Shown here: positions 1 through 64,000 of the stretch, one piece after another | Layout: the number at the start of each line of letters is the position of its first letter | Numbering within the stretch: the stretch's first letter is position 1 | DNA from: Amphiura filiformis | Taxonomy: Eukaryota > Echinodermata > Ophiuroidea > Amphilepidida > Amphiuridae | DNA length: 64,000 bases | Direction of reading: 5' to 3' | Assembly: GCF_039555335.1 (NCBI RefSeq) | Contig: NC_092635.1 | Location: 50,302,052 to 50,366,051 of the forward strand | Translations under genes and position numbers: made by a program | The notes under the pieces: generated by a model | Told to the model about the DNA's origin: nothing | The model's database searches: none | Seen by the model: only the letters and a program-made list of their open reading frames with translations

Positions 1-1225
1 CTGCACATATGAAGTAATAATTACAATGCAGATATCAGTATGAAACACACCAATTTAGATATGCATAGATGATAATTAATCTTATTGTTGTTTCGGAGGC
101 TTCATTTGTTTCGGAGGCTTCAATTGTTAACGGGAAGTTTGTATTGGGTCCCATTTTCAAACGGTGATATATATCTCCACGATTTTTAAAACATGTGACT
201 TGAGGATCTACTTTGCTACATTTTGATAAATAGATTGGATGAGCTCTTTTATTTATATTTGCACAAGCTTGCTGAACAGTTTGTTTCGGAGGCTTCAAAA
301 AGTTAACGGAAAAACGGCTCTTTGAAGTCAAGATTTTATAAAAATTTTAAAAGCTTGCAAATCGACTAATTTTTGTTACCCATTTCAAGTTAAGATAACA
401 ACTGTTATGAATCAAGAAGAAGTGAAGAAATAACCAAGAATTATGAACCAAAGCTACACCCACAAAGTTTGTTAACAATTGTTAACGGAAAATGAAGCCT
501 CGAAGCGACAAATATCGAAGTCCGGTTCTCAAAAATACAGGGCTGTTCACAATTAAATCTAATGTGGCAGTGTTTACTGAACATATGACTGTACTTTCAG
601 GATAAGAAAAATTATCCATGAACTAACTGAAGAAAACACAGGGTTTTACAAAAATGTTACTGTTTTTTATAGTTTTTCAAAATGGCAATATTAAGTACAT
701 TTAAGCCTGCTAAAACTGAACGCAGTAACTCCCAAAGCTGATTATGCTACCCAAGGTAGCTGCTAACTAGATGACTTATGTGGCCAAAAATCATGGAATT
801 CTGTGGCTTTATTAGAACACTACGGATTAAAATGTTAAAAATCCAAAGTTACACCCTTTACCGTGAAAATGACCATATACAAACGCATTTGCAGAGATGT
901 TTGCTTCGACAAGTTCAAATCACAATAAGCAAAATTATTGGCTTACAGTATGCTATATATGACTATTGGTATCAGTATGTGTGATGTCCAAAATGTTTTT
1001 GTTTCTTACGAAAAGAACACACTGCGAAAAATATGATTAAAAACATTGAGAATTTGGAGAACTTTTGGGTAAAATGTAAATTTAAATCCAATTCAGTTTG
1101 CTATACAGTTTGCTTGGTGAACAAGAATATATTACCCATTTAGAATAGACAATAGACTGCATTTAACTAATGAATTCATGCACCAAGGCCAAATTCATGG
1201 CGTCTATGCATGTCAAAATGCCTGA
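1..1225. other. Intergenic AT-rich DNA, no gene seen
   Basis: The stretch has no plausible exon. A short motif, gtttcggaggcttca, occurs three times (near 92, 107 and 282), which makes a repetitive open frame on the minus strand but no recognisable protein. Confidence 0.6.
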
Positions 1226-1228
1226 TAA

Positions 1229-1565
1229 GGGACGCACCATTAGATATTATCGGGGGGGCTAGGGAGTTTGGGTCAGGCAGAAAATTTTTTTTTTGCCAAT
1301 GAAAGTAACGAATTTTTTTTTTTTTAGCGGCTTTGGAGGCAAAATTTTTTTCGCCGCCTTTGGCGGCGAAGTTGTATTTTTCAATTTTAATGTATACCTT
1401 TATACAGAGCTGGGTAGGGAAATTTTTTTTTTTGCTCATCAATGATGCAAAATTTTTTTTTACTCTTCAGTGAGGCAAAATTTTTTTTTATACTCATCAG
1501 TGAGGCAAAACTTTTTTTTTCAAAAAACTCCCTAGCCCCCCCGATAATATCTAATGGTGCGTCCC
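1229..1565. mobile_element. MITE with about 40-bp inverted ends and TAA target duplication (PIF/Harbinger-like)
   Basis: The left end gggacgcaccattagatatt is mirrored at the right end by its reverse complement over about 40 bases. TAA flanks both sides (1226-1228 and 1566-1568), the 3-base target typical of PIF/Harbinger. The interior is runs of T separated by gaggcaaaa-type units, with no transposase. Confidence 0.75.
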
Positions 1566-1568
1566 TAA

Positions 1569-4500
1569 ATTTGTGGTCTACAAACAAGATGGGAATAAAT
1601 GCCAGTAACCATGGTAACTCTTTGGAAAAATTATTTGTGGAAGGAAATGTTCATAATTTGAGGCTCAGTCCAGTGATAAACAATGCATTTTGTTTTGTTT
1701 TTTGCAACTTATTTAAAAAAAATTAATTAACAACCAGTATCTTCAAACACAAGTTTGTGAATCCAGTGGCATTCCAGGAAGTTAATTCCCAACTTGTTAA
1801 CATGCAAAATTTGCTAATAATTTAAATTTAAAAAAAAAAGTACAAATCCGGGTATACTACTACTGGCTGTTCATTCATTCCCCCTGCCATACATGTGAGA
1901 ACATTGCTTGAACATTTATTGATTGCCCAGAAGAAGCAATTGCAGAAATCATATATCTTTCATTTTTGCAAAAACACTTGTTCAAAGAAGTGCAAGTTCA
2001 TTTCACATCTTTGAGTGCAAAAACAAACAAACATTAATAGAGCTGGGATTTCAGCAGATGGGTGCTAAGAGTCTTAGCTAGGATTTGACAAGTGACCATT
2101 ATTTTTGCCATATTATTAAACTACCTGTCCAAAATTTTACTCTGCTGAAAACATGAACCAGACCTCTGCCCCTTCCGGGGGTTGAGAGCCAACTGTCATG
2201 TTGAGCGTACTACACAAAGACCACACGCTTGTAAACGGCACAAACACAGCTTTTGAGAATATGACCAATCACAGTTTTTGAATACAGTTGTCTTTAGTCA
2301 TGGTCACAGTTCGGTCATGTAGGTCGCCCGATCGTGTTATACCACGAAAAGTATGCTGACATGGAAGGTACATCCTCTCATGATAGAAAATTTGATATTT
2401 TGCCTATTGCTTGGCCCAGGAACAAACTGCCCATCCAAAATGAAGGGTGTACGGGTGGCTAGCTAACACCCTGAATTTGGTGCTCATCATCAGATGATAG
2501 TGCTGTAACCTTGACCATGCTTTAATGCTTTTAATAATACCCATCTCTAGGAGTACTTTCCGGCTTTGTTGCTTACACTATCCAGAGAGGTTGCCAATGC
2601 ACTTGGTCCAGCCCTTTAGGCTGGTCTTGCGCTACATGGTTGCCAAGTCCTTGAGGACCACAGACAGCGGCTATCCGCTAACCCCTCTCACAACTCTTCT
2701 TGGAGATACAATGTATCATTACATTGAGATTTGCATGTGTAGTAGTTGCTTATTAAAATATGGATAATGACCATACATTGTTAATTTTTTGGTGAATGGG
2801 GAGTACACTGAAGCAAAATATCAATTAAGCCAACTCATCTGTATATAGAAATTCCAATCTAATGAACCATTTACAATCTAGCTTAAATTGATAGCTAGTC
2901 TATCTCTATCAGCCCAGAATATACAATGTAATGCTATTAAGAATGACATATAAATCACATCTATCACTGTACATGATTATAAAGGTATCATTTGTATGAG
3001 GAAGGCTGTGCTTGGTACTGAAATGGGATTACCCTCAATATAAAAGAGAGATATGTAGGCTCATTCATTTAAAGCTTGCGTATAATTATAAAAACCAATC
3101 AGTACATACCAATTTATAAGTCATATGCGGCATGCGCGCAAATATTAATAAATGTAATCTATTTATGTTTGTAGCCGGAAGGGCCAGTTGTGAGTTGTTT
3201 TACGCTGGACCCTATATAAATGCTATTTACAGGTTGTATATTTGCAAAAAATCAGCAATGTTTCTATAGTTTTTGATCTTCTATTACATTGCTGATACAG
3301 AGGATCTAACAATGATATCACAAATTCATCATCATGTATGAAAACATTTAAGTAGGTCAAGTTAGACAAAAAATAAAGATTGATATCTACATTTGATGAT
3401 AATGACACCTGTGATCCACTGTGGCATTCCTGTGATATTCCATACCAAATTAACGATTGTTTTATTTATATATTCAACTCGCCGAATAAACTGAATATAT
3501 ACATACATCCAATTTTAAGCTTTTACAATGCAATGTAAATTCCATAGTACAAAATAAAGTAAGACACACTGCAAAGTTTACGGTAGGCCTAGTTTAATTT
3601 CACTTAATGACATAAGTGGATAAATTGTGAAAATAAAAAAGCAGCAGAAATAAGTTTCAAGGATGAAGAGCTACATGTAGTGATGTCACTATGTGAGCTG
3701 ATGAGAATAGGTATTCCCCATGTTAGTGTAATATGTATGCGTTCATACTAGTCTCGTGACAGGTGAGTGTATGAGCAAGAAAAGCTAGCTGTTTTGGTAA
3801 GGATTGGATGTAAAGCAGGTCGTAGTGGCAAAATGAATTTGTTGAATAGAGAACAGGTAATTTTGATGTTAGTATTAAAAAAACCCACATCTATTACTCG
3901 TGCATGCATGCATTTATGTAACAAAATTGTAATTATTTTGGACATGAGTGCAGGCCGAGTGTGGGGGGAGGTATGGGGTGCAAATCGTGCAATCAAGAAA
4001 TATGGGTGAAAAGATCTGTGCAGTACTATTTGCCATCAAATTGTTACATGTAACCTGATTATCACTATAGCAACTGGATCGCATTTTTGAGTCGTGAACG
4101 ACAATCAAAATGATCCCCAAACTTGCTTGCCATCATTCCAAAATGTGCATGATTCAGTTATCAAAGGAGTTAATTTTAGGAAAATACTTCATGGTGATGG
4201 TGAATATCATCAAAACACTGTCCTCTAAAGATCAACTTGGACGACTCCAGAGAACAATCTTAGACATGCTTTGGACAGGTGATTCTGTAATGTATGTACT
4301 TTGCAGCTGGGCATTTGAATATATTTGTTGTAAAACTAAATGATCAAGTTCCAATAATGTTTATGAAAAAAAGTGCAAGCAAAAGTAAATGTTTGTGAAA
4401 AAAAGTGCAAGGAAAAGTTCATAGATATGAATGATTATTTTGACTGTCCACTATCTTAGAAAAAAAAAGAGAATTTTTTTGATGATTTTCACAGAAGGCT

Positions 4501-4740
4501 TGAATTATTTTCTGACTCCGAGAGGCTCCCCCAGAATGGCCAAGGAAATCACATTCTCCATAAAATTTGACAAGCGAAGAAAGCGGGAAAAGTTTTAATT
4601 GGCTGGCTCCCTTTCAAACCCGGGATCCACCCTTGGGACCAGTCTTTTAAAAACAGGATTTGGATAGTTGAAACCCATTCAAAACGAAAATTAATATCAT
4701 TTTCTCATAGTTTCATTAAAAGACCCTGTAGGTAAAGGTC
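1569..4740. other. Intergenic DNA without genes; one repeat fragment at about 2410-2485
   Basis: No coding exon or RNA gene is visible. The segment around 2410-2485 (ending ggctagctaacaccctgaa) is a repeat that recurs inverted at about 31947-32010 and directly at about 34370-34480. The remainder is AT-rich single-copy-looking sequence. Confidence 0.5.
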
Positions 4741-4870
4741 ACAAAATTTAGATTTTTACTTAAATGTGGTGTGATCAAGCAAAATCAGTCTGAAGTCAGA
4801 CATATTCAATTTTCAGTTTTCTACATGATTGAATAAGGCATTTGCAGAAAACCCCATTGAAATTGAGCAA
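4741..4870. repeat. Dispersed repeat, one half of the element seen at 16978-17212
   Basis: The text tgtggtgtgatcaagcaaaa and about 110 bases after it match 16978-17100 closely. Only one terminus is present here. Confidence 0.6.
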
Positions 4871-5449
4871 ATTTTCATGTTTAAATAGCCCCAAAAATTT
4901 AATTATTTTAGGGGGGATTTATTTTGGAGAAAGGTCCACATTTTGATCATTTTGCACTCCTACAAAAAATCCTGGGTATGGGTCCGAGTCCTGGACTAGG
5001 TTCAAAGAGAGTAACAGTTGTGAAGCTGTGTAAAAATAGACACCTGGTAGTCCAAAGGTACCTATCTATTTAGTATGTAGTAAACGATATCTACTGATAT
5101 TTGTTTGTGTATTTACACAGGTTCATTTAATTGCTGTGATACTTGTAGTAGTATCAACATTGGGAGCAGACAGACAACTAGCCAGGCAAGGATAGGACGC
5201 TTTGATGCACAGCAAGACGTATTGAATCTAAAGAATTTGAATTGATGCTGACTGACCCGTAGAGTGGCATAAACATTTTGGACTCATACAAGACATACCA
5301 TTCAGTAGTAGTACTGAATGCAACTTATTTTCTAACCAGGTAAGACAAGCTGTATGCTGTTTTTGTACTTTAGTAGAAAGGAAATGTCTTATCTGTTGGA
5401 ATATACTAGTCCTAGTTCTACCATTGTGTGGGCACCTTTCTAACACTAG

Positions 5450-5890
5450 AATACCATCTCACTTCCCTGAGATAGTGAGAATACACTATCAGGCCAAAAA
5501 ATAATTTGCTTGCTTGCCCGCCACCGACCGACCCAAAACTGGCCAAAATCAGGGTCCACCCTTTTAATGGTTACTATCCATTCATGCATCAATGTTTCCC
5601 ATAAACTGGGCGTCTTATGTAGTTGGTACATTGTATGTAGTCGTTCTAATTGAATACATTTCTATGGTGTATCTTGCGTATTGAAGGTCTCAAGTGAAGT
5701 TTTGATGTATCTTTCCACATGACCTATGTTCATTACCTACAGGCCTATATAGTTGTGTGTAATTATAAAAATATTTTTCCAACCAACCGACCCACCCCAA
5801 AAATCCCACTGGTGGGCAAGCAAACATTTTTTTTTCATGCCTAAGTGTATGCACCTTTCTAACACATACAGTAGAGTGGTAGAATATTGT
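5450..5890. repeat. Imperfect inverted repeat
   Basis: A segment around 5493-5525 (ttgcttgcttgcccgcc) is mirrored near 5811-5840 (gtgggcaagcaaac). Both lie beside a repeated gcacctttctaacac string. It is probably a decayed MITE. Confidence 0.4.
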
Positions 5891-5993
5891 GAAGGAATTC
5901 TGGGAAATTGACAAGTTTCTGTTATTTTATGCTGTATGATTGATTGAATGGCTATATTGTTACATGCTTAGTGTGGTATATTTTGAGGAGTTA

Positions 5994-6540
5994 GTGAAAG
6001 AAGGCCCTATGTGCAATAGCTGCCCTATAGACATTTAAACATTTCTGCATGCTATAATGAAAGACAGAGATAAAAAGAATTTATCGCGTCTGACTCTGAT
6101 GTCACTGTCAATTACAACCCTTGATTGGTTTACACAGGTTAATAGCTCGTAAAAGGAAGGCCATTCTATCTGGTGCCGATCGGAGAAAAGGAATAGCAGA
6201 AAATGGCGAAAAATTACGTACTTTTACAAGGCAAAAAGCAACTTTTCTAGGCATTGTTGACATGGTGCCTTCACGAAAGAAAGTTTCCTACTATAAGTAT
6301 AAAGACCTAACTTTTGAGATGGTTTGCATGTTTGAAGGTGCAAAATTAACAATAAGGCGCCCTGGTTATACCGCCGCATTCAGCAAGTCATCATCACGAC
6401 ACTTGTAAACAAACCGTGCTCGAGTTTGATTGACAGATGATGACGTCAGACGCGATAAAATCTCTGTCTTTCATTATACATCATGCAGAAATATGACACC
6501 TGGCAGCTATTGCGGATATCACCTTCTTACACTTTCCGCT
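5994..6540. mobile_element. Foldback MITE, caatagctgcc family
   Basis: Arms of about 110 bases at 5998-6115 and 6425-6535 are inverted copies (each with ataatgaaagacagagat or its complement). Both carry the caatagctgcc core near the outer end. The interior has no transposase. Related copies are at 7584-7685, 12597-12712, 34555-35215 and 35256-35392. Confidence 0.7.
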
Positions 6541-7091
6541 CGATTTGTGTAATAGTCATGATGATGACTATTTAGGTTATAATCTTCTGGGGTTACTACA
6601 GATCAGGGTAGACCTGTGATACACTAGGATATTCACATAGAGCAAGTAGCACAGCAATTCAGCAATTCCAGCAGAACAAGAAGCAGCGGTTTAAAATTTG
6701 AATCCAATCTTGTTGTCACATTTAGCGTGGATACATATGCCAAGTTTTGAGCACATCGTTTAAGACAGTTCTTGCTCCTTCGTCACTGAACATGTAATGA
6801 CGCAGGAGCAGAAGCCGACTGGGACCGAGGACACAGCTGGTGTTTATTATAGTAGTTTACAGACAAGTTTTGATCAGCACATCATTTATACGTCAAAGTA
6901 TCATACATCTGCTCCCACTTCAAACGCATGTTAGTGTCATACCATCGATCATGGCAGTGCTGTCAATCACAATACTGTGTTGGACGGGACTTCCTAGCTT
7001 ATTTGCATGACATGAAAAGATAACAAAATGTGTCTCAGGATATCAGAAATATACAAAAAGAAATTTTTGAATTTATAACTATATACATATA

Positions 7092-7352
7092 TGTGACACG
7101 ATCTGGTCTGTGGGGGCCAAAGACAGCAAATTTGAAACTGAGATAAGGGTAAAACCATGGAGTAAAAAACAATAAAATACATAAGAAAATAGACATCAAA
7201 AAACTTCATAACTTTAGAACCAAGTAAGCTAGACCTTTGGTGTTTTCAGTAAATGATAGCCTATTGTACATTTGTATGTGTAATATAATAATTACAGTAA
7301 CTCAATTTTCAAAAATACCTCCTTTGGCCCCCATGGACCAGATCGTGTCACA
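7092..7352. mobile_element. MITE with tgtgacacgatctggtc inverted ends, copy 1 (TA-flanked)
   Basis: Ends tgtgacacgatctggtc and gaccagatcgtgtcaca are inverted, and TA flanks both sides, as for Tc1/mariner-type elements. A second copy with the same interior (aacaataaaatacataagaa) lies at 36422-36664 in intron 9. Confidence 0.72.
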
Positions 7353-7583
7353 TATTTACCTTTTTTTATACCTTTTTTCATAGTTCCATCCTAATCCTTT
7401 ATAATATCTAGACAAGTGTATTCTACATGTACAATAGCTATTTCAAGGATTTCCATATTATTTTATTGTCAAATAATGACCTCGCGTAAATAATGTCAGA
7501 TTAATTTCCACTGAAATTTGTTTTTGTATTGTTTTGTTGTATATAAAAATTGTTTCTCATCCTGTATGTGCATTATAATTTCG

Positions 7584-7685
7584 AGGCGTTAGTCAGAAGG
7601 CCGCATCTGCAAATGCTGCCAGGTGTCACCGTATTAAATATGCAGATACAATTGGTTACATCTCTATAAGGCAGCTATTGTGTAG
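7584..7685. mobile_element. Short caatagctgcc-family foldback, degraded
   Basis: It has the aatgctgccaggtgtca left part and the aaggcagctattgtg right part of the family described at 5994, without long interior sequence. Confidence 0.55.
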
Positions 7686-7689
7686 TTAG

Positions 7690-9027
7690 ATCTTGCGCTA
7701 TCAAACCCTGCTATAGTTGTACACAGAGTGCTTCTAGCACATAGGGATCCTAATTTCATAAAGTACCCCCTCTGTGGATAGACAGAAAGTTTGATCAATT
7801 AATCCTTGTTATGGGGCCAATAACCCAGGGCAGTCAGAAACACTTAGTAGTTTTATCCATGTTGCAGGGCCAATGACCCAGGGCAGTCAGTCAGTTCAAT
7901 AAGTAATGACAACAGAAGTTTTATTTAAGATGAATAATAAGTATCACATAGTAAGTACATGTAGCATATTGATTATTGGCCTGAATAGGAAATTCTATAT
8001 ATTCTACTGTGCACTGAATAAATTATTGTTTGGCCATGGAATTCCAAGCATTTGTTTGTTGTTATTGTAATATCATCATTTTGGTATTTATATAATTATT
8101 ATATTTGTCTAGAACCAGTAGTGTATTAAACGAGATCTCTCATTTAAGTCTAATGTCAGTGAGGCACAATTGCTATTTTGTAAATAAAATATAAACTGAA
8201 GAAGGGGAGCAACGAAACTTTTGAGAAACTCTTGAGAAAAGCATTATAAATCTAAGCTCACAGATGAGGGCTTGAAACAGTGTGACTTTTCAAAAAATGC
8301 TCTAGATACTTGTGAAGCAAGGTGCACTGATCAATATTTTATTCTAGTCAAATGTGTTATTTCATGACGTATCAAATTGTATTTTTTTAAACATTTTAGT
8401 TTGTTGTTGTCTTGCACTTGCATGATAAACAAATGAAAAGATTAAGTTGGGGAAAAGAAAAAATGGGAAAGGCAACAGAAAGGAAAGGGGAAGAGGAAGG
8501 AAAAAGATGTCAAAATGAGAAGAGAAGAGATTAAAGAAAAAAGGACAAGAATGGAAATTGAGGAAGAAATCCAGTAAGTATGTGTTAAAAATTGGCCTAA
8601 AAGTACCAAATTTGATATAGGTGTTTATATTATTACACAAACACTGCTAGCTCAGGCCATAGATAGTGGAGGAGTCTACATGTATGCTCAGGCACTGCTC
8701 AGATTTTTTTCTACAGATTGCTCCTGATCGATATTCGATACAATACACTTTTAGTATATGACTCAAAATAGCCTTCCTGTTTCCTTTACCAGGTTTTCAA
8801 GGTCACTATTCCCTGTTATCACGTTGTCACTACCATTCATTAAATCTACTGGATATAGCGAGTATTGTATCACACTAGGGTGTTACATGTGTTACAAAAA
8901 ACAGCATATATCGCATTGATTTTTACTGTTGCAAGTAACATCTTTTCCAGTCACTTTTTGAATACTAGACAAGCATCAGTAACAAACGTAAACTATTTCT
9001 TTCCTGGCCTCCTTTATATATCAGCAG
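7690..9027. other. Upstream region of the ACSL gene; no feature firmly assignable
   Basis: A 60-base direct duplication containing gacccagggcagtcag or acccagggcagtcag is at 7811-7890. A purine-rich stretch (gaaagg, ggaaga) is at 8450-8560. A promoter or noncoding first exon of ACSL may lie here or further upstream, but none can be named from sequence. Confidence 0.4.
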
Positions 9028-9049
9028 GTAAACACAAAAGGAGTTAGTC
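9028..9049 (+). other. Possible 5' UTR part of the first coding exon
   Basis: A plausible splice acceptor (pyrimidine-rich stretch ending atatatcagcag) ends at 9027, so the first coding exon may start at 9028 and be preceded by an untranslated exon upstream. An in-frame TAA at 9029-9031 lies six codons before the ATG at 9050. This fixes that ATG as the first usable start in the exon. No upstream noncoding exon could be identified from sequence alone. Confidence 0.4.
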
Positions 9050-9214
9050 ATGCAGGACTTTAAGGAATTAGCAGATGACAATGTGTGGATAGTTGCTGCT
9101 GGCACAGCGGTAGTAGTAGTCCTAGGAACCACCCTCTATTGGTTAACACACCGTGGATCTAAAACGCGCATCATGGCCAAGTATGATTATAACAAACAGT
9201 CTGTGCTTTTGCCG
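9050..9214 (+). CDS. ACSL: ACSL exon 1 (residues 1-55): N-terminal membrane anchor
   Basis: The exon opens with ATG after an in-frame stop 19 bases upstream and ends at CCG followed by gtaagt, phase 0. Residues 11-33 are hydrophobic ([20 protein letters not shown]) and are followed by a basic patch (HRGSKTR), the usual look of an ACSL signal-anchor facing the cytosol. The last 14 codons, from the internal ATG at 9173 ([14 protein letters not shown]), match the short exon at 63261, so this ATG may start an anchor-less form. Confidence 0.88.
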
Positions 9215-12200
9215 GTAAGTTTGATTTTATGAATGGAGCAATGTTAAGTGTGTTATTTTTTGAGATGATTGACTGTTTTCAGTTATAACTTTGTACTTAT
9301 ATAATTTACTGCACTGTATCAATGGTTCAATATGAGTTTGGTGTGTATTGATAATGTCATTAATGATGCCATGTGCATATCTATTTATAGTTTCTGATCA
9401 ATATTTAATGTTATTGTCACTGAAAGCTACTGATGTGTAACGGAGAGCTGTGTTTAGGCAGAGTAGATATAATACTTTTCTTACATCATAGACTGTTTAC
9501 AGCTTCTTCTATGGTTTAGGTTCCTCTTTTAACCTTGGAAGGCAAAGAACACCCTACTCGTAGTACATGGAGAAACTTTGTAGTCGCCTGCTTCGCAGCC
9601 GAATGAAATGAAAGTGAATGAATTTGGTAGACCCCATTGCAAGATGTGGCCGTGCACGTGCCTGGCACCCGTGGGGTTCCTGGCCAAAAAGGCATGAAAA
9701 TCCTCTATTTTGTTGCCTGCTACGCTCGCAAAATGTTACTTTTTGGGTCAAAAAACATGAAGGCGCTATATCTGACAATAGCAACAATCGCGCAAAGTAG
9801 CACAAGTTAATCTGAAAGCGTGATTATTGTCATAAGAGCACAGAATAGCATAAGTTAATGTGAAAGCATGATTCTTGTCATAAGAGCACAGAATAGCGCA
9901 AAGTAGCACAAGTTAATGTGAAAGCGTGATTCTTGTCATAAGAGCACATAATAGCAGACCCATTCCATGTCAACTACTGGGATGTGCACCGCAGCACCTC
10001 TTCAATTTTTTCCTTTTTCTGTGTGGTGGTAGATATTGATGAGAAAGTAAAATCCCGAAAATTTGAGCTTCATACTCCATTTCGTTTTCCCGTGGCATCA
10101 ATTTGAAATTTAGGGGGTCAGCATAAAAGTGTGTAAACGCGAAAAGACGACGTTTGGAGGTCCATAAATGTATAAAGGGAACCCTTTACAACTTTGAAAA
10201 GTATGTATCCTAGGATACTTATTTGTGTAGAATTCAAATCTGGCATCAGAAAACTTGTAACTTTGCTTTTTTGTACTACCGTACCTCAAGCTTGTGCTAT
10301 TCACGCGATTTTGCGTTTTTGTACATCACATACAGTACCTCAAGCTTGTGCTATTCACGCGATTTTGTGTTTTTCTAAAACCTCCCTAAACCAGATTTAG
10401 TTTTCAACCCCACAATTTAATTTTATGAAACAGTAAATGAGTATCTATTGGCTCCTTCTTATTTTATCCACGAACACCTCTCCTAAACATTATCGCCTTT
10501 TTTAAAACAGTCCACACCAGATTTTAAATTTCTCTTTGCCGAGAACCGCTGTGTCTAAAAGTCGCCATCCTCTGAAAGAGTTGTCAGGACGAGGATGTTT
10601 AGATATGAAGTACTTACCGACAAAAATCCCTTTCCCGAAAACCGCCCAACCCCAAACATCACTTCTCTTAACTTAAAAAGCATTCCCAATTTGACCATTC
10701 GCAATTTGAGCATTCACAATTTGAGCATTCACAAGTTGAGCATTCACAATTTGAGCATTCACAATTTGAGCATTCATAATTTGAGCATTCACAATTAAAT
10801 TATATGAAACAGTAAATGAGTATATATTGGCTCATTCTTATTAAATACAAAGCATGCGCAATTTGAGCAATCACAATTTTAATTATGAAACAGTAAATGA
10901 GTATATAATTGACTCCTTATTTTATCCACGAACACCTTTCCTAAACATTATCGCTTTTTTCTGAAAACCGCCCCAACCCAAAAAACCGTCACACCAGCTT
11001 TTAAATTTCTCTTTGCGAGAACCGCTGTGTCTAAAGTCGCCATCCTCTGAAAGAGTTGTCAGGACGAGGATGTTTAGATATGTTGTACTCACCGACAAAA
11101 TATCCCTTCCCGAAAACCGCCCAACCAAACATCACTTCTCTTTGCCGAGAACCGCTATCCCGAAAACCGCCCAACCAAACATCACTTCTCTTTGCCGAGA
11201 ACCGCTGTGTCTAAAGTCGCCATCCTCTGAAAAAGTTGCCCGCCCACCCCAAAACCCTCCACATCAGATTCTAGATTGCTCTTTGCCGAGAACCGCTGTG
11301 TCTAAAGTCGCCATCCTCTGAAAGAGTTGTCAGGACGAGGATGTTTAGATATGTAATACTCACCGACAAAATACCCCTTCCCGAAAGCCCAAACATCACT
11401 TCTCTACTTAAAAAAGCACACGCAATTTGAAAAGTGGTATGGCATTTTCCGTTCACAATGGACCAAAGTATAAAAGCGAAAAATAGCGAATAAGCGCACC
11501 CTTATATAGATCTATCAATCAACCACCAAAATCGCAAAATCGCGCGAATAACACTACTTCTTAAGTACTTAGGGAAAATAGCATAATCGCGAATAGCGCT
11601 TCAGTGCTAAGGCATTTTTCCCATCAGAATGGACCAAAGTACAAAATCGCAAAATAGTGCGAATAGCGCACCCCCTATATAGATCTATCAATCAACCACC
11701 AAAATCGTAAAATCGCCGAATAGCACTACTTCTTAAGTACTTAGGAAAATAGCATAATCGCGAATAGCGCTTCAGTGCTAAGGCATTTTTCCCATCAGAA
11801 TGGACCAAAGTACAAAATCGCAAAATAGTGCGAATAGCGCACCCCCTATATAGATCTATCAACCAACCACCAAAATCGCAAAATCGCGCGAATAGCACTA
11901 CTTCTTATGTACTTAGGCGAAAATAGCATAAACGCGCTTCAGTGCTAAGGCATTTTCCCCATCAGTATGGACCAAAGTACAAAATCGCAAAATAGCGCGA
12001 ATAGAGCACCCCCTATATAGATCTATCAACCAACCACCAAAATCGCAAAATCGCGCGAATAGCACTACTTCTTAAGTACTTAGGGAAAATAGCATAATCG
12101 CGCAAATAGCGTACCACGTTAAGCCGTTTGAATGTTGTAGAAATATTGTAAGTTTGAAAAACATAAGTGTTAATAGCACAAATAGCAATTCTTCAAAATC

Positions 12201-15200
12201 GCGGTGCGATTATACATACAAAGTAATGGCAGAAACGCGCGATCGCAAGACATGTTAATAAGAGTGCTATTATTGCTATTGTCAGTTATAGCGCCTTTCT
12301 CTCAAAAAAGGAGACTTTTGGCCTTAGGCGATTTGAGGTGGGAATCCACCCCCTTGCTCCCTTCTGGTTGCGGGCCTACACAAAATGAAACATTATTACC
12401 CTTATTGTGGATACCATATCAGCGGTAAAATTGGGACTTGATTAGATTTTAAAATATTTTAAGCATAATAATGAAGCTGAAGCTACAACACCCTTGCACC
12501 CTAAAAAAAATTTGCAAAGCTATGAATAGTGAAATTATTTGATTTACAAGTCAGTTTGGTTATAGAAGAATCACAGTGGACACAAATCAGGTATGGGTGC
12601 AAGAAAGGCCTATCTGCAATAGCTGCCAGGTGTCATATGTGTATAATATGGAATGCAGAAATGGTCAAATTGTCTATAGGGCAGCTATTGTACATAGGCA
12701 TTTCTTGCACCAAACCATTGAAATATTGTTACGATAAGTTGATAATACTAATAGTGTAATGATTTTAAGTGGGGTGAGTATGGTGAGTAGGCTAACTGGA
12801 AAGACTGATAGCAAATGACAATACAGAAATACCAGGGGTGCAACTAGGCATGAATCAGTGTACAGTCAAATATTTATGAGTAAATACTTGACAATTTACA
12901 ATTACTGAATTATGAATGGCACAAGTGGAAATGTTTCTTTTGTGGCTGTTTGTGTGGTTGCATACATTTGCTTCTTGGTTTGGGCACAGGGTGCAGAAAT
13001 CCCTACCACTTAGGTCTCTGTTGGTGTCAAATTTGCAGTCCTGATTGTGTGCAACATTGATGGTACAACTCACTTCGAAGTTTTGTTCAATCGCACATGT
13101 ATACATGTAGGTCCTACCGTTCTATGCAATAATTATACACCCTGGGGAAGGGAAAATTGGGAAGGGGTAAGAAATTTTTGGCATGTAAAAACGGGGAGGG
13201 CAAATTAATTTATGGTAGGTAAAAAAACAAAAAAAAGGGGCATACGATTTGTTGCAGGACAAGAAATTTACTAATGGGCCTATCCCTATTTGGCACACTG
13301 TTCAGAAATATACCGCCCCTCTCTGCTCATAAATGCGTTGATATGGTAAATAAATAAACTGAAACTGAAAATAATTATTGTACAGCCCTTGGCCTTACCC
13401 AATCATGATTGGAAGAAAATTGTGCAATATTCTATTGATTGTGTTCATTTTGATTCAAAAAGATTCATTAATAGAAAAAGAGCAATAAAAATGTATTTAT
13501 GCAAAATAAAAGGATATTTACCAGTCCAGATGGATGTCCTTGGAATGTTTAATCAAGTGTTGGAATAAATTTGTAATATGTAGCATAATGTAAGACTGTG
13601 TTTCTTTTTCAATGGATCAGGGGTTTGTTGTAAAATCAATGCATGCTTGAAAAAGTATAATAAACTAAATCAAACCAAAGTAAATCAACCAGGGGCGTAG
13701 CCAGAGGGGAGCCGGGGAAAATCCTCCCTCGCACAATAAATTGGGGATGGTAAAGAGTAAAGTGTCATTAAAATGACTAAACATGGGACAAAAATTGACA
13801 AATGGGGATGAAAATTTGGCTTTGCCCCCACCCCCACCACACTAAAATCCTGACTATGCTACTGAAATCAACATAATTGATAAACCAAACTAAACTATGT
13901 AAAGTTCAATTTAAATAAACTATAAAGTAAGCTCTGCACTTTCTGTCTAGATGAATAGTTTAAATATTTTACTTATATCTACCTGGATGATTCAGAATAT
14001 TTAGAAATATATGTTAAATAACCTATAAATGGACTAACTTATAAACTGAACTAAAAATTACACGGATCTCAAGTAAACTAATTCAAACATGAAGTAGAAT
14101 GTAAATAACGGAGAATGCAAATGTACATTGTCATTCCAGAAGGTCTCAGTTATTTATTTAATAATTTCTGGATTTTTTAATGGATGTTTACAGAGTTCAA
14201 TAATTATGTGAAAGTACAATTGCTGCATATTAGTCAAATTGGATAATATTTTTGACAAATTACTGAAGTTATGGCTGTAGGCCCCTGATTGGTGTAAATC
14301 CTGAATATTTGATTGTAAAGTCAGTAACTTGCTGGGAAAATAGCTGTGTTCAGACGAGCTTAGGGGTAGCGTTGTGTTAAGCTAACACGAAGCTACCTCT
14401 GAGGTAGCTTCGTGTTAGCGCCAGTCTGAACAAGTATTGTGTTAACTACCTCGAAGTTGTTTAACACAGAAGATTTACCACAGAGAAATCTCTGTGGTAG
14501 CGTGCTAACACGAAGCGATTGTTCTGGGTTAGCGCCCGTATGAACAAGATTCCGTGGTAAGATTGACCTTATGGATACAACACTTACAATTTCGCAGCAT
14601 TTTACATTTTCTTTCGCAATAAATTCACAATAAATTACCTCCATTTCTCACCGAATGAGCATGAAAGAAACACCACAAAAAACGAAAAAGCCAAAAACTA
14701 ATCAAAAGAAGAAACGGAAGTGAAAATATGGAAAGACAAAGAAATTGAGTGGAGAAGAAATCAACAGCTAAAAAAACACGTTTAGGACATAATTCCCCTT
14801 AAATTAAGAGACACTTGGCTATCGCAGGGTATGGACAGTCAGGTATATAACAAACAGCCATGTAAAATATTCCTATTTTTGCCAAGAAGCAAACACCGAG
14901 CCATGCAGCTAACACGGGGTGCTTAGAGTTAAAGACCATGAGGAAGGATGACCTTGCACTACCTCCGTGTTATGGTAACACGGAGGTAAGCTCCCGTGTG
15001 AGCATGCCTACAAATATTCCTATTTTTGCCACGAAGCAAACACCGAGCCGTGCAGCTAACACGGGGTGATAAGAGTTAAAGACCATGAGGAAGGATGACC
15101 TTGCACTACCTCCGTGTTATGGTAACACGGAGGTAAGCTCCCGTGTGAGCATGCCTACAGTGACATTGTGTAGTCAAGTTCAAGGTTACACACTCTTTCA

Positions 15201-18200
15201 AACCTGCTGTTTACTTGGAAGTTATGGCCAGGTCAACCACATTGGCTATGAAATAAACTCACACCAATTTCACTATGGACCTCACCACAATGGCCTCATC
15301 CCAATGCCATAGTTTAATAACCTCAATTAACCAGTCATACAGCAAAATTTGACCTCAAGTTGCGGAGTATGAGTTTGTGTACCCAAATTGTCAAAGGTCA
15401 TTCAATGAATGTGCAACTGTATTAGGGTTAAAGAACTGTGCCCTGATAGATGAGCATGTTGTGGATCCTAGTGTTTGCTTTATGAATGGATTGTAGGGTA
15501 CAGTGGTCCAATTTATCAATTGTTCATTTCTGAATAAATATTTTTGAAAAAGTTAGAGAGATATTAAACTTTCTTTCACAAAAATGTACACTGACCTAAA
15601 AGATTCCGGCAGAGTGAATCATTTCTTGCGGCTTAACCATTCTGTTCTTTAATTTGAATTCTTTCGAATAAAACTTCAGAATAAATTAGTTAATGGTTCA
15701 CTTGCCTTTTGTCTTCAATTTCACTTCCTGTCTTTTCTTATCATGCTATTCTGTTGTGTAGCAATAGAATGAATATAATACCAGGATTGGCACAATTTAA
15801 ATCAATTTTTTTTTTCAATCACTGATTTTAAATCGACTTTTTCATTTCTTACCATTTTTGATAAAATATAAGTTAATTTCTTTCTTAAATTGATTGTTTT
15901 GCTTCAATCCTAATGCTTCTACATCTTTCGGATACAATAAAAGTACCGCTATGATGTTTTTTCTTATCTATAGCTAAAAATTCATCTTAAAGATGCAGAA
16001 TTCAACAAGTTCAACCCATGATTTTACCAAATTTTTTCTTTGAAATTTTCACATAAACATGCTTTAATTTGTTTTAAATGCCTGATAGGGTTGCGCATGT
16101 GTCTAGCATTCCACTGGTCTCGTTTGACTTTATCATAGGGTATATAAAGCAGTTATTGGAATAATAAAAAATCTGGTATTTAAAAAATTTGTTTTTAATG
16201 CCAACCCTGTATAATACACAAAATAATCATCTCAAGAAAAGTAACTAACCTCCCTTAAATAATGGCCATTTTTCAAAAACGGGGTATTGTATTACAAGTC
16301 TGTAAAATGCATTGGAAGCAGAATTTATTTCTGCGCTTTTGACACTTAATTTGATACGATAGCCCAGAAAACAGATTTGAAAGTTGCACTTACCATGTTG
16401 CTTACAACAATACAAAAACACTCAGATATCATTACACAGATTTCCTTCCATTATACTGAATACAAATCAATAGAATTTACTGCAACTTTCAAATCTTGGG
16501 TTACATGATTTAAATGTACGCTGTGACATCAATATTAAGTCAATTGCTACAAATGAGGTGTCAAAATGTGCAGAAATAAATTCTGCTTCCAACGCATTTT
16601 ACAGATTTGTAATACAATCGCCCGTTTTTGAATAATGGCCATTATTTAAGGTGGGTTAGTTACTTTTTTTGAGATGTTTAAGAATAATAATTCTCAATTT
16701 GGTCAAAACAAGAGGTGCATGTGAGCATATTGGAAAGTTTATTTATATAGCAATGTTACCAAAGGGAGAGGGAGAGAGAATTGTTTTTGCCATCGTTTAT
16801 TCATTTGTTCATTCATTCATTCATAATTATGAATGAATGAATTTATAATTTATAAATCAAAACTAGGTCATTTTTGCAGATATAGTGAACTTTTTGCCAC
16901 CACAACATGTGCCAAATATTGATTCCTAGAGATGTGACAAATTACGCACAAATCAGCATTTTGAAAAATGGTGCTAATAATGTGGTGCGATCAAGCAAAA
17001 TCACTCTGAAGTCAGACATATTCAATTTTCAGTTTCTAATATGATTGTATACAGCATTTACAAAGCAACATTTTGCAGAAAACCCCATTGAATTTGGACA
17101 AGCAGTTCAAAAGATATGAGCAATTAAAGAATTTCCAAAACAATTGTTTGGCTATATCCCAAAATCAATATTTCTTACTTCCGACTGATTTTGCTTGATC
17201 ACATCACATATGCGAAAGTAGTTGCAAATGCTGTGACATCTATCCAATAATTCAATTTACTCAAAAAAAAGAGCATCGGGATGTGGTTGGGACCATTGGG
17301 TTTACCGGTTATTGTGATTTAAAGCAATTCTGTATTTTTGATGTTTCTCCTTGCAGGGTGAGGAGCGTATTCGCTGCTCTACACTCGTCAACCATGAAAA
17401 AGGACAGCACTTCATTGAGAAAATGTACGATGATATGAACACAGTATATGATACCTTACAAAGAGGCATGAAACAGTCAAGTAAGTATTTACTCCCAATC
17501 CAACTTAGGAAGCGTTCACAAGCACTTGTAAGGGGGGGCCTGATGCCAAAAAATTTCATCGTAAAAATTTTTCGGGGTCCCCCCTTTACAGATCTCAAAA
17601 ATTTCAGGGCCCCCCCTTTTCGACATGAAAATTATGGGTCAACCCCATAGAAAAGCATATAAAATCAATTTTTCCAGGAAAATTTGGTCATTTTTTTCAG
17701 GGCCCCCCTTAGGAGGGTCAACAAATTTCAGGGCCCCCCTTTTTGCAATTGGCCCCCTTACACAAGTGTTTGTGAACGGTCCCTTACGATGACTCATCTC
17801 GACTCAGACCACTTGATATTTGGTGACTTGTAACTCGACTTATGACACAAACCTCAAATGATTAAATTCAGATCATGATTTGGCCTGGTTGACTGGACTC
17901 ATAACTCGACCCCTCAAAGCCTTGACTTGTGACTTGTAGACTTGACTTGTGGTTCTATCATGACTTGACTGCAAGTTTGATCCAATCTTATAATGAGGTG
18001 ATAAACGGGTGTAGTCAGGGTGCATCCATTCATGGTGCATCCGTGATTCCTGTACTGTCGTCCCCCTTCCCCACCCCCCGAAAAAAGGAAAAATTAAGGG
18101 CTCGGTCACCCACCTTTGCACAGTATTTTTGTGGGACCTGATGAGTGCACATCACATTGCATTCTGAATATGAGGAATGTCATCCCTCGAACTAATCAAA

Positions 18201-21200
18201 GGTTTACTTCAAGGGCTGTTAAATGGTCAATTTTGAATAATTTGCCATAAAAGGTGTATTATATGGCAAGGACATTCCTTGTATTCAGAATGCAATTTGG
18301 TGGATCTCATGTGCTCTTAGATCCCATACAAAATACTGTTCAAAGGTGGGTGACCAAGCACACTTTTGACTAAAAAATATTTTAAATCCACTTTTATTGA
18401 AAATCAGCACCCCCCCCCCCCAATTAGTGGTGGTGAGTGACATTACTGAAAATAATATTTATTTTTTAGAAAATGTTTATTTCCTTAATTATATCAAGAC
18501 TGATGCAAAATGCGCATTTGCAATTTTCAAGCCATTGTAGATCCATGTGTCATTTTAAGCCATCAGTTGCGTAGTTGCAGATTGATTGATTGATGTCTTT
18601 GTTATTTTGGGAAGACAAGTCTACGTGGCTCATCAGCAGGAGAAATGGATTGAATTAAGGGGTACTACACCCCTTTTTTGTGCCTATTTTTGCATTTTTC
18701 TCAAAAATTATAGTGCATTGGTGAAAGGTAAGATATGTATATTATAGGGGCAAAGACTACCAACTACTGCACTGAAAATTCAGCAACTCAAGGCAAGTAG
18801 TTATTGATTTATTATTCAAATATTGGTTTTCCCTCATTTTTGACTGTAACTCCACAACTGTTGTCTGTGCTGAAATAAAATTTCCAGTGCAGCAGTTGTA
18901 GTCCTTGCCCCTATAATATACATATCTTACTTGTCACCAATGCTCTATAATTTTTGACAAAAATAGGCACAAAATTGGGCAGGGTGTAGTACCCACTTAA
19001 ACTTCCCCACACTGATATAGATGTTTGGTGTATAGTGAATGATACAGTCATGGAAATAGTACACAAATAGTTAATGTTTATGAGTATTGGTAAGAATATT
19101 GTCATGAGGTGAAATATGGTCTGTTCACTGAATGAAATAGTTCATATTTTACCAAATTCAAATATTCTTTCCATTGACGAATAAAACATTCAATATATTT
19201 GTTTTATATAACTCATTTCATCGGGTTGCAACACATTGTGGCGTACGTGAAGGACAAATATGTTTCCAAGACAAATATGATTGAAGGATATGTTGCTAAT
19301 AACGGAGTTGATACTCCTCCACTGTTATCTCTCAGTGGCCCGATTCCATTTGAAATTGAAGTTTAAGGTTCAAACTATTAGAATGTATACATATTTAAAA
19401 TAATTTTAAAAAGGAATTTAACTATTATAGGATATAGCTATCTCTAAACTTATGTCACTATGTGAAATGGAAAATTTGGAAAAATCACTCTACACCACTG
19501 TGTTACGACCCACGATTTATATAAATTCATTTTCCTCCACTTAATTTATAAATCACCAGGAAAACAAAATAAATTAAAAACATCAAACTAAACTATAGGC
19601 CTATTTATTTTATTGGTCACCGTGCGCACTGTACACACACTTTTGTTAGCGTTACCATGGTAGCTGCACGTGAGTGCAATGGAAAATTTGCTATTGCACT
19701 CGCACAGAGTGCAATATTAGTCTTTTTGAAGCTGATCCCAAAAATAGCAAAAATTATCAATAGTAACTTGGCAATCAAATGGCAAGAATCCTTGTATGAG
19801 ATAATGAATGATACAGAAATAGATGAATATTCCAAACATGATGCACCTCATTCGCTTTTCAGTGGGGCTTATTTTATGGCTTAGATGGCTGTCCGTCTGG
19901 CTTACTGTCAGTGTGGATGGTAGTCCGGGCCAAAGCAAAATCATTAATGCACTCTGCTGCTTGCACGCAAAAGCTGATGAGCTTCTAACTTGGTAGGGTG
20001 GTAGAGTTTGATGACCTTTTAAGCTGTATAGTTATGGTAGGGTGATATATATCTAGTATTGTAGTATGATGACATCTTAAGCTGTATAGTTTTGTGTTTT
20101 GCATGTTTATGATATTAATGAGCTTATTTGCATATTTTGCCGGAAATTTAAACTTAGTAGGGTGACAGCCTCTTGTGGTGAATAGATTTGTATGTGTTAT
20201 TTGTGAATTACAATGACTTTATTTCCATATTCTTTGCATTTACAAACCTTTGTTGTGGGATGACCTTAATAATAGTTGAATAAACAAGGAATGTAATCTT
20301 TATGTGATTTATGAGGATATTTTCTATGTAAATTTATATAGGAAACAGCATATTTTCAGGATAACCACCTTTTGAGAATTTTTCTTGTTACTGTTCACAC
20401 TCCAGTTGTATATAACTTATATGGACTTTGCTCTTATAACAAAAATTGAGCATTTTAGTAACTCTGCAATTTTTGAAAATAATTAACTTTGAATTACTAT
20501 ATAGTATCCTCAGCACCATTAAAATGCAGCAATGCTCTGAAAACACCAGATGTAATATGTGGTATGGCATGTTGAGAGTGTTATATCAGTATAAATATTT
20601 GAATAGTGATAGCAAGTGCTGTTTAAATTCACTTCAAATACCATTCAATGAATTTTATCAATGGACAGATAACTCTATCAGTGACCTTAACTTTGCACAG
20701 TACATCTGTTATCAGTTTCTTGCATAAATGTTACATGAGATGATCCAGTCAGTTCGAAGTTGGCAATAATCAAATTGAAATATAAGCAAAAATAAGGAGC
20801 AAAACAAAAGAAGAATATATGAAAATGAACTTATTAAACATTCATAACAAAACATACATAACTTTACAAGTGATTATACCAGGGATGAAGGGATTTCAAC
20901 ATCAGTAAGCATACATGTAGATATTGACAAAGTTAGAGATGTATTAACTCAATTGTCAAAATTACCGACTTGGGTCTGAGTGGATCACATCAAATAATCT
21001 TCAGTGTGGCCATTAAAGAAATATATAGGGGTTGTGCATTTATTTTGAGCCCTGGGGAGGGTTGAAGTTTCAAATGGTATGCCGTAAATGGCTTTCCCCC
21101 TACCTTCGCATGACAAATATTGCTTGCCCCTCCCCTCTCAACTTGCTCAAACTTTCTTGTTCCTCCTTTTACACATGCCAATTTAAAAAAAATTGTAATG

Positions 21201-24200
21201 AGAGTGTAGCAAGCAGGGACTTCTGCATATATTTAAATTGTCCAAAGTCTTTTTATTTTTAAGGCGCCTTACAAGTGTGTGCCCAAAATTACCCCCTCCT
21301 TCCACCTGCCAAAAATTACTTGTCCCCCTTTTGGCTTGCCAACAAATTCTTCTTCCCCCCCCCCAATTTTATCCTCCACAGGCCTCCAAATTATTGCACA
21401 GCCTTATTTTTATCTCTTTCAACTGCTATCACACTATATGGGAAATATGAATTAATTGGGTTGTTAATTGTTCAATTTGTTAATGAGGGCCAATCGTTCA
21501 ACGAAATGTGATGGTCAAAAACGGCTATGTCTACTCTGCATCCGGTACCGCACATTTTTTTTTAGCGCAGTATTGATATTTTTTGCATTTCGTGAAGGCA
21601 CCCAGCACCATCTGCAAATTGTTAGACACAGGTGATAGAACAATTGGCCCTCATGAATATCCTAGAATTTGCATTGCATACACAGCACAAGGAATTTGCC
21701 TGATGGGAGACTATCTCTTCTCTTGAATCTGTGACCATTTAGAACAAGATATTGAGCCTGGAATGTTATCTCAAAAATATTTTTTGTTTGTTATTATCCT
21801 GTGTAGATGATGGTGATTGTTTGGGTTGGAGACCTGGCCCAGGCCAGCCATACAAATGGATGAAATACAGTGAGGTAATAAAAGCAATGTAAAGCTAAAC
21901 TTGAAATAAAATATTGGTATATCCTTCATTATTTAAGCCGACATGAAATTAGCCTATAATTGCCAACACTTCATTGAGGGGTTAGATAGCTTTTATCCCA
22001 TGCTACATGTATATAATCCATGTCTTGAAGAATAAACTCTTGAGTGGGCTGACATGAAGGTAATACCTTTACATTTATAAAGATATCACAAATAAAAATA
22101 TATGACAAAAATGAAAAGATGTCGAAGTTGTGAAATGACCAAGAAAATGGGCAAGAAAGGTTATGCACACAAATATTATGTACTCCTAGATTTCTGATGA
22201 TATAAAAAATGTCCCTTCAACAAACTTTAATTAGTTTGTCATATTTCTCATTTAGGTGAATGCCAAAGCTGTACAGTTTGGTGCTGGTCTGATATTCAAA
22301 GGATGTGAGGCAGTCAACACAACCAACATTGGTATCTATTCACAGAATAGGCCTGAGGTAAGTCATCTTAAAGGGAATATGACAAGTAAACAAACCAACT
22401 AATACACACTCCTACTTGTAACAACCACACACCCTCCATACGTAACAACCAGCAAACAAAAATGTGATTTGAGCACAATATAGTTTTTACTACCTATTTT
22501 TTGTCTGAAATCTTATAATATTGCTTTAATATTTATTTTTCAGTGGACCATTTCAGATTATGGATGTCAGAGTTATTCTATGGTGGCTGTACCACTCTAT
22601 GACACATTGGGAGAAGAAGCTATGGTACACACTGTCAAATTGAGTAAGTACATGATGTCCTAAGAGTTCAAACCAATTCAAACCCACACATCTGAACCAA
22701 GAATGGAAAACATATGCAAGTCTTAGGAACATGAAGACATTGGAATGTAAGGAGTAAGAAGAAACTTTCTGTATATGAAGAGGTAGCTGGGTGACTGGTT
22801 ATTGAGAGTTTCATATATATGAAACCGTAACCAAGTGAAGGTCTTTTTAAAAAGCAAACCCCGCCAGAGCAGTTCTTCTGGGGTGAACCAAATCTGCCTG
22901 GTTATCAAATTAATTGGTGACAAGGTTATCTCTGAATTTGACTGGTGCTAATTGATGCAATAACATTAAAACATCAATTAGCACCTGTCAAATTCAGAGA
23001 TAACCTTATCTGTGATTAATTTGATAACCAGGCAGGTTTGGTTCATCCCAGAAGAACTGCTCTGGCGGAGCTTTCTTTTTAACAAAGTAAAAGAATGATT
23101 GGGCCTCTTAAACATGAGCCTGCACACCTGTTCTCTTTGGAGATGAGATATGTAGCTAGGTAGACAGGCTTCTTTTTTAAAGGTGGTCACCCCTATTAGT
23201 TTATGATATGGATTCTGAATTGTCTTCAAACTTACGTACAATGTCAAATATCATCCCTTGAAAATAAGAGTAAACATTGCTTATGTACCATGTGTATCGT
23301 TCACTCACAAACATTATGGTCAAGGTCAAGTTCATGCTTATTTACACAAACTTACAAACGTTACACAATGTAAAAAGTTCATAGTACACGATTAAATATA
23401 GATGACATCGTCTGAGATTTTGTTATCATTTGTGATAGCAACAAAGGTAAATAACAGTCACTACGATTTTGAGACATTGCAATATGTTAAGACACAATTC
23501 TTTAATCCCTTTATGCGTGTACGTTCATAGAGTGGCCTTTGAATATGTTGGGTACAAAAACTCATACCCAACAACTTGAGGTTAATTCTTGAGCTATTAA
23601 GGTTGGATGAAGGTTATTGAACTGTGCCATGAAGCATGGTGCTATTTTGGTTAATAGTGAGTCTTATGGAATGAGAGTCTCTTTTCAGTTAATGACCGCA
23701 AATAACATTGATCAAAGTTTGTACCTGTAAATGAATGCCAGATCCAAACATCAGAATTTAAGGATTTGATGATTTCTATCCAACACATATTGTAATCCTT
23801 AGCTTAGCAAATAATAACATTATCCGTAACTCCGGACAGTAGCTCCGGGCAGTAGCTACTCAAGTTCTGTTTGGGCAGGGAAGGCCTTATGAAGATTTGG
23901 ACCCATTAGTATACCTAAACAATAAACATAACATTTTTTGTGAAATTTAAAAACAAATTTGGAATTTTCAGAATTTTTTTAGTTAAATACAAAAGTAGTG
24001 GTTAAAATGAGATAAATTTGGGATATTTTTCAAAAATATTGAAAACTTACCCATTCATATACCAAACTTTACCTCAAAAAAGTTCATTGATTATATACCC
24101 AATCATCCCCCGTATGGTCATACACCCTCGGGCAGTGTTCAGCTGTTGACACAGAAGGGTTCCAAGACTTTTCCATGATTGTAGATCTATGTGTATTGAT

Positions 24201-27200
24201 TGATGTCAATTTGATTGTATTCTTTTAGCTGATATGACCACAATCGTATGTGATAATATGTCAAAAGTGCAAGGCCTACTGAAGCACAGGAGTGAGATGC
24301 CAACACTGCGATTGATCATCTTGATTGGTACACCAAGTGATGAAGACAGGAAGCTGTGTGAAGATGGGAAAGTAGAGATGATCTCCTTTGAGGGACTTTT
24401 GGAGCTTGGCAAGGAGAATCCAACAGATCTAGTGGTATGTATCTGTAAAGTCATGCAAAAAACCCATCCTGTTCTATGGAGGTCAGCATTGTTAGTTGAC
24501 TAAAGATGTAGCAGTGAAATAGAATACACAATAGGACAAATAAAAAATAAAGAAGCAAGATTTTGATATTTTTAACATACTTTTAGCTTAATAATGGAAG
24601 AAAATGGAATGGTACAATTATTAATGTCTGTATCTTGAAAAGAGCGTACTGTTATTGTTCTCAACTCATGATTGGTATATAGTAAACGTCACTGCATGTT
24701 TTGGGTAGTGTTACCTTGAAACATGTGCACCATTCACAGAATCACAGCATAGTATGCTTGCATGTAAAGGTGACACAATCGTAACACTCTGTCACATACA
24801 TAGACTTATTGTTGCTATCATTCTCAAGGTCAGACAAACTATAGACATACGATTCATATCACTAGGATCCACAACATGCTCATCTATCAGGGCACATTTC
24901 TTTAACCCCAATATAGTTGCACATTCATTGAATGACCTTTGGAAATTTGGGTACACAAACTCATACTTCGCAACTTGAGGTCAAATTTTGCTCTCTGATT
25001 GTTTAATTGAGGTTATTGAACTATGGCATTGGGATGAGGCCATTGTGGTCCATAGTGTATGTATGCTGCATCCAGTGTGAACATTCTCAAAATAATATGT
25101 CACATTTTGCATTTTTTGTTGTAGCTTCCAAAACCAGACGATCTGTGTACAATCTGTTTCACAAGTGGCACAACAGGTAAGTACAAAAATAGACATATAT
25201 GGGTTATTCCATTTGAAAACCACTCCCCTTGAGAAAGATTTGGGAGTTCCAAACAAATTCAGTAGCCTGATCTGGAATGAATCCTGATCTGATTCTGATT
25301 CTGATTAATTTTCATCCAAAAACTTACAAAATTACAATGATTTTCAAATTCCAAACAAATATCCTAAAGTAAGCTCTAAGTAAAATCAAGTAGATTTCAA
25401 CACTAAAGCTGAATTTATATTCGATTGTTTTTGCAGAAAAGCAGAAAATTCACAGGAATGCTCAGTGTTTAATTTTGTTTTCATAGTGTCGAACTGATCA
25501 ATCGATACCAATCGCTGAGGCAAAAACGATGTCACTTTTGCGAATTGAAGAAATCTAAACTCACTTATCACATAAATGCATTAACCAATCATTTCCTGCC
25601 AACTGGATTTTATTATTTTGCTAATTAATGTACATTTCTCAATCATTAACTTTTGGAGATGAATGAATTCAATGCAATAATTATCGACATCAGTGAATTA
25701 ATGTTCTAAAATTGTAAATTTGTGGCCTTTTGAATATTTTAATTGTCGTCCGCAATCGCGTTCGCTATGATTAGTATAAATGCAAAAGCGACTAACGATG
25801 CATCGCAAAATCCGGCAATTGCCAATCACTTTCCAAAAGCGGTGCATCACATTTGCTCAGCTATCGAGTATAAATCCAGCTTAACACTGTTTTCAGCTGG
25901 ATTTTAACACAAAAAGCACACAGTATAATCCACTTGGATTGACTGTTAAGTTCAACTGGATTGAGATAACAGTGACAACTTCCAAGTAAATCAAAAGGTT
26001 CTTATTTCTGATCCAATAAATTGCACTTACTGTGTACATTTTGATAATCGCTCTGTTATTGTTGTCAACACTGAATGAAGACTGCTGCTGAGAAATGGTC
26101 ATCGAATCACCTATTGAGTTCTTAGTAGTAGTCTTCATTCAGTGCTGACAAAGGTAACAGTGGTTATTGAAACATCACAGTAAGTGCAATTTATTGGATC
26201 AGTCATAAGAACCTTTTGATCGACTTTATTCTACCGAGTCTGAATGTTCAACCAAGTGGCAACTCCCACAGGAGGGTGTGAATTTCAAATAGAATACATA
26301 TAGCCCAATTTTAGTTCACAAGTAAGCAGGAATGTCACTGGCCTGGTCGGCAACAGCCAGCACTCATTGCTAATGACCGGCACTTAACCCTTAATTGAAG
26401 CCCACCCAACCAGCACTAAATTTGGCTGAACATACTGAATAATTCAATATTTGGTCTAGAACCCGTAATATGTAGTATTTTGTGCTTGAAGTATGGACAT
26501 TTTCAAAATATTACCGGCACTAATTATCACCCTAGTGAAAATCCTGCAAGCAAGAAACACATCTTGGAATATGTTGGGATAGTACCCATCCCCCCCAACC
26601 CACACTCCTTACCCTAACTCTAATGCTAATTTCAAAATTGCTATATTTATTATTCTATTACCTGTACTGTCTATTATTCAAAATTGCACACTGTGATTTG
26701 TCCAAGCGCATCATATGAAGATAGGTTATACACATACATAATAGCCCAGTGTTATTGAAATACTCCCCTGGACCGTGGAAACACCTCAAAAGAGCCATCA
26801 CTCAGGGTTGCCAAACCCGCGATTTGGCCGACTTTTGAAGATTTTCCCTGCGACTTTGGACAATTTCCTGTCCCATAGAAACCAATGGTTAAGAAAAAAT
26901 TTGGGCGACTTTTCAACATTGGCTCCCGCGACTTCCTATTATTTGGGCGACTTTTCGATTATTTGACCCGCGATTCGAGCTGAAATCTTTTGGCAACCCT
27001 GCCATCACTGTGTGTTGTCTGCTTTAATAGCCTGAATTACTGTCATCTCAGTGAAGCAAGTGTTTTTGCAATAAGATAATAATTTCAATTTCTATGTATA
27101 TTTTGTCAACAGGTGTACCAAAAGGAGGCAAACTGTCCCACAGAGCATTCATAGCACAGATAGCTGCTGTTCACACCATTGCTTCTGTATGTATTATTAT

Positions 27201-30200
27201 CATGTTATGTGATCTGTTGAATGGGTTTTTTTTGTACAGATGAATAAAGAAAGAGAAGCATCAAATTTGCATAATCCTCATGGTTTTTATAGAGACACAT
27301 TCCATGCATATTCTTCATAAGTGTTGTTTTATCACTTGTGTCTACCAAATTATGCACAGTGTTGGGTGTCCCCTGCATTATATTTTTGTTTTGGGCTTTT
27401 AAAGTGCACAGTGAGAATTACAGAAAGATTCCAGAAAGTTTTCTCTTTCTCAAAGGGATGAGGCTAATCCCTTTAAAATCCACACCCCCACTTGGGAAGA
27501 TTTTGAGACACCAACCAAATTCAACAGTTGAATGAATTCCAGATCCAACCATTTTTGGCACTTTAAAACAAAATTGTCTAATTTCAGGGCAAATTGTGTA
27601 AAATCCAACGAGATATTCTTTTAAAAAAAAGAAATTCTTGCAGGAAAAAGAAATTCCTCCTCGATTGAACATAATTTATGGAATTATGTTTGTATCTTCC
27701 ACAGGTGGTACGTTGATTTTAAATAGCCCATTGAATGCCATAAGGCTAATGAAAGTCAATTCCCAGTTTCCCGTTACATTATTTTTCATGACTGTGTAGG
27801 TGACCATTTCATTATTCATTATTCATTATTTTATACCATTTCATTATTGCATCTGTTACAGGTGTAAACCAATAACTACCCATGTATACATGTGATAAAT
27901 CACAGTTTGTAGTTTACAGATGTAGTTTACAACCACATGAAGGTGATTGTACAACTATTATCAAAAGTTTCACAATATTTTTTGCGGGATGAGATCAGAG
28001 CAGATCAAAAAGTGCGGGACAGACAATTGAGTAGGTATTCATTAATAATTCATTATTAACCATATACCATGCTCCCACTGCAAAGAAAATCCCTGAAAAT
28101 TAACAGAAAGAGATTTATGATATATTTAAAACCACAATTATTTATTTGTATGTTAAAGTTTGTTAGAAATCAACATTTTATTCAAAATAATGAAATATTT
28201 GGCCCGCAAATTGTTTTGAGCGGAGTAGGGTAACGGGAAACTGGGAATCGACTTTCATTAGCCTAATGGATTGTGCTTGCATCTTTGCTGCATGGCTGTC
28301 TGCTTCTTTATTCATCTGTGGCCTTTTATCATTTGTTTATATATATATTTTTTTCAGACAAAACTGAAGGTACAATTCCTCTCTATTTAGAAATTGATCA
28401 GTATCAAGGAGCCTCAAAAGCAATTTTTTGACATTGTCTACTCTCTGGTTCTGTGATTTTTCAATCACATTCTTAATATTGACTCTTGATCTAATAAAAC
28501 AAATATGTTGAACACAAGTTACAAATCTTCCCCGTTTGGTTTACAATTGTAATTTTTTGTTAACTTTTTTCCAAACTTGCTTAAATCAACCATGAATGAA
28601 TGAAATTTTGCAGCCTGAGATTTTTTTTTCTATTTCAAATCTCTGATAGAAGAAAACATGTTTAATGTTCATTGATTGATTTTATGTAGACTTTGTTTGT
28701 TTATCCTAGCAGGTAGAGAAATCTTGATCAATTGTGCAGAATAACAAAAGTTATATAATAAAAAAACAGACGTGGATGTGAAAGTGAAAATTTGATTACG
28801 TCACAATTCAGGCCTCAAAATAATTTTCGAATTTTGGGAGCTACTTTTGAAAAAAATTATCATGTATCCTGGTAATTTTAATTTAGGGAGCTACTTTCAG
28901 GCTTTTGGTGGCTAAATACCCTAAATTCCCATTTTACTTTTGAGCTACAAGCCTCAAAATAGTTTCCTCTCATGGCTACTCTCTTTTAAAAATCACCCCC
29001 GTAATTTAATTTTTGAGGGCTATTTTGGCATTTTCTGGGGAAATCATCTTTAGCCCCTGTGTATTTGAGTGCTGCCACAATTGCTGTCAGATGCTTTCTT
29101 GTTTTTGATTTATACTAAAAGATTTATACTAAAAAAATTTTTAATCTCTTGCAGTGCTAGCTACTAGTGCTACTTGTTTTAACCTTGCAAAAGGGATGTT
29201 TTTATGCTCCCGAAACGTCGGTTGTTTTGTCTTTTTAACCCTAAATTTTGGATGTTGTTGTACATATTAAACAGTTTTTAACAATAAAAGAACTTAGTAA
29301 TATCCAGAAATGTCAAATATATAATGGCTCATAACAGTTAAAAATATTTTAGTATCTTGTATTTCAAATGGTACATGATGATGATTTTCACATTAATTGT
29401 GACACAAGCTGACCCACTCAGAATCAACCAAAAGTTGACAATAATGAGACTGAGATGCAAGCAAAAATAAAGAAGCAAAAAGCAATACAAAATATTTTGA
29501 AAATGGATATATGCAAAACAAAAAGTTCTTAACTTTGTAACCTTGTCAGTGACTTAAGGATTTCACCATCGTAATGCTTTGATAATGAGCAAGTTAGTAA
29601 TGGAATAACTGAATTTTCAGTATATCCGACTTTTGCCTGAGAGTGAATCGGATTGTGTCACAATTATTGTTGTACAGGGTTTCTATAAAAGTATTGTCGG
29701 ATTTTAATGCCTGAACCAAACTGATCTGAATAGTAATAAAACAGCATATTTTTTTTTAATTTTTAAAATTGACCACCCTGTACTAAATGTAAAAATTACA
29801 TCTGAGTTTTAAATCCATTCTACAATAATAAATCATTTGAACATGCATTGAACAATACATGCCTGATACTTGCTGCTTGATGAGCCGGTATAGATCATGA
29901 TTGCTTCATGAAATTGATCCAAAACGAGGTATTCAAATATTAAAAATTCAAAAAGTATATGATAATGAATACTATCTCATTACCAAGTTGCGTAGATTAT
30001 TCACTCCTGTTTGGTTTAGGGATTCCGATTGTGAGATATGAGAATTTCTGACAGTAAAGTACTTTCAGAGACACCCTGTAGTATTTAATTAATTGATTTA
30101 TGTTTTTTTATATTATCCTGTCATTTTCTGTGATGCATATAGTAATACTAAGGCAAAAAAAAAGAAAAAAAAAAAAAAGGTTTGTCTCAGGACCTTTTGG

Positions 30201-33200
30201 CTAAAAAACTATGTGCTATGCTTTAAAAAAACAAAACAACAGGCTATGTCCGATGCAATTTTTTTTTGCAATGTTTTACTCAGGGGCTTTTTATTTAGCA
30301 AGAACGCCACACCAAGTTACATGCCTTACGAAAACTATTCTAACCGTCACTTCCTAAACCTCTAACCTATGCTCTAACTAAACCCTAACCCTGAAAAATA
30401 TGCTAAATAATTAAAACCCTTAAAAACTTGCAAAGTTCTGAAAAATCATGATCACATGGCGTGCCGTGGCGTGACAATGTCAATGGTGCAAAATGGGTAA
30501 TGTCAATGGTGCAAAATTCAGCACCCCAAATGTTGATGTGCGCCACTAATTTACCGCTATTTTATCCTGCATTAAAACATCACCGTAAGTAAGGAGTACA
30601 AAATGTTGACTTTTATTTGTTGAGGAAACGCCAATATTTATTTGGCATGACATATTTCTCTGCTATACCGATATGAAATCGAGAAGTAAAATTTTTCCAG
30701 AGTCGGGAGAGATCTATATTGTCCTGCTATTTCATTTTCAGAGCCGTTACTTGCACGATGTTTCAACAGATCGGTATTTAGAGAGCGAACGATGTGATAC
30801 AGTTCGTGGAGTATTATTTTTGACATTTTTTCTTAAATGGTCGTAAATTGTTTTGTGTTTTTTTCTTAGTAACAACTGATTTTATCATTCAAAAAAAAAA
30901 ATAAATAGAAATGTGAGTTAAAAAATGTGAATTTTTCTGGAAAATTAGAAATTCTAGCCAAAATGTATGTCTTCCAATCCTTTGAGAGTTCATTTTAAAG
31001 ACATTGACACTTAGGTTTCAGAAACTATATCGAAGTACATGCCAAATTGTGAAATTTGTAGCATACAAAGTGGACATAGCAAGGTCTGATTCCAAGCTTT
31101 AGCTCTGCTCACTGTGTGCACCCAAGTAAAGAGCAAACTTTTCCAGCTTTTTAAGGCGTTTTAATTTTTGTTGTGACAGGCAAGATTTTGAGTACCAGTG
31201 CTGCTGCTGCTCTGTATGAAATATATAATGTTAGATTAGGACCAATGAGTCAGGATTATAGTTGGAAGATAGTTTGACTTTGGCAGAAGACAAGTTTAAA
31301 AAATATTCAAAATGCAAAAATTTCATAATTGTAACTTTCCATGACCACATTTGGAATGAGCATGAAAAATGATTTAAAATGAGTACAAACAAGCCTAGTA
31401 TTGGTTCAGCGATTCTTGAGATAACTATTGATATTTTGAGAAAATATCTCAAAACTTGGGACTTTTGGAAAGAGTCAGGATAAAAATAAAGATACTTTGG
31501 CTTCAGATTAGTATTCAGGAAAAACTTGATGGCAGGTATAAATACGTATTTAGGGTGACCACATTATTTTTTGTATTATTGTCTGTATCATTTGAAGGAA
31601 ATTCATGACTTTGTGGCGGAGGATACGCATCTTTCATATCTTCCGCTTGCCCATTGCTTTGAGAGATGCATGCAGGTATGTGTTTGGTGGAGCATCAGCC
31701 GCTAGCAAAACTAGTCTGGCTGTCTACCAGCACTGTGAAGAAAGTAGTGCTGTATGGAGCTGTATCCATCACCAGCGAAATTAGGTGGCTATCTACTAGC
31801 ACTGTGAAAGAAGTAGTACAGGATATCCCCAGATTGCTTAACCATTTTTTTATTTCAGTTTTATTTTCTGTACAGGAATAATTGGCTATTCCAGTTATAA
31901 TCCATACATTGGTTGTGGAAGACATGACCTTAGTCTTTCACACAGACAGGGTGTTAGCTAACCACCCATCCACCTGTTATTTTGGATGGTCAGTTTGTTC
32001 ATGGGACATGCAAAATTAATGCCTGTGACATTTGCTAAAGTCTAGAAACAATGCATGAATAAGTTTTGTGAACTCAAAATAAGACCAGATTAAAAAATCA
32101 AGGCAATAGCTATTTGAAGTGACTGAAACTCCAGAAGGGACATTATTCTGTTTTATGTTTACAGGGTCAAATTTAGACAGGCAGTTTTGGTGAAAATGAG
32201 GGGCACTTGTCAAATCCGAGCTAAGACCCTGCAAACAGGGAGTGTGAATTTCGAATGGGGTTACCTGTATGGGTGACTCCATTTTAATTCACACCCCCTG
32301 TGTGGAAGATTAAGGTCATGTCTTCTATAGGGGGTGTATGGATTTCAACCAGAATACCTCATATCTGGAGGTGCTGAGGAAATTTAACCTACAGCTAATG
32401 CGTGGTTTATGGTGCTGGTTTCTTTTTCTATTCTGAAGGAAATTTACCCACTAACAACAAAGGATACTCATGTTTCCTATCTGCCTCTAGCTCATGCATT
32501 CGAAAGGAATGTACAGGTATTGATACGTAGTTAAGACAAAGTTAACCATGTTATTTTTTATATTATCTGCATCATTTAAAGGATACCCATGAATTCACTC
32601 CAGCGGATACTCACATTTCATATCTCCCACTCGCCCATGTGTTTGAGAGAAACGTGCAGGTATGTGTTGTATGTGTGCAGCTATATTAGCTACTTGCACA
32701 GTAATAATGATATAGTAATTGACACTTTGTGTGGTATTGTTTTCCCCAATTGTTTGCCCTAGCCGGCACTTAATATCTCTATAAAGGATGTACATGCGTC
32801 GTATCTTCCATTGGCTCATGTATTTGAGAGGTGTATGCAGGTAAGGCGGAATGCGAGTTTTTGTTTCAGGCATTGTGAATGCATGTGAATGCATTGTGAA
32901 GGCATTGTGAATGCATTGTGAAGGCTTTGTGAAGGCTTTGTGAATGCATTGTTTTGTCACCTTGTACTATAGGGATGATACCTGATTGTACATACTTTTG
33001 TGTTATACTGTATAAAGATAGTGGAACAACAAGTTTCAATCGGCTAGAGTGGTGGATTAAACGGTACCCTACGCTACCTGTCAGAAGGTGGAGGTTGTTC
33101 CCAGCACTTGGCAAAAATCTTTGATATTTTTGGTTCCAGTTAGTGCCAGTAGTGACAGGTCGATACTAGTTTGTATTGGATTATTTCTGACACAATAGTT

Positions 33201-36200
33201 TAATCAAACTTGACCAATCTTTGATTCAAAATTCAAAATCACTCAATTTCAATTTCAACTTCATTCTTTTTTATGTAGTAAGTACTAGTAAACAGTTACG
33301 CACAATAACCATTTATCATGTTTCTGAACATTACATTTCAATATTTAATTGGTCTTAAGGTAGTACTACACCCCTTGATAAATTTGTGACTAATTTTACA
33401 TTTTTATCAAAAAATAATAACACACTGGTAACAAACAAAGTTTTAGAGGCAAGGAATCCAGTTACTACACTGGAATTTCAGTGACTAAAGACAAGTGGTA
33501 CGTTATTTATGATAAGAAAAGAGGTACCGATAGAATGTACCTCATTTCTTAACATATATAATGAACCACTTGTCTTGAATCACTGAAATTTCAGTGAAGT
33601 AATTGATTCCTTGCCCTATAATATACATAACTTTTGTTACTAGTGTGTACTTATTTTTTGAGAAAATGCAAAATTAGTAACCAAATTTATCAAGGGGTGT
33701 AGTACCACTTTAACGTTGGTAGATTTAGGTACAGATTTTGAAACTGATATTGGCTGTAAATACAAAAAGTGAGAACCACCCATAGATTGCTGTTCCAAAA
33801 CAAGTCAATACCAGGAGTAATGGAATAGCTTACATGAACTTATGAAACAGTGTGGAAAAAACACAGTGTAGTATAGGACCAGAAGACAAAATCAGGTATC
33901 ATTCTTTAATACGTAGCATTGTTTCTTTGCCCATTTAATGAGTTCAAAGTCATTCTCCATCATCAAATAATTGTTTGAATATTCATAATTGTTATGTTCT
34001 TTGACTAAATCAAAGATAGGTTTAAGTCATTCATTGTATGGAAATCAGAGGCAGGTTTAAGTCATGCATTGTATGAAAACCTTAGCTGTAAAAAGCAACA
34101 TGGTTACCAATGTCAAACCAACAGATTACTGTTTATATTGATTCTGTATGTGTTCTAGCCATATCATGGTTATGGCATTGTTTGCTGTAATATCTCAAAC
34201 ATGTGAAAGCATTTACAACAATTGACTTTCTCCTGCCCCATTTGGACCATAACAACTGGTTTATTCTTCTGGCTATATCAAACCAATAACATGGATGTAG
34301 GACTTTTTAAAGGATATTATATATTTACCTAATTCAGGATTTTTATTGGATGCGTTATGCATTTTTTCAGGCCCAAACTGCCCGTCCATAAAACAGGTTG
34401 AGAAATTTTCCACCTGTCTACTTTTGAGATCACCCGTCTAAAGACGGGTGGACGGGTCTGTGGCTAACACCTTGATTCATACCAAGTTTTACAATCCAAT
34501 GTATCATAGGTTTTGAGAGATTGCCTGCAAATTCATGTAAATTATGGGGTTGTTTCATGAAGACCCTATCTGCAATAGCTGGCAGGTGTCAAAATTGTAC
34601 ATAAACTGCTCAAATAAAGAAAGTCCGCACTTATGCAACCCGTCCTACACCAAAATCTGATCTTGTTATGACAATTTGATTGATAAAGTCGTGTGCAGAA
34701 TCTTGTAAGCTCCAATTTGATACACAGCACGACCATTGACATAGCCCGAAACAGCCGTTAGGTCATATCTATCGCATCATGCCCTAGTATTCATCAGTAA
34801 AACACTGTAGCAATCCATGCGTTTTAAATTAACAATCGAATAAAGCGCGCACTTGGGATAGTCGACATGGGTTCATCGTGGGCAAGTAAGCTTGACCACA
34901 TATAGCCACGCTAAGCAATTTCGACCGTGTGTATCGTTTTGATTTGCAACTTTTGAAAATGCACCAAATGCCATAAACTGTATCAGTCTTTGTCACTTTT
35001 GAGTGTTTGGTAGCAAATTTGGTATCAAATTGGAGCTAACAAGATTCTGCACACAACCGTATCAATCAAATTTTCATAACAAGATCAGGTTTTGGTGTAG
35101 GACGGTTTACATGATTGCGGATTTTCTTTATGTGAGCAGTTTATGTGTACAATATTATGTAATGCAGAAATTGTCAAATGTTTATAGGGCAGCTATTGCA
35201 GAGAGGGCTTTCTCAATGTTAAACCTGTCAGTCCTTGGGATTGTGTCACGTTGTATTTTAACTGCTCAGTGCCAGAAGTGGGTAAGTGCAATAGCTGCCA
35301 TGTGTAGATTAGTACAATATACTGTGTGTAAATTGCCAAATGTTCACAGGGCAGCTATTGCACTTACCTTCTTCTGGCACTGAACAGTCGAAATGTTGAT
35401 TCATAATTTCTATGAACAATACATAAAAAAAGATAAATCATCAAGTACATTATTCAGATTACTTGGCATTTATTTTTTGATGGAGTTATGATAAATTTTG
35501 ATAATTTGCTGTGACTGTATTCTGCTTGAGTGAGAGAGAGAGAGAAAAGCAATTGTTGCATGTTCCGAATTGGATTAAAAAAAATCTTTACAAGCTCTTG
35601 AACATACTTTAGTTTTGATGTGTGTGTAAGAAATGTGTTTTGCATCGCATGTTTAACCTATATCAAAGTTCATTTGCACGTTTTGCTGATGTAGTACATC
35701 TAATGCATTAATACAGAAGTGAATTTGGCTAATTGAATCGTGTCATGAGGTATTTGTACCTCATTCATTGAGCAAGCCATGTAGCGTCACATGACCATGG
35801 CATGGTTTGGTTCTCCATGCAATAAACATGTTTGCATCAGCAAGTGCAAAAGGACCTTATTGTTAACTGTATTGTATTCCTGTTAATTCTATGTTGGGCA
35901 ATCAAACAATGCTATAAGGTGTTGTCTGCATACTATCACACCATCTGTTCATCCCCTTTCCTGAACAAGGTAAGTGTGCAGGAAAAAAGGGATTTCTCAT
36001 ATTTGTTACAGGTGTTTCTAGTTTAATATATGTGCTTTTGCTTGAATCAGATGTTTCTAGTTTAGTAGCTGTGCTTTTGCTTGAATTATTTCATTTGTTC
36101 ATCATTCAGGCATGATGACCATTTCGTTCCTTTGTTTCATTTTTTTATTGCATAATTTATCTTAAGTTGCTTACAGTATTTTTGTAAAAGAAATAAACAA

Positions 36201-39200
36201 GAGTTTAAAAATCATATAATATACTCTGTACAATGCATTTATTTGGCCATTTTATGAGATAGTTTGGTATATCAGAATTTTGTGGCATGAAACAAATGTA
36301 ACCAAATTTCCACTGTTGAGAACTCTTCTAGATAGCTCATTAGATTATATGACATGATTTATCATATTTGTAATTAACAGCAAAATATATTAGATAATAT
36401 TTGCAATATATATATTTATATATATGACATGATCTGGTCCATGGGGGCAACAGGTGGCAAATTTAAAATTGAGATCAAGGCAAAAATATGAAATAAAAAA
36501 CAATAAAATACATAAGAAAATACACATAACTTTAGAACAAAGTATGCTAGACCCTTGGTGTTTACAGTATGATAGCCTAATATTTCTTTAAGGTAATGAT
36601 TATAGTAACTAACTCAATTTTCAAAAATGCCTCCTATGGCCCCCATGGAGCAGATCATGTCACATATTGTATATTGCCTAAAGTGGTGTTAATAATCTCC
36701 AAATCTTGTCATCTAGTAATACAGCACAATTATGTTTAAAATCAGAAATTAGCCATTTTCAAGGCAGAACATACTTAATCATTTAATAATTTTGAAATGG
36801 GTGCCAAGGTTTTTTCAGAATAATAAAGCTTCTTTTACAATGATTCGTATTTCATTAGTTCTTTTGTTTAAAAAACAAGCTTGCCACTCGAATGCATGAA
36901 AATGTTCATTATTTAATTTTCTTTTTACATTTTGACTGTTTTGAGTTTTAACCATGCTGTGATTGCCATTGGTCTACCTTGTGCAACTTATGCATGATAT
37001 AATCTTTTCCTGTGAACTTTTGACGAGAGTGTTTTAATGTACATTGTGCATTTACTGCGCTGTTTCTGATTGGCTGCTGAAGCGATCTGCTGTTATCGAG
37101 TGGAAATTTATGACTGAACTTGTGCGCCATATATGCGTTGTTAGCCTTGACTTTGGAACATCACAACTGATAGTTTCACTTGTCAAATGTTTACAGCAAA
37201 ATTTTTAATAGAATAATTGATTTTGGCTCAAAAATTGTCCCAATTTACAGATTTCTAAAAGTTACACTTCTATTGCCTCCCCCATTCCTTGAAACAGTTT
37301 GAAGTGTTGAGCGTTGGAGGTCGTATGGGATATTTCCAAGGAGACGTGAAGCTACTTACCGATGACTTGCAAGCATTGCAACCAACTGTGTTCCCATGTG
37401 TACCACGTCTTATGAACAGGATTTATGACAAGGTTATGTCTGGTGTCAACAGTTCTGGCGGTGTTAAGAAGGCACTCTTTAACTTTGCCTACAATAAGAA
37501 GAAAGCCGAAGTCTTGCGGTAAGCTCAGCCTGCCCTAATATGGTAAAAAGGGTGTATCTTATATGTACATCACTAAAAGTTCGTTCATACTACCACCGCA
37601 TTTGCGATGCGTTGCTTTGCGATGTGCTGCGTTGTCGCACTGCATCGTACTGCAAAATACTGCATTGCGATATCGCAATAAAGTTTAATACATTTTAACT
37701 TGGAAATGCGACGAGTTGCGTTGAGTTGCGGCAAAAGTAATCGATATATCGGCATCGCAAATCAACGCATCGCAAATGCTGTGGTATTATGAACGGACCT
37801 TAACATCACTAACACTTTGTTTTGCCATGGTTGAGGTTATTGTTTTTTAATGCTCTCACAAGATAAAAGGATGTAAACAATAATGCTGGTTTTTATACTT
37901 TCCTGTCGCTTACCGCTTTGCCGCTCTGACGATGATTTTGCTTTGCTGCGCAGTCGCACCAGAAATGCTAGCAGTGACCAGTGGCAAGCTGATATATCGA
38001 TCACTCCACCGCTTTGCCCAAGCGGCAGCATTGCTAGGAGTTGAATTCAAGTCAACTTGGAGCAGTTCCGCTCTGACGTATGAGAACACATTTTGGAGCG
38101 GTGCAGAGTGGCAACATTAGTCATGCTGCTGCCGCTACATAGTCGGGCAGCAAACTACCCAGTTTTTAAGGCCCGTGGCCTTTTAATGAAGACAATGTGC
38201 CACATATCCTAGCATGTTGTTTGGGTCCCAAGTAACATATTTATACATGTTTACAAAAATCCAGATGCAGCAAAAGGCGGCCATCTTGTTTTTTAAAATG
38301 GCGCCCATTTTGGCAAAATATTTCCAATATTTGTCAAACTGCCCCTTCCCAATGTGATTTTATTGGCACAGTAGTGATTGTTTTAGGCTTGTTATAGTAG
38401 TTTTGTCATGTTGGCATGTAGTAGCACCAATATTAATGATTTACAAATTCAAAATGGCTGCCAAAAATTCAAAATGGCTACCGAAATCAATTTATTTCCT
38501 TCAAACATACAATAAGCCTACAAGCCTGGTAACATATGAGATTGGACACGTGACATGAATATTAAAATAATAACACACACAAATCCCATACTTAATGCAC
38601 ACCCCACACCTTTACACCCCGAATATTTTGTATATTATTTTAAAGTGCCACAGAAAATGTATCAATAACGTTTTCTTGGCTCATACGGGTATCCTTTATA
38701 CAAGAACAGTTGGTGGTGCTAGTTTGGGCTACAGGCTGTATTACTAATCCATAAGCACATGGCAGCAGGGGGTATGTGGTTCTTCAAAAAAATTTGAACC
38801 ATTTAAGGACAATTTTGCCCAAATGTGCCCAGTTGGTTGCACTGGTCTCCACTGAAAACCCACCCATCGATATACCAAAATCGCTGAACATCTTCAACAT
38901 CTTCAAACAGGAAGACCCCCAGGACATGGCATTGGCCTAGTCCTTCAAGAATGACTCTCGGCTTGAGAAGTTTAAAACTATACTAGTACTGTGACTAGTA
39001 TTGAGGCAAACCTCGGCCTTCGGCCTCGTTGTTCGGCTTCAATACTAGTCACAGTACTAGTATAGTTTTAAACTTCTCAAGCCGAGAGTCATTCTTGAAG
39101 GACTACATTGGCCAGACATTGAGAGGTATTGAGGGGTATTGAGAACAGGGTAAAAGGTACCGAGTGGTCCCAGAAATGGTTTATGGGTCCCGGGGATGGA

Positions 39201-42200
39201 ATTTTAATGGTTTCTAGGGATGGAGTTAGGGATACCAGGGATGGGGTATAAAAGAGTACTAGTAAAGGGTACCGGAGGTCCCAGGGACAACAGCTTATGA
39301 ATCCAGGTGAAGGTGCTAGGTTCTAGGGGTGACATTAGGGGTGTCAGCAATGGGGTTTGGGGTACCAAGAACAGGGTTAGGGGTTCGGGGGATGAGGTTA
39401 GGGGTTCAAGGAATGGGGAGAGTCCCATGGTCGGTGTTAGGACACCTAAAACAATGCCTACTGTACCAATAAATTCACAATGGGAAGGGTCAATTTGAAA
39501 AATATTGGATAGGGTGAGGGGTACTGGGATGGAGTAAAGGGTCCCAGGGTTTGGATAATGGGTACCGGGGACAGCGTTAGGTGCACTGAGGGAGGGCTAG
39601 GGGTACTGAGGACAGGGTAACGGGTTATGGGTCCCGGTGAAGGGGCTAGGGGTTTCAGAGATGACCGGTCATGGGTCCAGGAATGGGGTTAGAGGTTGCA
39701 TGATCATGACGCGTGTTTGAGGTCCAAGGGATAGGATATGGGTGACTGGGGACTGAGTTAGGGGTACCAGGGTTGAAGAAATGGGTACCAGGAACTGAGT
39801 AAGGGGTACTGGGCATTGGGTATGGTGAACAAGATGTGGGCTAACAAGTTCCGAAGATGGTATAAGGGTCCCAGGGATGTTCATGGCCGGGTCTCAGGGA
39901 CGGAGTTTGGTGTTCCATGAATTGAGTTAAAGGTCACATAGTTTGTGTTAGAGGTCCCTGGGAATAGGGTAATGGGGATGGAGGCCAAGGGTTAGGGATA
40001 TGAGTACCAGGAACAGGGTAAGGGGTGTAAGGCATTGAATATGGGGAACCAGATGTGGGGTTACAGGAGCCAAAGATGGGATTAGGATCCCAGGGATGGG
40101 TCATGGGTCTCGGGGACGGAGTTACGGGTTCCAGGAATAGAGTTAAAAGTCCCATAGTTGGTGTTAGAGGTTCCAGGGAATAGGGTAAGGGGTAATGGTG
40201 ATAGAATTAGGGGTCCCAGGGTTGGGGTAGCCCATTAAATGGGTACCAAGAACAGAGTAAGGGGTGCCGGGCATTGGTTAAGGGTAAACAGGTTGTGAGG
40301 TTGCATGTATCAAAGGTGGGATTAGGATCCCAGGGACGGGTTGTGGGCAGACCTGCCAACCTAGCGCAGTAAGAAAGAGAGACATTGAGGCCAAAACTTT
40401 GTACATGTACACAAACCAGGTACCGACAAATTAAAAGACTTGAGGTGTACAATACTTTCAGAATTCAGGGAAGGTTTTGCAGGTCTAAATTTATCACAAT
40501 AGACTAAAAAGAATGCTATAGCAAAATTTTAAACTGAAATTTGCATCATTTTCTGCTGCTCTTACATTTAAATTTGCCATTTTCAGAAAGCAGGACTGTC
40601 CCTCTTTTTCACTTTGGAAAACCCCAATTGAGGGACGGTCCCTCAACATTAGGGAAAGTTGGCAGGTCTGTATGGGTCTTGCGAGAGTTCCAGGTTCCAG
40701 GAACGGAGTTTAAAAGTCCCAAAGTTGGTGTTAGAGGTCCCAGGGAATAAGGTAAGGCGTAATGGAGATGGAGTTAGGGGTCCCCGCGTTGCGGAAATGG
40801 GTACCAGGAAAGGGGTTAAGGGTACTGGGCATTTGGTAGGGGTACCGGATGTGGGGTTACCGGTACCAAAGATGGGATTAGACTAGAGGTTCTAGGAATG
40901 GAGTTAAAGGTCCCATAGTTGGCGTTAGGTGTCCCGGGAATAGGGTTAGGGGTACTGGGGATGGAGTTCCGGGTTTCCAGGTTTGACGTTAGGAGTCCCA
41001 GGGATGGTGTTAGGGGTACCGAGGACTGTGTAAGGGTACTGGAGTAAGAGACTTAGGGTACTAAGGATATGGTTAGGGTGCCAAGGATGTGGTTATGGGC
41101 TGGTCCGAGTACATCAAATTTAGCCAGAACATATCAGGTTATGTGCTACTGGGCAGTGGATTATGGGTTCCGGTGTTGTGTTAAGGGGTCCCTTGGATGG
41201 ATCTAGGGGCCCCAGGGATGGGTAGTGGTCAGGGATGGGGTTAGGGGTACAAGAATATAGGGTTATGTGAACCGAGGAGGGTATAAGGGTAGGACATTCG
41301 GGTACTAGTACGGGATACATGTTATTGGGTATAGATATCAGAGTACGATGTACATTTAGCAGGGTAGGCCTACAGGGTTATGAGTTAGGTATCAAGTTAG
41401 GGGTGATCGGGGTAAAGATTAGGATTACGGGTTCGGGTATGAGTATGGGCTGGCCCCGGTACATCAAACTTAGCGGGAACATAATTATTATTATCATATC
41501 CAGATGAGGAGGCATGAAGACATTTAAGGTGGAAGTTACAGATTTTAAATTCAGGAACTATTTTAAAATAAAATGTTATCATAGAGAGTGAATTATAGGT
41601 AAGCATTGGAATGTGGGTGTGGGTGTGTGGGGTGGTGTGGTGTGTATTTGCAGTGTAGTATGGAGTTTGTGTATGTGTTGGTATATTAATTAACATGTTA
41701 CTTGCTTAAACTAATATTTTATAATGCTCATTGTATGTATAGAGGAAATAAGTTGAATTTGGCGGCCATTTTGAATTTTTGGCGGCCATTTTGAACATCA
41801 AAATCGTCAATATTAGTGCACACATGTCATAAATAATATCCTAGGACTAAAACAATTGCTATTGTATCAATAAATTCACAATGGGAAGAGTCAGTTTGAA
41901 ATATATTGGAAAATTATTGAAAAAATGGCGCCATTTTGAAAAACAAGATGGCCGCCATCTGCTGCATCTGGATTTTTGTAAACATGTATAAATATGTTAC
42001 TTGGGACCCAAACAACATGTTAGGATAGATGGCACATTGTCTTCAAAAAAAGGCCACGGAATTTAGTTTGCTGCTTGACTAACACTCCGCTCGCAGAAAA
42101 ATACAAGCGGCATGATGAAGCGTCACGCTGCTCAGCGGCAAGCGACAGAAAGTATGAAACCAGCATAAGAGGAAGATACTTTATTTTGCAATAGTAAGTA

Positions 42201-45200
42201 TCATACAGTAGACTAGCCTTTGGCAAAAAACAGTAACATTGTTTTTTTTTCTCTTACAGCCTTTTTCCAATCAAGAAAAATTAAAGTCCCTCAGTCATGG
42301 CAAAAGGAAGCAAATTACTAGTGATGTAAATGGATGGAAGATACACCATTTTAGCATATTAGGACTGCCAATGTTGCTCTTAAAAATTATTATACAAATA
42401 TTTAATGCTTATGAGTACAATGGGAAGAATATTTTCATGAGGTGAAATATGGACTTATCCAAAAGCCTTGTTGAATAGAACCGTCCTTATTTCACCAAAT
42501 GAAAATATTCTTTCCATTGAATGAATAAAACATTCATTATTTGTTTTATATAACTCATATATAAATTCCTTTTCTTCCACTTCATTTTGTAAATCACTAG
42601 GAAAATAAAATAAATTAAAAAAATCTAAACTATGTTTATTTTAGAAGCGACACACACCCATTATTGGTGAGTTGAGGTGGTCATCGCGAGCGCTACATAC
42701 TTGCGTTTGTCAGTGTTGCTATGGTAGCTGCGTTGCACTCGCGCGGTGTGCAATCGACCTCTTCTAAAAATAGCAAAAATAATCAATAGTAATTGTGACC
42801 GTTCACACGGCGAATGAGCCGTAAATTCCTCCCCAGTCAATTTTGTTTTATTTCGTGTTTAAAAATAAACATCATAAACTTAAAATGGTATATCATTTGA
42901 CTTCAAACGATATCCAGAAGCGGGGTTATGGTTTGTTAAACTTTGCTCCTTCAACAAAATTATAGCTTTTTATGTTTTTACATGCGTCTCTTTTTCCACA
43001 TTGCTGGCAATAAATATCAAACAGTCATAATTGGCGGTCATTTCAAATCATCCCCAAGTCAACGAGGTTTAAGAAAGTTACAAAATACAATGCCTGGTAA
43101 CCCACCACTTGAACAGGATTTAGCAAAAGCAAACAAAGACCAGAGCTATTAAAAGTTCTATAGCCATCTAAGGTAGAAGCTTATTATCCACTTCAACAAT
43201 AGGATTATTGATTAGTTTTTGACTATCAAAATGAGACAGATGTCGGGCCAGCTTAAGTTACCGATGAATCGACCTTCGTACACATTTTACACCGTAACGC
43301 AGAATACAATTTAGGGAATTTACGGCTCATTTGTGCTGCCGGGTCACAATTGACCAATCAAAGACAAGAATCTTTGTATGAGTTATATAAATCTTTCTGT
43401 ATTAATTGGATACATTTGTTGTGCCAAATGTAAAATTGAAAGAGCAAGAGTGGATATGCAGCTGTGGCACATATATTATCATATTGCTCATAATAGTAAC
43501 CCCTACGTTAATATGTGAAGTAGTCCAGAATGTGAAATCTAATATATGCTACTTCTTACAGTAGAACAGTTATGTTTTTTCTTTCGTTTTTATACACAGT
43601 GGTATTTGCAGGACCGATTCAATTTGGGATAAAATAGTGTTCAAGAAGATTCAGGTATGTGTACTTTCTTTCACTCACATAGTTTTACTTATTCATAACA
43701 GGTAACTGAATTTATTTTGTATGTGAACTCTAAAAAATTCAAAGTTGCATTTGATTGGTGGGCGCTACTTCCCTGTTGATATGCCGAGGAACTTCTGAGG
43801 TTATAACTTACGAGTCGTAGCCTTGCTAATATTCGCCAGTGAAGTGTTACGTGTAATCCGATTATCCCTATGTTAACTGGAACACGCTTTTGAGTCCTGA
43901 ACCATGATCAAAATGATCGCAACACAAAGTCTATGGCATGTACTATCAATTCCAAAAGGTGTGTGATCCAGTTACTAGGGAGTTTTGTAACCACTTCGCT
44001 GGCGAATATCGACACCAAGTTGTGCTATGAGATTTCTTGCTATGTGGTAGATATAATGTTACAACTTAACCACAGACTTTGTCCAAAGTTGGACTGGCCA
44101 ACGTTGTTTCCCCGTAAGTAGATGAACTAATACCAAGTATACTGTGTATATATTTCTACAGGCTTTGCTTGGAGGAAGAGTGCAGTGGATGGTGATTGGC
44201 AGTGCTCCTATCTCTGCTGAGGTACTGCTCTTCTGGAGGGTTGTCATTGGTTGTAATGTAAGTTCTATATTTCTAAAGTTTTGATATATTGATACTACTT
44301 TGGAAACAAGCCAAAAGTTTGATGACATTCTGTTAATAAAAGTCCTTTCGTTCGGTCAAAAAGGAGGGGTCAAAAAGTTTGATTATGGTTTAAAAAAACA
44401 AGTTAAATTATCGGTCAAAGTTGAACTTTCGAGTTTGAATTTTCAACATTTCAAACTTGCCTGTCAGGGAGGGAGTGAAGCAATCATTAGCTTCCTAACG
44501 AAAGTTGTTTCGTTTAAAAGACGTCATCAAACTCTTGGCTTGTTCCCTGTAAGCAAGATAGATTGACTACTTGTAAATTTTCTGTCCGTAAATTTGAGGC
44601 TTTTTAGGAAGGTCATACCTAAACTTTAACTATCAATTACAAGAAATCTGGGCAGTGAGACTCTGTTGTTGAAATGATCCAATCTACGAACAAAGTGATA
44701 AAAAAATAGGTGTAACCCCTAAAGTCTATAAATATAGTTGAGGTGACTGCTGACGTCATTGCCTTGCAGTATGCATGTGCATCATCCCAATTCCCATTGT
44801 TCCTTGCCTGGCAATATGTGTGTGCATCATATTTTGTCCAGGGCTTGTGCTTTTATAACTCCCCCCAAATCACAATAAGGCTATTGAACAGTGTAGTGGT
44901 TGTATGCAGTTCGCTCAAGCATTTTGATATACCAGTCCCTTGCCTTTGTTGATAAATATTGAGGTCAACTCATCTATATAATGTTAATGCTTCTCCGCCT
45001 GCTTCTGTACTCCAAAACGCTCCAATGGAACCATTGAGGTTTTGTGGTATTTTATAATGATCAGAAAGTATCCAACAGTTTGCTGAATGTAGTTTTTATG
45101 AGTGGTGTTTCATCACAAGCAGAAACTTTCGCTCCAATGCACTTAACCTGTGTGTGATTATCTTATTTTGTCAACAAATTGTTTGTAATAAGGGATTATT

Positions 45201-48200
45201 TGTTTTCTCAATATTCTTGATAGATCCAAGAAGGTTATGGTCAGACTGAGTGTACAGCAGCTTGCTCCGTAACACTAGCAGGGGATAACCTGCCTCAGGG
45301 ACACGTAGGACCACCAATACCTTGTAATATCATGAAACTTTGTGATGTACCAGAAATGAATTACTTTGCTAAAGATGACCAGGGTGAGGTAAGTATTGCT
45401 ATCTAGGGTTTATCAGTTTCAGTGCAGAGTCAGTGGAGTACCGTGCAATATTTCTGGTGGGGCATTGTGTAAAGCTGCTAAAACTCTTTAGTAAGGTGAC
45501 ATGTGCATGAGTGGAAGAGAGAGAGAAAGATAGAGAGCGAGGGGTAGAGAGAAAGAGGAGGAGAAAGAAAGAGGGAAGGAGGAAGGAAGAGGGAAGTGAG
45601 TGGGTTGGCAAAATTTCCAGCAGCAGGTACTAGATAAGTCTTTTGAGCTCATGAAAGCTTTTTGAGTAATGGACATGCTTTATATGATCTGATATGGGAG
45701 AGAGAGTCAGAAACAGCCTATTGATCCAAGGGTCAAGCCCTAAAAGGGTAAAGTTAGGGTTTATGGCATTTAGGGCTAGGATTAGGGTTAGGTTTAGTGT
45801 CAAGGATGGGTTTAGACTAAGGTAAAGGTCACAGTTAAGATTAGAGCCAGTCAGAGATATGGTTAGGGTTAGGAATAGAATTAGGTCCTAGGTTATAGAT
45901 TAGGCTTAGGGGGAAGTTAAGTGTTAGGATTAGGATTAAAACTATGTTATTGAGTTTTTGGACTTCTGACCCTTCGGACTACATGTATCGAGCTGTAACC
46001 TCAGGGAGAGATAGTGAGATTGAGGCACACAGCGAGTCAAAGAATCAAAGTCATATCAGAATGAGTTAAGTAGTGAGACAGAGGGATGATGATATTGATA
46101 TATTACTCAGTGCACCTTGTTTATGGTGTAGAATGTTCCAACCCATCGTATTACATCACGATCTAAGACCTATCACTAGTAATAGACAATAAATTCACAG
46201 TTGATAAAAAAAATGAAGTAACAATTTCTTTATTATTATAACACAAACTTTATTCATAATCTGATAACTATTCATTCATAATATGTGGTCTCTTTTCAGA
46301 TCTGTGTGAAGGGTCCTAATGTATTTTCTGGATACCATAAGAATGAGGAGAAGACTAAAGAAGCAATTGATGAAGATGGCTGGTTACATACAGGCGATAT
46401 TGGTGTATGGCTTCCAGTAAGTTGATTGTGTTTGATAAGTCTTGTTATTGGTGTTCTTTGTATGTATGTATGGTGTTCTACTCCTTAACCCTAACCCAAC
46501 TAGGTCTCACTAAAGCTCACTTTTAAAACCACTCTAAAACCACTCTGCGTGCATGCATTCCACGGGACTTGATGACGCAATCAGCCCAAGTCATATACAC
46601 CCAGGGAATCGTTGGCTGGGCCAACGTCACCTGTGTGGCTACATGCTGGGGATCTTCTGCATGGCATGCGAGGGTCCCAGGCTCAAATACCGGGGGTGCC
46701 AAGTGACTTTTTTCTTCACCTTCTCTCCTTTTTCATTTCTTCTTTCCCTTCCAATAGCAAAAAAAAAACATGGGTAGGGTTAGGGTTAAGACATACAGTT
46801 TGGCAGTAGCTTAATCAAGATGATAGAACTACTACTAATATATTCATCAGGTTTGTTGGTAAACATAAAAGATTTTAAACAAAACCAAACTTTAACTGAC
46901 TATTGATGGTTTTGCCGATCATGGTCGGTAGGCATCATCAGAATGATGGTTGTAGATCCTCCTGGCTGATAATTACACCCTCTCCTGTCCGGATATGTCC
47001 AACCGGATCCAAGTAAGGATCTACAACAATCAGATGGCCTACCATCCATGGTAGGCAAAACCATCAATAGTGAGTGAAAGTTTGGTTTGTTTAAAAGAAA
47101 TCTTTTATAATAAGATGAAGGTTAGGTTTTAGGGTTAGGGTTATTTTATGCAAATCTTTGTAAAAAAAACATGTATTAAAAACAACTTTCAGGATTAGAA
47201 ATCATGGTAAAAATGAAATGACATAATAATAAAAGTTTAAAATATGGGTGGTACTTGCTGCAAGTGTGCTTTTGGCTGCTTTGACCTTCTGCATTTTGAT
47301 GCAACAAAGTGTGGGGGTGGTTGAGGCTGTTAATTGGGTCATGCACCTTTAATGTTCTTAGTTATACAATAGTTACCTTTAATGTTCTTAGTTATGCAAT
47401 AGTTGAAATCAACAAGTTCAGAAATAAATTTGTGGGAACTTTGCAGATGGTACATTACAGATATGATTTTGGGAGATTATTCCTGAGCTCTTGTACTACC
47501 AAACCTCATCAGACAACTGACCCACTGAGCTGGTCACACGATACATGGCTAACATTTTATTCTTTCCTCTTCAGAATGGTTGTGTAAAGATCACTGATCG
47601 CAAGAAGCACATCTTCAAGTTAGCTCAGGGAGAGTATGTTGCACCAGAGAAGATTGAGATCCTCTACTGTGAAGAACCACTGGTTGCTCAGGCGTTTGTG
47701 TATGGAGAAAGTCTCAAGGTAGGATATGGCCAGAATGTGGTATTTGTTTAATTCACTAACATTTTTACTTCCTAATGCCATGGTTGAGGATATTATTATT
47801 ATTTTTAATAATCCTCACTTGATGAAAGAGCACCTGTGAAAAAGTCCTACTGTCCCAATTTCCACCAAGGTTAAACTGTTTCACACAACCTGTGTCACAG
47901 TTTTATATATGGCTGTGAGTCATAGGTTATCTCTAAGGATATGGAAAATAAAATCAACTCCTTTGGCACATCTTGCTACTCTGGATAGTCAGTCTCTAAA
48001 GAGATCTATACAATCTGACAGAGACAGCACCACTTGTTGAGAAAGCCAGGACTCATCAATTGAAATTTGTAGGGCATACACTCTTACTTGCTTGGCGATG
48101 AGCCTGTTAAAGAGTATGCATTGTATGTCCCAACCTATGGGAAGAGAAAGACCGTTGATTAGCCAATCAGCGCGATTTTTTATCGCCTGTGTGTTTACGA

Positions 48201-51200
48201 TTGTGTACGCGATACGCACAGCCCAGACCATGGAAGAAATAAAAAATTAACTTTAGTGTATACATTTGGTTGGATGGCCAGATCACAAGGGGATCAATGA
48301 AAAAAAAACTGAAATTGGTTTAAGGGCTGGGGTATGAACGTTTGGACAGTATTTATTTTGGGACATTAGAGCACATCAGACATATCGAATTGCATTCTGA
48401 ATACGAAGAATGTTCTTCTGATATCAAATAATTTTGACTTTTGAAATTCGCAATTTAATACACATTTTATGGCAAATCATTAAAATTGATATTTTGATAT
48501 TTAACAGTACTTGAAGTAAACTTTATAAATCTGATGATTTATACTTAAAGTGTATGTAGGTGGGATGAAAAGCCGACGATCAATTGAAAATTTTGACCTT
48601 TCATTATTGAAGATATGGATTTTTTCCCAAAACACCAAAAAAAAATTAGGTCTTTTGGGAAAAAATCCATATCTTCAATATGAAAGGTCAAAATTTTCAA
48701 TTGACCGTCGGCATTTCCTCCCTGCTACATACACTTTAAGAATATATCATTAGATTTATATAATTTACTTCGAGGACTGTTATATATCAAAAATTCGAAA
48801 AATGTCAAATTTTTATAATTTGTCATAAAATTTGTATTATATTGTGATTTAAAAAAATGAAAATTATTTGATATCAGAAAGACATGCTTCAGTATTCAGA
48901 ATGCAATTCGATAGGTCTGAGGTGCTCTCATGTCCCACAAAAAATACTGTCGAAACATAATAAACGCTCATTTTGGATCCCTTAAGTGAAGTTTTGCAGT
49001 GTTCATACTCACTTGAATTTGGAATTTTTACTTGTGATAGTAATTTTATAACCGTCTTATTTTTAACCGAACTTTGACAATATACTTGTTTGAAGACCCT
49101 CCCTTACTACTAATTTGTTAGTAACATAAAATGTTTTTAAAAATTGTTTTCTGTTTCTATGAACCATGACAAATAGTTTAAACATCAACATGTTAAAAGT
49201 ATAGACAGTAAATTGATATTTAAAATGCAATGGGCTGTTCCATTTAAAATCCACACTACCCCTGTGGAAGATTTAGCTAAAGTCTTCCACAATGTGAGTA
49301 TGAGTTTGGAATACAATAGACAATTGGGTAACTTCCATTTGAAATACTCACTCCAGTTGTGTACGATATAGGTAAAGTCATAATACAGAGGGAGTATGGG
49401 TTTCAAAATGATTAACCCTGATCAATTACATTGGAAAAACATACTCCCTCTATGGAAGATATTTCCAAAATCTTCCACAGGGGTAGTGTGGATTTTAAAT
49501 AGAACTGCCCAATGTTGCATTGCACACTGTACAGCCCTGACCTCGTTTATAGGAATCAGTGTTTTTTGGCTGTGTGATCTTGAAAACATATATTTGTAAT
49601 GATTTGGCACCTTACTGTCATGATTTGAAGCATTTAGAAGGATATATCTATGTTGCACAAAGTACTCAAATACCATCTTTCAGTGTTATTAAACCATGAG
49701 TTATATGCTGCAGGGGTGTAATTTGTCTGGATTTTTCCAGATTTTCCGGATTTTTTGTGGCCAAAATTATGCAATTTTATTGATTTTCAGCCCGTTTCAG
49801 GGTATTTTTGCCCAATTTCATGCTGTTTTTCTGGATTTTTAACTATTTTTTAGTACCCCTGATGCTGCTGTTTTTCCCTTAATCCGCCAATACTTGGTCC
49901 CATAGTGGTTGGGTTATACTTACTTGACTGTTCATTCTTGTGTGTATTGCAGGCAAGCATCATTGGTGTAATCGTACCTGATGAAGAAGAATTAGTCAAG
50001 TATGGCAAGAAAGAAGGGCTTGATGGGGACTTCAAGCAACTCTGTGCAAAGAAGGTAAGTTGATTACAGGCCAATGGTACGAAGGGTCAATTAGTCTAAA
50101 AACCCAATAACTTAGTTATAAGCTCTTGGGTCCATTTCACTCAACTTTTAACCCTTCGTAACTCAAGTAACTGTTTGTAAAGTTACAAATACCCAATACT
50201 AGACGTAACTTTACGAAGGGTCCCTGTAGTAAATCCCTATTACTTACGAAAGGTACCATTCGTAATTAAGTTAAGTGAAATGGACTTTACGACTTGTCGT
50301 AAGTTTCAAATGTTTTCGAGACTTACAAGCTTCGTAAAGTTAAGTGAAAAGGGCCCCTTATCCTTGCCATAAGCCAGCAAACAGGTTTTCCACCTGAATT
50401 TGGTTTCCTAAATCTATAATTTCAAATCTGTAAAATTTACTTATGTGATGTACATATTTCTTCATTTCTTTTATGATGCAGGAAGTTAAAGATGCCATCC
50501 TTAAGAGGATTGTACAACATGGAAAGAAGAGAGGGCTCAAAGGATTTGAACTGGTAAGAGGGAATGTTAGCTTCAAGTAAAACACAAATCTTTTGATACT
50601 AGCACAAACATATAAACAAACCAGGTGTTGGCCGCATTGCATTCTCTAAATTCAGTAAATTTTCATTGTCAACGTGTAATTGAATGGGATTATTTTGAAA
50701 TTTTAAAACGCTTGAAATATCACAAACAAATAGGCCTATGTTGATAAATAATATAAATACAAGCTAAAACCGTTGGGGTTCGATAATGAACCCCACAAAA
50801 CTAACTGAGTATATTGGAAAATGCCATACGGCCGGGCGGTTTCACAAGTTGCCGGCTCGATCATGTCATCCGCCGCCTGAACAAACGTGTTATCCACCAT
50901 CACCGTGTTCCTCAATGCTGTGAGTTGGCCTGAAAGGTCCCCTTGTAACAGTGCAGAATGTTGGGTGAGATAAGGCCATTTTTTCAGAAAATTCTTGGTC
51001 ACAAAATGATGTATGGAAATTTCAATCAATTTCATTGTGAGTTTATTTTCGATTTCGGAACACGATCAATTCTGATGTCTTCCGATCCATTGATACCCAA
51101 ATTTCTTTCGTCCAAACCAGTTTTGACCAGATATCAATGGATCTGAAAAGATCGGAATTGATTTTGTTTTGAAACCAATTTGATGGAAATTTCCGTACAT

Positions 51201-52387
51201 CATTTTGTGACCAAGAATTTCTTGAAAAAGGGCCTTATCCCAATCAATATTCAACTAAATGCCAGTCCCAGAGAGATGTGTACAAAATTGGCCTGAAGAG
51301 ATTATTAGTTACCCCCTGTTTGTTCACGAAATACAGGAAAATATCTACGGTCTGGTGCCGTATTCCATGAAGCTGAACAAAGTAACATGAATTTTACTTT
51401 ACCTTCTGACTTTTTGGTAAACTTTGCTCAAAGAATTTAGTTTGATAATCTTACTAAAAAGTAGCCAGTTTCTTCCTTTTTAACAGTGCAGCCATGCCGC
51501 GCGTGAAGTATGTGTGTGAGTCTTAGAATATCGGGCGTGTTATGTTACGCAGACGCGTGTGGACTATGCAGGTAATACGGGAAATATTACTTGCCTATAT
51601 ATTAATGAGGTATCTAAGTGGTGTTTGACCAATGAGATTGCAGAATTCTTATCAACTAAAGGATAAGCATGTATACCACAAAATTCTACTACTTGGGTGC
51701 TTCCATTCAGTGTGGACAGGTGACAATGCCCGATGTGGCTTGCATAGCCTTTTCTTCTAAAAAGTAACATTATCAGTAATATAAACCAAAAAGTTTGTAA
51801 TAATACTGTATGCAGCCAATCAAAACTGTCTGAACTCTGTAGTAGTTGACGCCCTGGATAGTCAGTCTCCAAAGAGAAGAAGATCATTTTTGTTGGATGT
51901 TAGAAGCCAGTTTGCTCCATTATCAGGGGTATGTAGTTTAAGGGGCACGTTGGCGCAGCGGTACAGGCTCTGCCTTTTAAGTGGTGGATTGCGAGTTTGA
52001 GCCCCAGCGGTGCCATTGTGCTGTGCACTTGGGCAAGGAGCTTTCCCCTACTTGCGCTGTCCAAAAGTATCAGCATGTCTTGGGCATTGTATGGTAGCTG
52101 ACATATTCTATGACAGCCGAATAAATGTTAAGCGCTTTGGTACATGTACCCATGTGAAATGCATTGTATAAATACCAACATTTATTTATTTATTTATTTT
52201 AGTTGCTAATTTTTCGTAACATAAAACATTTTTTTCTCTTTTTTTTCAGGTCCGAGACATCCATATATATGATGATCTGTTCAGTGTTGACAACGGTTTA
52301 TTAACGCCAACATTCAAAGGCAAGCGTCCAGCACTCAAGACGTTCTTTGCTTCACAATTGGCTGACATGTACACAAAATTGGATTAA
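9050..52387 (+). CDS. ACSL: Long-chain acyl-CoA synthetase, ACSL1/5/6 type (gene-level entry, 18 coding exons)
   Basis: This is a spliced gene of 18 coding exons with exon 9 in four alternative copies. Joined with any one copy it gives 692 residues plus stop (2079 nt), near the roughly 700 of vertebrate ACSL1. The enzyme activates long-chain fatty acids: ATP plus acid gives acyl-AMP, then acyl-CoA. Family members sit on ER, mitochondrial outer or peroxisomal membranes through an N-terminal anchor, and residues 11-33 here form such a segment. Visible motifs are FTSGTTGVPKGG (residues 267-278), SYLPLAH in the gate exon, YGQTECTA (about 452-459), GWLHTGDIG and [14 protein letters not shown]. All introns are GT-AG and all phases match. 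The layout fits the ACSL1/5/6 branch rather than ACSL3/4, because the linker spacing and the 26-residue gate exon match; this branch call is from family memory, not from a tree. No frameshift or stop was found in any exon. Confidence 0.95.
9790..9958. repeat. Tandem repeat, about 65-bp unit
   Basis: Units contain cataagagcacagaatagc and aagttaatgtgaaagc; about 2.5 copies occur at the start of intron 1. Confidence 0.8.
10264..10378. repeat. Tandem duplication, about 53-bp unit
   Basis: The string gtacctcaagcttgtgctat plus tcacgcgatttt occurs twice in direct order. Confidence 0.85.
10520..11410. repeat. Complex tandem array with a 15-bp minisatellite inside
   Basis: The block tctctttgccgagaaccgct...gtcgccatcctctgaaa recurs at about 10531, 11005, 11188 and 11279 (partly also 11139). 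Between the first two lies a 15-base minisatellite, cattcacaatttgag, at about 10690-10797. The units touch each other, so this is not a CRISPR. Confidence 0.8.
11461..12135. repeat. Satellite array, about 170-bp unit, four copies
   Basis: The marker gaccaaagta starts at 11461, 11632, 11803 and 11970, a period of 167-171 bases. Each unit includes ccctatatagatctatcaa, ccaccaaaatcg and cacttcttaagtacttag-like text. It is rich in small cgcgaatagc words. Confidence 0.88.
12597..12712. mobile_element. Compact caatagctgcc-family foldback
   Basis: The ends gtgcaagaaaggcctat and ataggcatttcttgcac are inverted, with the family core just inside each. The whole copy is about 115 bp. Confidence 0.75.
12715..14350. 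other. Intron 1 stretch without clear features
   Basis: AT-rich intronic DNA. Around 13690-13860 a ggggcgtagccag string and a later tgactatgctac suggest the worn ends of another short element. No exon fits the ACSL gene here. Confidence 0.45.
14354..15159. mobile_element. Foldback-like element with palindromes and a 147-bp tandem duplication
   Basis: A near-perfect palindrome (gctaacacgaagctacctc and complement) lies at 14373-14420, and a second, accacagagaaatctctgtggt-like, at about 14477-14499. Two direct 147-bp copies follow (14866-15012, 15013-15159), each with the hairpin acctccgtgttatggtaaca. Outer ends look weakly inverted, so all this may be one element. Confidence 0.6.
15170..15475. 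repeat. Dispersed repeat, copy 1 (others at 23520-23665 and 24835-25075, inverted)
   Basis: The segment with ctatggacctcaccacaatg through gatgagcatgttgtggatcc is the reverse complement of 24860-25060 in intron 6, and partly of 23520-23665 in intron 5. Confidence 0.75.
15480..16230. other. Intron 1 stretch, nothing recognised
   Basis: AT-rich sequence with T-runs (15805-15850). No exon, RNA gene or clear repeat seen. Confidence 0.5.
16231..16673. mobile_element. MITE with about 115-bp inverted ends
   Basis: The left end ctcaagaaaagtaactaacc continues through aatggccatt and gcagaatttatttctgc. The right arm 16556-16673 is its inverted copy. The interior is about 210 bp without coding capacity. 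Confidence 0.8.
16797..16850. repeat. (ATTC)n / (GAAT)n simple repeat
   Basis: ttcattcattcattcat is followed directly by gaatgaatgaat, making a small palindromic microsatellite. Confidence 0.75.
16978..17212. mobile_element. MITE with inverted ends tgtggtgcgatcaagcaaaa
   Basis: The left end tgtggtgcgatcaagcaaaa is mirrored by ttttgcttgatcacatcaca at 17189-17208. It shares its left half with the fragment at 4741. Confidence 0.7.
17357..17480 (+). CDS. ACSL: ACSL exon 2 (residues 56-96)
   Basis: The acceptor is ctccttgcag and the donor gtaagt. The exon is 124 bp, phase 0 in and 1 out. It encodes [15 protein letters not shown] and then a [18 protein letters not shown] segment that corresponds to the YDDVTTLYEGFQRG stretch of vertebrate ACSL1. 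Intron 1 before it is 8.1 kb and full of repeats. A MITE-like inverted repeat starts 28 bases after its donor. Confidence 0.93.
17509..17782. mobile_element. MITE next to exon 2 donor
   Basis: gcgttcacaagcacttgtaa near 17512 is mirrored by ttacacaagtgtttgtgaac at 17757-17776. The interior repeats gggccccccttt-type strings. It begins 28 bases after the exon 2 splice site. Confidence 0.7.
18092..18375. mobile_element. MITE with TTAA-like edge, related to 48320-48985
   Basis: ggtcacccacctttg at 18105 and caaaggtgggtgacc at 18340 are inverted. Inner parts cattgcattctgaatatgag and attcagaatgcaat match the larger element at 48320. Confidence 0.65.
18655..19000. mobile_element. TTAA-flanked MITE (piggyBac-like), copy 1
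   Basis: TTAA at both edges, ends ggggtactacaccc and gggtgtagtaccc, and long inverted arms including agatatgtatattatagggg. A second copy with the same ends and TTAA edges is at 33355-33713. Confidence 0.78.
19060..19850. repeat. Long dispersed repeat, copy 1
   Basis: Several blocks (aatattgtcatgaggtgaaa; aatcaccaggaaaacaaaat; tagcaaaaattatcaatagt; aagaatccttgtatgag) recur in the same order at 42400-43440. It has no coding frame of note. Confidence 0.7.
19990..20730. other. Intron 2 stretch without assigned features
   Basis: AT-rich. A short direct repeat (tggtagggtg...gacctt/atcttaagctgtatagtt) occurs at 19991-20085. No exon is supported. Confidence 0.45.
20735..20995. mobile_element. Dispersed MITE related to 29399-29662
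   Basis: It shares gcaaaaataa...agcaaaa, the catAACTTT run and ccgacttgggtctgagtg-like right end with the copy in intron 8. The termini are weakly inverted. Confidence 0.55.
21807..21874 (+). CDS. ACSL: ACSL exon 3 (residues 97-119)
   Basis: The acceptor is ttatcctgtgtag and the donor gtaata. The 68-bp exon enters in phase 1 and leaves in phase 0. The split codon gives Asn, then [20 protein letters not shown], matching the conserved CLG...QPYEWLSY segment before the AMP-binding domain of ACSL enzymes. Confidence 0.93.
22256..22357 (+). CDS. ACSL: ACSL exon 4 (residues 120-153)
   Basis: The acceptor is tttctcatttag and the donor gtaagt; 102 bp, phase 0 to 0. It encodes the helix [17 protein letters not shown] and ends in the conserved [11 protein letters not shown], equivalent to IGIFAQNRPEW of vertebrate ACSL1. 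The Trp that completes this motif is the first codon of exon 5. Confidence 0.94.
22544..22643 (+). CDS. ACSL: ACSL exon 5 (residues 154-186)
   Basis: The acceptor is atttatttttcag and the donor gtaagt; 100 bp, phase 0 to 1. It reads [20 protein letters not shown] and [13 protein letters not shown], the strongly conserved core where ACSL enzymes have VPLYDTLG. A long palindromic repeat begins about 200 bp downstream in intron 5. Confidence 0.95.
22845..23092. mobile_element. Near-perfect long palindrome, about 110-bp arms
   Basis: gccagagcagttcttctggg, ggttatcaaattaat and gataaccttat-type text in the left arm return inverted in the right arm. The loop is only about 20 bp (around 22955-22975). 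It lies in intron 5. Confidence 0.8.
23520..23665. repeat. Dispersed repeat, copy 2 of the 15170 family (inverted)
   Basis: ggcctttgaatatgttgggt, actcatacccaacaacttga and ttattgaactgtgccat follow the same order as 24935-25030. Confidence 0.65.
24229..24434 (+). CDS. ACSL: ACSL exon 6 (residues 187-255)
   Basis: The acceptor is tgtattcttttag and the donor gtatgt; 206 bp, phase 1 to 0. It encodes a split Thr followed by [20 protein letters not shown] and a [14 protein letters not shown] strand, then [17 protein letters not shown]. This matches the region of ACSL1 that runs from the PEKAKLLLE helix to the MEDLG segment. Confidence 0.93.
24835..25075. repeat. Dispersed repeat, copy 3 of the 15170 family (inverted)
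   Basis: ggatccacaacatgctcatc through gatgaggccattgtggtcca is the reverse complement of 15280-15470. It ends about 50 bases before exon 7. Confidence 0.75.
25125..25176 (+). CDS. ACSL: ACSL exon 7 (residues 256-272): start of ATP-binding loop
   Basis: The acceptor is tttgttgtag and the donor gtaagt; 52 bp, phase 0 to 1. It reads [17 protein letters not shown]. The FTSGTTG phosphate-binding loop of the adenylate-forming superfamily is split by the intron just before the Gly. Confidence 0.95.
25403..25884. mobile_element. MITE ending TTAA, ends taaagctgaatttata
   Basis: The left end agctgaatttatattcgat is mirrored by atcgagtataaatccagct at 25863-25881. TTAA follows on the right and CTAA precedes on the left, so it may be a piggyBac-like MITE with a mutated edge. 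Confidence 0.6.
25994..26224. mobile_element. Palindromic element, about 95-bp arms
   Basis: aaaaggttctta...gatccaataaattgcactta is mirrored at 26185-26222. Inner parts actgaatgaagactgctgct and agtagtagtcttcattcagt also pair. Confidence 0.75.
26803..27001. mobile_element. hAT-like MITE with perfect 8-bp target duplication
   Basis: Ends cagggttgccaaa and tttggcaaccctg are inverted. The 8-base ccatcact occurs at 26795-26802 and 27002-27009. An 8-base duplication with CAG-type ends is the hAT signature. The 199-bp element lies in intron 7, about 110 bp before exon 8. Confidence 0.88.
27113..27186 (+). CDS. ACSL: ACSL exon 8 (residues 273-297): rest of ATP-binding loop
   Basis: The acceptor is ttttgtcaacag and the donor gtatgt; 74 bp, phase 1 to 0. 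It encodes [13 protein letters not shown] and then [12 protein letters not shown]. With exon 7 it makes FTSGTTGVPKGG, the P-loop that binds ATP phosphates. It ends in phase 0, so any of the four gate exons downstream can be joined in frame. A hAT-like MITE sits about 110 bp upstream. Confidence 0.95.
27187..29398. other. Intron 8, first part; no coding exon
   Basis: AT-rich DNA with a partial repeat around 27465-27520 (ctttaaaatccacacccc), which belongs to the family complete at 49232. An inverted pair, gccataaggctaatgaaagt (27737) and cgactttcattagcctaatg (28250), marks an element of about 530 bp. No gate-exon copy was found here. Confidence 0.5.
29399..29662. mobile_element. MITE with tgtgaca ends, related to 20735-20995
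   Basis: tgtgacacaagctgacccac at the left and tcggattgtgtcacaatt at the right form imperfect inverted ends around an AT-rich interior. Confidence 0.6.
29663..31590. other. Intron 8, second part; no coding exon
   Basis: It holds an A-rich run (30152-30179) and AT-rich single-copy-looking sequence. I looked for further SYLPLAH-type exon copies and saw none. Confidence 0.5.
31598..31675 (+). CDS. ACSL: ACSL exon 9a: fatty-acid gate exon, copy 1
   Basis: This 78-bp exon, phase 0 to 0, has acceptor tatcatttgaag and donor gtatgtg. It encodes 26 residues: EIHDFVAE then [18 protein letters not shown]. The SYLPLAH core with Tyr corresponds to the Tyr-type gate of vertebrate ACSL exons, the residue that closes the acyl tunnel entrance. 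It is an intact alternative to copies 2-4. The intron bases just upstream resemble those of copy 3. Confidence 0.9.
31884..32358. mobile_element. Composite MITE between gate exons 9a and 9b
   Basis: The left end ggctattccagttataatcc and the right part gtgtatggatttcaacc belong to the family seen whole at 54098. A second repeat (gggtgttagctaaccaccca, 31950-32010) is nested inside. The insertion explains the long 763-bp spacer. Confidence 0.65.
32439..32516 (+). CDS. ACSL: ACSL exon 9b: fatty-acid gate exon, copy 2
   Basis: This 78-bp exon, phase 0 to 0, has acceptor tttctattctgaag and donor gtattg, which is weaker than the other copies. It encodes EIYPLTTK then [18 protein letters not shown]. 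Only 65 bp separate it from copy 3, too little for a normal intron, which argues that 9b and 9c are not spliced together. The 763-bp spacer from copy 1 is inflated by a composite repeat. Confidence 0.88.
32582..32659 (+). CDS. ACSL: ACSL exon 9c: fatty-acid gate exon, copy 3
   Basis: This 78-bp exon, phase 0 to 0, has acceptor tgcatcatttaaag and donor gtatgtg. It encodes DTHEFTPA then [18 protein letters not shown]. Upstream intron bases and the donor context resemble copy 1, so these two copies likely share a duplication that included flanking intron. Confidence 0.88.
32763..32840 (+). CDS. ACSL: ACSL exon 9d: fatty-acid gate exon, copy 4
   Basis: This 78-bp exon, phase 0 to 0, has acceptor ttgtttgccctag and donor gtaagg. 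It encodes PALNISIK then [18 protein letters not shown]. The first eight residues share little with the other copies while the core is kept. It is followed by short repeats of a (t)gtgaatgcat type (32876-32950) in the intron. Confidence 0.88.
33355..33713. mobile_element. TTAA-flanked MITE (piggyBac-like), copy 2
   Basis: TTAA at both edges, ends agtactacaccccttgataa and ttatcaaggggtgtagtacc, and inner arms (cactgaaatttcagtgaa) that pair. Same family as 18655-19000. Confidence 0.8.
34370..34480. repeat. Dispersed repeat, related to 2410-2485
   Basis: gcccaaactgcccgtccata and gggtctgtggctaacacct match the order seen at 2410. An inverted pair gaccacccgtct/agacgggtgg-like string gives a small hairpin. 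Confidence 0.55.
34555..35215. mobile_element. Long caatagctgcc-family foldback
   Basis: Arms 34562-34725 and 35018-35210 are inverted (cctacaccaaaatctgatctt against aagatcaggttttggtgtag), with the core gcaatagctggc/gggcagctattgc at the outer ends. Confidence 0.75.
35256..35392. mobile_element. Compact caatagctgcc-family foldback with private arms
   Basis: tcagtgccagaagtgggtaa and its mirror ttaccttcttctggcactga enclose the family core on both sides. These outer arms differ from all other copies. Confidence 0.75.
35393..36420. other. Intron 9 stretch, nothing recognised
   Basis: A short GA microsatellite at about 35530-35546 and AT-rich DNA. Two near-identical strings (gtttctagttta; tgtgcttttgcttgaat) lie at 36012 and 36050. 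Confidence 0.45.
36422..36664. mobile_element. MITE with tgacatgatctggtcc ends, copy 2
   Basis: Same ends, interior order and TA flank as 7092-7352. Confidence 0.72.
37298..37518 (+). CDS. ACSL: ACSL exon 10 (residues 324-396)
   Basis: The acceptor is ccattccttgaaacag and the donor gtaagc; 221 bp, phase 0 to 2. It encodes [20 protein letters not shown], then [20 protein letters not shown] and a Lys-rich tail. This matches the GFFQGDIRLL and LQPTVFPVVPRLLNRM blocks of ACSL1. It directly follows the gate segment in the protein. Confidence 0.96.
37575..37803. mobile_element. Short MITE after exon 10
   Basis: gttcgttcatactaccaccg is mirrored by the gtggtattatgaacggacc end. The inside is made of gcgatgcgttg-type words in both orientations. 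Confidence 0.65.
38938..39105. mobile_element. Hairpin MITE with 8-bp target duplication, nested in the foldback element
   Basis: The 168-bp near-perfect palindrome begins tagtccttcaagaatgactc and ends with its complement; the central loop is ggccttcggcc-like. cattggcc occurs on both sides (38930-38937 and 39106-39113). The 8-base duplication suggests hAT-type transposition. Confidence 0.85.
39115..41470. repeat. G-rich minisatellite, about 2.3 kb
   Basis: It is built from degenerate units such as gggatggggttaggggt and aggggtcccagggatgg. G-runs are all on the + strand, the coding strand of ACSL. It makes long open frames on both strands that are repeat artefacts. Confidence 0.85.
40348..40670. 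mobile_element. MITE inserted in the minisatellite
   Basis: cagacctgccaac at the left and gttggcaggtctg at the right are inverted. The ordinary array continues on both sides. No clean target duplication is seen; CAG ends hint at hAT. Confidence 0.65.
42400..43440. repeat. Long dispersed repeat, copy 2, split by an insertion
   Basis: Blocks of copy 1 (19060-19850) recur here in order and are interrupted at 42795-43347 by a separate MITE. Confidence 0.7.
42795..43347. mobile_element. MITE nested in the dispersed repeat, AATT duplication
   Basis: Ends gtgacc...gaatgagccgtaaattcc and ggaatttacggctcatt...ggtcac are inverted. AATT flanks both sides (42791-42794 and 43348-43351). Copy 1 of the host repeat near 19765 is an uninterrupted site. 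Confidence 0.78.
43600..43654 (+). CDS. ACSL: ACSL exon 11 (residues 397-415)
   Basis: The acceptor is gtttttatacacag and the donor gtatgt; 55 bp, phase 2 to 0. The split codon gives Arg, then [18 protein letters not shown]. This fits the short ACSL helix around NNSLWDRLIFHKVQ. Intron 10 before it is 6.1 kb and carries a large foldback element. Confidence 0.92.
44162..44257 (+). CDS. ACSL: ACSL exon 12 (residues 416-447)
   Basis: The acceptor is tatatttctacag and the donor gtaagt; 96 bp, phase 0 to 0. It reads [20 protein letters not shown] and [12 protein letters not shown], matching the SLGGRVRLMVTGAAPVSA block, a core strand of the adenylation domain. The usual TGAAP is IGSAP here, a mild change. 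Confidence 0.95.
44730..44979. mobile_element. Dispersed element ending gtcaactcatctat, copy 1
   Basis: It shares aatcacaataaggctattga and agtcccttgcctttgttgat with 58565-58809. The left end is degraded. Confidence 0.7.
45224..45388 (+). CDS. ACSL: ACSL exon 13 (residues 448-502): YGQTE adenylate-binding motif
   Basis: The acceptor is atattcttgatag and the donor gtaagt; 165 bp, phase 0 to 0. It holds [16 protein letters not shown], the motif whose Tyr/Gly/Thr/Glu residues contact the acyl-adenylate, and then [10 protein letters not shown] and [14 protein letters not shown]. These match the [11 protein letters not shown] and VEEMNYMAAEGEGE segments of ACSL1. Confidence 0.96.
45500..45605. repeat. 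Purine-rich GA microsatellite
   Basis: gagagagaaagatagagagc followed by gaaag/gaagg strings, about 100 bp, all purine on the + strand. Confidence 0.75.
45740..45960. repeat. Degenerate TTAGGG-like minisatellite
   Basis: Many ggttagggtt and taggattaggg strings in variable order. It is too irregular to be a telomere; similar text is at 58530-58560 and 58810-58925. Confidence 0.65.
46300..46416 (+). CDS. ACSL: ACSL exon 14 (residues 503-541): GWLHTGD motif
   Basis: The acceptor is gtctcttttcag and the donor gtaagt; 117 bp, phase 0 to 0. It encodes [19 protein letters not shown], then [16 protein letters not shown]. The Asp of HTGD binds the AMP ribose in this superfamily. Confidence 0.96.
46866..47112. 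mobile_element. MITE with taaaagatttta ends in intron 14
   Basis: The left arm aaaccaaactttaactgact plus attgatggttttgcc pairs with ggcaaaaccatcaatagt plus gaaagtttggttt at the right. Confidence 0.78.
47575..47718 (+). CDS. ACSL: ACSL exon 15 (residues 542-589): hinge and C-terminal lid
   Basis: The acceptor is ctttcctcttcag and the donor gtagga; 144 bp, phase 0 to 0. It reads [20 protein letters not shown], then [11 protein letters not shown] and [12 protein letters not shown]. The [14 protein letters not shown] block is the hinge around which the C-terminal lid turns between the two half-reactions, and a diagnostic fatty acyl-CoA synthetase signature. Confidence 0.96.
48320..48985. mobile_element. 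TTAA-flanked double palindrome
   Basis: TTAA is at 48320-48323 and 48982-48985. The outer arms (ggacagtattt; atcgaattgcattctgaata) and inner arms (48572-48710, ccatatcttcaat and complement) pair along nearly the whole 666 bp. Confidence 0.8.
49232..49510. mobile_element. MITE with 40-bp ends gggctgttccatttaaaatc
   Basis: Its right end gattttaaatagaactgccc mirrors the left, including cctgtggaagatttt/aaatcttccacagg. AAT precedes and follows. Related partial copies lie near 25200 and 27465. Confidence 0.78.
49953..50054 (+). CDS. ACSL: ACSL exon 16 (residues 590-623)
   Basis: The acceptor is gtgtgtattgcag and the donor gtaagt; 102 bp, phase 0 to 0. It encodes [20 protein letters not shown], then [10 protein letters not shown], matching the AIVVPDVETL and FEELCRNK positions of ACSL1. 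Confidence 0.95.
50070..50360. repeat. Intron 16 inverted/repeated tract
   Basis: Strings such as ttacgaagggt, acccttcgtaact and taagtgaaa recur in both orientations. This suggests a worn foldback element between exons 16 and 17. Confidence 0.5.
50482..50553 (+). CDS. ACSL: ACSL exon 17 (residues 624-647)
   Basis: The acceptor is tttatgatgcag and the donor gtaaga; 72 bp, phase 0 to 0. It encodes [18 protein letters not shown] and LKGFEL, matching the VKKAILEDMVRLGKDSGLKPFEQ helix region of ACSL1. Confidence 0.94.
50958..51250. mobile_element. MITE with about 95-bp inverted arms
   Basis: cttggtcacaaaatgatgta at the left pairs with tacatcattttgtgaccaag at 51194-51213. Ends gggtgagataaggcc and ggccttatccca match. 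Confidence 0.8.
51942..52200 (+). mobile_element. tRNA-derived SINE
   Basis: The head has a Pol III A box (tggcgcagcgg) and a B box (gagtttgagcccc) at tRNA-like spacing. The body follows, then aagcgctttggtacatgta and an attgtataaatacc tail with (attt)n. TAGTT-like strings flank it. It lies in intron 17 just before the last exon. Confidence 0.82.
52250..52387 (+). CDS. ACSL: ACSL exon 18 (residues 648-692) with stop
   Basis: The acceptor is a long T/C tract ending tttttttcag. The exon encodes [20 protein letters not shown], then [20 protein letters not shown] and YTKLD before TAA at 52385-52387. DNGLLTPT and KRP are conserved C-terminal ACSL features. A SINE ends about 50 bases upstream of the acceptor. 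Confidence 0.96.
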   Translation, partial: VRDIHIYDDLFSVDNGLLTPTFKGKRPALKTFFASQLADMYTKLD

Positions 52388-52884
52388 CCCCCCTTGCTCC
52401 ACATACTAGCAAGAAGCTTGACGACAGACCTAGAGTAAATGTGTGTACTCTTGGAATCTCCCTGGACACTTGGAAACAAGCAAACATTTGCTTGTCATCA
52501 TCTTAGAAGAAAGTTCAGAAAATAGGAGCCCAAGCTGGCTGTGTCATGAAATAATAGCAAGATTTGGCTACATGTTTTGTGTGTGAATGTGTAGATGGGA
52601 AAAAGAAGCTGTTTGTTCATTGCCAGGATAAACTGCTGTTGGAAACTAAGAGCTCTGATACCCGACTTCCTAATGAAGTACATAACAGTATATAGCTTAG
52701 CTTATTTAAACAAGTTAAAAACATGTTAAGTTAAAAATTGATAAGCTGCTACAGATACATGTACCAAACACGTAGCTAAATCTCTCTAATATAGGGGTTA
52801 AATACTAATTATCAAAGTACTAACAAAAATGCAGCAAATAGGAGCATGAGCTGTGTGTGTCATAAGTTGGAAGTACTTACAATC

Positions 52885-53070
52885 AGCTGTTCCAGTTGAT
52901 TTCCATACACCTTATGGAAGACATGATCTTAATCCTCCACACAGGGAGTATGAATATCAAATAGGGTTTCTTGAATGGGTGATTCCATTTGAAACCTACA
53001 TCCCCCTGTGTGTGGGAGATTAAGGTCATGTCATCCATGGGGGGGGGGGGGGGATTTCAAGTGGAATAGC
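52885..53070. mobile_element. Palindromic MITE in the 3' region
   Basis: gctgttccagttgatttcca to gatttcaagtggaatagc are inverted, with tggaagacatgatctta and taaggtcatgtcatcca inside. A run of about 15 G follows at 53040. Confidence 0.75.
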
Positions 53071-54097
53071 TCCATGATGGGTACCATAAACCATATATAA
53101 GGTATACCTATGCTTCATGTATCCAGACAAAGTGTAGTATATATCTGCATACACCACAACTGTATAAATATGTATTGCAAAGATGATGACGTCTTGATCC
53201 AGATCATGGATGCTAATTAGCGCACGCCAAGGGTTAACTAAACTAGAAATTGCATATGTGCTGTCCAGGAATGTGCACACGATAGCGAGGGATTTTAACT
53301 AAGCCTTTGCCCCTCTATCAAGTCGTGACTGTAATAAGACCAAGCCTTCGCCTATTGTTGCACATGCCTCATGTTGCCATTTTCAAAAGCGTTTTACAGA
53401 TATTTATTATTTTTTGAGTGGTATTAGTAAAATGTCTATGCAGGAAGCTCAGTGATTTCATTACCCAGTATGGCTCGTCTTTTAGTTTGTGCCTCATTTT
53501 ATATTTAAAAAAAAGTAAAAACCTCTGCGGTGACCTGATTTTGAAAGGAATTTAGTTTGCAGCAAGGCATAAGATGTACTTTATCAACCTAATTAGTGCC
53601 CCTCCTGCAATTAGCGCACCATGTGAACTTTTCTACGGTACGCCTGTTAAGTGCCCATGTTTAGTGCACTTTTATCATTTCCAGTCCAGCCAATCCAATG
53701 CACAAACATACGAAAATGTAAGTGATAATATGTAATGAAGGTAAACAATTATGATGAATTATGTCATGCAGTACTAATAGTATCTCCTGTCGCACAAAAA
53801 CAAAGAGGGACTAAAAAAAAAGAAAAAAGTGGAAGTAGGTCAGTAAATTTAGGGTTCATTTTTGCCAGTGGGAATTTTTAGATTTGTCAATATTGATATA
53901 ATTAGAATGTAAACACATGTAAACAGTAGCATCGTATTTAGGTACAAAAAGGTGGTGGTTGGAATTGGACTACCTCAGTAGCAGTACTAATATGGTAAAA
54001 ATTGAGAGAGGCGAACTGATAGTAGTGCTCTTTCTAATATTACTTGAAATTGCGCAATTTTGCCACATAATTGCAAAATTAGCACTTACTGGAAATG

Positions 54098-54268
54098 GGT
54101 TATTCCAGTTGAAATCCATTACACCCCCGTATGGAAGACATGACCTTAATCTTCCACACAGGTTTAACGTGAATTTTGAATGGGTGACTCGATTTGAAAT
54201 CTACACCCCTGTATAGGAGATTAAGGTCATGTCTTCCATTGGGTGTATGGATTTCAACTGGAATAGCC
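54098..54268. mobile_element. Palindromic MITE, best copy of the 52885 family
   Basis: gggttattccagttgaaatc is mirrored by gatttcaactggaatagcc. Inner tggaagacatgaccttaatc pairs with gattaaggtcatgtcttcca. Confidence 0.8.
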
Positions 54269-55639
54269 TAATAATGGAGTACATTCTGCATTTTTCCTTG
54301 GGAGGACTACATGTAAGATATAAAGAGTTTCATCGAAAAATGGGATATACCCATTTTTAACCAATTTGAGATTTATGCAAATTAAGCTGCTAAAATATAA
54401 AGTACATAAGAAAAAATGTGATACTTTTGACCATATCTCAAAAAGTATACTTTGGAGTTTAATAATTGAAGTGTCATTTTAAAAGCACCATTTTGTACTG
54501 TATGATGGTGATCTTAACAAAAAATGTCAGAAATGGCATTTATTGCATTTTGCAATGAAACTCTTCATATGCTTATTCTGCATTATTACAAACTTGTGAG
54601 TTGATTTTCTATTTTATAAAACCAAGCAGGATCAAAGTTCAACTCTGAATAAGGATGAGTTTTACCAAGTTGGGAGCTGTATATCAAAAAGTGAGCGTCA
54701 ACTAATAAACATGGATGTTCAATAAATATGTACTGATGTAGCAACTCATGCATGGAGGGGGCAGCATTTAGACTTATAGTTATTTGGGAACTATGTGGGT
54801 GTCATTAACAGGTTAAAGGTCAGTGTGTAGGTGCCAAAATGATAATGATAAACAGCATTTTAGGCTTGAAGTGATTTTGGAACTAATTTGGGGGTAAATA
54901 GAGTAAAGGACAGTTCACTGTTTTCACTGCATTTTCCTTTGTCCCAGTTTTAGGTCACAATATTGCCCTAATTTTGGCTAATTTTCATGTTATGAATATT
55001 GCACAATTTGTCCCAGTAAAGTTATATTAGTAGCAGGTTGGCAGGGCAATTTGGAAATTTTGCCCCCCAGCTTGTTGGCACCAGTATACCCCTGCTCCAA
55101 TTCTCTGATTAAAATGGAGAATTTGCCACTTTATTGTATAGGTTTTAGCCCTATGAGTGTTCCCTAGATCACTTCAAGCATAGTGAATTGTGATACCATA
55201 TTTGAATCATATGTCTTGTTTTGATGCAGATATTTGTTGTATTCTTGATTATAATATCAAGAAAAAGACCTTTATTTTATATATTTGTGTATATATTGTT
55301 ATATGAATGTTTACACAAACAAATGGTTGTATTAAATTTGGTGAAGTACCAGTACTTGAAAATGCAATTGGAGTGTTCACTTGTTAATGTTTTGAATAGG
55401 GAATGTAGTAGTGGTTTTGTTGGACCAGAGGTGCACAACTTGTTTTTCCTTGGGTGTAGTTTCAGCTTTAAAGCCTTGATGTTCGATCTTTTTACATTTT
55501 TAGATTTTTCTTTTTTTCTTCCAAAATGATTATATGCAATCATTATGAAAGTTTCCAATACATTTGGACATGTAAAACATTGGGAATTTGCAAAGAAACA
55601 ACATCATAAAGTTCACCTCTATCACTCGAAATATCTCGC

Positions 55640-55722
55640 AGAGTTAGTCTCCTACGCAGCTAGTTTGGTTACATGTGGAGGGAGCGCAACCAAACTGGCT
55701 TCGTTAGGAGACTACGATTTGA
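55640..55722. repeat. Palindrome, about 35-bp arms
   Basis: gtctcctacgcagctagttt pairs with aaactggcttcgttaggaga. A second small palindrome (gacatattatcataatc/gattatgatatgtc) follows at about 55732-55768. Confidence 0.7.
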
Positions 55723-57916
55723 AATCGTTCCGACATATTATCATAATCTAAAAATTATGATATGTCGGACCAACAGAAAATCATCCCGTTTTACTACAAA
55801 TAGGGCGAATTTGACAGTTTGCTCATAGATTTAAGTTGGAACATGTGTAAGTATTACAAATATGCCAAAAAATAAAGGTATATTCTGAAAAAAGATCATA
55901 CATTAAGGCTTTAAATTGAAGTATATATGTAAGAAAAAATGTGCACCTGAACCTGACAATTGATAAAAATTAAAATTAATTTGGAAGCCACGTTAGTGTA
56001 ATTGGTTATTCATGTAACAATGTGTGTTCATCAAGCCCCTGTATAGACATTTCCAGGATATGTTAGGTTAGTTTGCGCATGGAAAAAAAATTGAGCCAGC
56101 TTGAAATTTTGCTTGGAAAACTGGGGGAGCTGATCCTGGCTTTGACGGTTATTATGTAGATGCAGGCAGATGAGGGTTCTGCACCTGCAAAGGGATGTGT
56201 CCCTGATTGATGCTTCATTCTTTATAAGGCATCTTGGGTGACTTTGGTCATATAGTGACTTCCTGTAAAGCACAATGATCTGATGCAATCACGCTATATA
56301 AATCTTTGGCTTTTCGTTTAAGATTAGGATGAGCAATATGGGATTTAATTGAATTTTGCGCTTTATAAAAGTGGTTTTCAATATTTATAATTTTACATTT
56401 CTTTATTCAAAGATGTGGTAAAGATTTGATTTATCTGCAAATTTAAATCAGTTTGCAGAGTGCTTGTGGCCTACGAGCTGTATGTTGTGCACCCTGGTGT
56501 AGTTATTGTTGATGAGAAATGAGAAAGCGTAGAACATTTTTAGTTATTTTTAATTTTATAGTGAACTTTCTTTACCATATTTCGTTCTTCACAAAACTCT
56601 TTGACAATTTTGGAAGAATTGTGTTTAATTTTTAGTGACTTTTGACATTATTTTCTTGACATTAGAAATTTCAAAATTTACAAAATATGAAAAACATGAT
56701 ATGCATGACATGTAACAAATTATAAGGTCACAGGTTAAACTGTGTGATTGCAGCTCAGAGTAATTTGAGGCAAATTATTAACTTGAAATGAATTGTTTAG
56801 TGTTCACATACAATGATACAATGAATTTTTGATATTTACAATGATTTGCACTTGATTTTTATTATTGTGAAGTTACTGTTATATAAATATGCATTATTTG
56901 AGTGCAATGATGAATAATTAATTTGGCAGTTGTCAAAAATGTAATTGTATTTTATTGAATTATTATAAGGATTCATTTTGGATTCAAGGGAAATATTTAA
57001 TAAAGATACCCCATAACAAGTGAAACAGAAACTGACAATATATTAAGAGAATTTAGTTTTTGATGTCATAAAGCATATTGTTTTACTTGCACAGCTACCA
57101 AATTATTGGGTACATAGTGATCACATAATGATATACCTCCAAATAAAAAATAAAACTCATTTCTCGTCCACTTCAATTTTGTTTTTATTTTTTATCAATT
57201 TATTTATAACTTTTGAAAAAATATGTCTGGGAAGTTAAGATTCTTTCTACATCCTTACTACAAGAAACACTTCTGGAAGGTCCTGTGATAATTAGAGGGA
57301 GCCTACCTACCAGAACAACAAAATAAAAATGGCCTCCTTTTTTCAGGCATTATTGTATATGCTAAATACAGGGTCAAATATGGGTATTTACACTTACTAG
57401 TAACTATCGATAAAAAATATAAAGCCCCTCTTCCTCCTTTTTTTTCGAAATCCTTGACGAGAAACATATTTTATTTTTACTTGGCCTAATTGTGTTGAGA
57501 TGCACTGTAAAATTAATTTTGAGGCTTTATCACAATACTACAATCCCATCCATTCAAATATAAAAGAGAGAAGCAGACTAAAATAAATACAAAAATATAC
57601 AAATCACACAAGGCAGCCTGTTGTGATATAGATCAGTAGTTGATTAACCAGACCAAATAATACCTTTTATGAGGAGCACTCATGTGTACAGACTTAATTT
57701 GTTTAGTAGTCCCTGGGAAAGAATTTTACATATGTGATTAATATTTATATAGTGGAAGAATTTCACAGGGTAATGTCACTTTATTGTACACCTTTTTGTG
57801 TCATTTCTGAGGTATGAATAAACAAAACTTCCACTGTTTTATGGTAAATTACCTTTCATAAAATGTGTGAGTTTATCGTTAAATACCTCTTTTGGGTAAA
57901 AAGAGTTAATGTGTGT

Positions 57917-58202
57917 TGGGGGGTACTCAAGTTTGGTTTTGGTAGGGGTGTGAAAGTGGACCCATCAATATACCAATTTTGGAAATTTGGACCCATCAAA
58001 TATCAATATACCAGAAGTCAAAATTTTCGGCTGAAGTTTACCCAAATTGTCTTAGTTTTTACAAATTTTACACAAATTTTGGCGAAGTTTCAAAAATTCG
58101 TGGCAAAATTGGCTGAGAAAAAAGGAGTCGTTAATATATGGGCCGAAAATGCTACCTGTATTTGCGGCATGTCCCCATATGGTCATTTGAACTGAGTACC
58201 CC
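57917..58202. mobile_element. Dispersed repeat with ggggtact...agtacccc ends, copy 1
   Basis: gggtactcaagtttggttt at the left and gaactgagtacccc at the right. tttgcggcatgtccc and ggtcatttga recur in the copy at 59862-60112. Confidence 0.65.
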
Positions 58203-58564
58203 GATTTATCCAAGTGGTAGTTAAAAATAAATGCAAAACACTTTGCACTATAAATGCTTATTTTTTATTTATTTAAAGAGCATTTTCTTTACAAACTTTG
58301 TAAACAGTCTTATCATCAAAAACAGTCTTTATTGACAATATGAAAGTTCTGGTAGATGTTTACATTAAGAAACTGGTATAAATTACAGTGTATATACTTC
58401 ATCATTCTGAGTGCCATACAGTAATATAAAGGTAATGCAATTATTTTAATTGGATAGTAGTTACAATCCAATATCAACCAATTTTACAAGAAATTAAATG
58501 GGATGCGTATTATATCATCTGTTTGGTAATATTAAGGTTAGGTTTGGGGTTAGGATTAGGGATT

Positions 58565-58809
58565 CATAGATGAGTTGACTTCTGACGTCGATGCCTGGCA
58601 GTATGCACACGCATCATCACAATTTTCATTGTTTTTTGCCTGGCAGTTTACGGACCCATCATATTTTGTTCAGGGCTCGTGTTTTTAAAACTCCCGCCAC
58701 ATCACAATAAGGCTATTGAGCAGTGTAGTGGTTGCATGGGTTCACTCAAGCATATCGATATACCAGTCCCTTGCCTTTGTTGATAAATATTGAGGTCAAC
58801 TCATCTATA
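58565..58809. mobile_element. Dispersed element with atagatgagttgac ends, copy 2
   Basis: Clean inverted ends atagatgagttgac and gtcaactcatctat. It sits inside ggttaggg-type minisatellite and matches 44730-44979. Confidence 0.78.
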
Positions 58810-59126
58810 GGTTAGGGTAACTGTTAGGGTGAAGTTTAGGGTAAGGGTTAGGGTTTATATGAAGGTTGAAGTTTGGGTAATGCCTATGGTAAGGGTTAGG
58901 GTTTATAGGGTTTGTGGACTAATAGCTATACTAATGACCCTTCTGACTAACAACCTGTAACTGACAGGTGTCTTCAGTTGTAACCTATTACAAGTGTTTG
59001 TTTTAGTAAATTATAGTTTCTCATGGCATGGATGTTGTAGACAGTTTGAGAACCTTGACAATGTCGATTGATCTTGATTTTTCTTTCCTTTTTGACATGC
59101 TAATTGGTGGTTTTGGATCAGGTCTA

Positions 59127-59692
59127 CTCCCCATTCCAGAAAAATACAGCACTATATATTTTGGATTCAAAAAATATTATCAAGTTCTGCCAAATGAAAT
59201 ATAGCTCAATCCTAATCATTCGTTTAGTACTAATTGGGAAATAAAAGATAAAAGTTCATTATTTTACTAATATTTTGTATTTTCGGCATGTTTTCGGACA
59301 ATCAAGTCACAAAAATCAAAGACGTGGAATGAATCTAAGCATTCAAAATCATGAAAATATGGTGAAATTTTGCTCTTAATTTCACTTTTTTTGTGTTACT
59401 TTAATTAAATGATTGGTTATAAGAAACATGTCGTTTCCAAAAATTAGAAAGCATCAATTGGAATTAGAAGTCTTTAGACTTGATTGTCTCAGCTTGTGAA
59501 ATGCATGTTTTTGGCCCTTAATTCATAAATTTGGTCAAAAAGTGAAATTGTTTTTTTTTTTTTTAACTTGTATTACCAGTAAGTGCTAAACGAATTATTA
59601 GGATTTAGTTTCATTTGGCAGAAGTTGAAAATATTTTTTTTTTCCAATCTCAAAATAATAGTGTTGTATTTTTCTGGAATTGGGGAGCAGTA
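59127..59692. mobile_element. MITE with about 115-bp inverted arms
   Basis: ctccccattccagaaaaata pairs with tatttttctggaattgggga; gttctgccaaatgaaa pairs with tttcatttggcagaa. Confidence 0.78.
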
Positions 59693-59861
59693 ATGTTGAC
59701 ATTTTTGCAATCACCAAGTTTTGTATTTAATGTCAATGGAAAAATGTTACCAACAATCATTTTGTATTTAGTACATGATATATAAATATGAAGATGAAGG
59801 TATGCTCATAATAGCCAACATGTGTATATTGTTAGCAAATATAATGAACCCTAATACCAGG

Positions 59862-60112
59862 GTACTCAAGTTTGGTTGGGTAGACCAAATGTTGACACAA
59901 ATTGTCAGAATTTGTACAACTTTCACAAACTTGTTAAATTCTGGGTAAAATGTTGCTATTTTTTGAAGCAAAAAAAAATAGAAAATTGTGAAAAATAACC
60001 AATCCATATACGAAAATTGACTTAGAGAAAAAGGCATAATTGATATACCAAAAGGCCAAAAATGAGACCCATGCTTGCGGCACATCCCAGTTTGGTCGTT
60101 TGAGCCCCCCTC
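59862..60112. repeat. Dispersed repeat, copy 2 of the 57917 family
   Basis: gtactcaagtttggttggg at the start and cttgcggcacatcccagttt near the end follow the order of copy 1. Confidence 0.6.
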
Positions 60113-60208
60113 CGCCCTAATAGCTTAAACCGTGTAGAGCAAACCAGGCGCAGATCCAGGTAATACATGGTTGAAGGGATGGCAGTGTACTGAGTTAAAG
60201 GAATATAT

Positions 60209-60472
60209 GCAAAAACAGCAGAGCAACACTTAATAAACACTTTACACTTCATAAACACTTGTTTCAGAATATGAAGATGTTTATGTTTTTAACACAAGAT
60301 AGTGTTTAAATACATTTTAAACACTATCTTGTTAAAAAATATAAACATCTTCATATTTCTAAACGTGTTTTGGTGTTTATAAATTAACACCCATATACCT
60401 TCACTGTACAAACAAGTGTTTATGAAGTGTAAAGTGTTTATTAAGTGTTGCTCTGCTGTTTTTGCAGTGTAT
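60209..60472. mobile_element. MITE with (cac)tgcaaaaacagc ends
   Basis: gcagagcaacacttaataaa at the left is mirrored by tttattaagtgttgctctgc at the right; the inner aagatgtttat and ataaacatctt arms pair too. The complete right end reads gctgtttttgcagtg. Confidence 0.75.
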
Positions 60473-61246
60473 GTAGCCATTCAGTCACAGGGAAACTAAA
60501 CCCATTTTTGCAAATTGCCCATTTTCAATCTGCCCCGCCCTGAGGAAAACCCCTGTTCATGTTTGTGTAAATTATATTGACCATAATGTAGTACATAACA
60601 TCTGCCTTAACATTCCATGAATTGAAAACTAAAACTTAACTTGTACTTGTAAAAAAGGAAAATGCAAAATTGGTAATAAATATGTATTTTGTTGACAATA
60701 TCACTGTGTTTTGTATGAATTTTTTTAAAGATTTCTTCTACTTATCCTTGTTTTTGTTTTTTTTATTTTTATTTTATTTATTTATTATCGTAGTGTTAAC
60801 ACGCTTTCATAGTTTATACTCCATTCGTTTTTATCTTTCTTTGTCTTGTTCCGCACACCAAGTTGGTATATCTTTGGTTTTTAGCGGGGGAAGAGGACAG
60901 AGGAGGTAACATTGTCCTTAACTTTGCATTGATTAAAATTTGCTGAGAAAAAAAAAACATTCTGAAAAAAGAATAAATAAACTAAATTTGAAATCCACAA
61001 CAAATAATTTGTACTTTCTGCAGCGACACATTAGTGATATACTGAACATTTTTTTCACAACAAAAATTAATGTTTAAAACATGGATTGTTTGACATCGCG
61101 TAGTATAAACAGTAAATAAATCCCGGGAAATAAATCAACTTATAAACTTTGAAGACACTGCAGAAACAGCGTTTAGAAATCGAGGACAGATTGGTGTTTA
61201 GAAAGTTAAATGTCTAGTATTTAAACACTTTACTGTTAATATCTTA

Positions 61247-61315
61247 AAAGGGCATTTTGTGATCCACAGCATCATCCCCCGCCCACTTTTTTCAAAAAAA
61301 GTTGAGATTTTTATA
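61247..61315. repeat. Inverted repeat partner of the window end (63932-64000)
   Basis: agggcattttgtgatccaca plus the caaaaaaagttgagattttt string is the reverse complement of the last 70 bases of the window. The first exon of the ACSL paralogue lies between them. Confidence 0.7.
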
Positions 61316-61333
61316 TCACTGGAAACCTCTGGC

Positions 61334-61870
61334 TTTATTTTTTTATTTTTTATTTAATGACATCTTTAAGGAGGGTAAAACCTGATCAGTGCAAGCACTG
61401 CTTTCCACAGGGGCCCTCGATACAATAAAACATAAACAAATGATTTACAAGGAAATAAATGTAAAATACACTTAGAAAGTCATTGCACCAATAATACAAG
61501 ATATAAAACAAATAAATATTATAAAATTACAAACTACATAATATATACAGAGTAATACCATAAAATATTTAAAAGATTAAAACACATGAGACTATAAACA
61601 GGATAGACTAGTTAGGTTTGTAAAATGTGCTCCTTGAGCGACTTTTTAAAGTTAATAATATTGCTTATTTGTTTTAAATTGTCAGGGAGGTTATTCCATG
61701 CTGTTGTTCCAGAGTACCTGAAGGAACGTTTACCAGTTTCAGTATGAACAGAAGAATGAAAAACATACCTAAACATACCCCTGATATGACTGCATAATGT
61801 TTATGTACCAAAAATGTCTTGCAGATTAATTCGTTTAGCAAAAATATCGTCAAATTTGAATTTCGTTCTG
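61334..61870 (-). pseudogene. 5'-truncated non-LTR retrotransposon (LINE) fragment
   Basis: On the minus strand 61870-61612 reads into the C-terminal tail typical of CR1/L2/Jockey-type reverse transcriptase ORFs, with KRSFRYSGTTAWNNLPDNLK, then NFKKSLKEHI and a stop at 61612-61614. One in-frame stop (at about 61800) breaks the upstream part. The 3' UTR ends at 61334 in a (attt)-like tail. The polymerase domain itself is missing. Confidence 0.72.
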
Positions 61871-62169
61871 GTATACCAGAACGAAATTACAACAGTGACC
61901 TATGGAGCAGTATAATACACATAATTATGCATAACTCGCAAACGCAAAATCGGAATCAACTCAAATTTTGGGAATAAGCCTTTTTCGTGTAGGCCTGCCT
62001 ATATATACTGGAAAATGTCATAAAAAGAGGATGCTAGGATCACGAATTAAACATGTAAACAGTAAACACATGAAATGTGTTATGATCTAAACATTAACTA
62101 AACAAGTGTTTGACTTTCTAAACACCAATCTGTCCTCGATTTCTTTAGAACCACTGTTTTTGCTAAGTC

Positions 62170-63105
62170 CGTGTGCTTCTACAGCTTCTTGTCAAGCTCC
62201 AACCTCGGAGGTCATTGCCCGGGGTCATCGCACTTCTCATGCCTAAAATCGCAAATTTGATATCAACGTCGATTTTCCTGATGCAGGTTGTTCATGCAGA
62301 TGTGTTTTCAAAATTAATTTTATTTTCAAAATTCATTTTATTGAGCGTGGAAGCGAGTTCGGTCATTTAAAGCCATAACATAGTACGGTATACAGGCCTA
62401 CGGTCTTGAGTTTGGTCAATTTTTTCAAACCTGATTTGTTGGCATATTTGTAATGTTCCAACTTAGGCCTGTACCTAATCGGATTCAGCCAAATTCATTG
62501 AGGACAACACAGACAGTTTTAATTATGAAGTCATATTATGACCTTAAATCCCCCATTTAAATTCTAAGTAATAAATAATATCAAATAATAAAATCTTATT
62601 CTTAGATTTTTACATTTTTAATAAAGGGCGTAAAGTTTACAGCACCTCGGTTAGCACCCACTGAATTGCATATGATATAATATGCCTTTTAATACTCTCA
62701 AATTATAGATTAATGATTAATTAATGAAACAGCTTGAAAGTTAAAACGTTCGGCTCAGAAATCAATTTAAATGCTCGCACATAGTGCTGAAGAAATTGAG
62801 AATTTTATTGATCCTTTCAAAATAATTGCGGCGATTGACCTATTCATGCTACAAACAATTTTCAATGGCTGATAAAAATGCATAGTTGTACTGGACAGCT
62901 AAAGATATATTATTCTTTTATATGGAAATAGTATCCAGCGTTGCATGCCGACTTCATCGGTTAATTCTTCCTTGGAGCACAGTTCAGTAATTTGTAAAAG
63001 AGGTCAAAACCGCACCAACGAAATCCGTTTTCATGGATCATGGTCAGTCAACAGAGACACTAATTTGTAATGCATTACACGAGTACACGAAGTGAGGGCG
63101 ACCTA
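62170..63105. other. Upstream region of the second ACSL gene; nothing firmly assigned
   Basis: AT-rich DNA with no exon, RNA gene or clear MITE. It probably includes regulatory sequence for the paralogue starting at 63261. Confidence 0.4.
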
Positions 63106-63108
63106 TAT

Positions 63109-63118
63109 ATAGTTGAAA
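63109..63118 (+). promoter_or_regulatory. Possible TATA box of the downstream ACSL paralogue
   Basis: The string ctatatatag lies about 150 bases before the ATG at 63261, and a CACGTG E-box lies at about 63161. The spacing suits a short 5' UTR. This is pattern matching only; AT-rich DNA gives such matches by chance. Confidence 0.25.
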
Positions 63119-63260
63119 GGGCAGTAGAATAAAATTAATAACAGTGTGCTGATGCTTTCTCACGTGCGCTGTTGTTGCAAAATTCAGCTTTCATTTTATG
63201 TTACTTGAATACAGTAGATAGAGACTCGAGCACACACCAAAATACTGTCGATTGACCAGG

Positions 63261-63302
63261 ATGGCAGATTACGACCACAACAACCAATCTGTTCTTATAC
63301 CG
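63261..63302 (+). CDS. First coding exon of a second, tandem ACSL gene (truncated by window end)
   Basis: The exon reads MADYDHNNQSVLIP and then gtaagt. Ten of 14 residues equal the end of exon 1 of the first gene ([14 protein letters not shown]). Both end with a CCG codon in phase 0 before gtaagt, so the splice position is homologous. An in-frame TAG at 63219 shows no membrane-anchor coding sequence is fused upstream here, unlike exon 1 at 9050. The rest of the gene would lie beyond 64000. It could also be an alternative first exon of that downstream gene. Confidence 0.65.
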
Positions 63303-64000
63303 GTAAGTAAAAAAATAATCGAGTTCACACGGTTTGCACTAATAAATTGTAAGATTATATATGTAGGCTACTAATGTAAACATGTATTTTTATATACAAA
63401 GTAGGGTATCTCGAGCTAGGAGAGATACCACTAGGAACAACAACGTTGCTACCTACCAATGTGCTTACCATCTGTTTCCTTGTTGCGAGAATAATTGTTA
63501 AAAGAAATAAAAGGTTTAACTTAATTTGGAGACAGCGAGAAACGAGAGGCATTTTATAGGCCCAGTTGGGCTTTTTATTTCAAATGTACATGCTCTTAAA
63601 GATTCCAGCCCAGGTTGATGAGCAGAGTATATATATATAAAGTTGAACTTTTAGATATTTAATTCAATATTTCTGCTTATCGTACTGGTTACGCAAAGTA
63701 CATTCACGTTTTATATGAATGGTTCCCAATTCCCAAAACGTATATTTTTGGCATATAACTAGCTCATAATCATATGTAATATGCATACCCATGGACGTAG
63801 TCTAGCATTATAGGAAAGCCTTCCTTGGCTTTCCAGCGTGTTTACTATACTCCACGTGTATATATGACATCAGATGTTTTATACATCCACGTGTATTTCC
63901 ATCTCATTACTGAGTCATCCGATATATCAGGCGATTTAAAAATCTCAACTTTTTTTGAGAAAAGTGGGGGGATGAGGCTGTGGATCACGAAATGCCCCTT

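Follow-up and report, generated by a model that had tools for sequence, protein, structure and literature searches.

One long-chain acyl-CoA synthetase (ACSL) gene of the brittle star Amphiura filiformis holds four homologous, intact copies of the exon that encodes the fatty-acid gate. These copies probably constitute an expanded, mutually exclusive cluster, in which copies 1-3 would be used as well as copy 4, the gates would be included one at a time and the choice of gate would alter enzyme activity. Splicing would join exon 8 to one of the four gates and then to the exon that begins at position 37298, and the product would be up to four 692-residue enzymes differing only in the 26-residue gate. 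Such gate variants would in turn alter activity or substrate handling. One brittle-star gene may thereby yield several enzyme versions from four gate exons, compared with the two described in mammals.

The window, that is, the whole 64,000-nucleotide stretch of A. filiformis DNA that was analysed, contains one complete ACSL gene on the + strand (9050-52387; Table 1). With a single gate exon, the gene comprises 18 coding exons that encode 692 residues and no internal stop. Seventeen exons were located by tblastn with an approximate human ACSL1 query and by manual reading of splice sites, which gave AG/GT borders and a continuous frame. The first coding exon was positioned by tblastn with P0006, the NCBI protein long-chain-fatty-acid--CoA ligase 1-like isoform X2 of A. 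filiformis. The first intron starts with GTAAGT, and exon 8 terminates in phase 0. When copy 4 is used as the gate, the encoded protein differs from P0006 at six residues, none of them in the gate. Because P0006 matches the AMP-binding domain PF00501 (E 4.5e-80) and the window gene is intact and otherwise the same as P0006, the gene belongs to the ACSL family; its best matches place it with the ACSL1/5/6-like long-chain acyl-CoA synthetases. Among the best 60 of 150 matched solved chains, none is named ACSL1, 3, 4, 5 or 6, and Drosophila CG6178, named long-chain fatty-acyl-CoA synthetase, is present (E 2.8e-19). Exon-by-exon tblastn of the window produced no convincing second copy of exons 2-18 (stray matches had E 0.034 and weaker), and the search with the full P0006 query, in which the first coding exon was covered, revealed no second copy of that exon. 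The stretches 1-9049 and 52388-63260 were covered by the list of open reading frames and by ACSL tblastn.

Table 1. Coordinates of the ACSL gene, its gate array and the associated relic within the window.
Feature	Position	Strand	Characteristics and basis
First coding exon, MQDFKEL...QSVLLP	9050..9214	+	tblastn of P0006, 100% over residues 1-55
Coding exons 2-8	17357-17480, 21807-21874, 22256-22357, 22544-22643, 24229-24434, 25125-25176, 27113-27186	+	AG/GT, frame, tblastn
Relic exon end (CAG) and donor (GTATAAATACGTA)	31533..31548	+	5' of gate copy 1; alignments
Gate exon copy 1	31598..31675	+	26 residues, AG/GT, singly in-frame in gene model
Gate exon copy 2	32439..32516	+	26 residues, AG/GT, singly in-frame in gene model
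Intron between gate copies 2 and 3	32517..32581	+	65 nt, shortest of gene
Gate exon copy 3	32582..32659	+	26 residues, AG/GT, singly in-frame in gene model
Gate exon copy 4	32763..32840	+	26 residues, AG/GT, singly in-frame in gene model; identical to gate of P0006 (isoform X2)
Post-gate coding exons, first five	37298-37518, 43600-43654, 44162-44257, 45224-45388, 46300-46416	+	AG/GT, frame, tblastn
Post-gate coding exons, last four	47575-47718, 49953-50054, 50482-50553, 52250-52387 (incl. stop)	+	AG/GT, frame, tblastn

The initial annotation had described four 78-bp exons at this locus, each running from phase 0 to phase 0 with an AG acceptor, a GT donor and no stop, and translation together with a check of the borders reproduced their coordinates exactly. 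Its identification of these exons as ACSL gates also stands, as all four have 26 codons, carry the consensus D-x4-Y-LPLAH-x2-E and reside in one intact ACSL gene. Inserted one at a time into the complete gene model, each copy preserves the frame (4/4). Pairwise, the copies are identical at 14-17 of 26 residues and 44-55 of 78 bases. Their mutual likeness is not a product of chance, since tblastn of one copy against another across the 64 kb gives E values of 1.5e-9 to 1.5e-6, whereas outside the array no copy has a match in the window stronger than E 0.073. An independent repeat search recovered a four-copy, 59-nt family at the gate exon positions. A fifth copy was absent from both strands of the window when [YF]LPLAH and relaxed forms were searched, and no additional copy was found between exon 8 and the exon at 37298. 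The four copies are neighbouring internal exons that agree in length, phase, splice sites and homology, the features by which mutually exclusive clusters are recognized in the available text of PMC3228551.

The contrast between Phe and Tyr gates, within which the cluster had originally been framed, does not describe this array: every copy is of the Tyr type (4/4), and a Phe-type copy was found on neither strand of the window. The gating Tyr is accompanied in all four by a His three residues earlier (position 316). Thirteen of the 26 gate positions are invariant, including D9, H11, S13-Y14-LPLAH and F21-E-R, and the copies vary at positions 1-8, 10, 12, 20, 24 and 25. Within the otherwise fixed core, position 12 is L, V, I or A and position 20 is C, A or V. 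To judge from the structures of luciferase and bacterial synthetases, position 20, directly after LPLAH, presumably lies near the acyl pocket. With Tyr and its partner His constant throughout, any tuning must stem from the entry segment (residues 1-8) and positions 10, 12, 20, 24 and 25. In human ACSL6, a Tyr gate is active when paired with His and a Phe gate when paired with Leu, whereas the combination of Phe and His has little activity; isoform activity is also set by residues besides the gating one (PMC2868784, available text). This pairing is not universal, since among the best 120 relatives, a list rich in bird ACSL5, His stands three places before the gate in four of five Phe gates (including that of the A. 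filiformis paralogue P0008) and in only 22 of 115 Tyr gates. Three stickleback ACSL1a proteins (P0093, P0107 and P0117) combine a Phe gate with a His three residues earlier, contrary to the human ACSL6 pairing.

The gate copies look old and kept by selection, because the gate core has stayed conserved despite extensive divergence at synonymous sites. Between copies, pS is 0.58-0.93 and pN 0.18-0.34, with the same direction in all six pairs; these raw proportions are given because dS was not computable for four of the six. Fisher tests of the contrast yield p values from 8e-8 to 0.025, two of which are weak (0.012 and 0.025), and the tests are approximate, being based on rounded counts over only 26 codons in six pairs that share sequences and are not independent. 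Amino acid change is distributed unevenly along the gate, with pN of 0.05-0.20 in codons 9-26 and 0.37-0.68 in codons 1-8. For copies 3 and 4, the direction is reversed in the first eight codons (pS 0.26 < pN 0.68). Overall, the copies appear to have been long maintained for their protein sequence, with an entry segment that is free or diversified; the test is silent on when each copy was last used.

Evidence on how the array is spliced comes from the annotated protein and from the introns. P0006 carries exactly one gate, that of copy 4. Its name, isoform X2, implies at least one more isoform; the cluster to which it belongs contains four sequences. Protein searches for fragments with the other gates returned no isoform with copies 1-3, one giving six matches among six candidates (best identity 60%) and the other 92 among 489 (best identity 58%), all of them distant proteins. 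The reading frame is no safeguard against double inclusion, since 78 nt equals 3 x 26 and either two gates or none would keep the frame. The introns of the array measure 763 nt (copies 1-2), 65 nt (2-3) and 103 nt (3-4), the latter two being the shortest of the 20 introns listed; the next measures 186 nt. The 65-nt intron has two YTNAY branch-point candidates, at distances of ~29 and ~44 nt from its donor. This intron fits steric exclusion of the joining of copies 2 and 3, because both distances are under the 50 nt below which a branch point is considered too close to its donor (PMC5740500, available text). It is probably too short to splice, and a steric block to joining copies 2 and 3 is possible. 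In the intron between copies 3 and 4, a branch-point candidate lies ~62 nt from the donor, and both this intron and that between copies 1 and 2 could be spliced. As these two are not sterically blocked, strict exclusivity of the cluster would require a further mechanism.

Several repeats occur in and beside the array. Inverted-repeat arms (59 nt, 78%) lie at 31887-32356 in the intron between copies 1 and 2. They were considered as a splicing structure and rejected, since similar stretches at ~2.1-2.5, 49.2-49.5, 52.9-53.1 and 54.1-54.3 kb of the window indicate that they are probably a dispersed repeat. The intron after copy 1 also contains two direct repeats of 39 nt (31717-31824), 82% alike, whose starts are 69 nt apart. 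A tandem repeat with an 11-nt unit (e.g., TGTGAATGCAT) begins 12 nt past copy 4 and forms seven overlapping 33-nt copies (32852-32960).

The gate exon copies originated by duplication, and part of this history can be traced. The relic exon end and donor 5' of copy 1 match the end and donor of copy 2 (CAG, then GTATTGATACGTA) at 14 of 16 bases. Copy 1 with ~60 nt on its 5' side resembles the 65-nt intron before copy 3 with a score of 60, against scores of at most 49 in 5000 shuffles (p <= 2e-4) and of 19-29 for 18 other intron ends of the gene in the same flank comparison. The resemblance starts at the relic. In its simplest reading, it suggests that copy 1 derives from duplication of a block that spans the donor of copy 2, the short intron and copy 3. 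The relic donor raised the possibility of a fifth, degenerate gate exon 5' of copy 1, and the best overall alignment does extend beyond the relic on its upstream side, although heavily gapped. This reading was rejected, as the 160 nt ending at 31535, when tested separately, resemble none of the copies more than chance would allow (p 0.39-0.90); the duplication thus seems to have carried over no more than the exon end, donor and intron. The likeness of the downstream flanks of copies 1 and 3 is not significant (p 0.096). A gate-peptide tree built from the four copies plus 14 other gates (18 rows, 26 columns) leaves 11 of 15 inner branches open and weakly joins copies 2 and 3 (82/83). In contrast to this tree, the bases and the upstream flank group copies 1 and 3, a conflict behind which mosaic copying or gene conversion is possible.

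Other accounts of the array differ in how many copies reach the mRNA. Copy 4, or a subset, might alone be spliced in, the remaining copies being former or rarely used exons that have not yet decayed. The single annotated product of this gene examined in A. filiformis does use copy 4, and by eye the copy 4 donor, GTAAGG, is closest to the usual GTAAGT (copies 1-3 have GTATGT, GTATTG and GTATGT). Moreover, the final 60 nt of the intron leading into copy 1 contain no YTNAY branch-point candidate, but three other introns of the gene lack one as well. Leftover exons also agree poorly with copies whose synonymous sites have diverged, yet none of which has acquired a stop or a frameshift or lost its AG/GT, and among which amino acid change is suppressed in all six pairs; we regard this account as quite unlikely. 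The joining of two or more gates in one mRNA as a tandem gate would be compatible with the frame, as every copy is a multiple of three and the gene model stays open even with all four joined. The single gate of the annotated protein argues against it, as do the probably unspliceable 65-nt intron and the best 120 relatives, 118 of which have one gate by the exact motif (the other two match a relaxed motif and were not counted for copies). A tandem gate is accordingly very improbable. The chance that the array is an assembly artefact is negligible: it is known from one assembly, but no sign of an artefact was found, the copies differ at 23-34 of 78 bases, far above allelic difference, and outside the gate the gene equals the public protein except for the six residues.

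A different question is whether the choice of gate matters to the enzyme. All four gates could be used singly and yet be functionally equivalent, so that the choice would entail no substrate tuning. The invariance of Tyr, its partner His, LPLAH and FER is consistent with equivalence, as is the wide variation among the first eight residues, which would fit weak constraint. However, separate long-term upkeep of four equivalent gates would not be expected, positions 12 and 20 vary in a core that is otherwise fixed, and in human ACSL6 non-gating residues contribute to activity (PMC2868784, available text). Equivalence therefore seems unlikely to us, and the expanded, mutually exclusive cluster of gates with differing effects on activity is the explanation we prefer. 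A more specific form of it can be put forward tentatively, as a possibility on which we would not rely: the array would act as a four-way regulated gate selector, in which the Tyr/His pair stays fixed while splicing alone exchanges the entry segment and a small number of core positions, so that one gene could serve various acyl pools, among them the very long polyunsaturated 24:6n-3 that is typical of ophiuroids. Brittle-star fatty acids reportedly include 24:6n-3 at 2.6-15.5%, and 20:1n-13 is another prominent component (PMC9865275, available text). A flexible acyl gate would fit such lipids. The terms ACSL, acyl-CoA, isoform and alternative splicing do not occur in the available main text of the A. 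filiformis genome paper (PMC11310086).

A second A. filiformis ACSL, P0008, begins head to tail downstream of the gene, where its first coding exon (MADYDHNNQSVLIP) lies at 63261-63302; no other P0008 exons were seen in the window. The P0008 gate is Phe with His three places before, the pair that is poorly active in human ACSL6. Identity to P0006 is 73% for this paralogue and 76% for P0007, and the Pfam AMP-binding domain is found in both P0006 and P0008.

If all four gates are used, the gene would represent a natural four-member gate series in an otherwise constant acyl-CoA synthetase. Such a series would help reveal which residues other than the gating Phe/Tyr set activity and chain choice, a role left partly open by the work on human ACSL6. 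It would also provide an example from lipid metabolism of a multi-exon alternative cluster that retains a trace of its duplication.

The closest known counterparts are the human genes. Human ACSL6 has a mutually exclusive pair of gate exons of 26 residues, with a corresponding pair in ACSL1, and the ACSL gate consensus is D-x4-(F/Y)-LPLAH-x2-E (PMC1543647, available text). The Ex(F)/Ex(Y) exons of these genes encode the same segment and consensus as the brittle-star gates and are likewise neighbouring homologous exons between constant ones (Soupene and Kuypers 2006, PMC1543647; 2010, PMC2868784); the length of 26 residues, stated for ACSL6, is also shared. The human genes differ in having two copies, one Phe and one Tyr, whereas A. 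filiformis has four, all Tyr with His. Alternative use in human is documented by cDNA, whereas in A. filiformis it is deduced. Even in human ACSL6 and ACSL1, strict use of one gate only is no rule, since variants that skip both exist (PMC1543647). Single-gate ACSL proteins, such as human ACSL3, ACSL4 and ACSL5, those of starfish and the second Amphiura ACSL, belong to the same enzyme family and, in the proteins examined, have one gate each, with Tyr in most and Phe in P0008. In the literature searched (titles and abstract openings, with few subscription papers), no ACSL gene with more than two gate exons was reported. Clusters of more than two homologous internal exons for the same protein segment do occur in insect Mhc, in Drosophila Dscam and in the cluster of four in human CD55, according to the available parts of the sources, but in contrast to the A. 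filiformis ACSL, these genes do not encode fatty-acid-activating enzymes.
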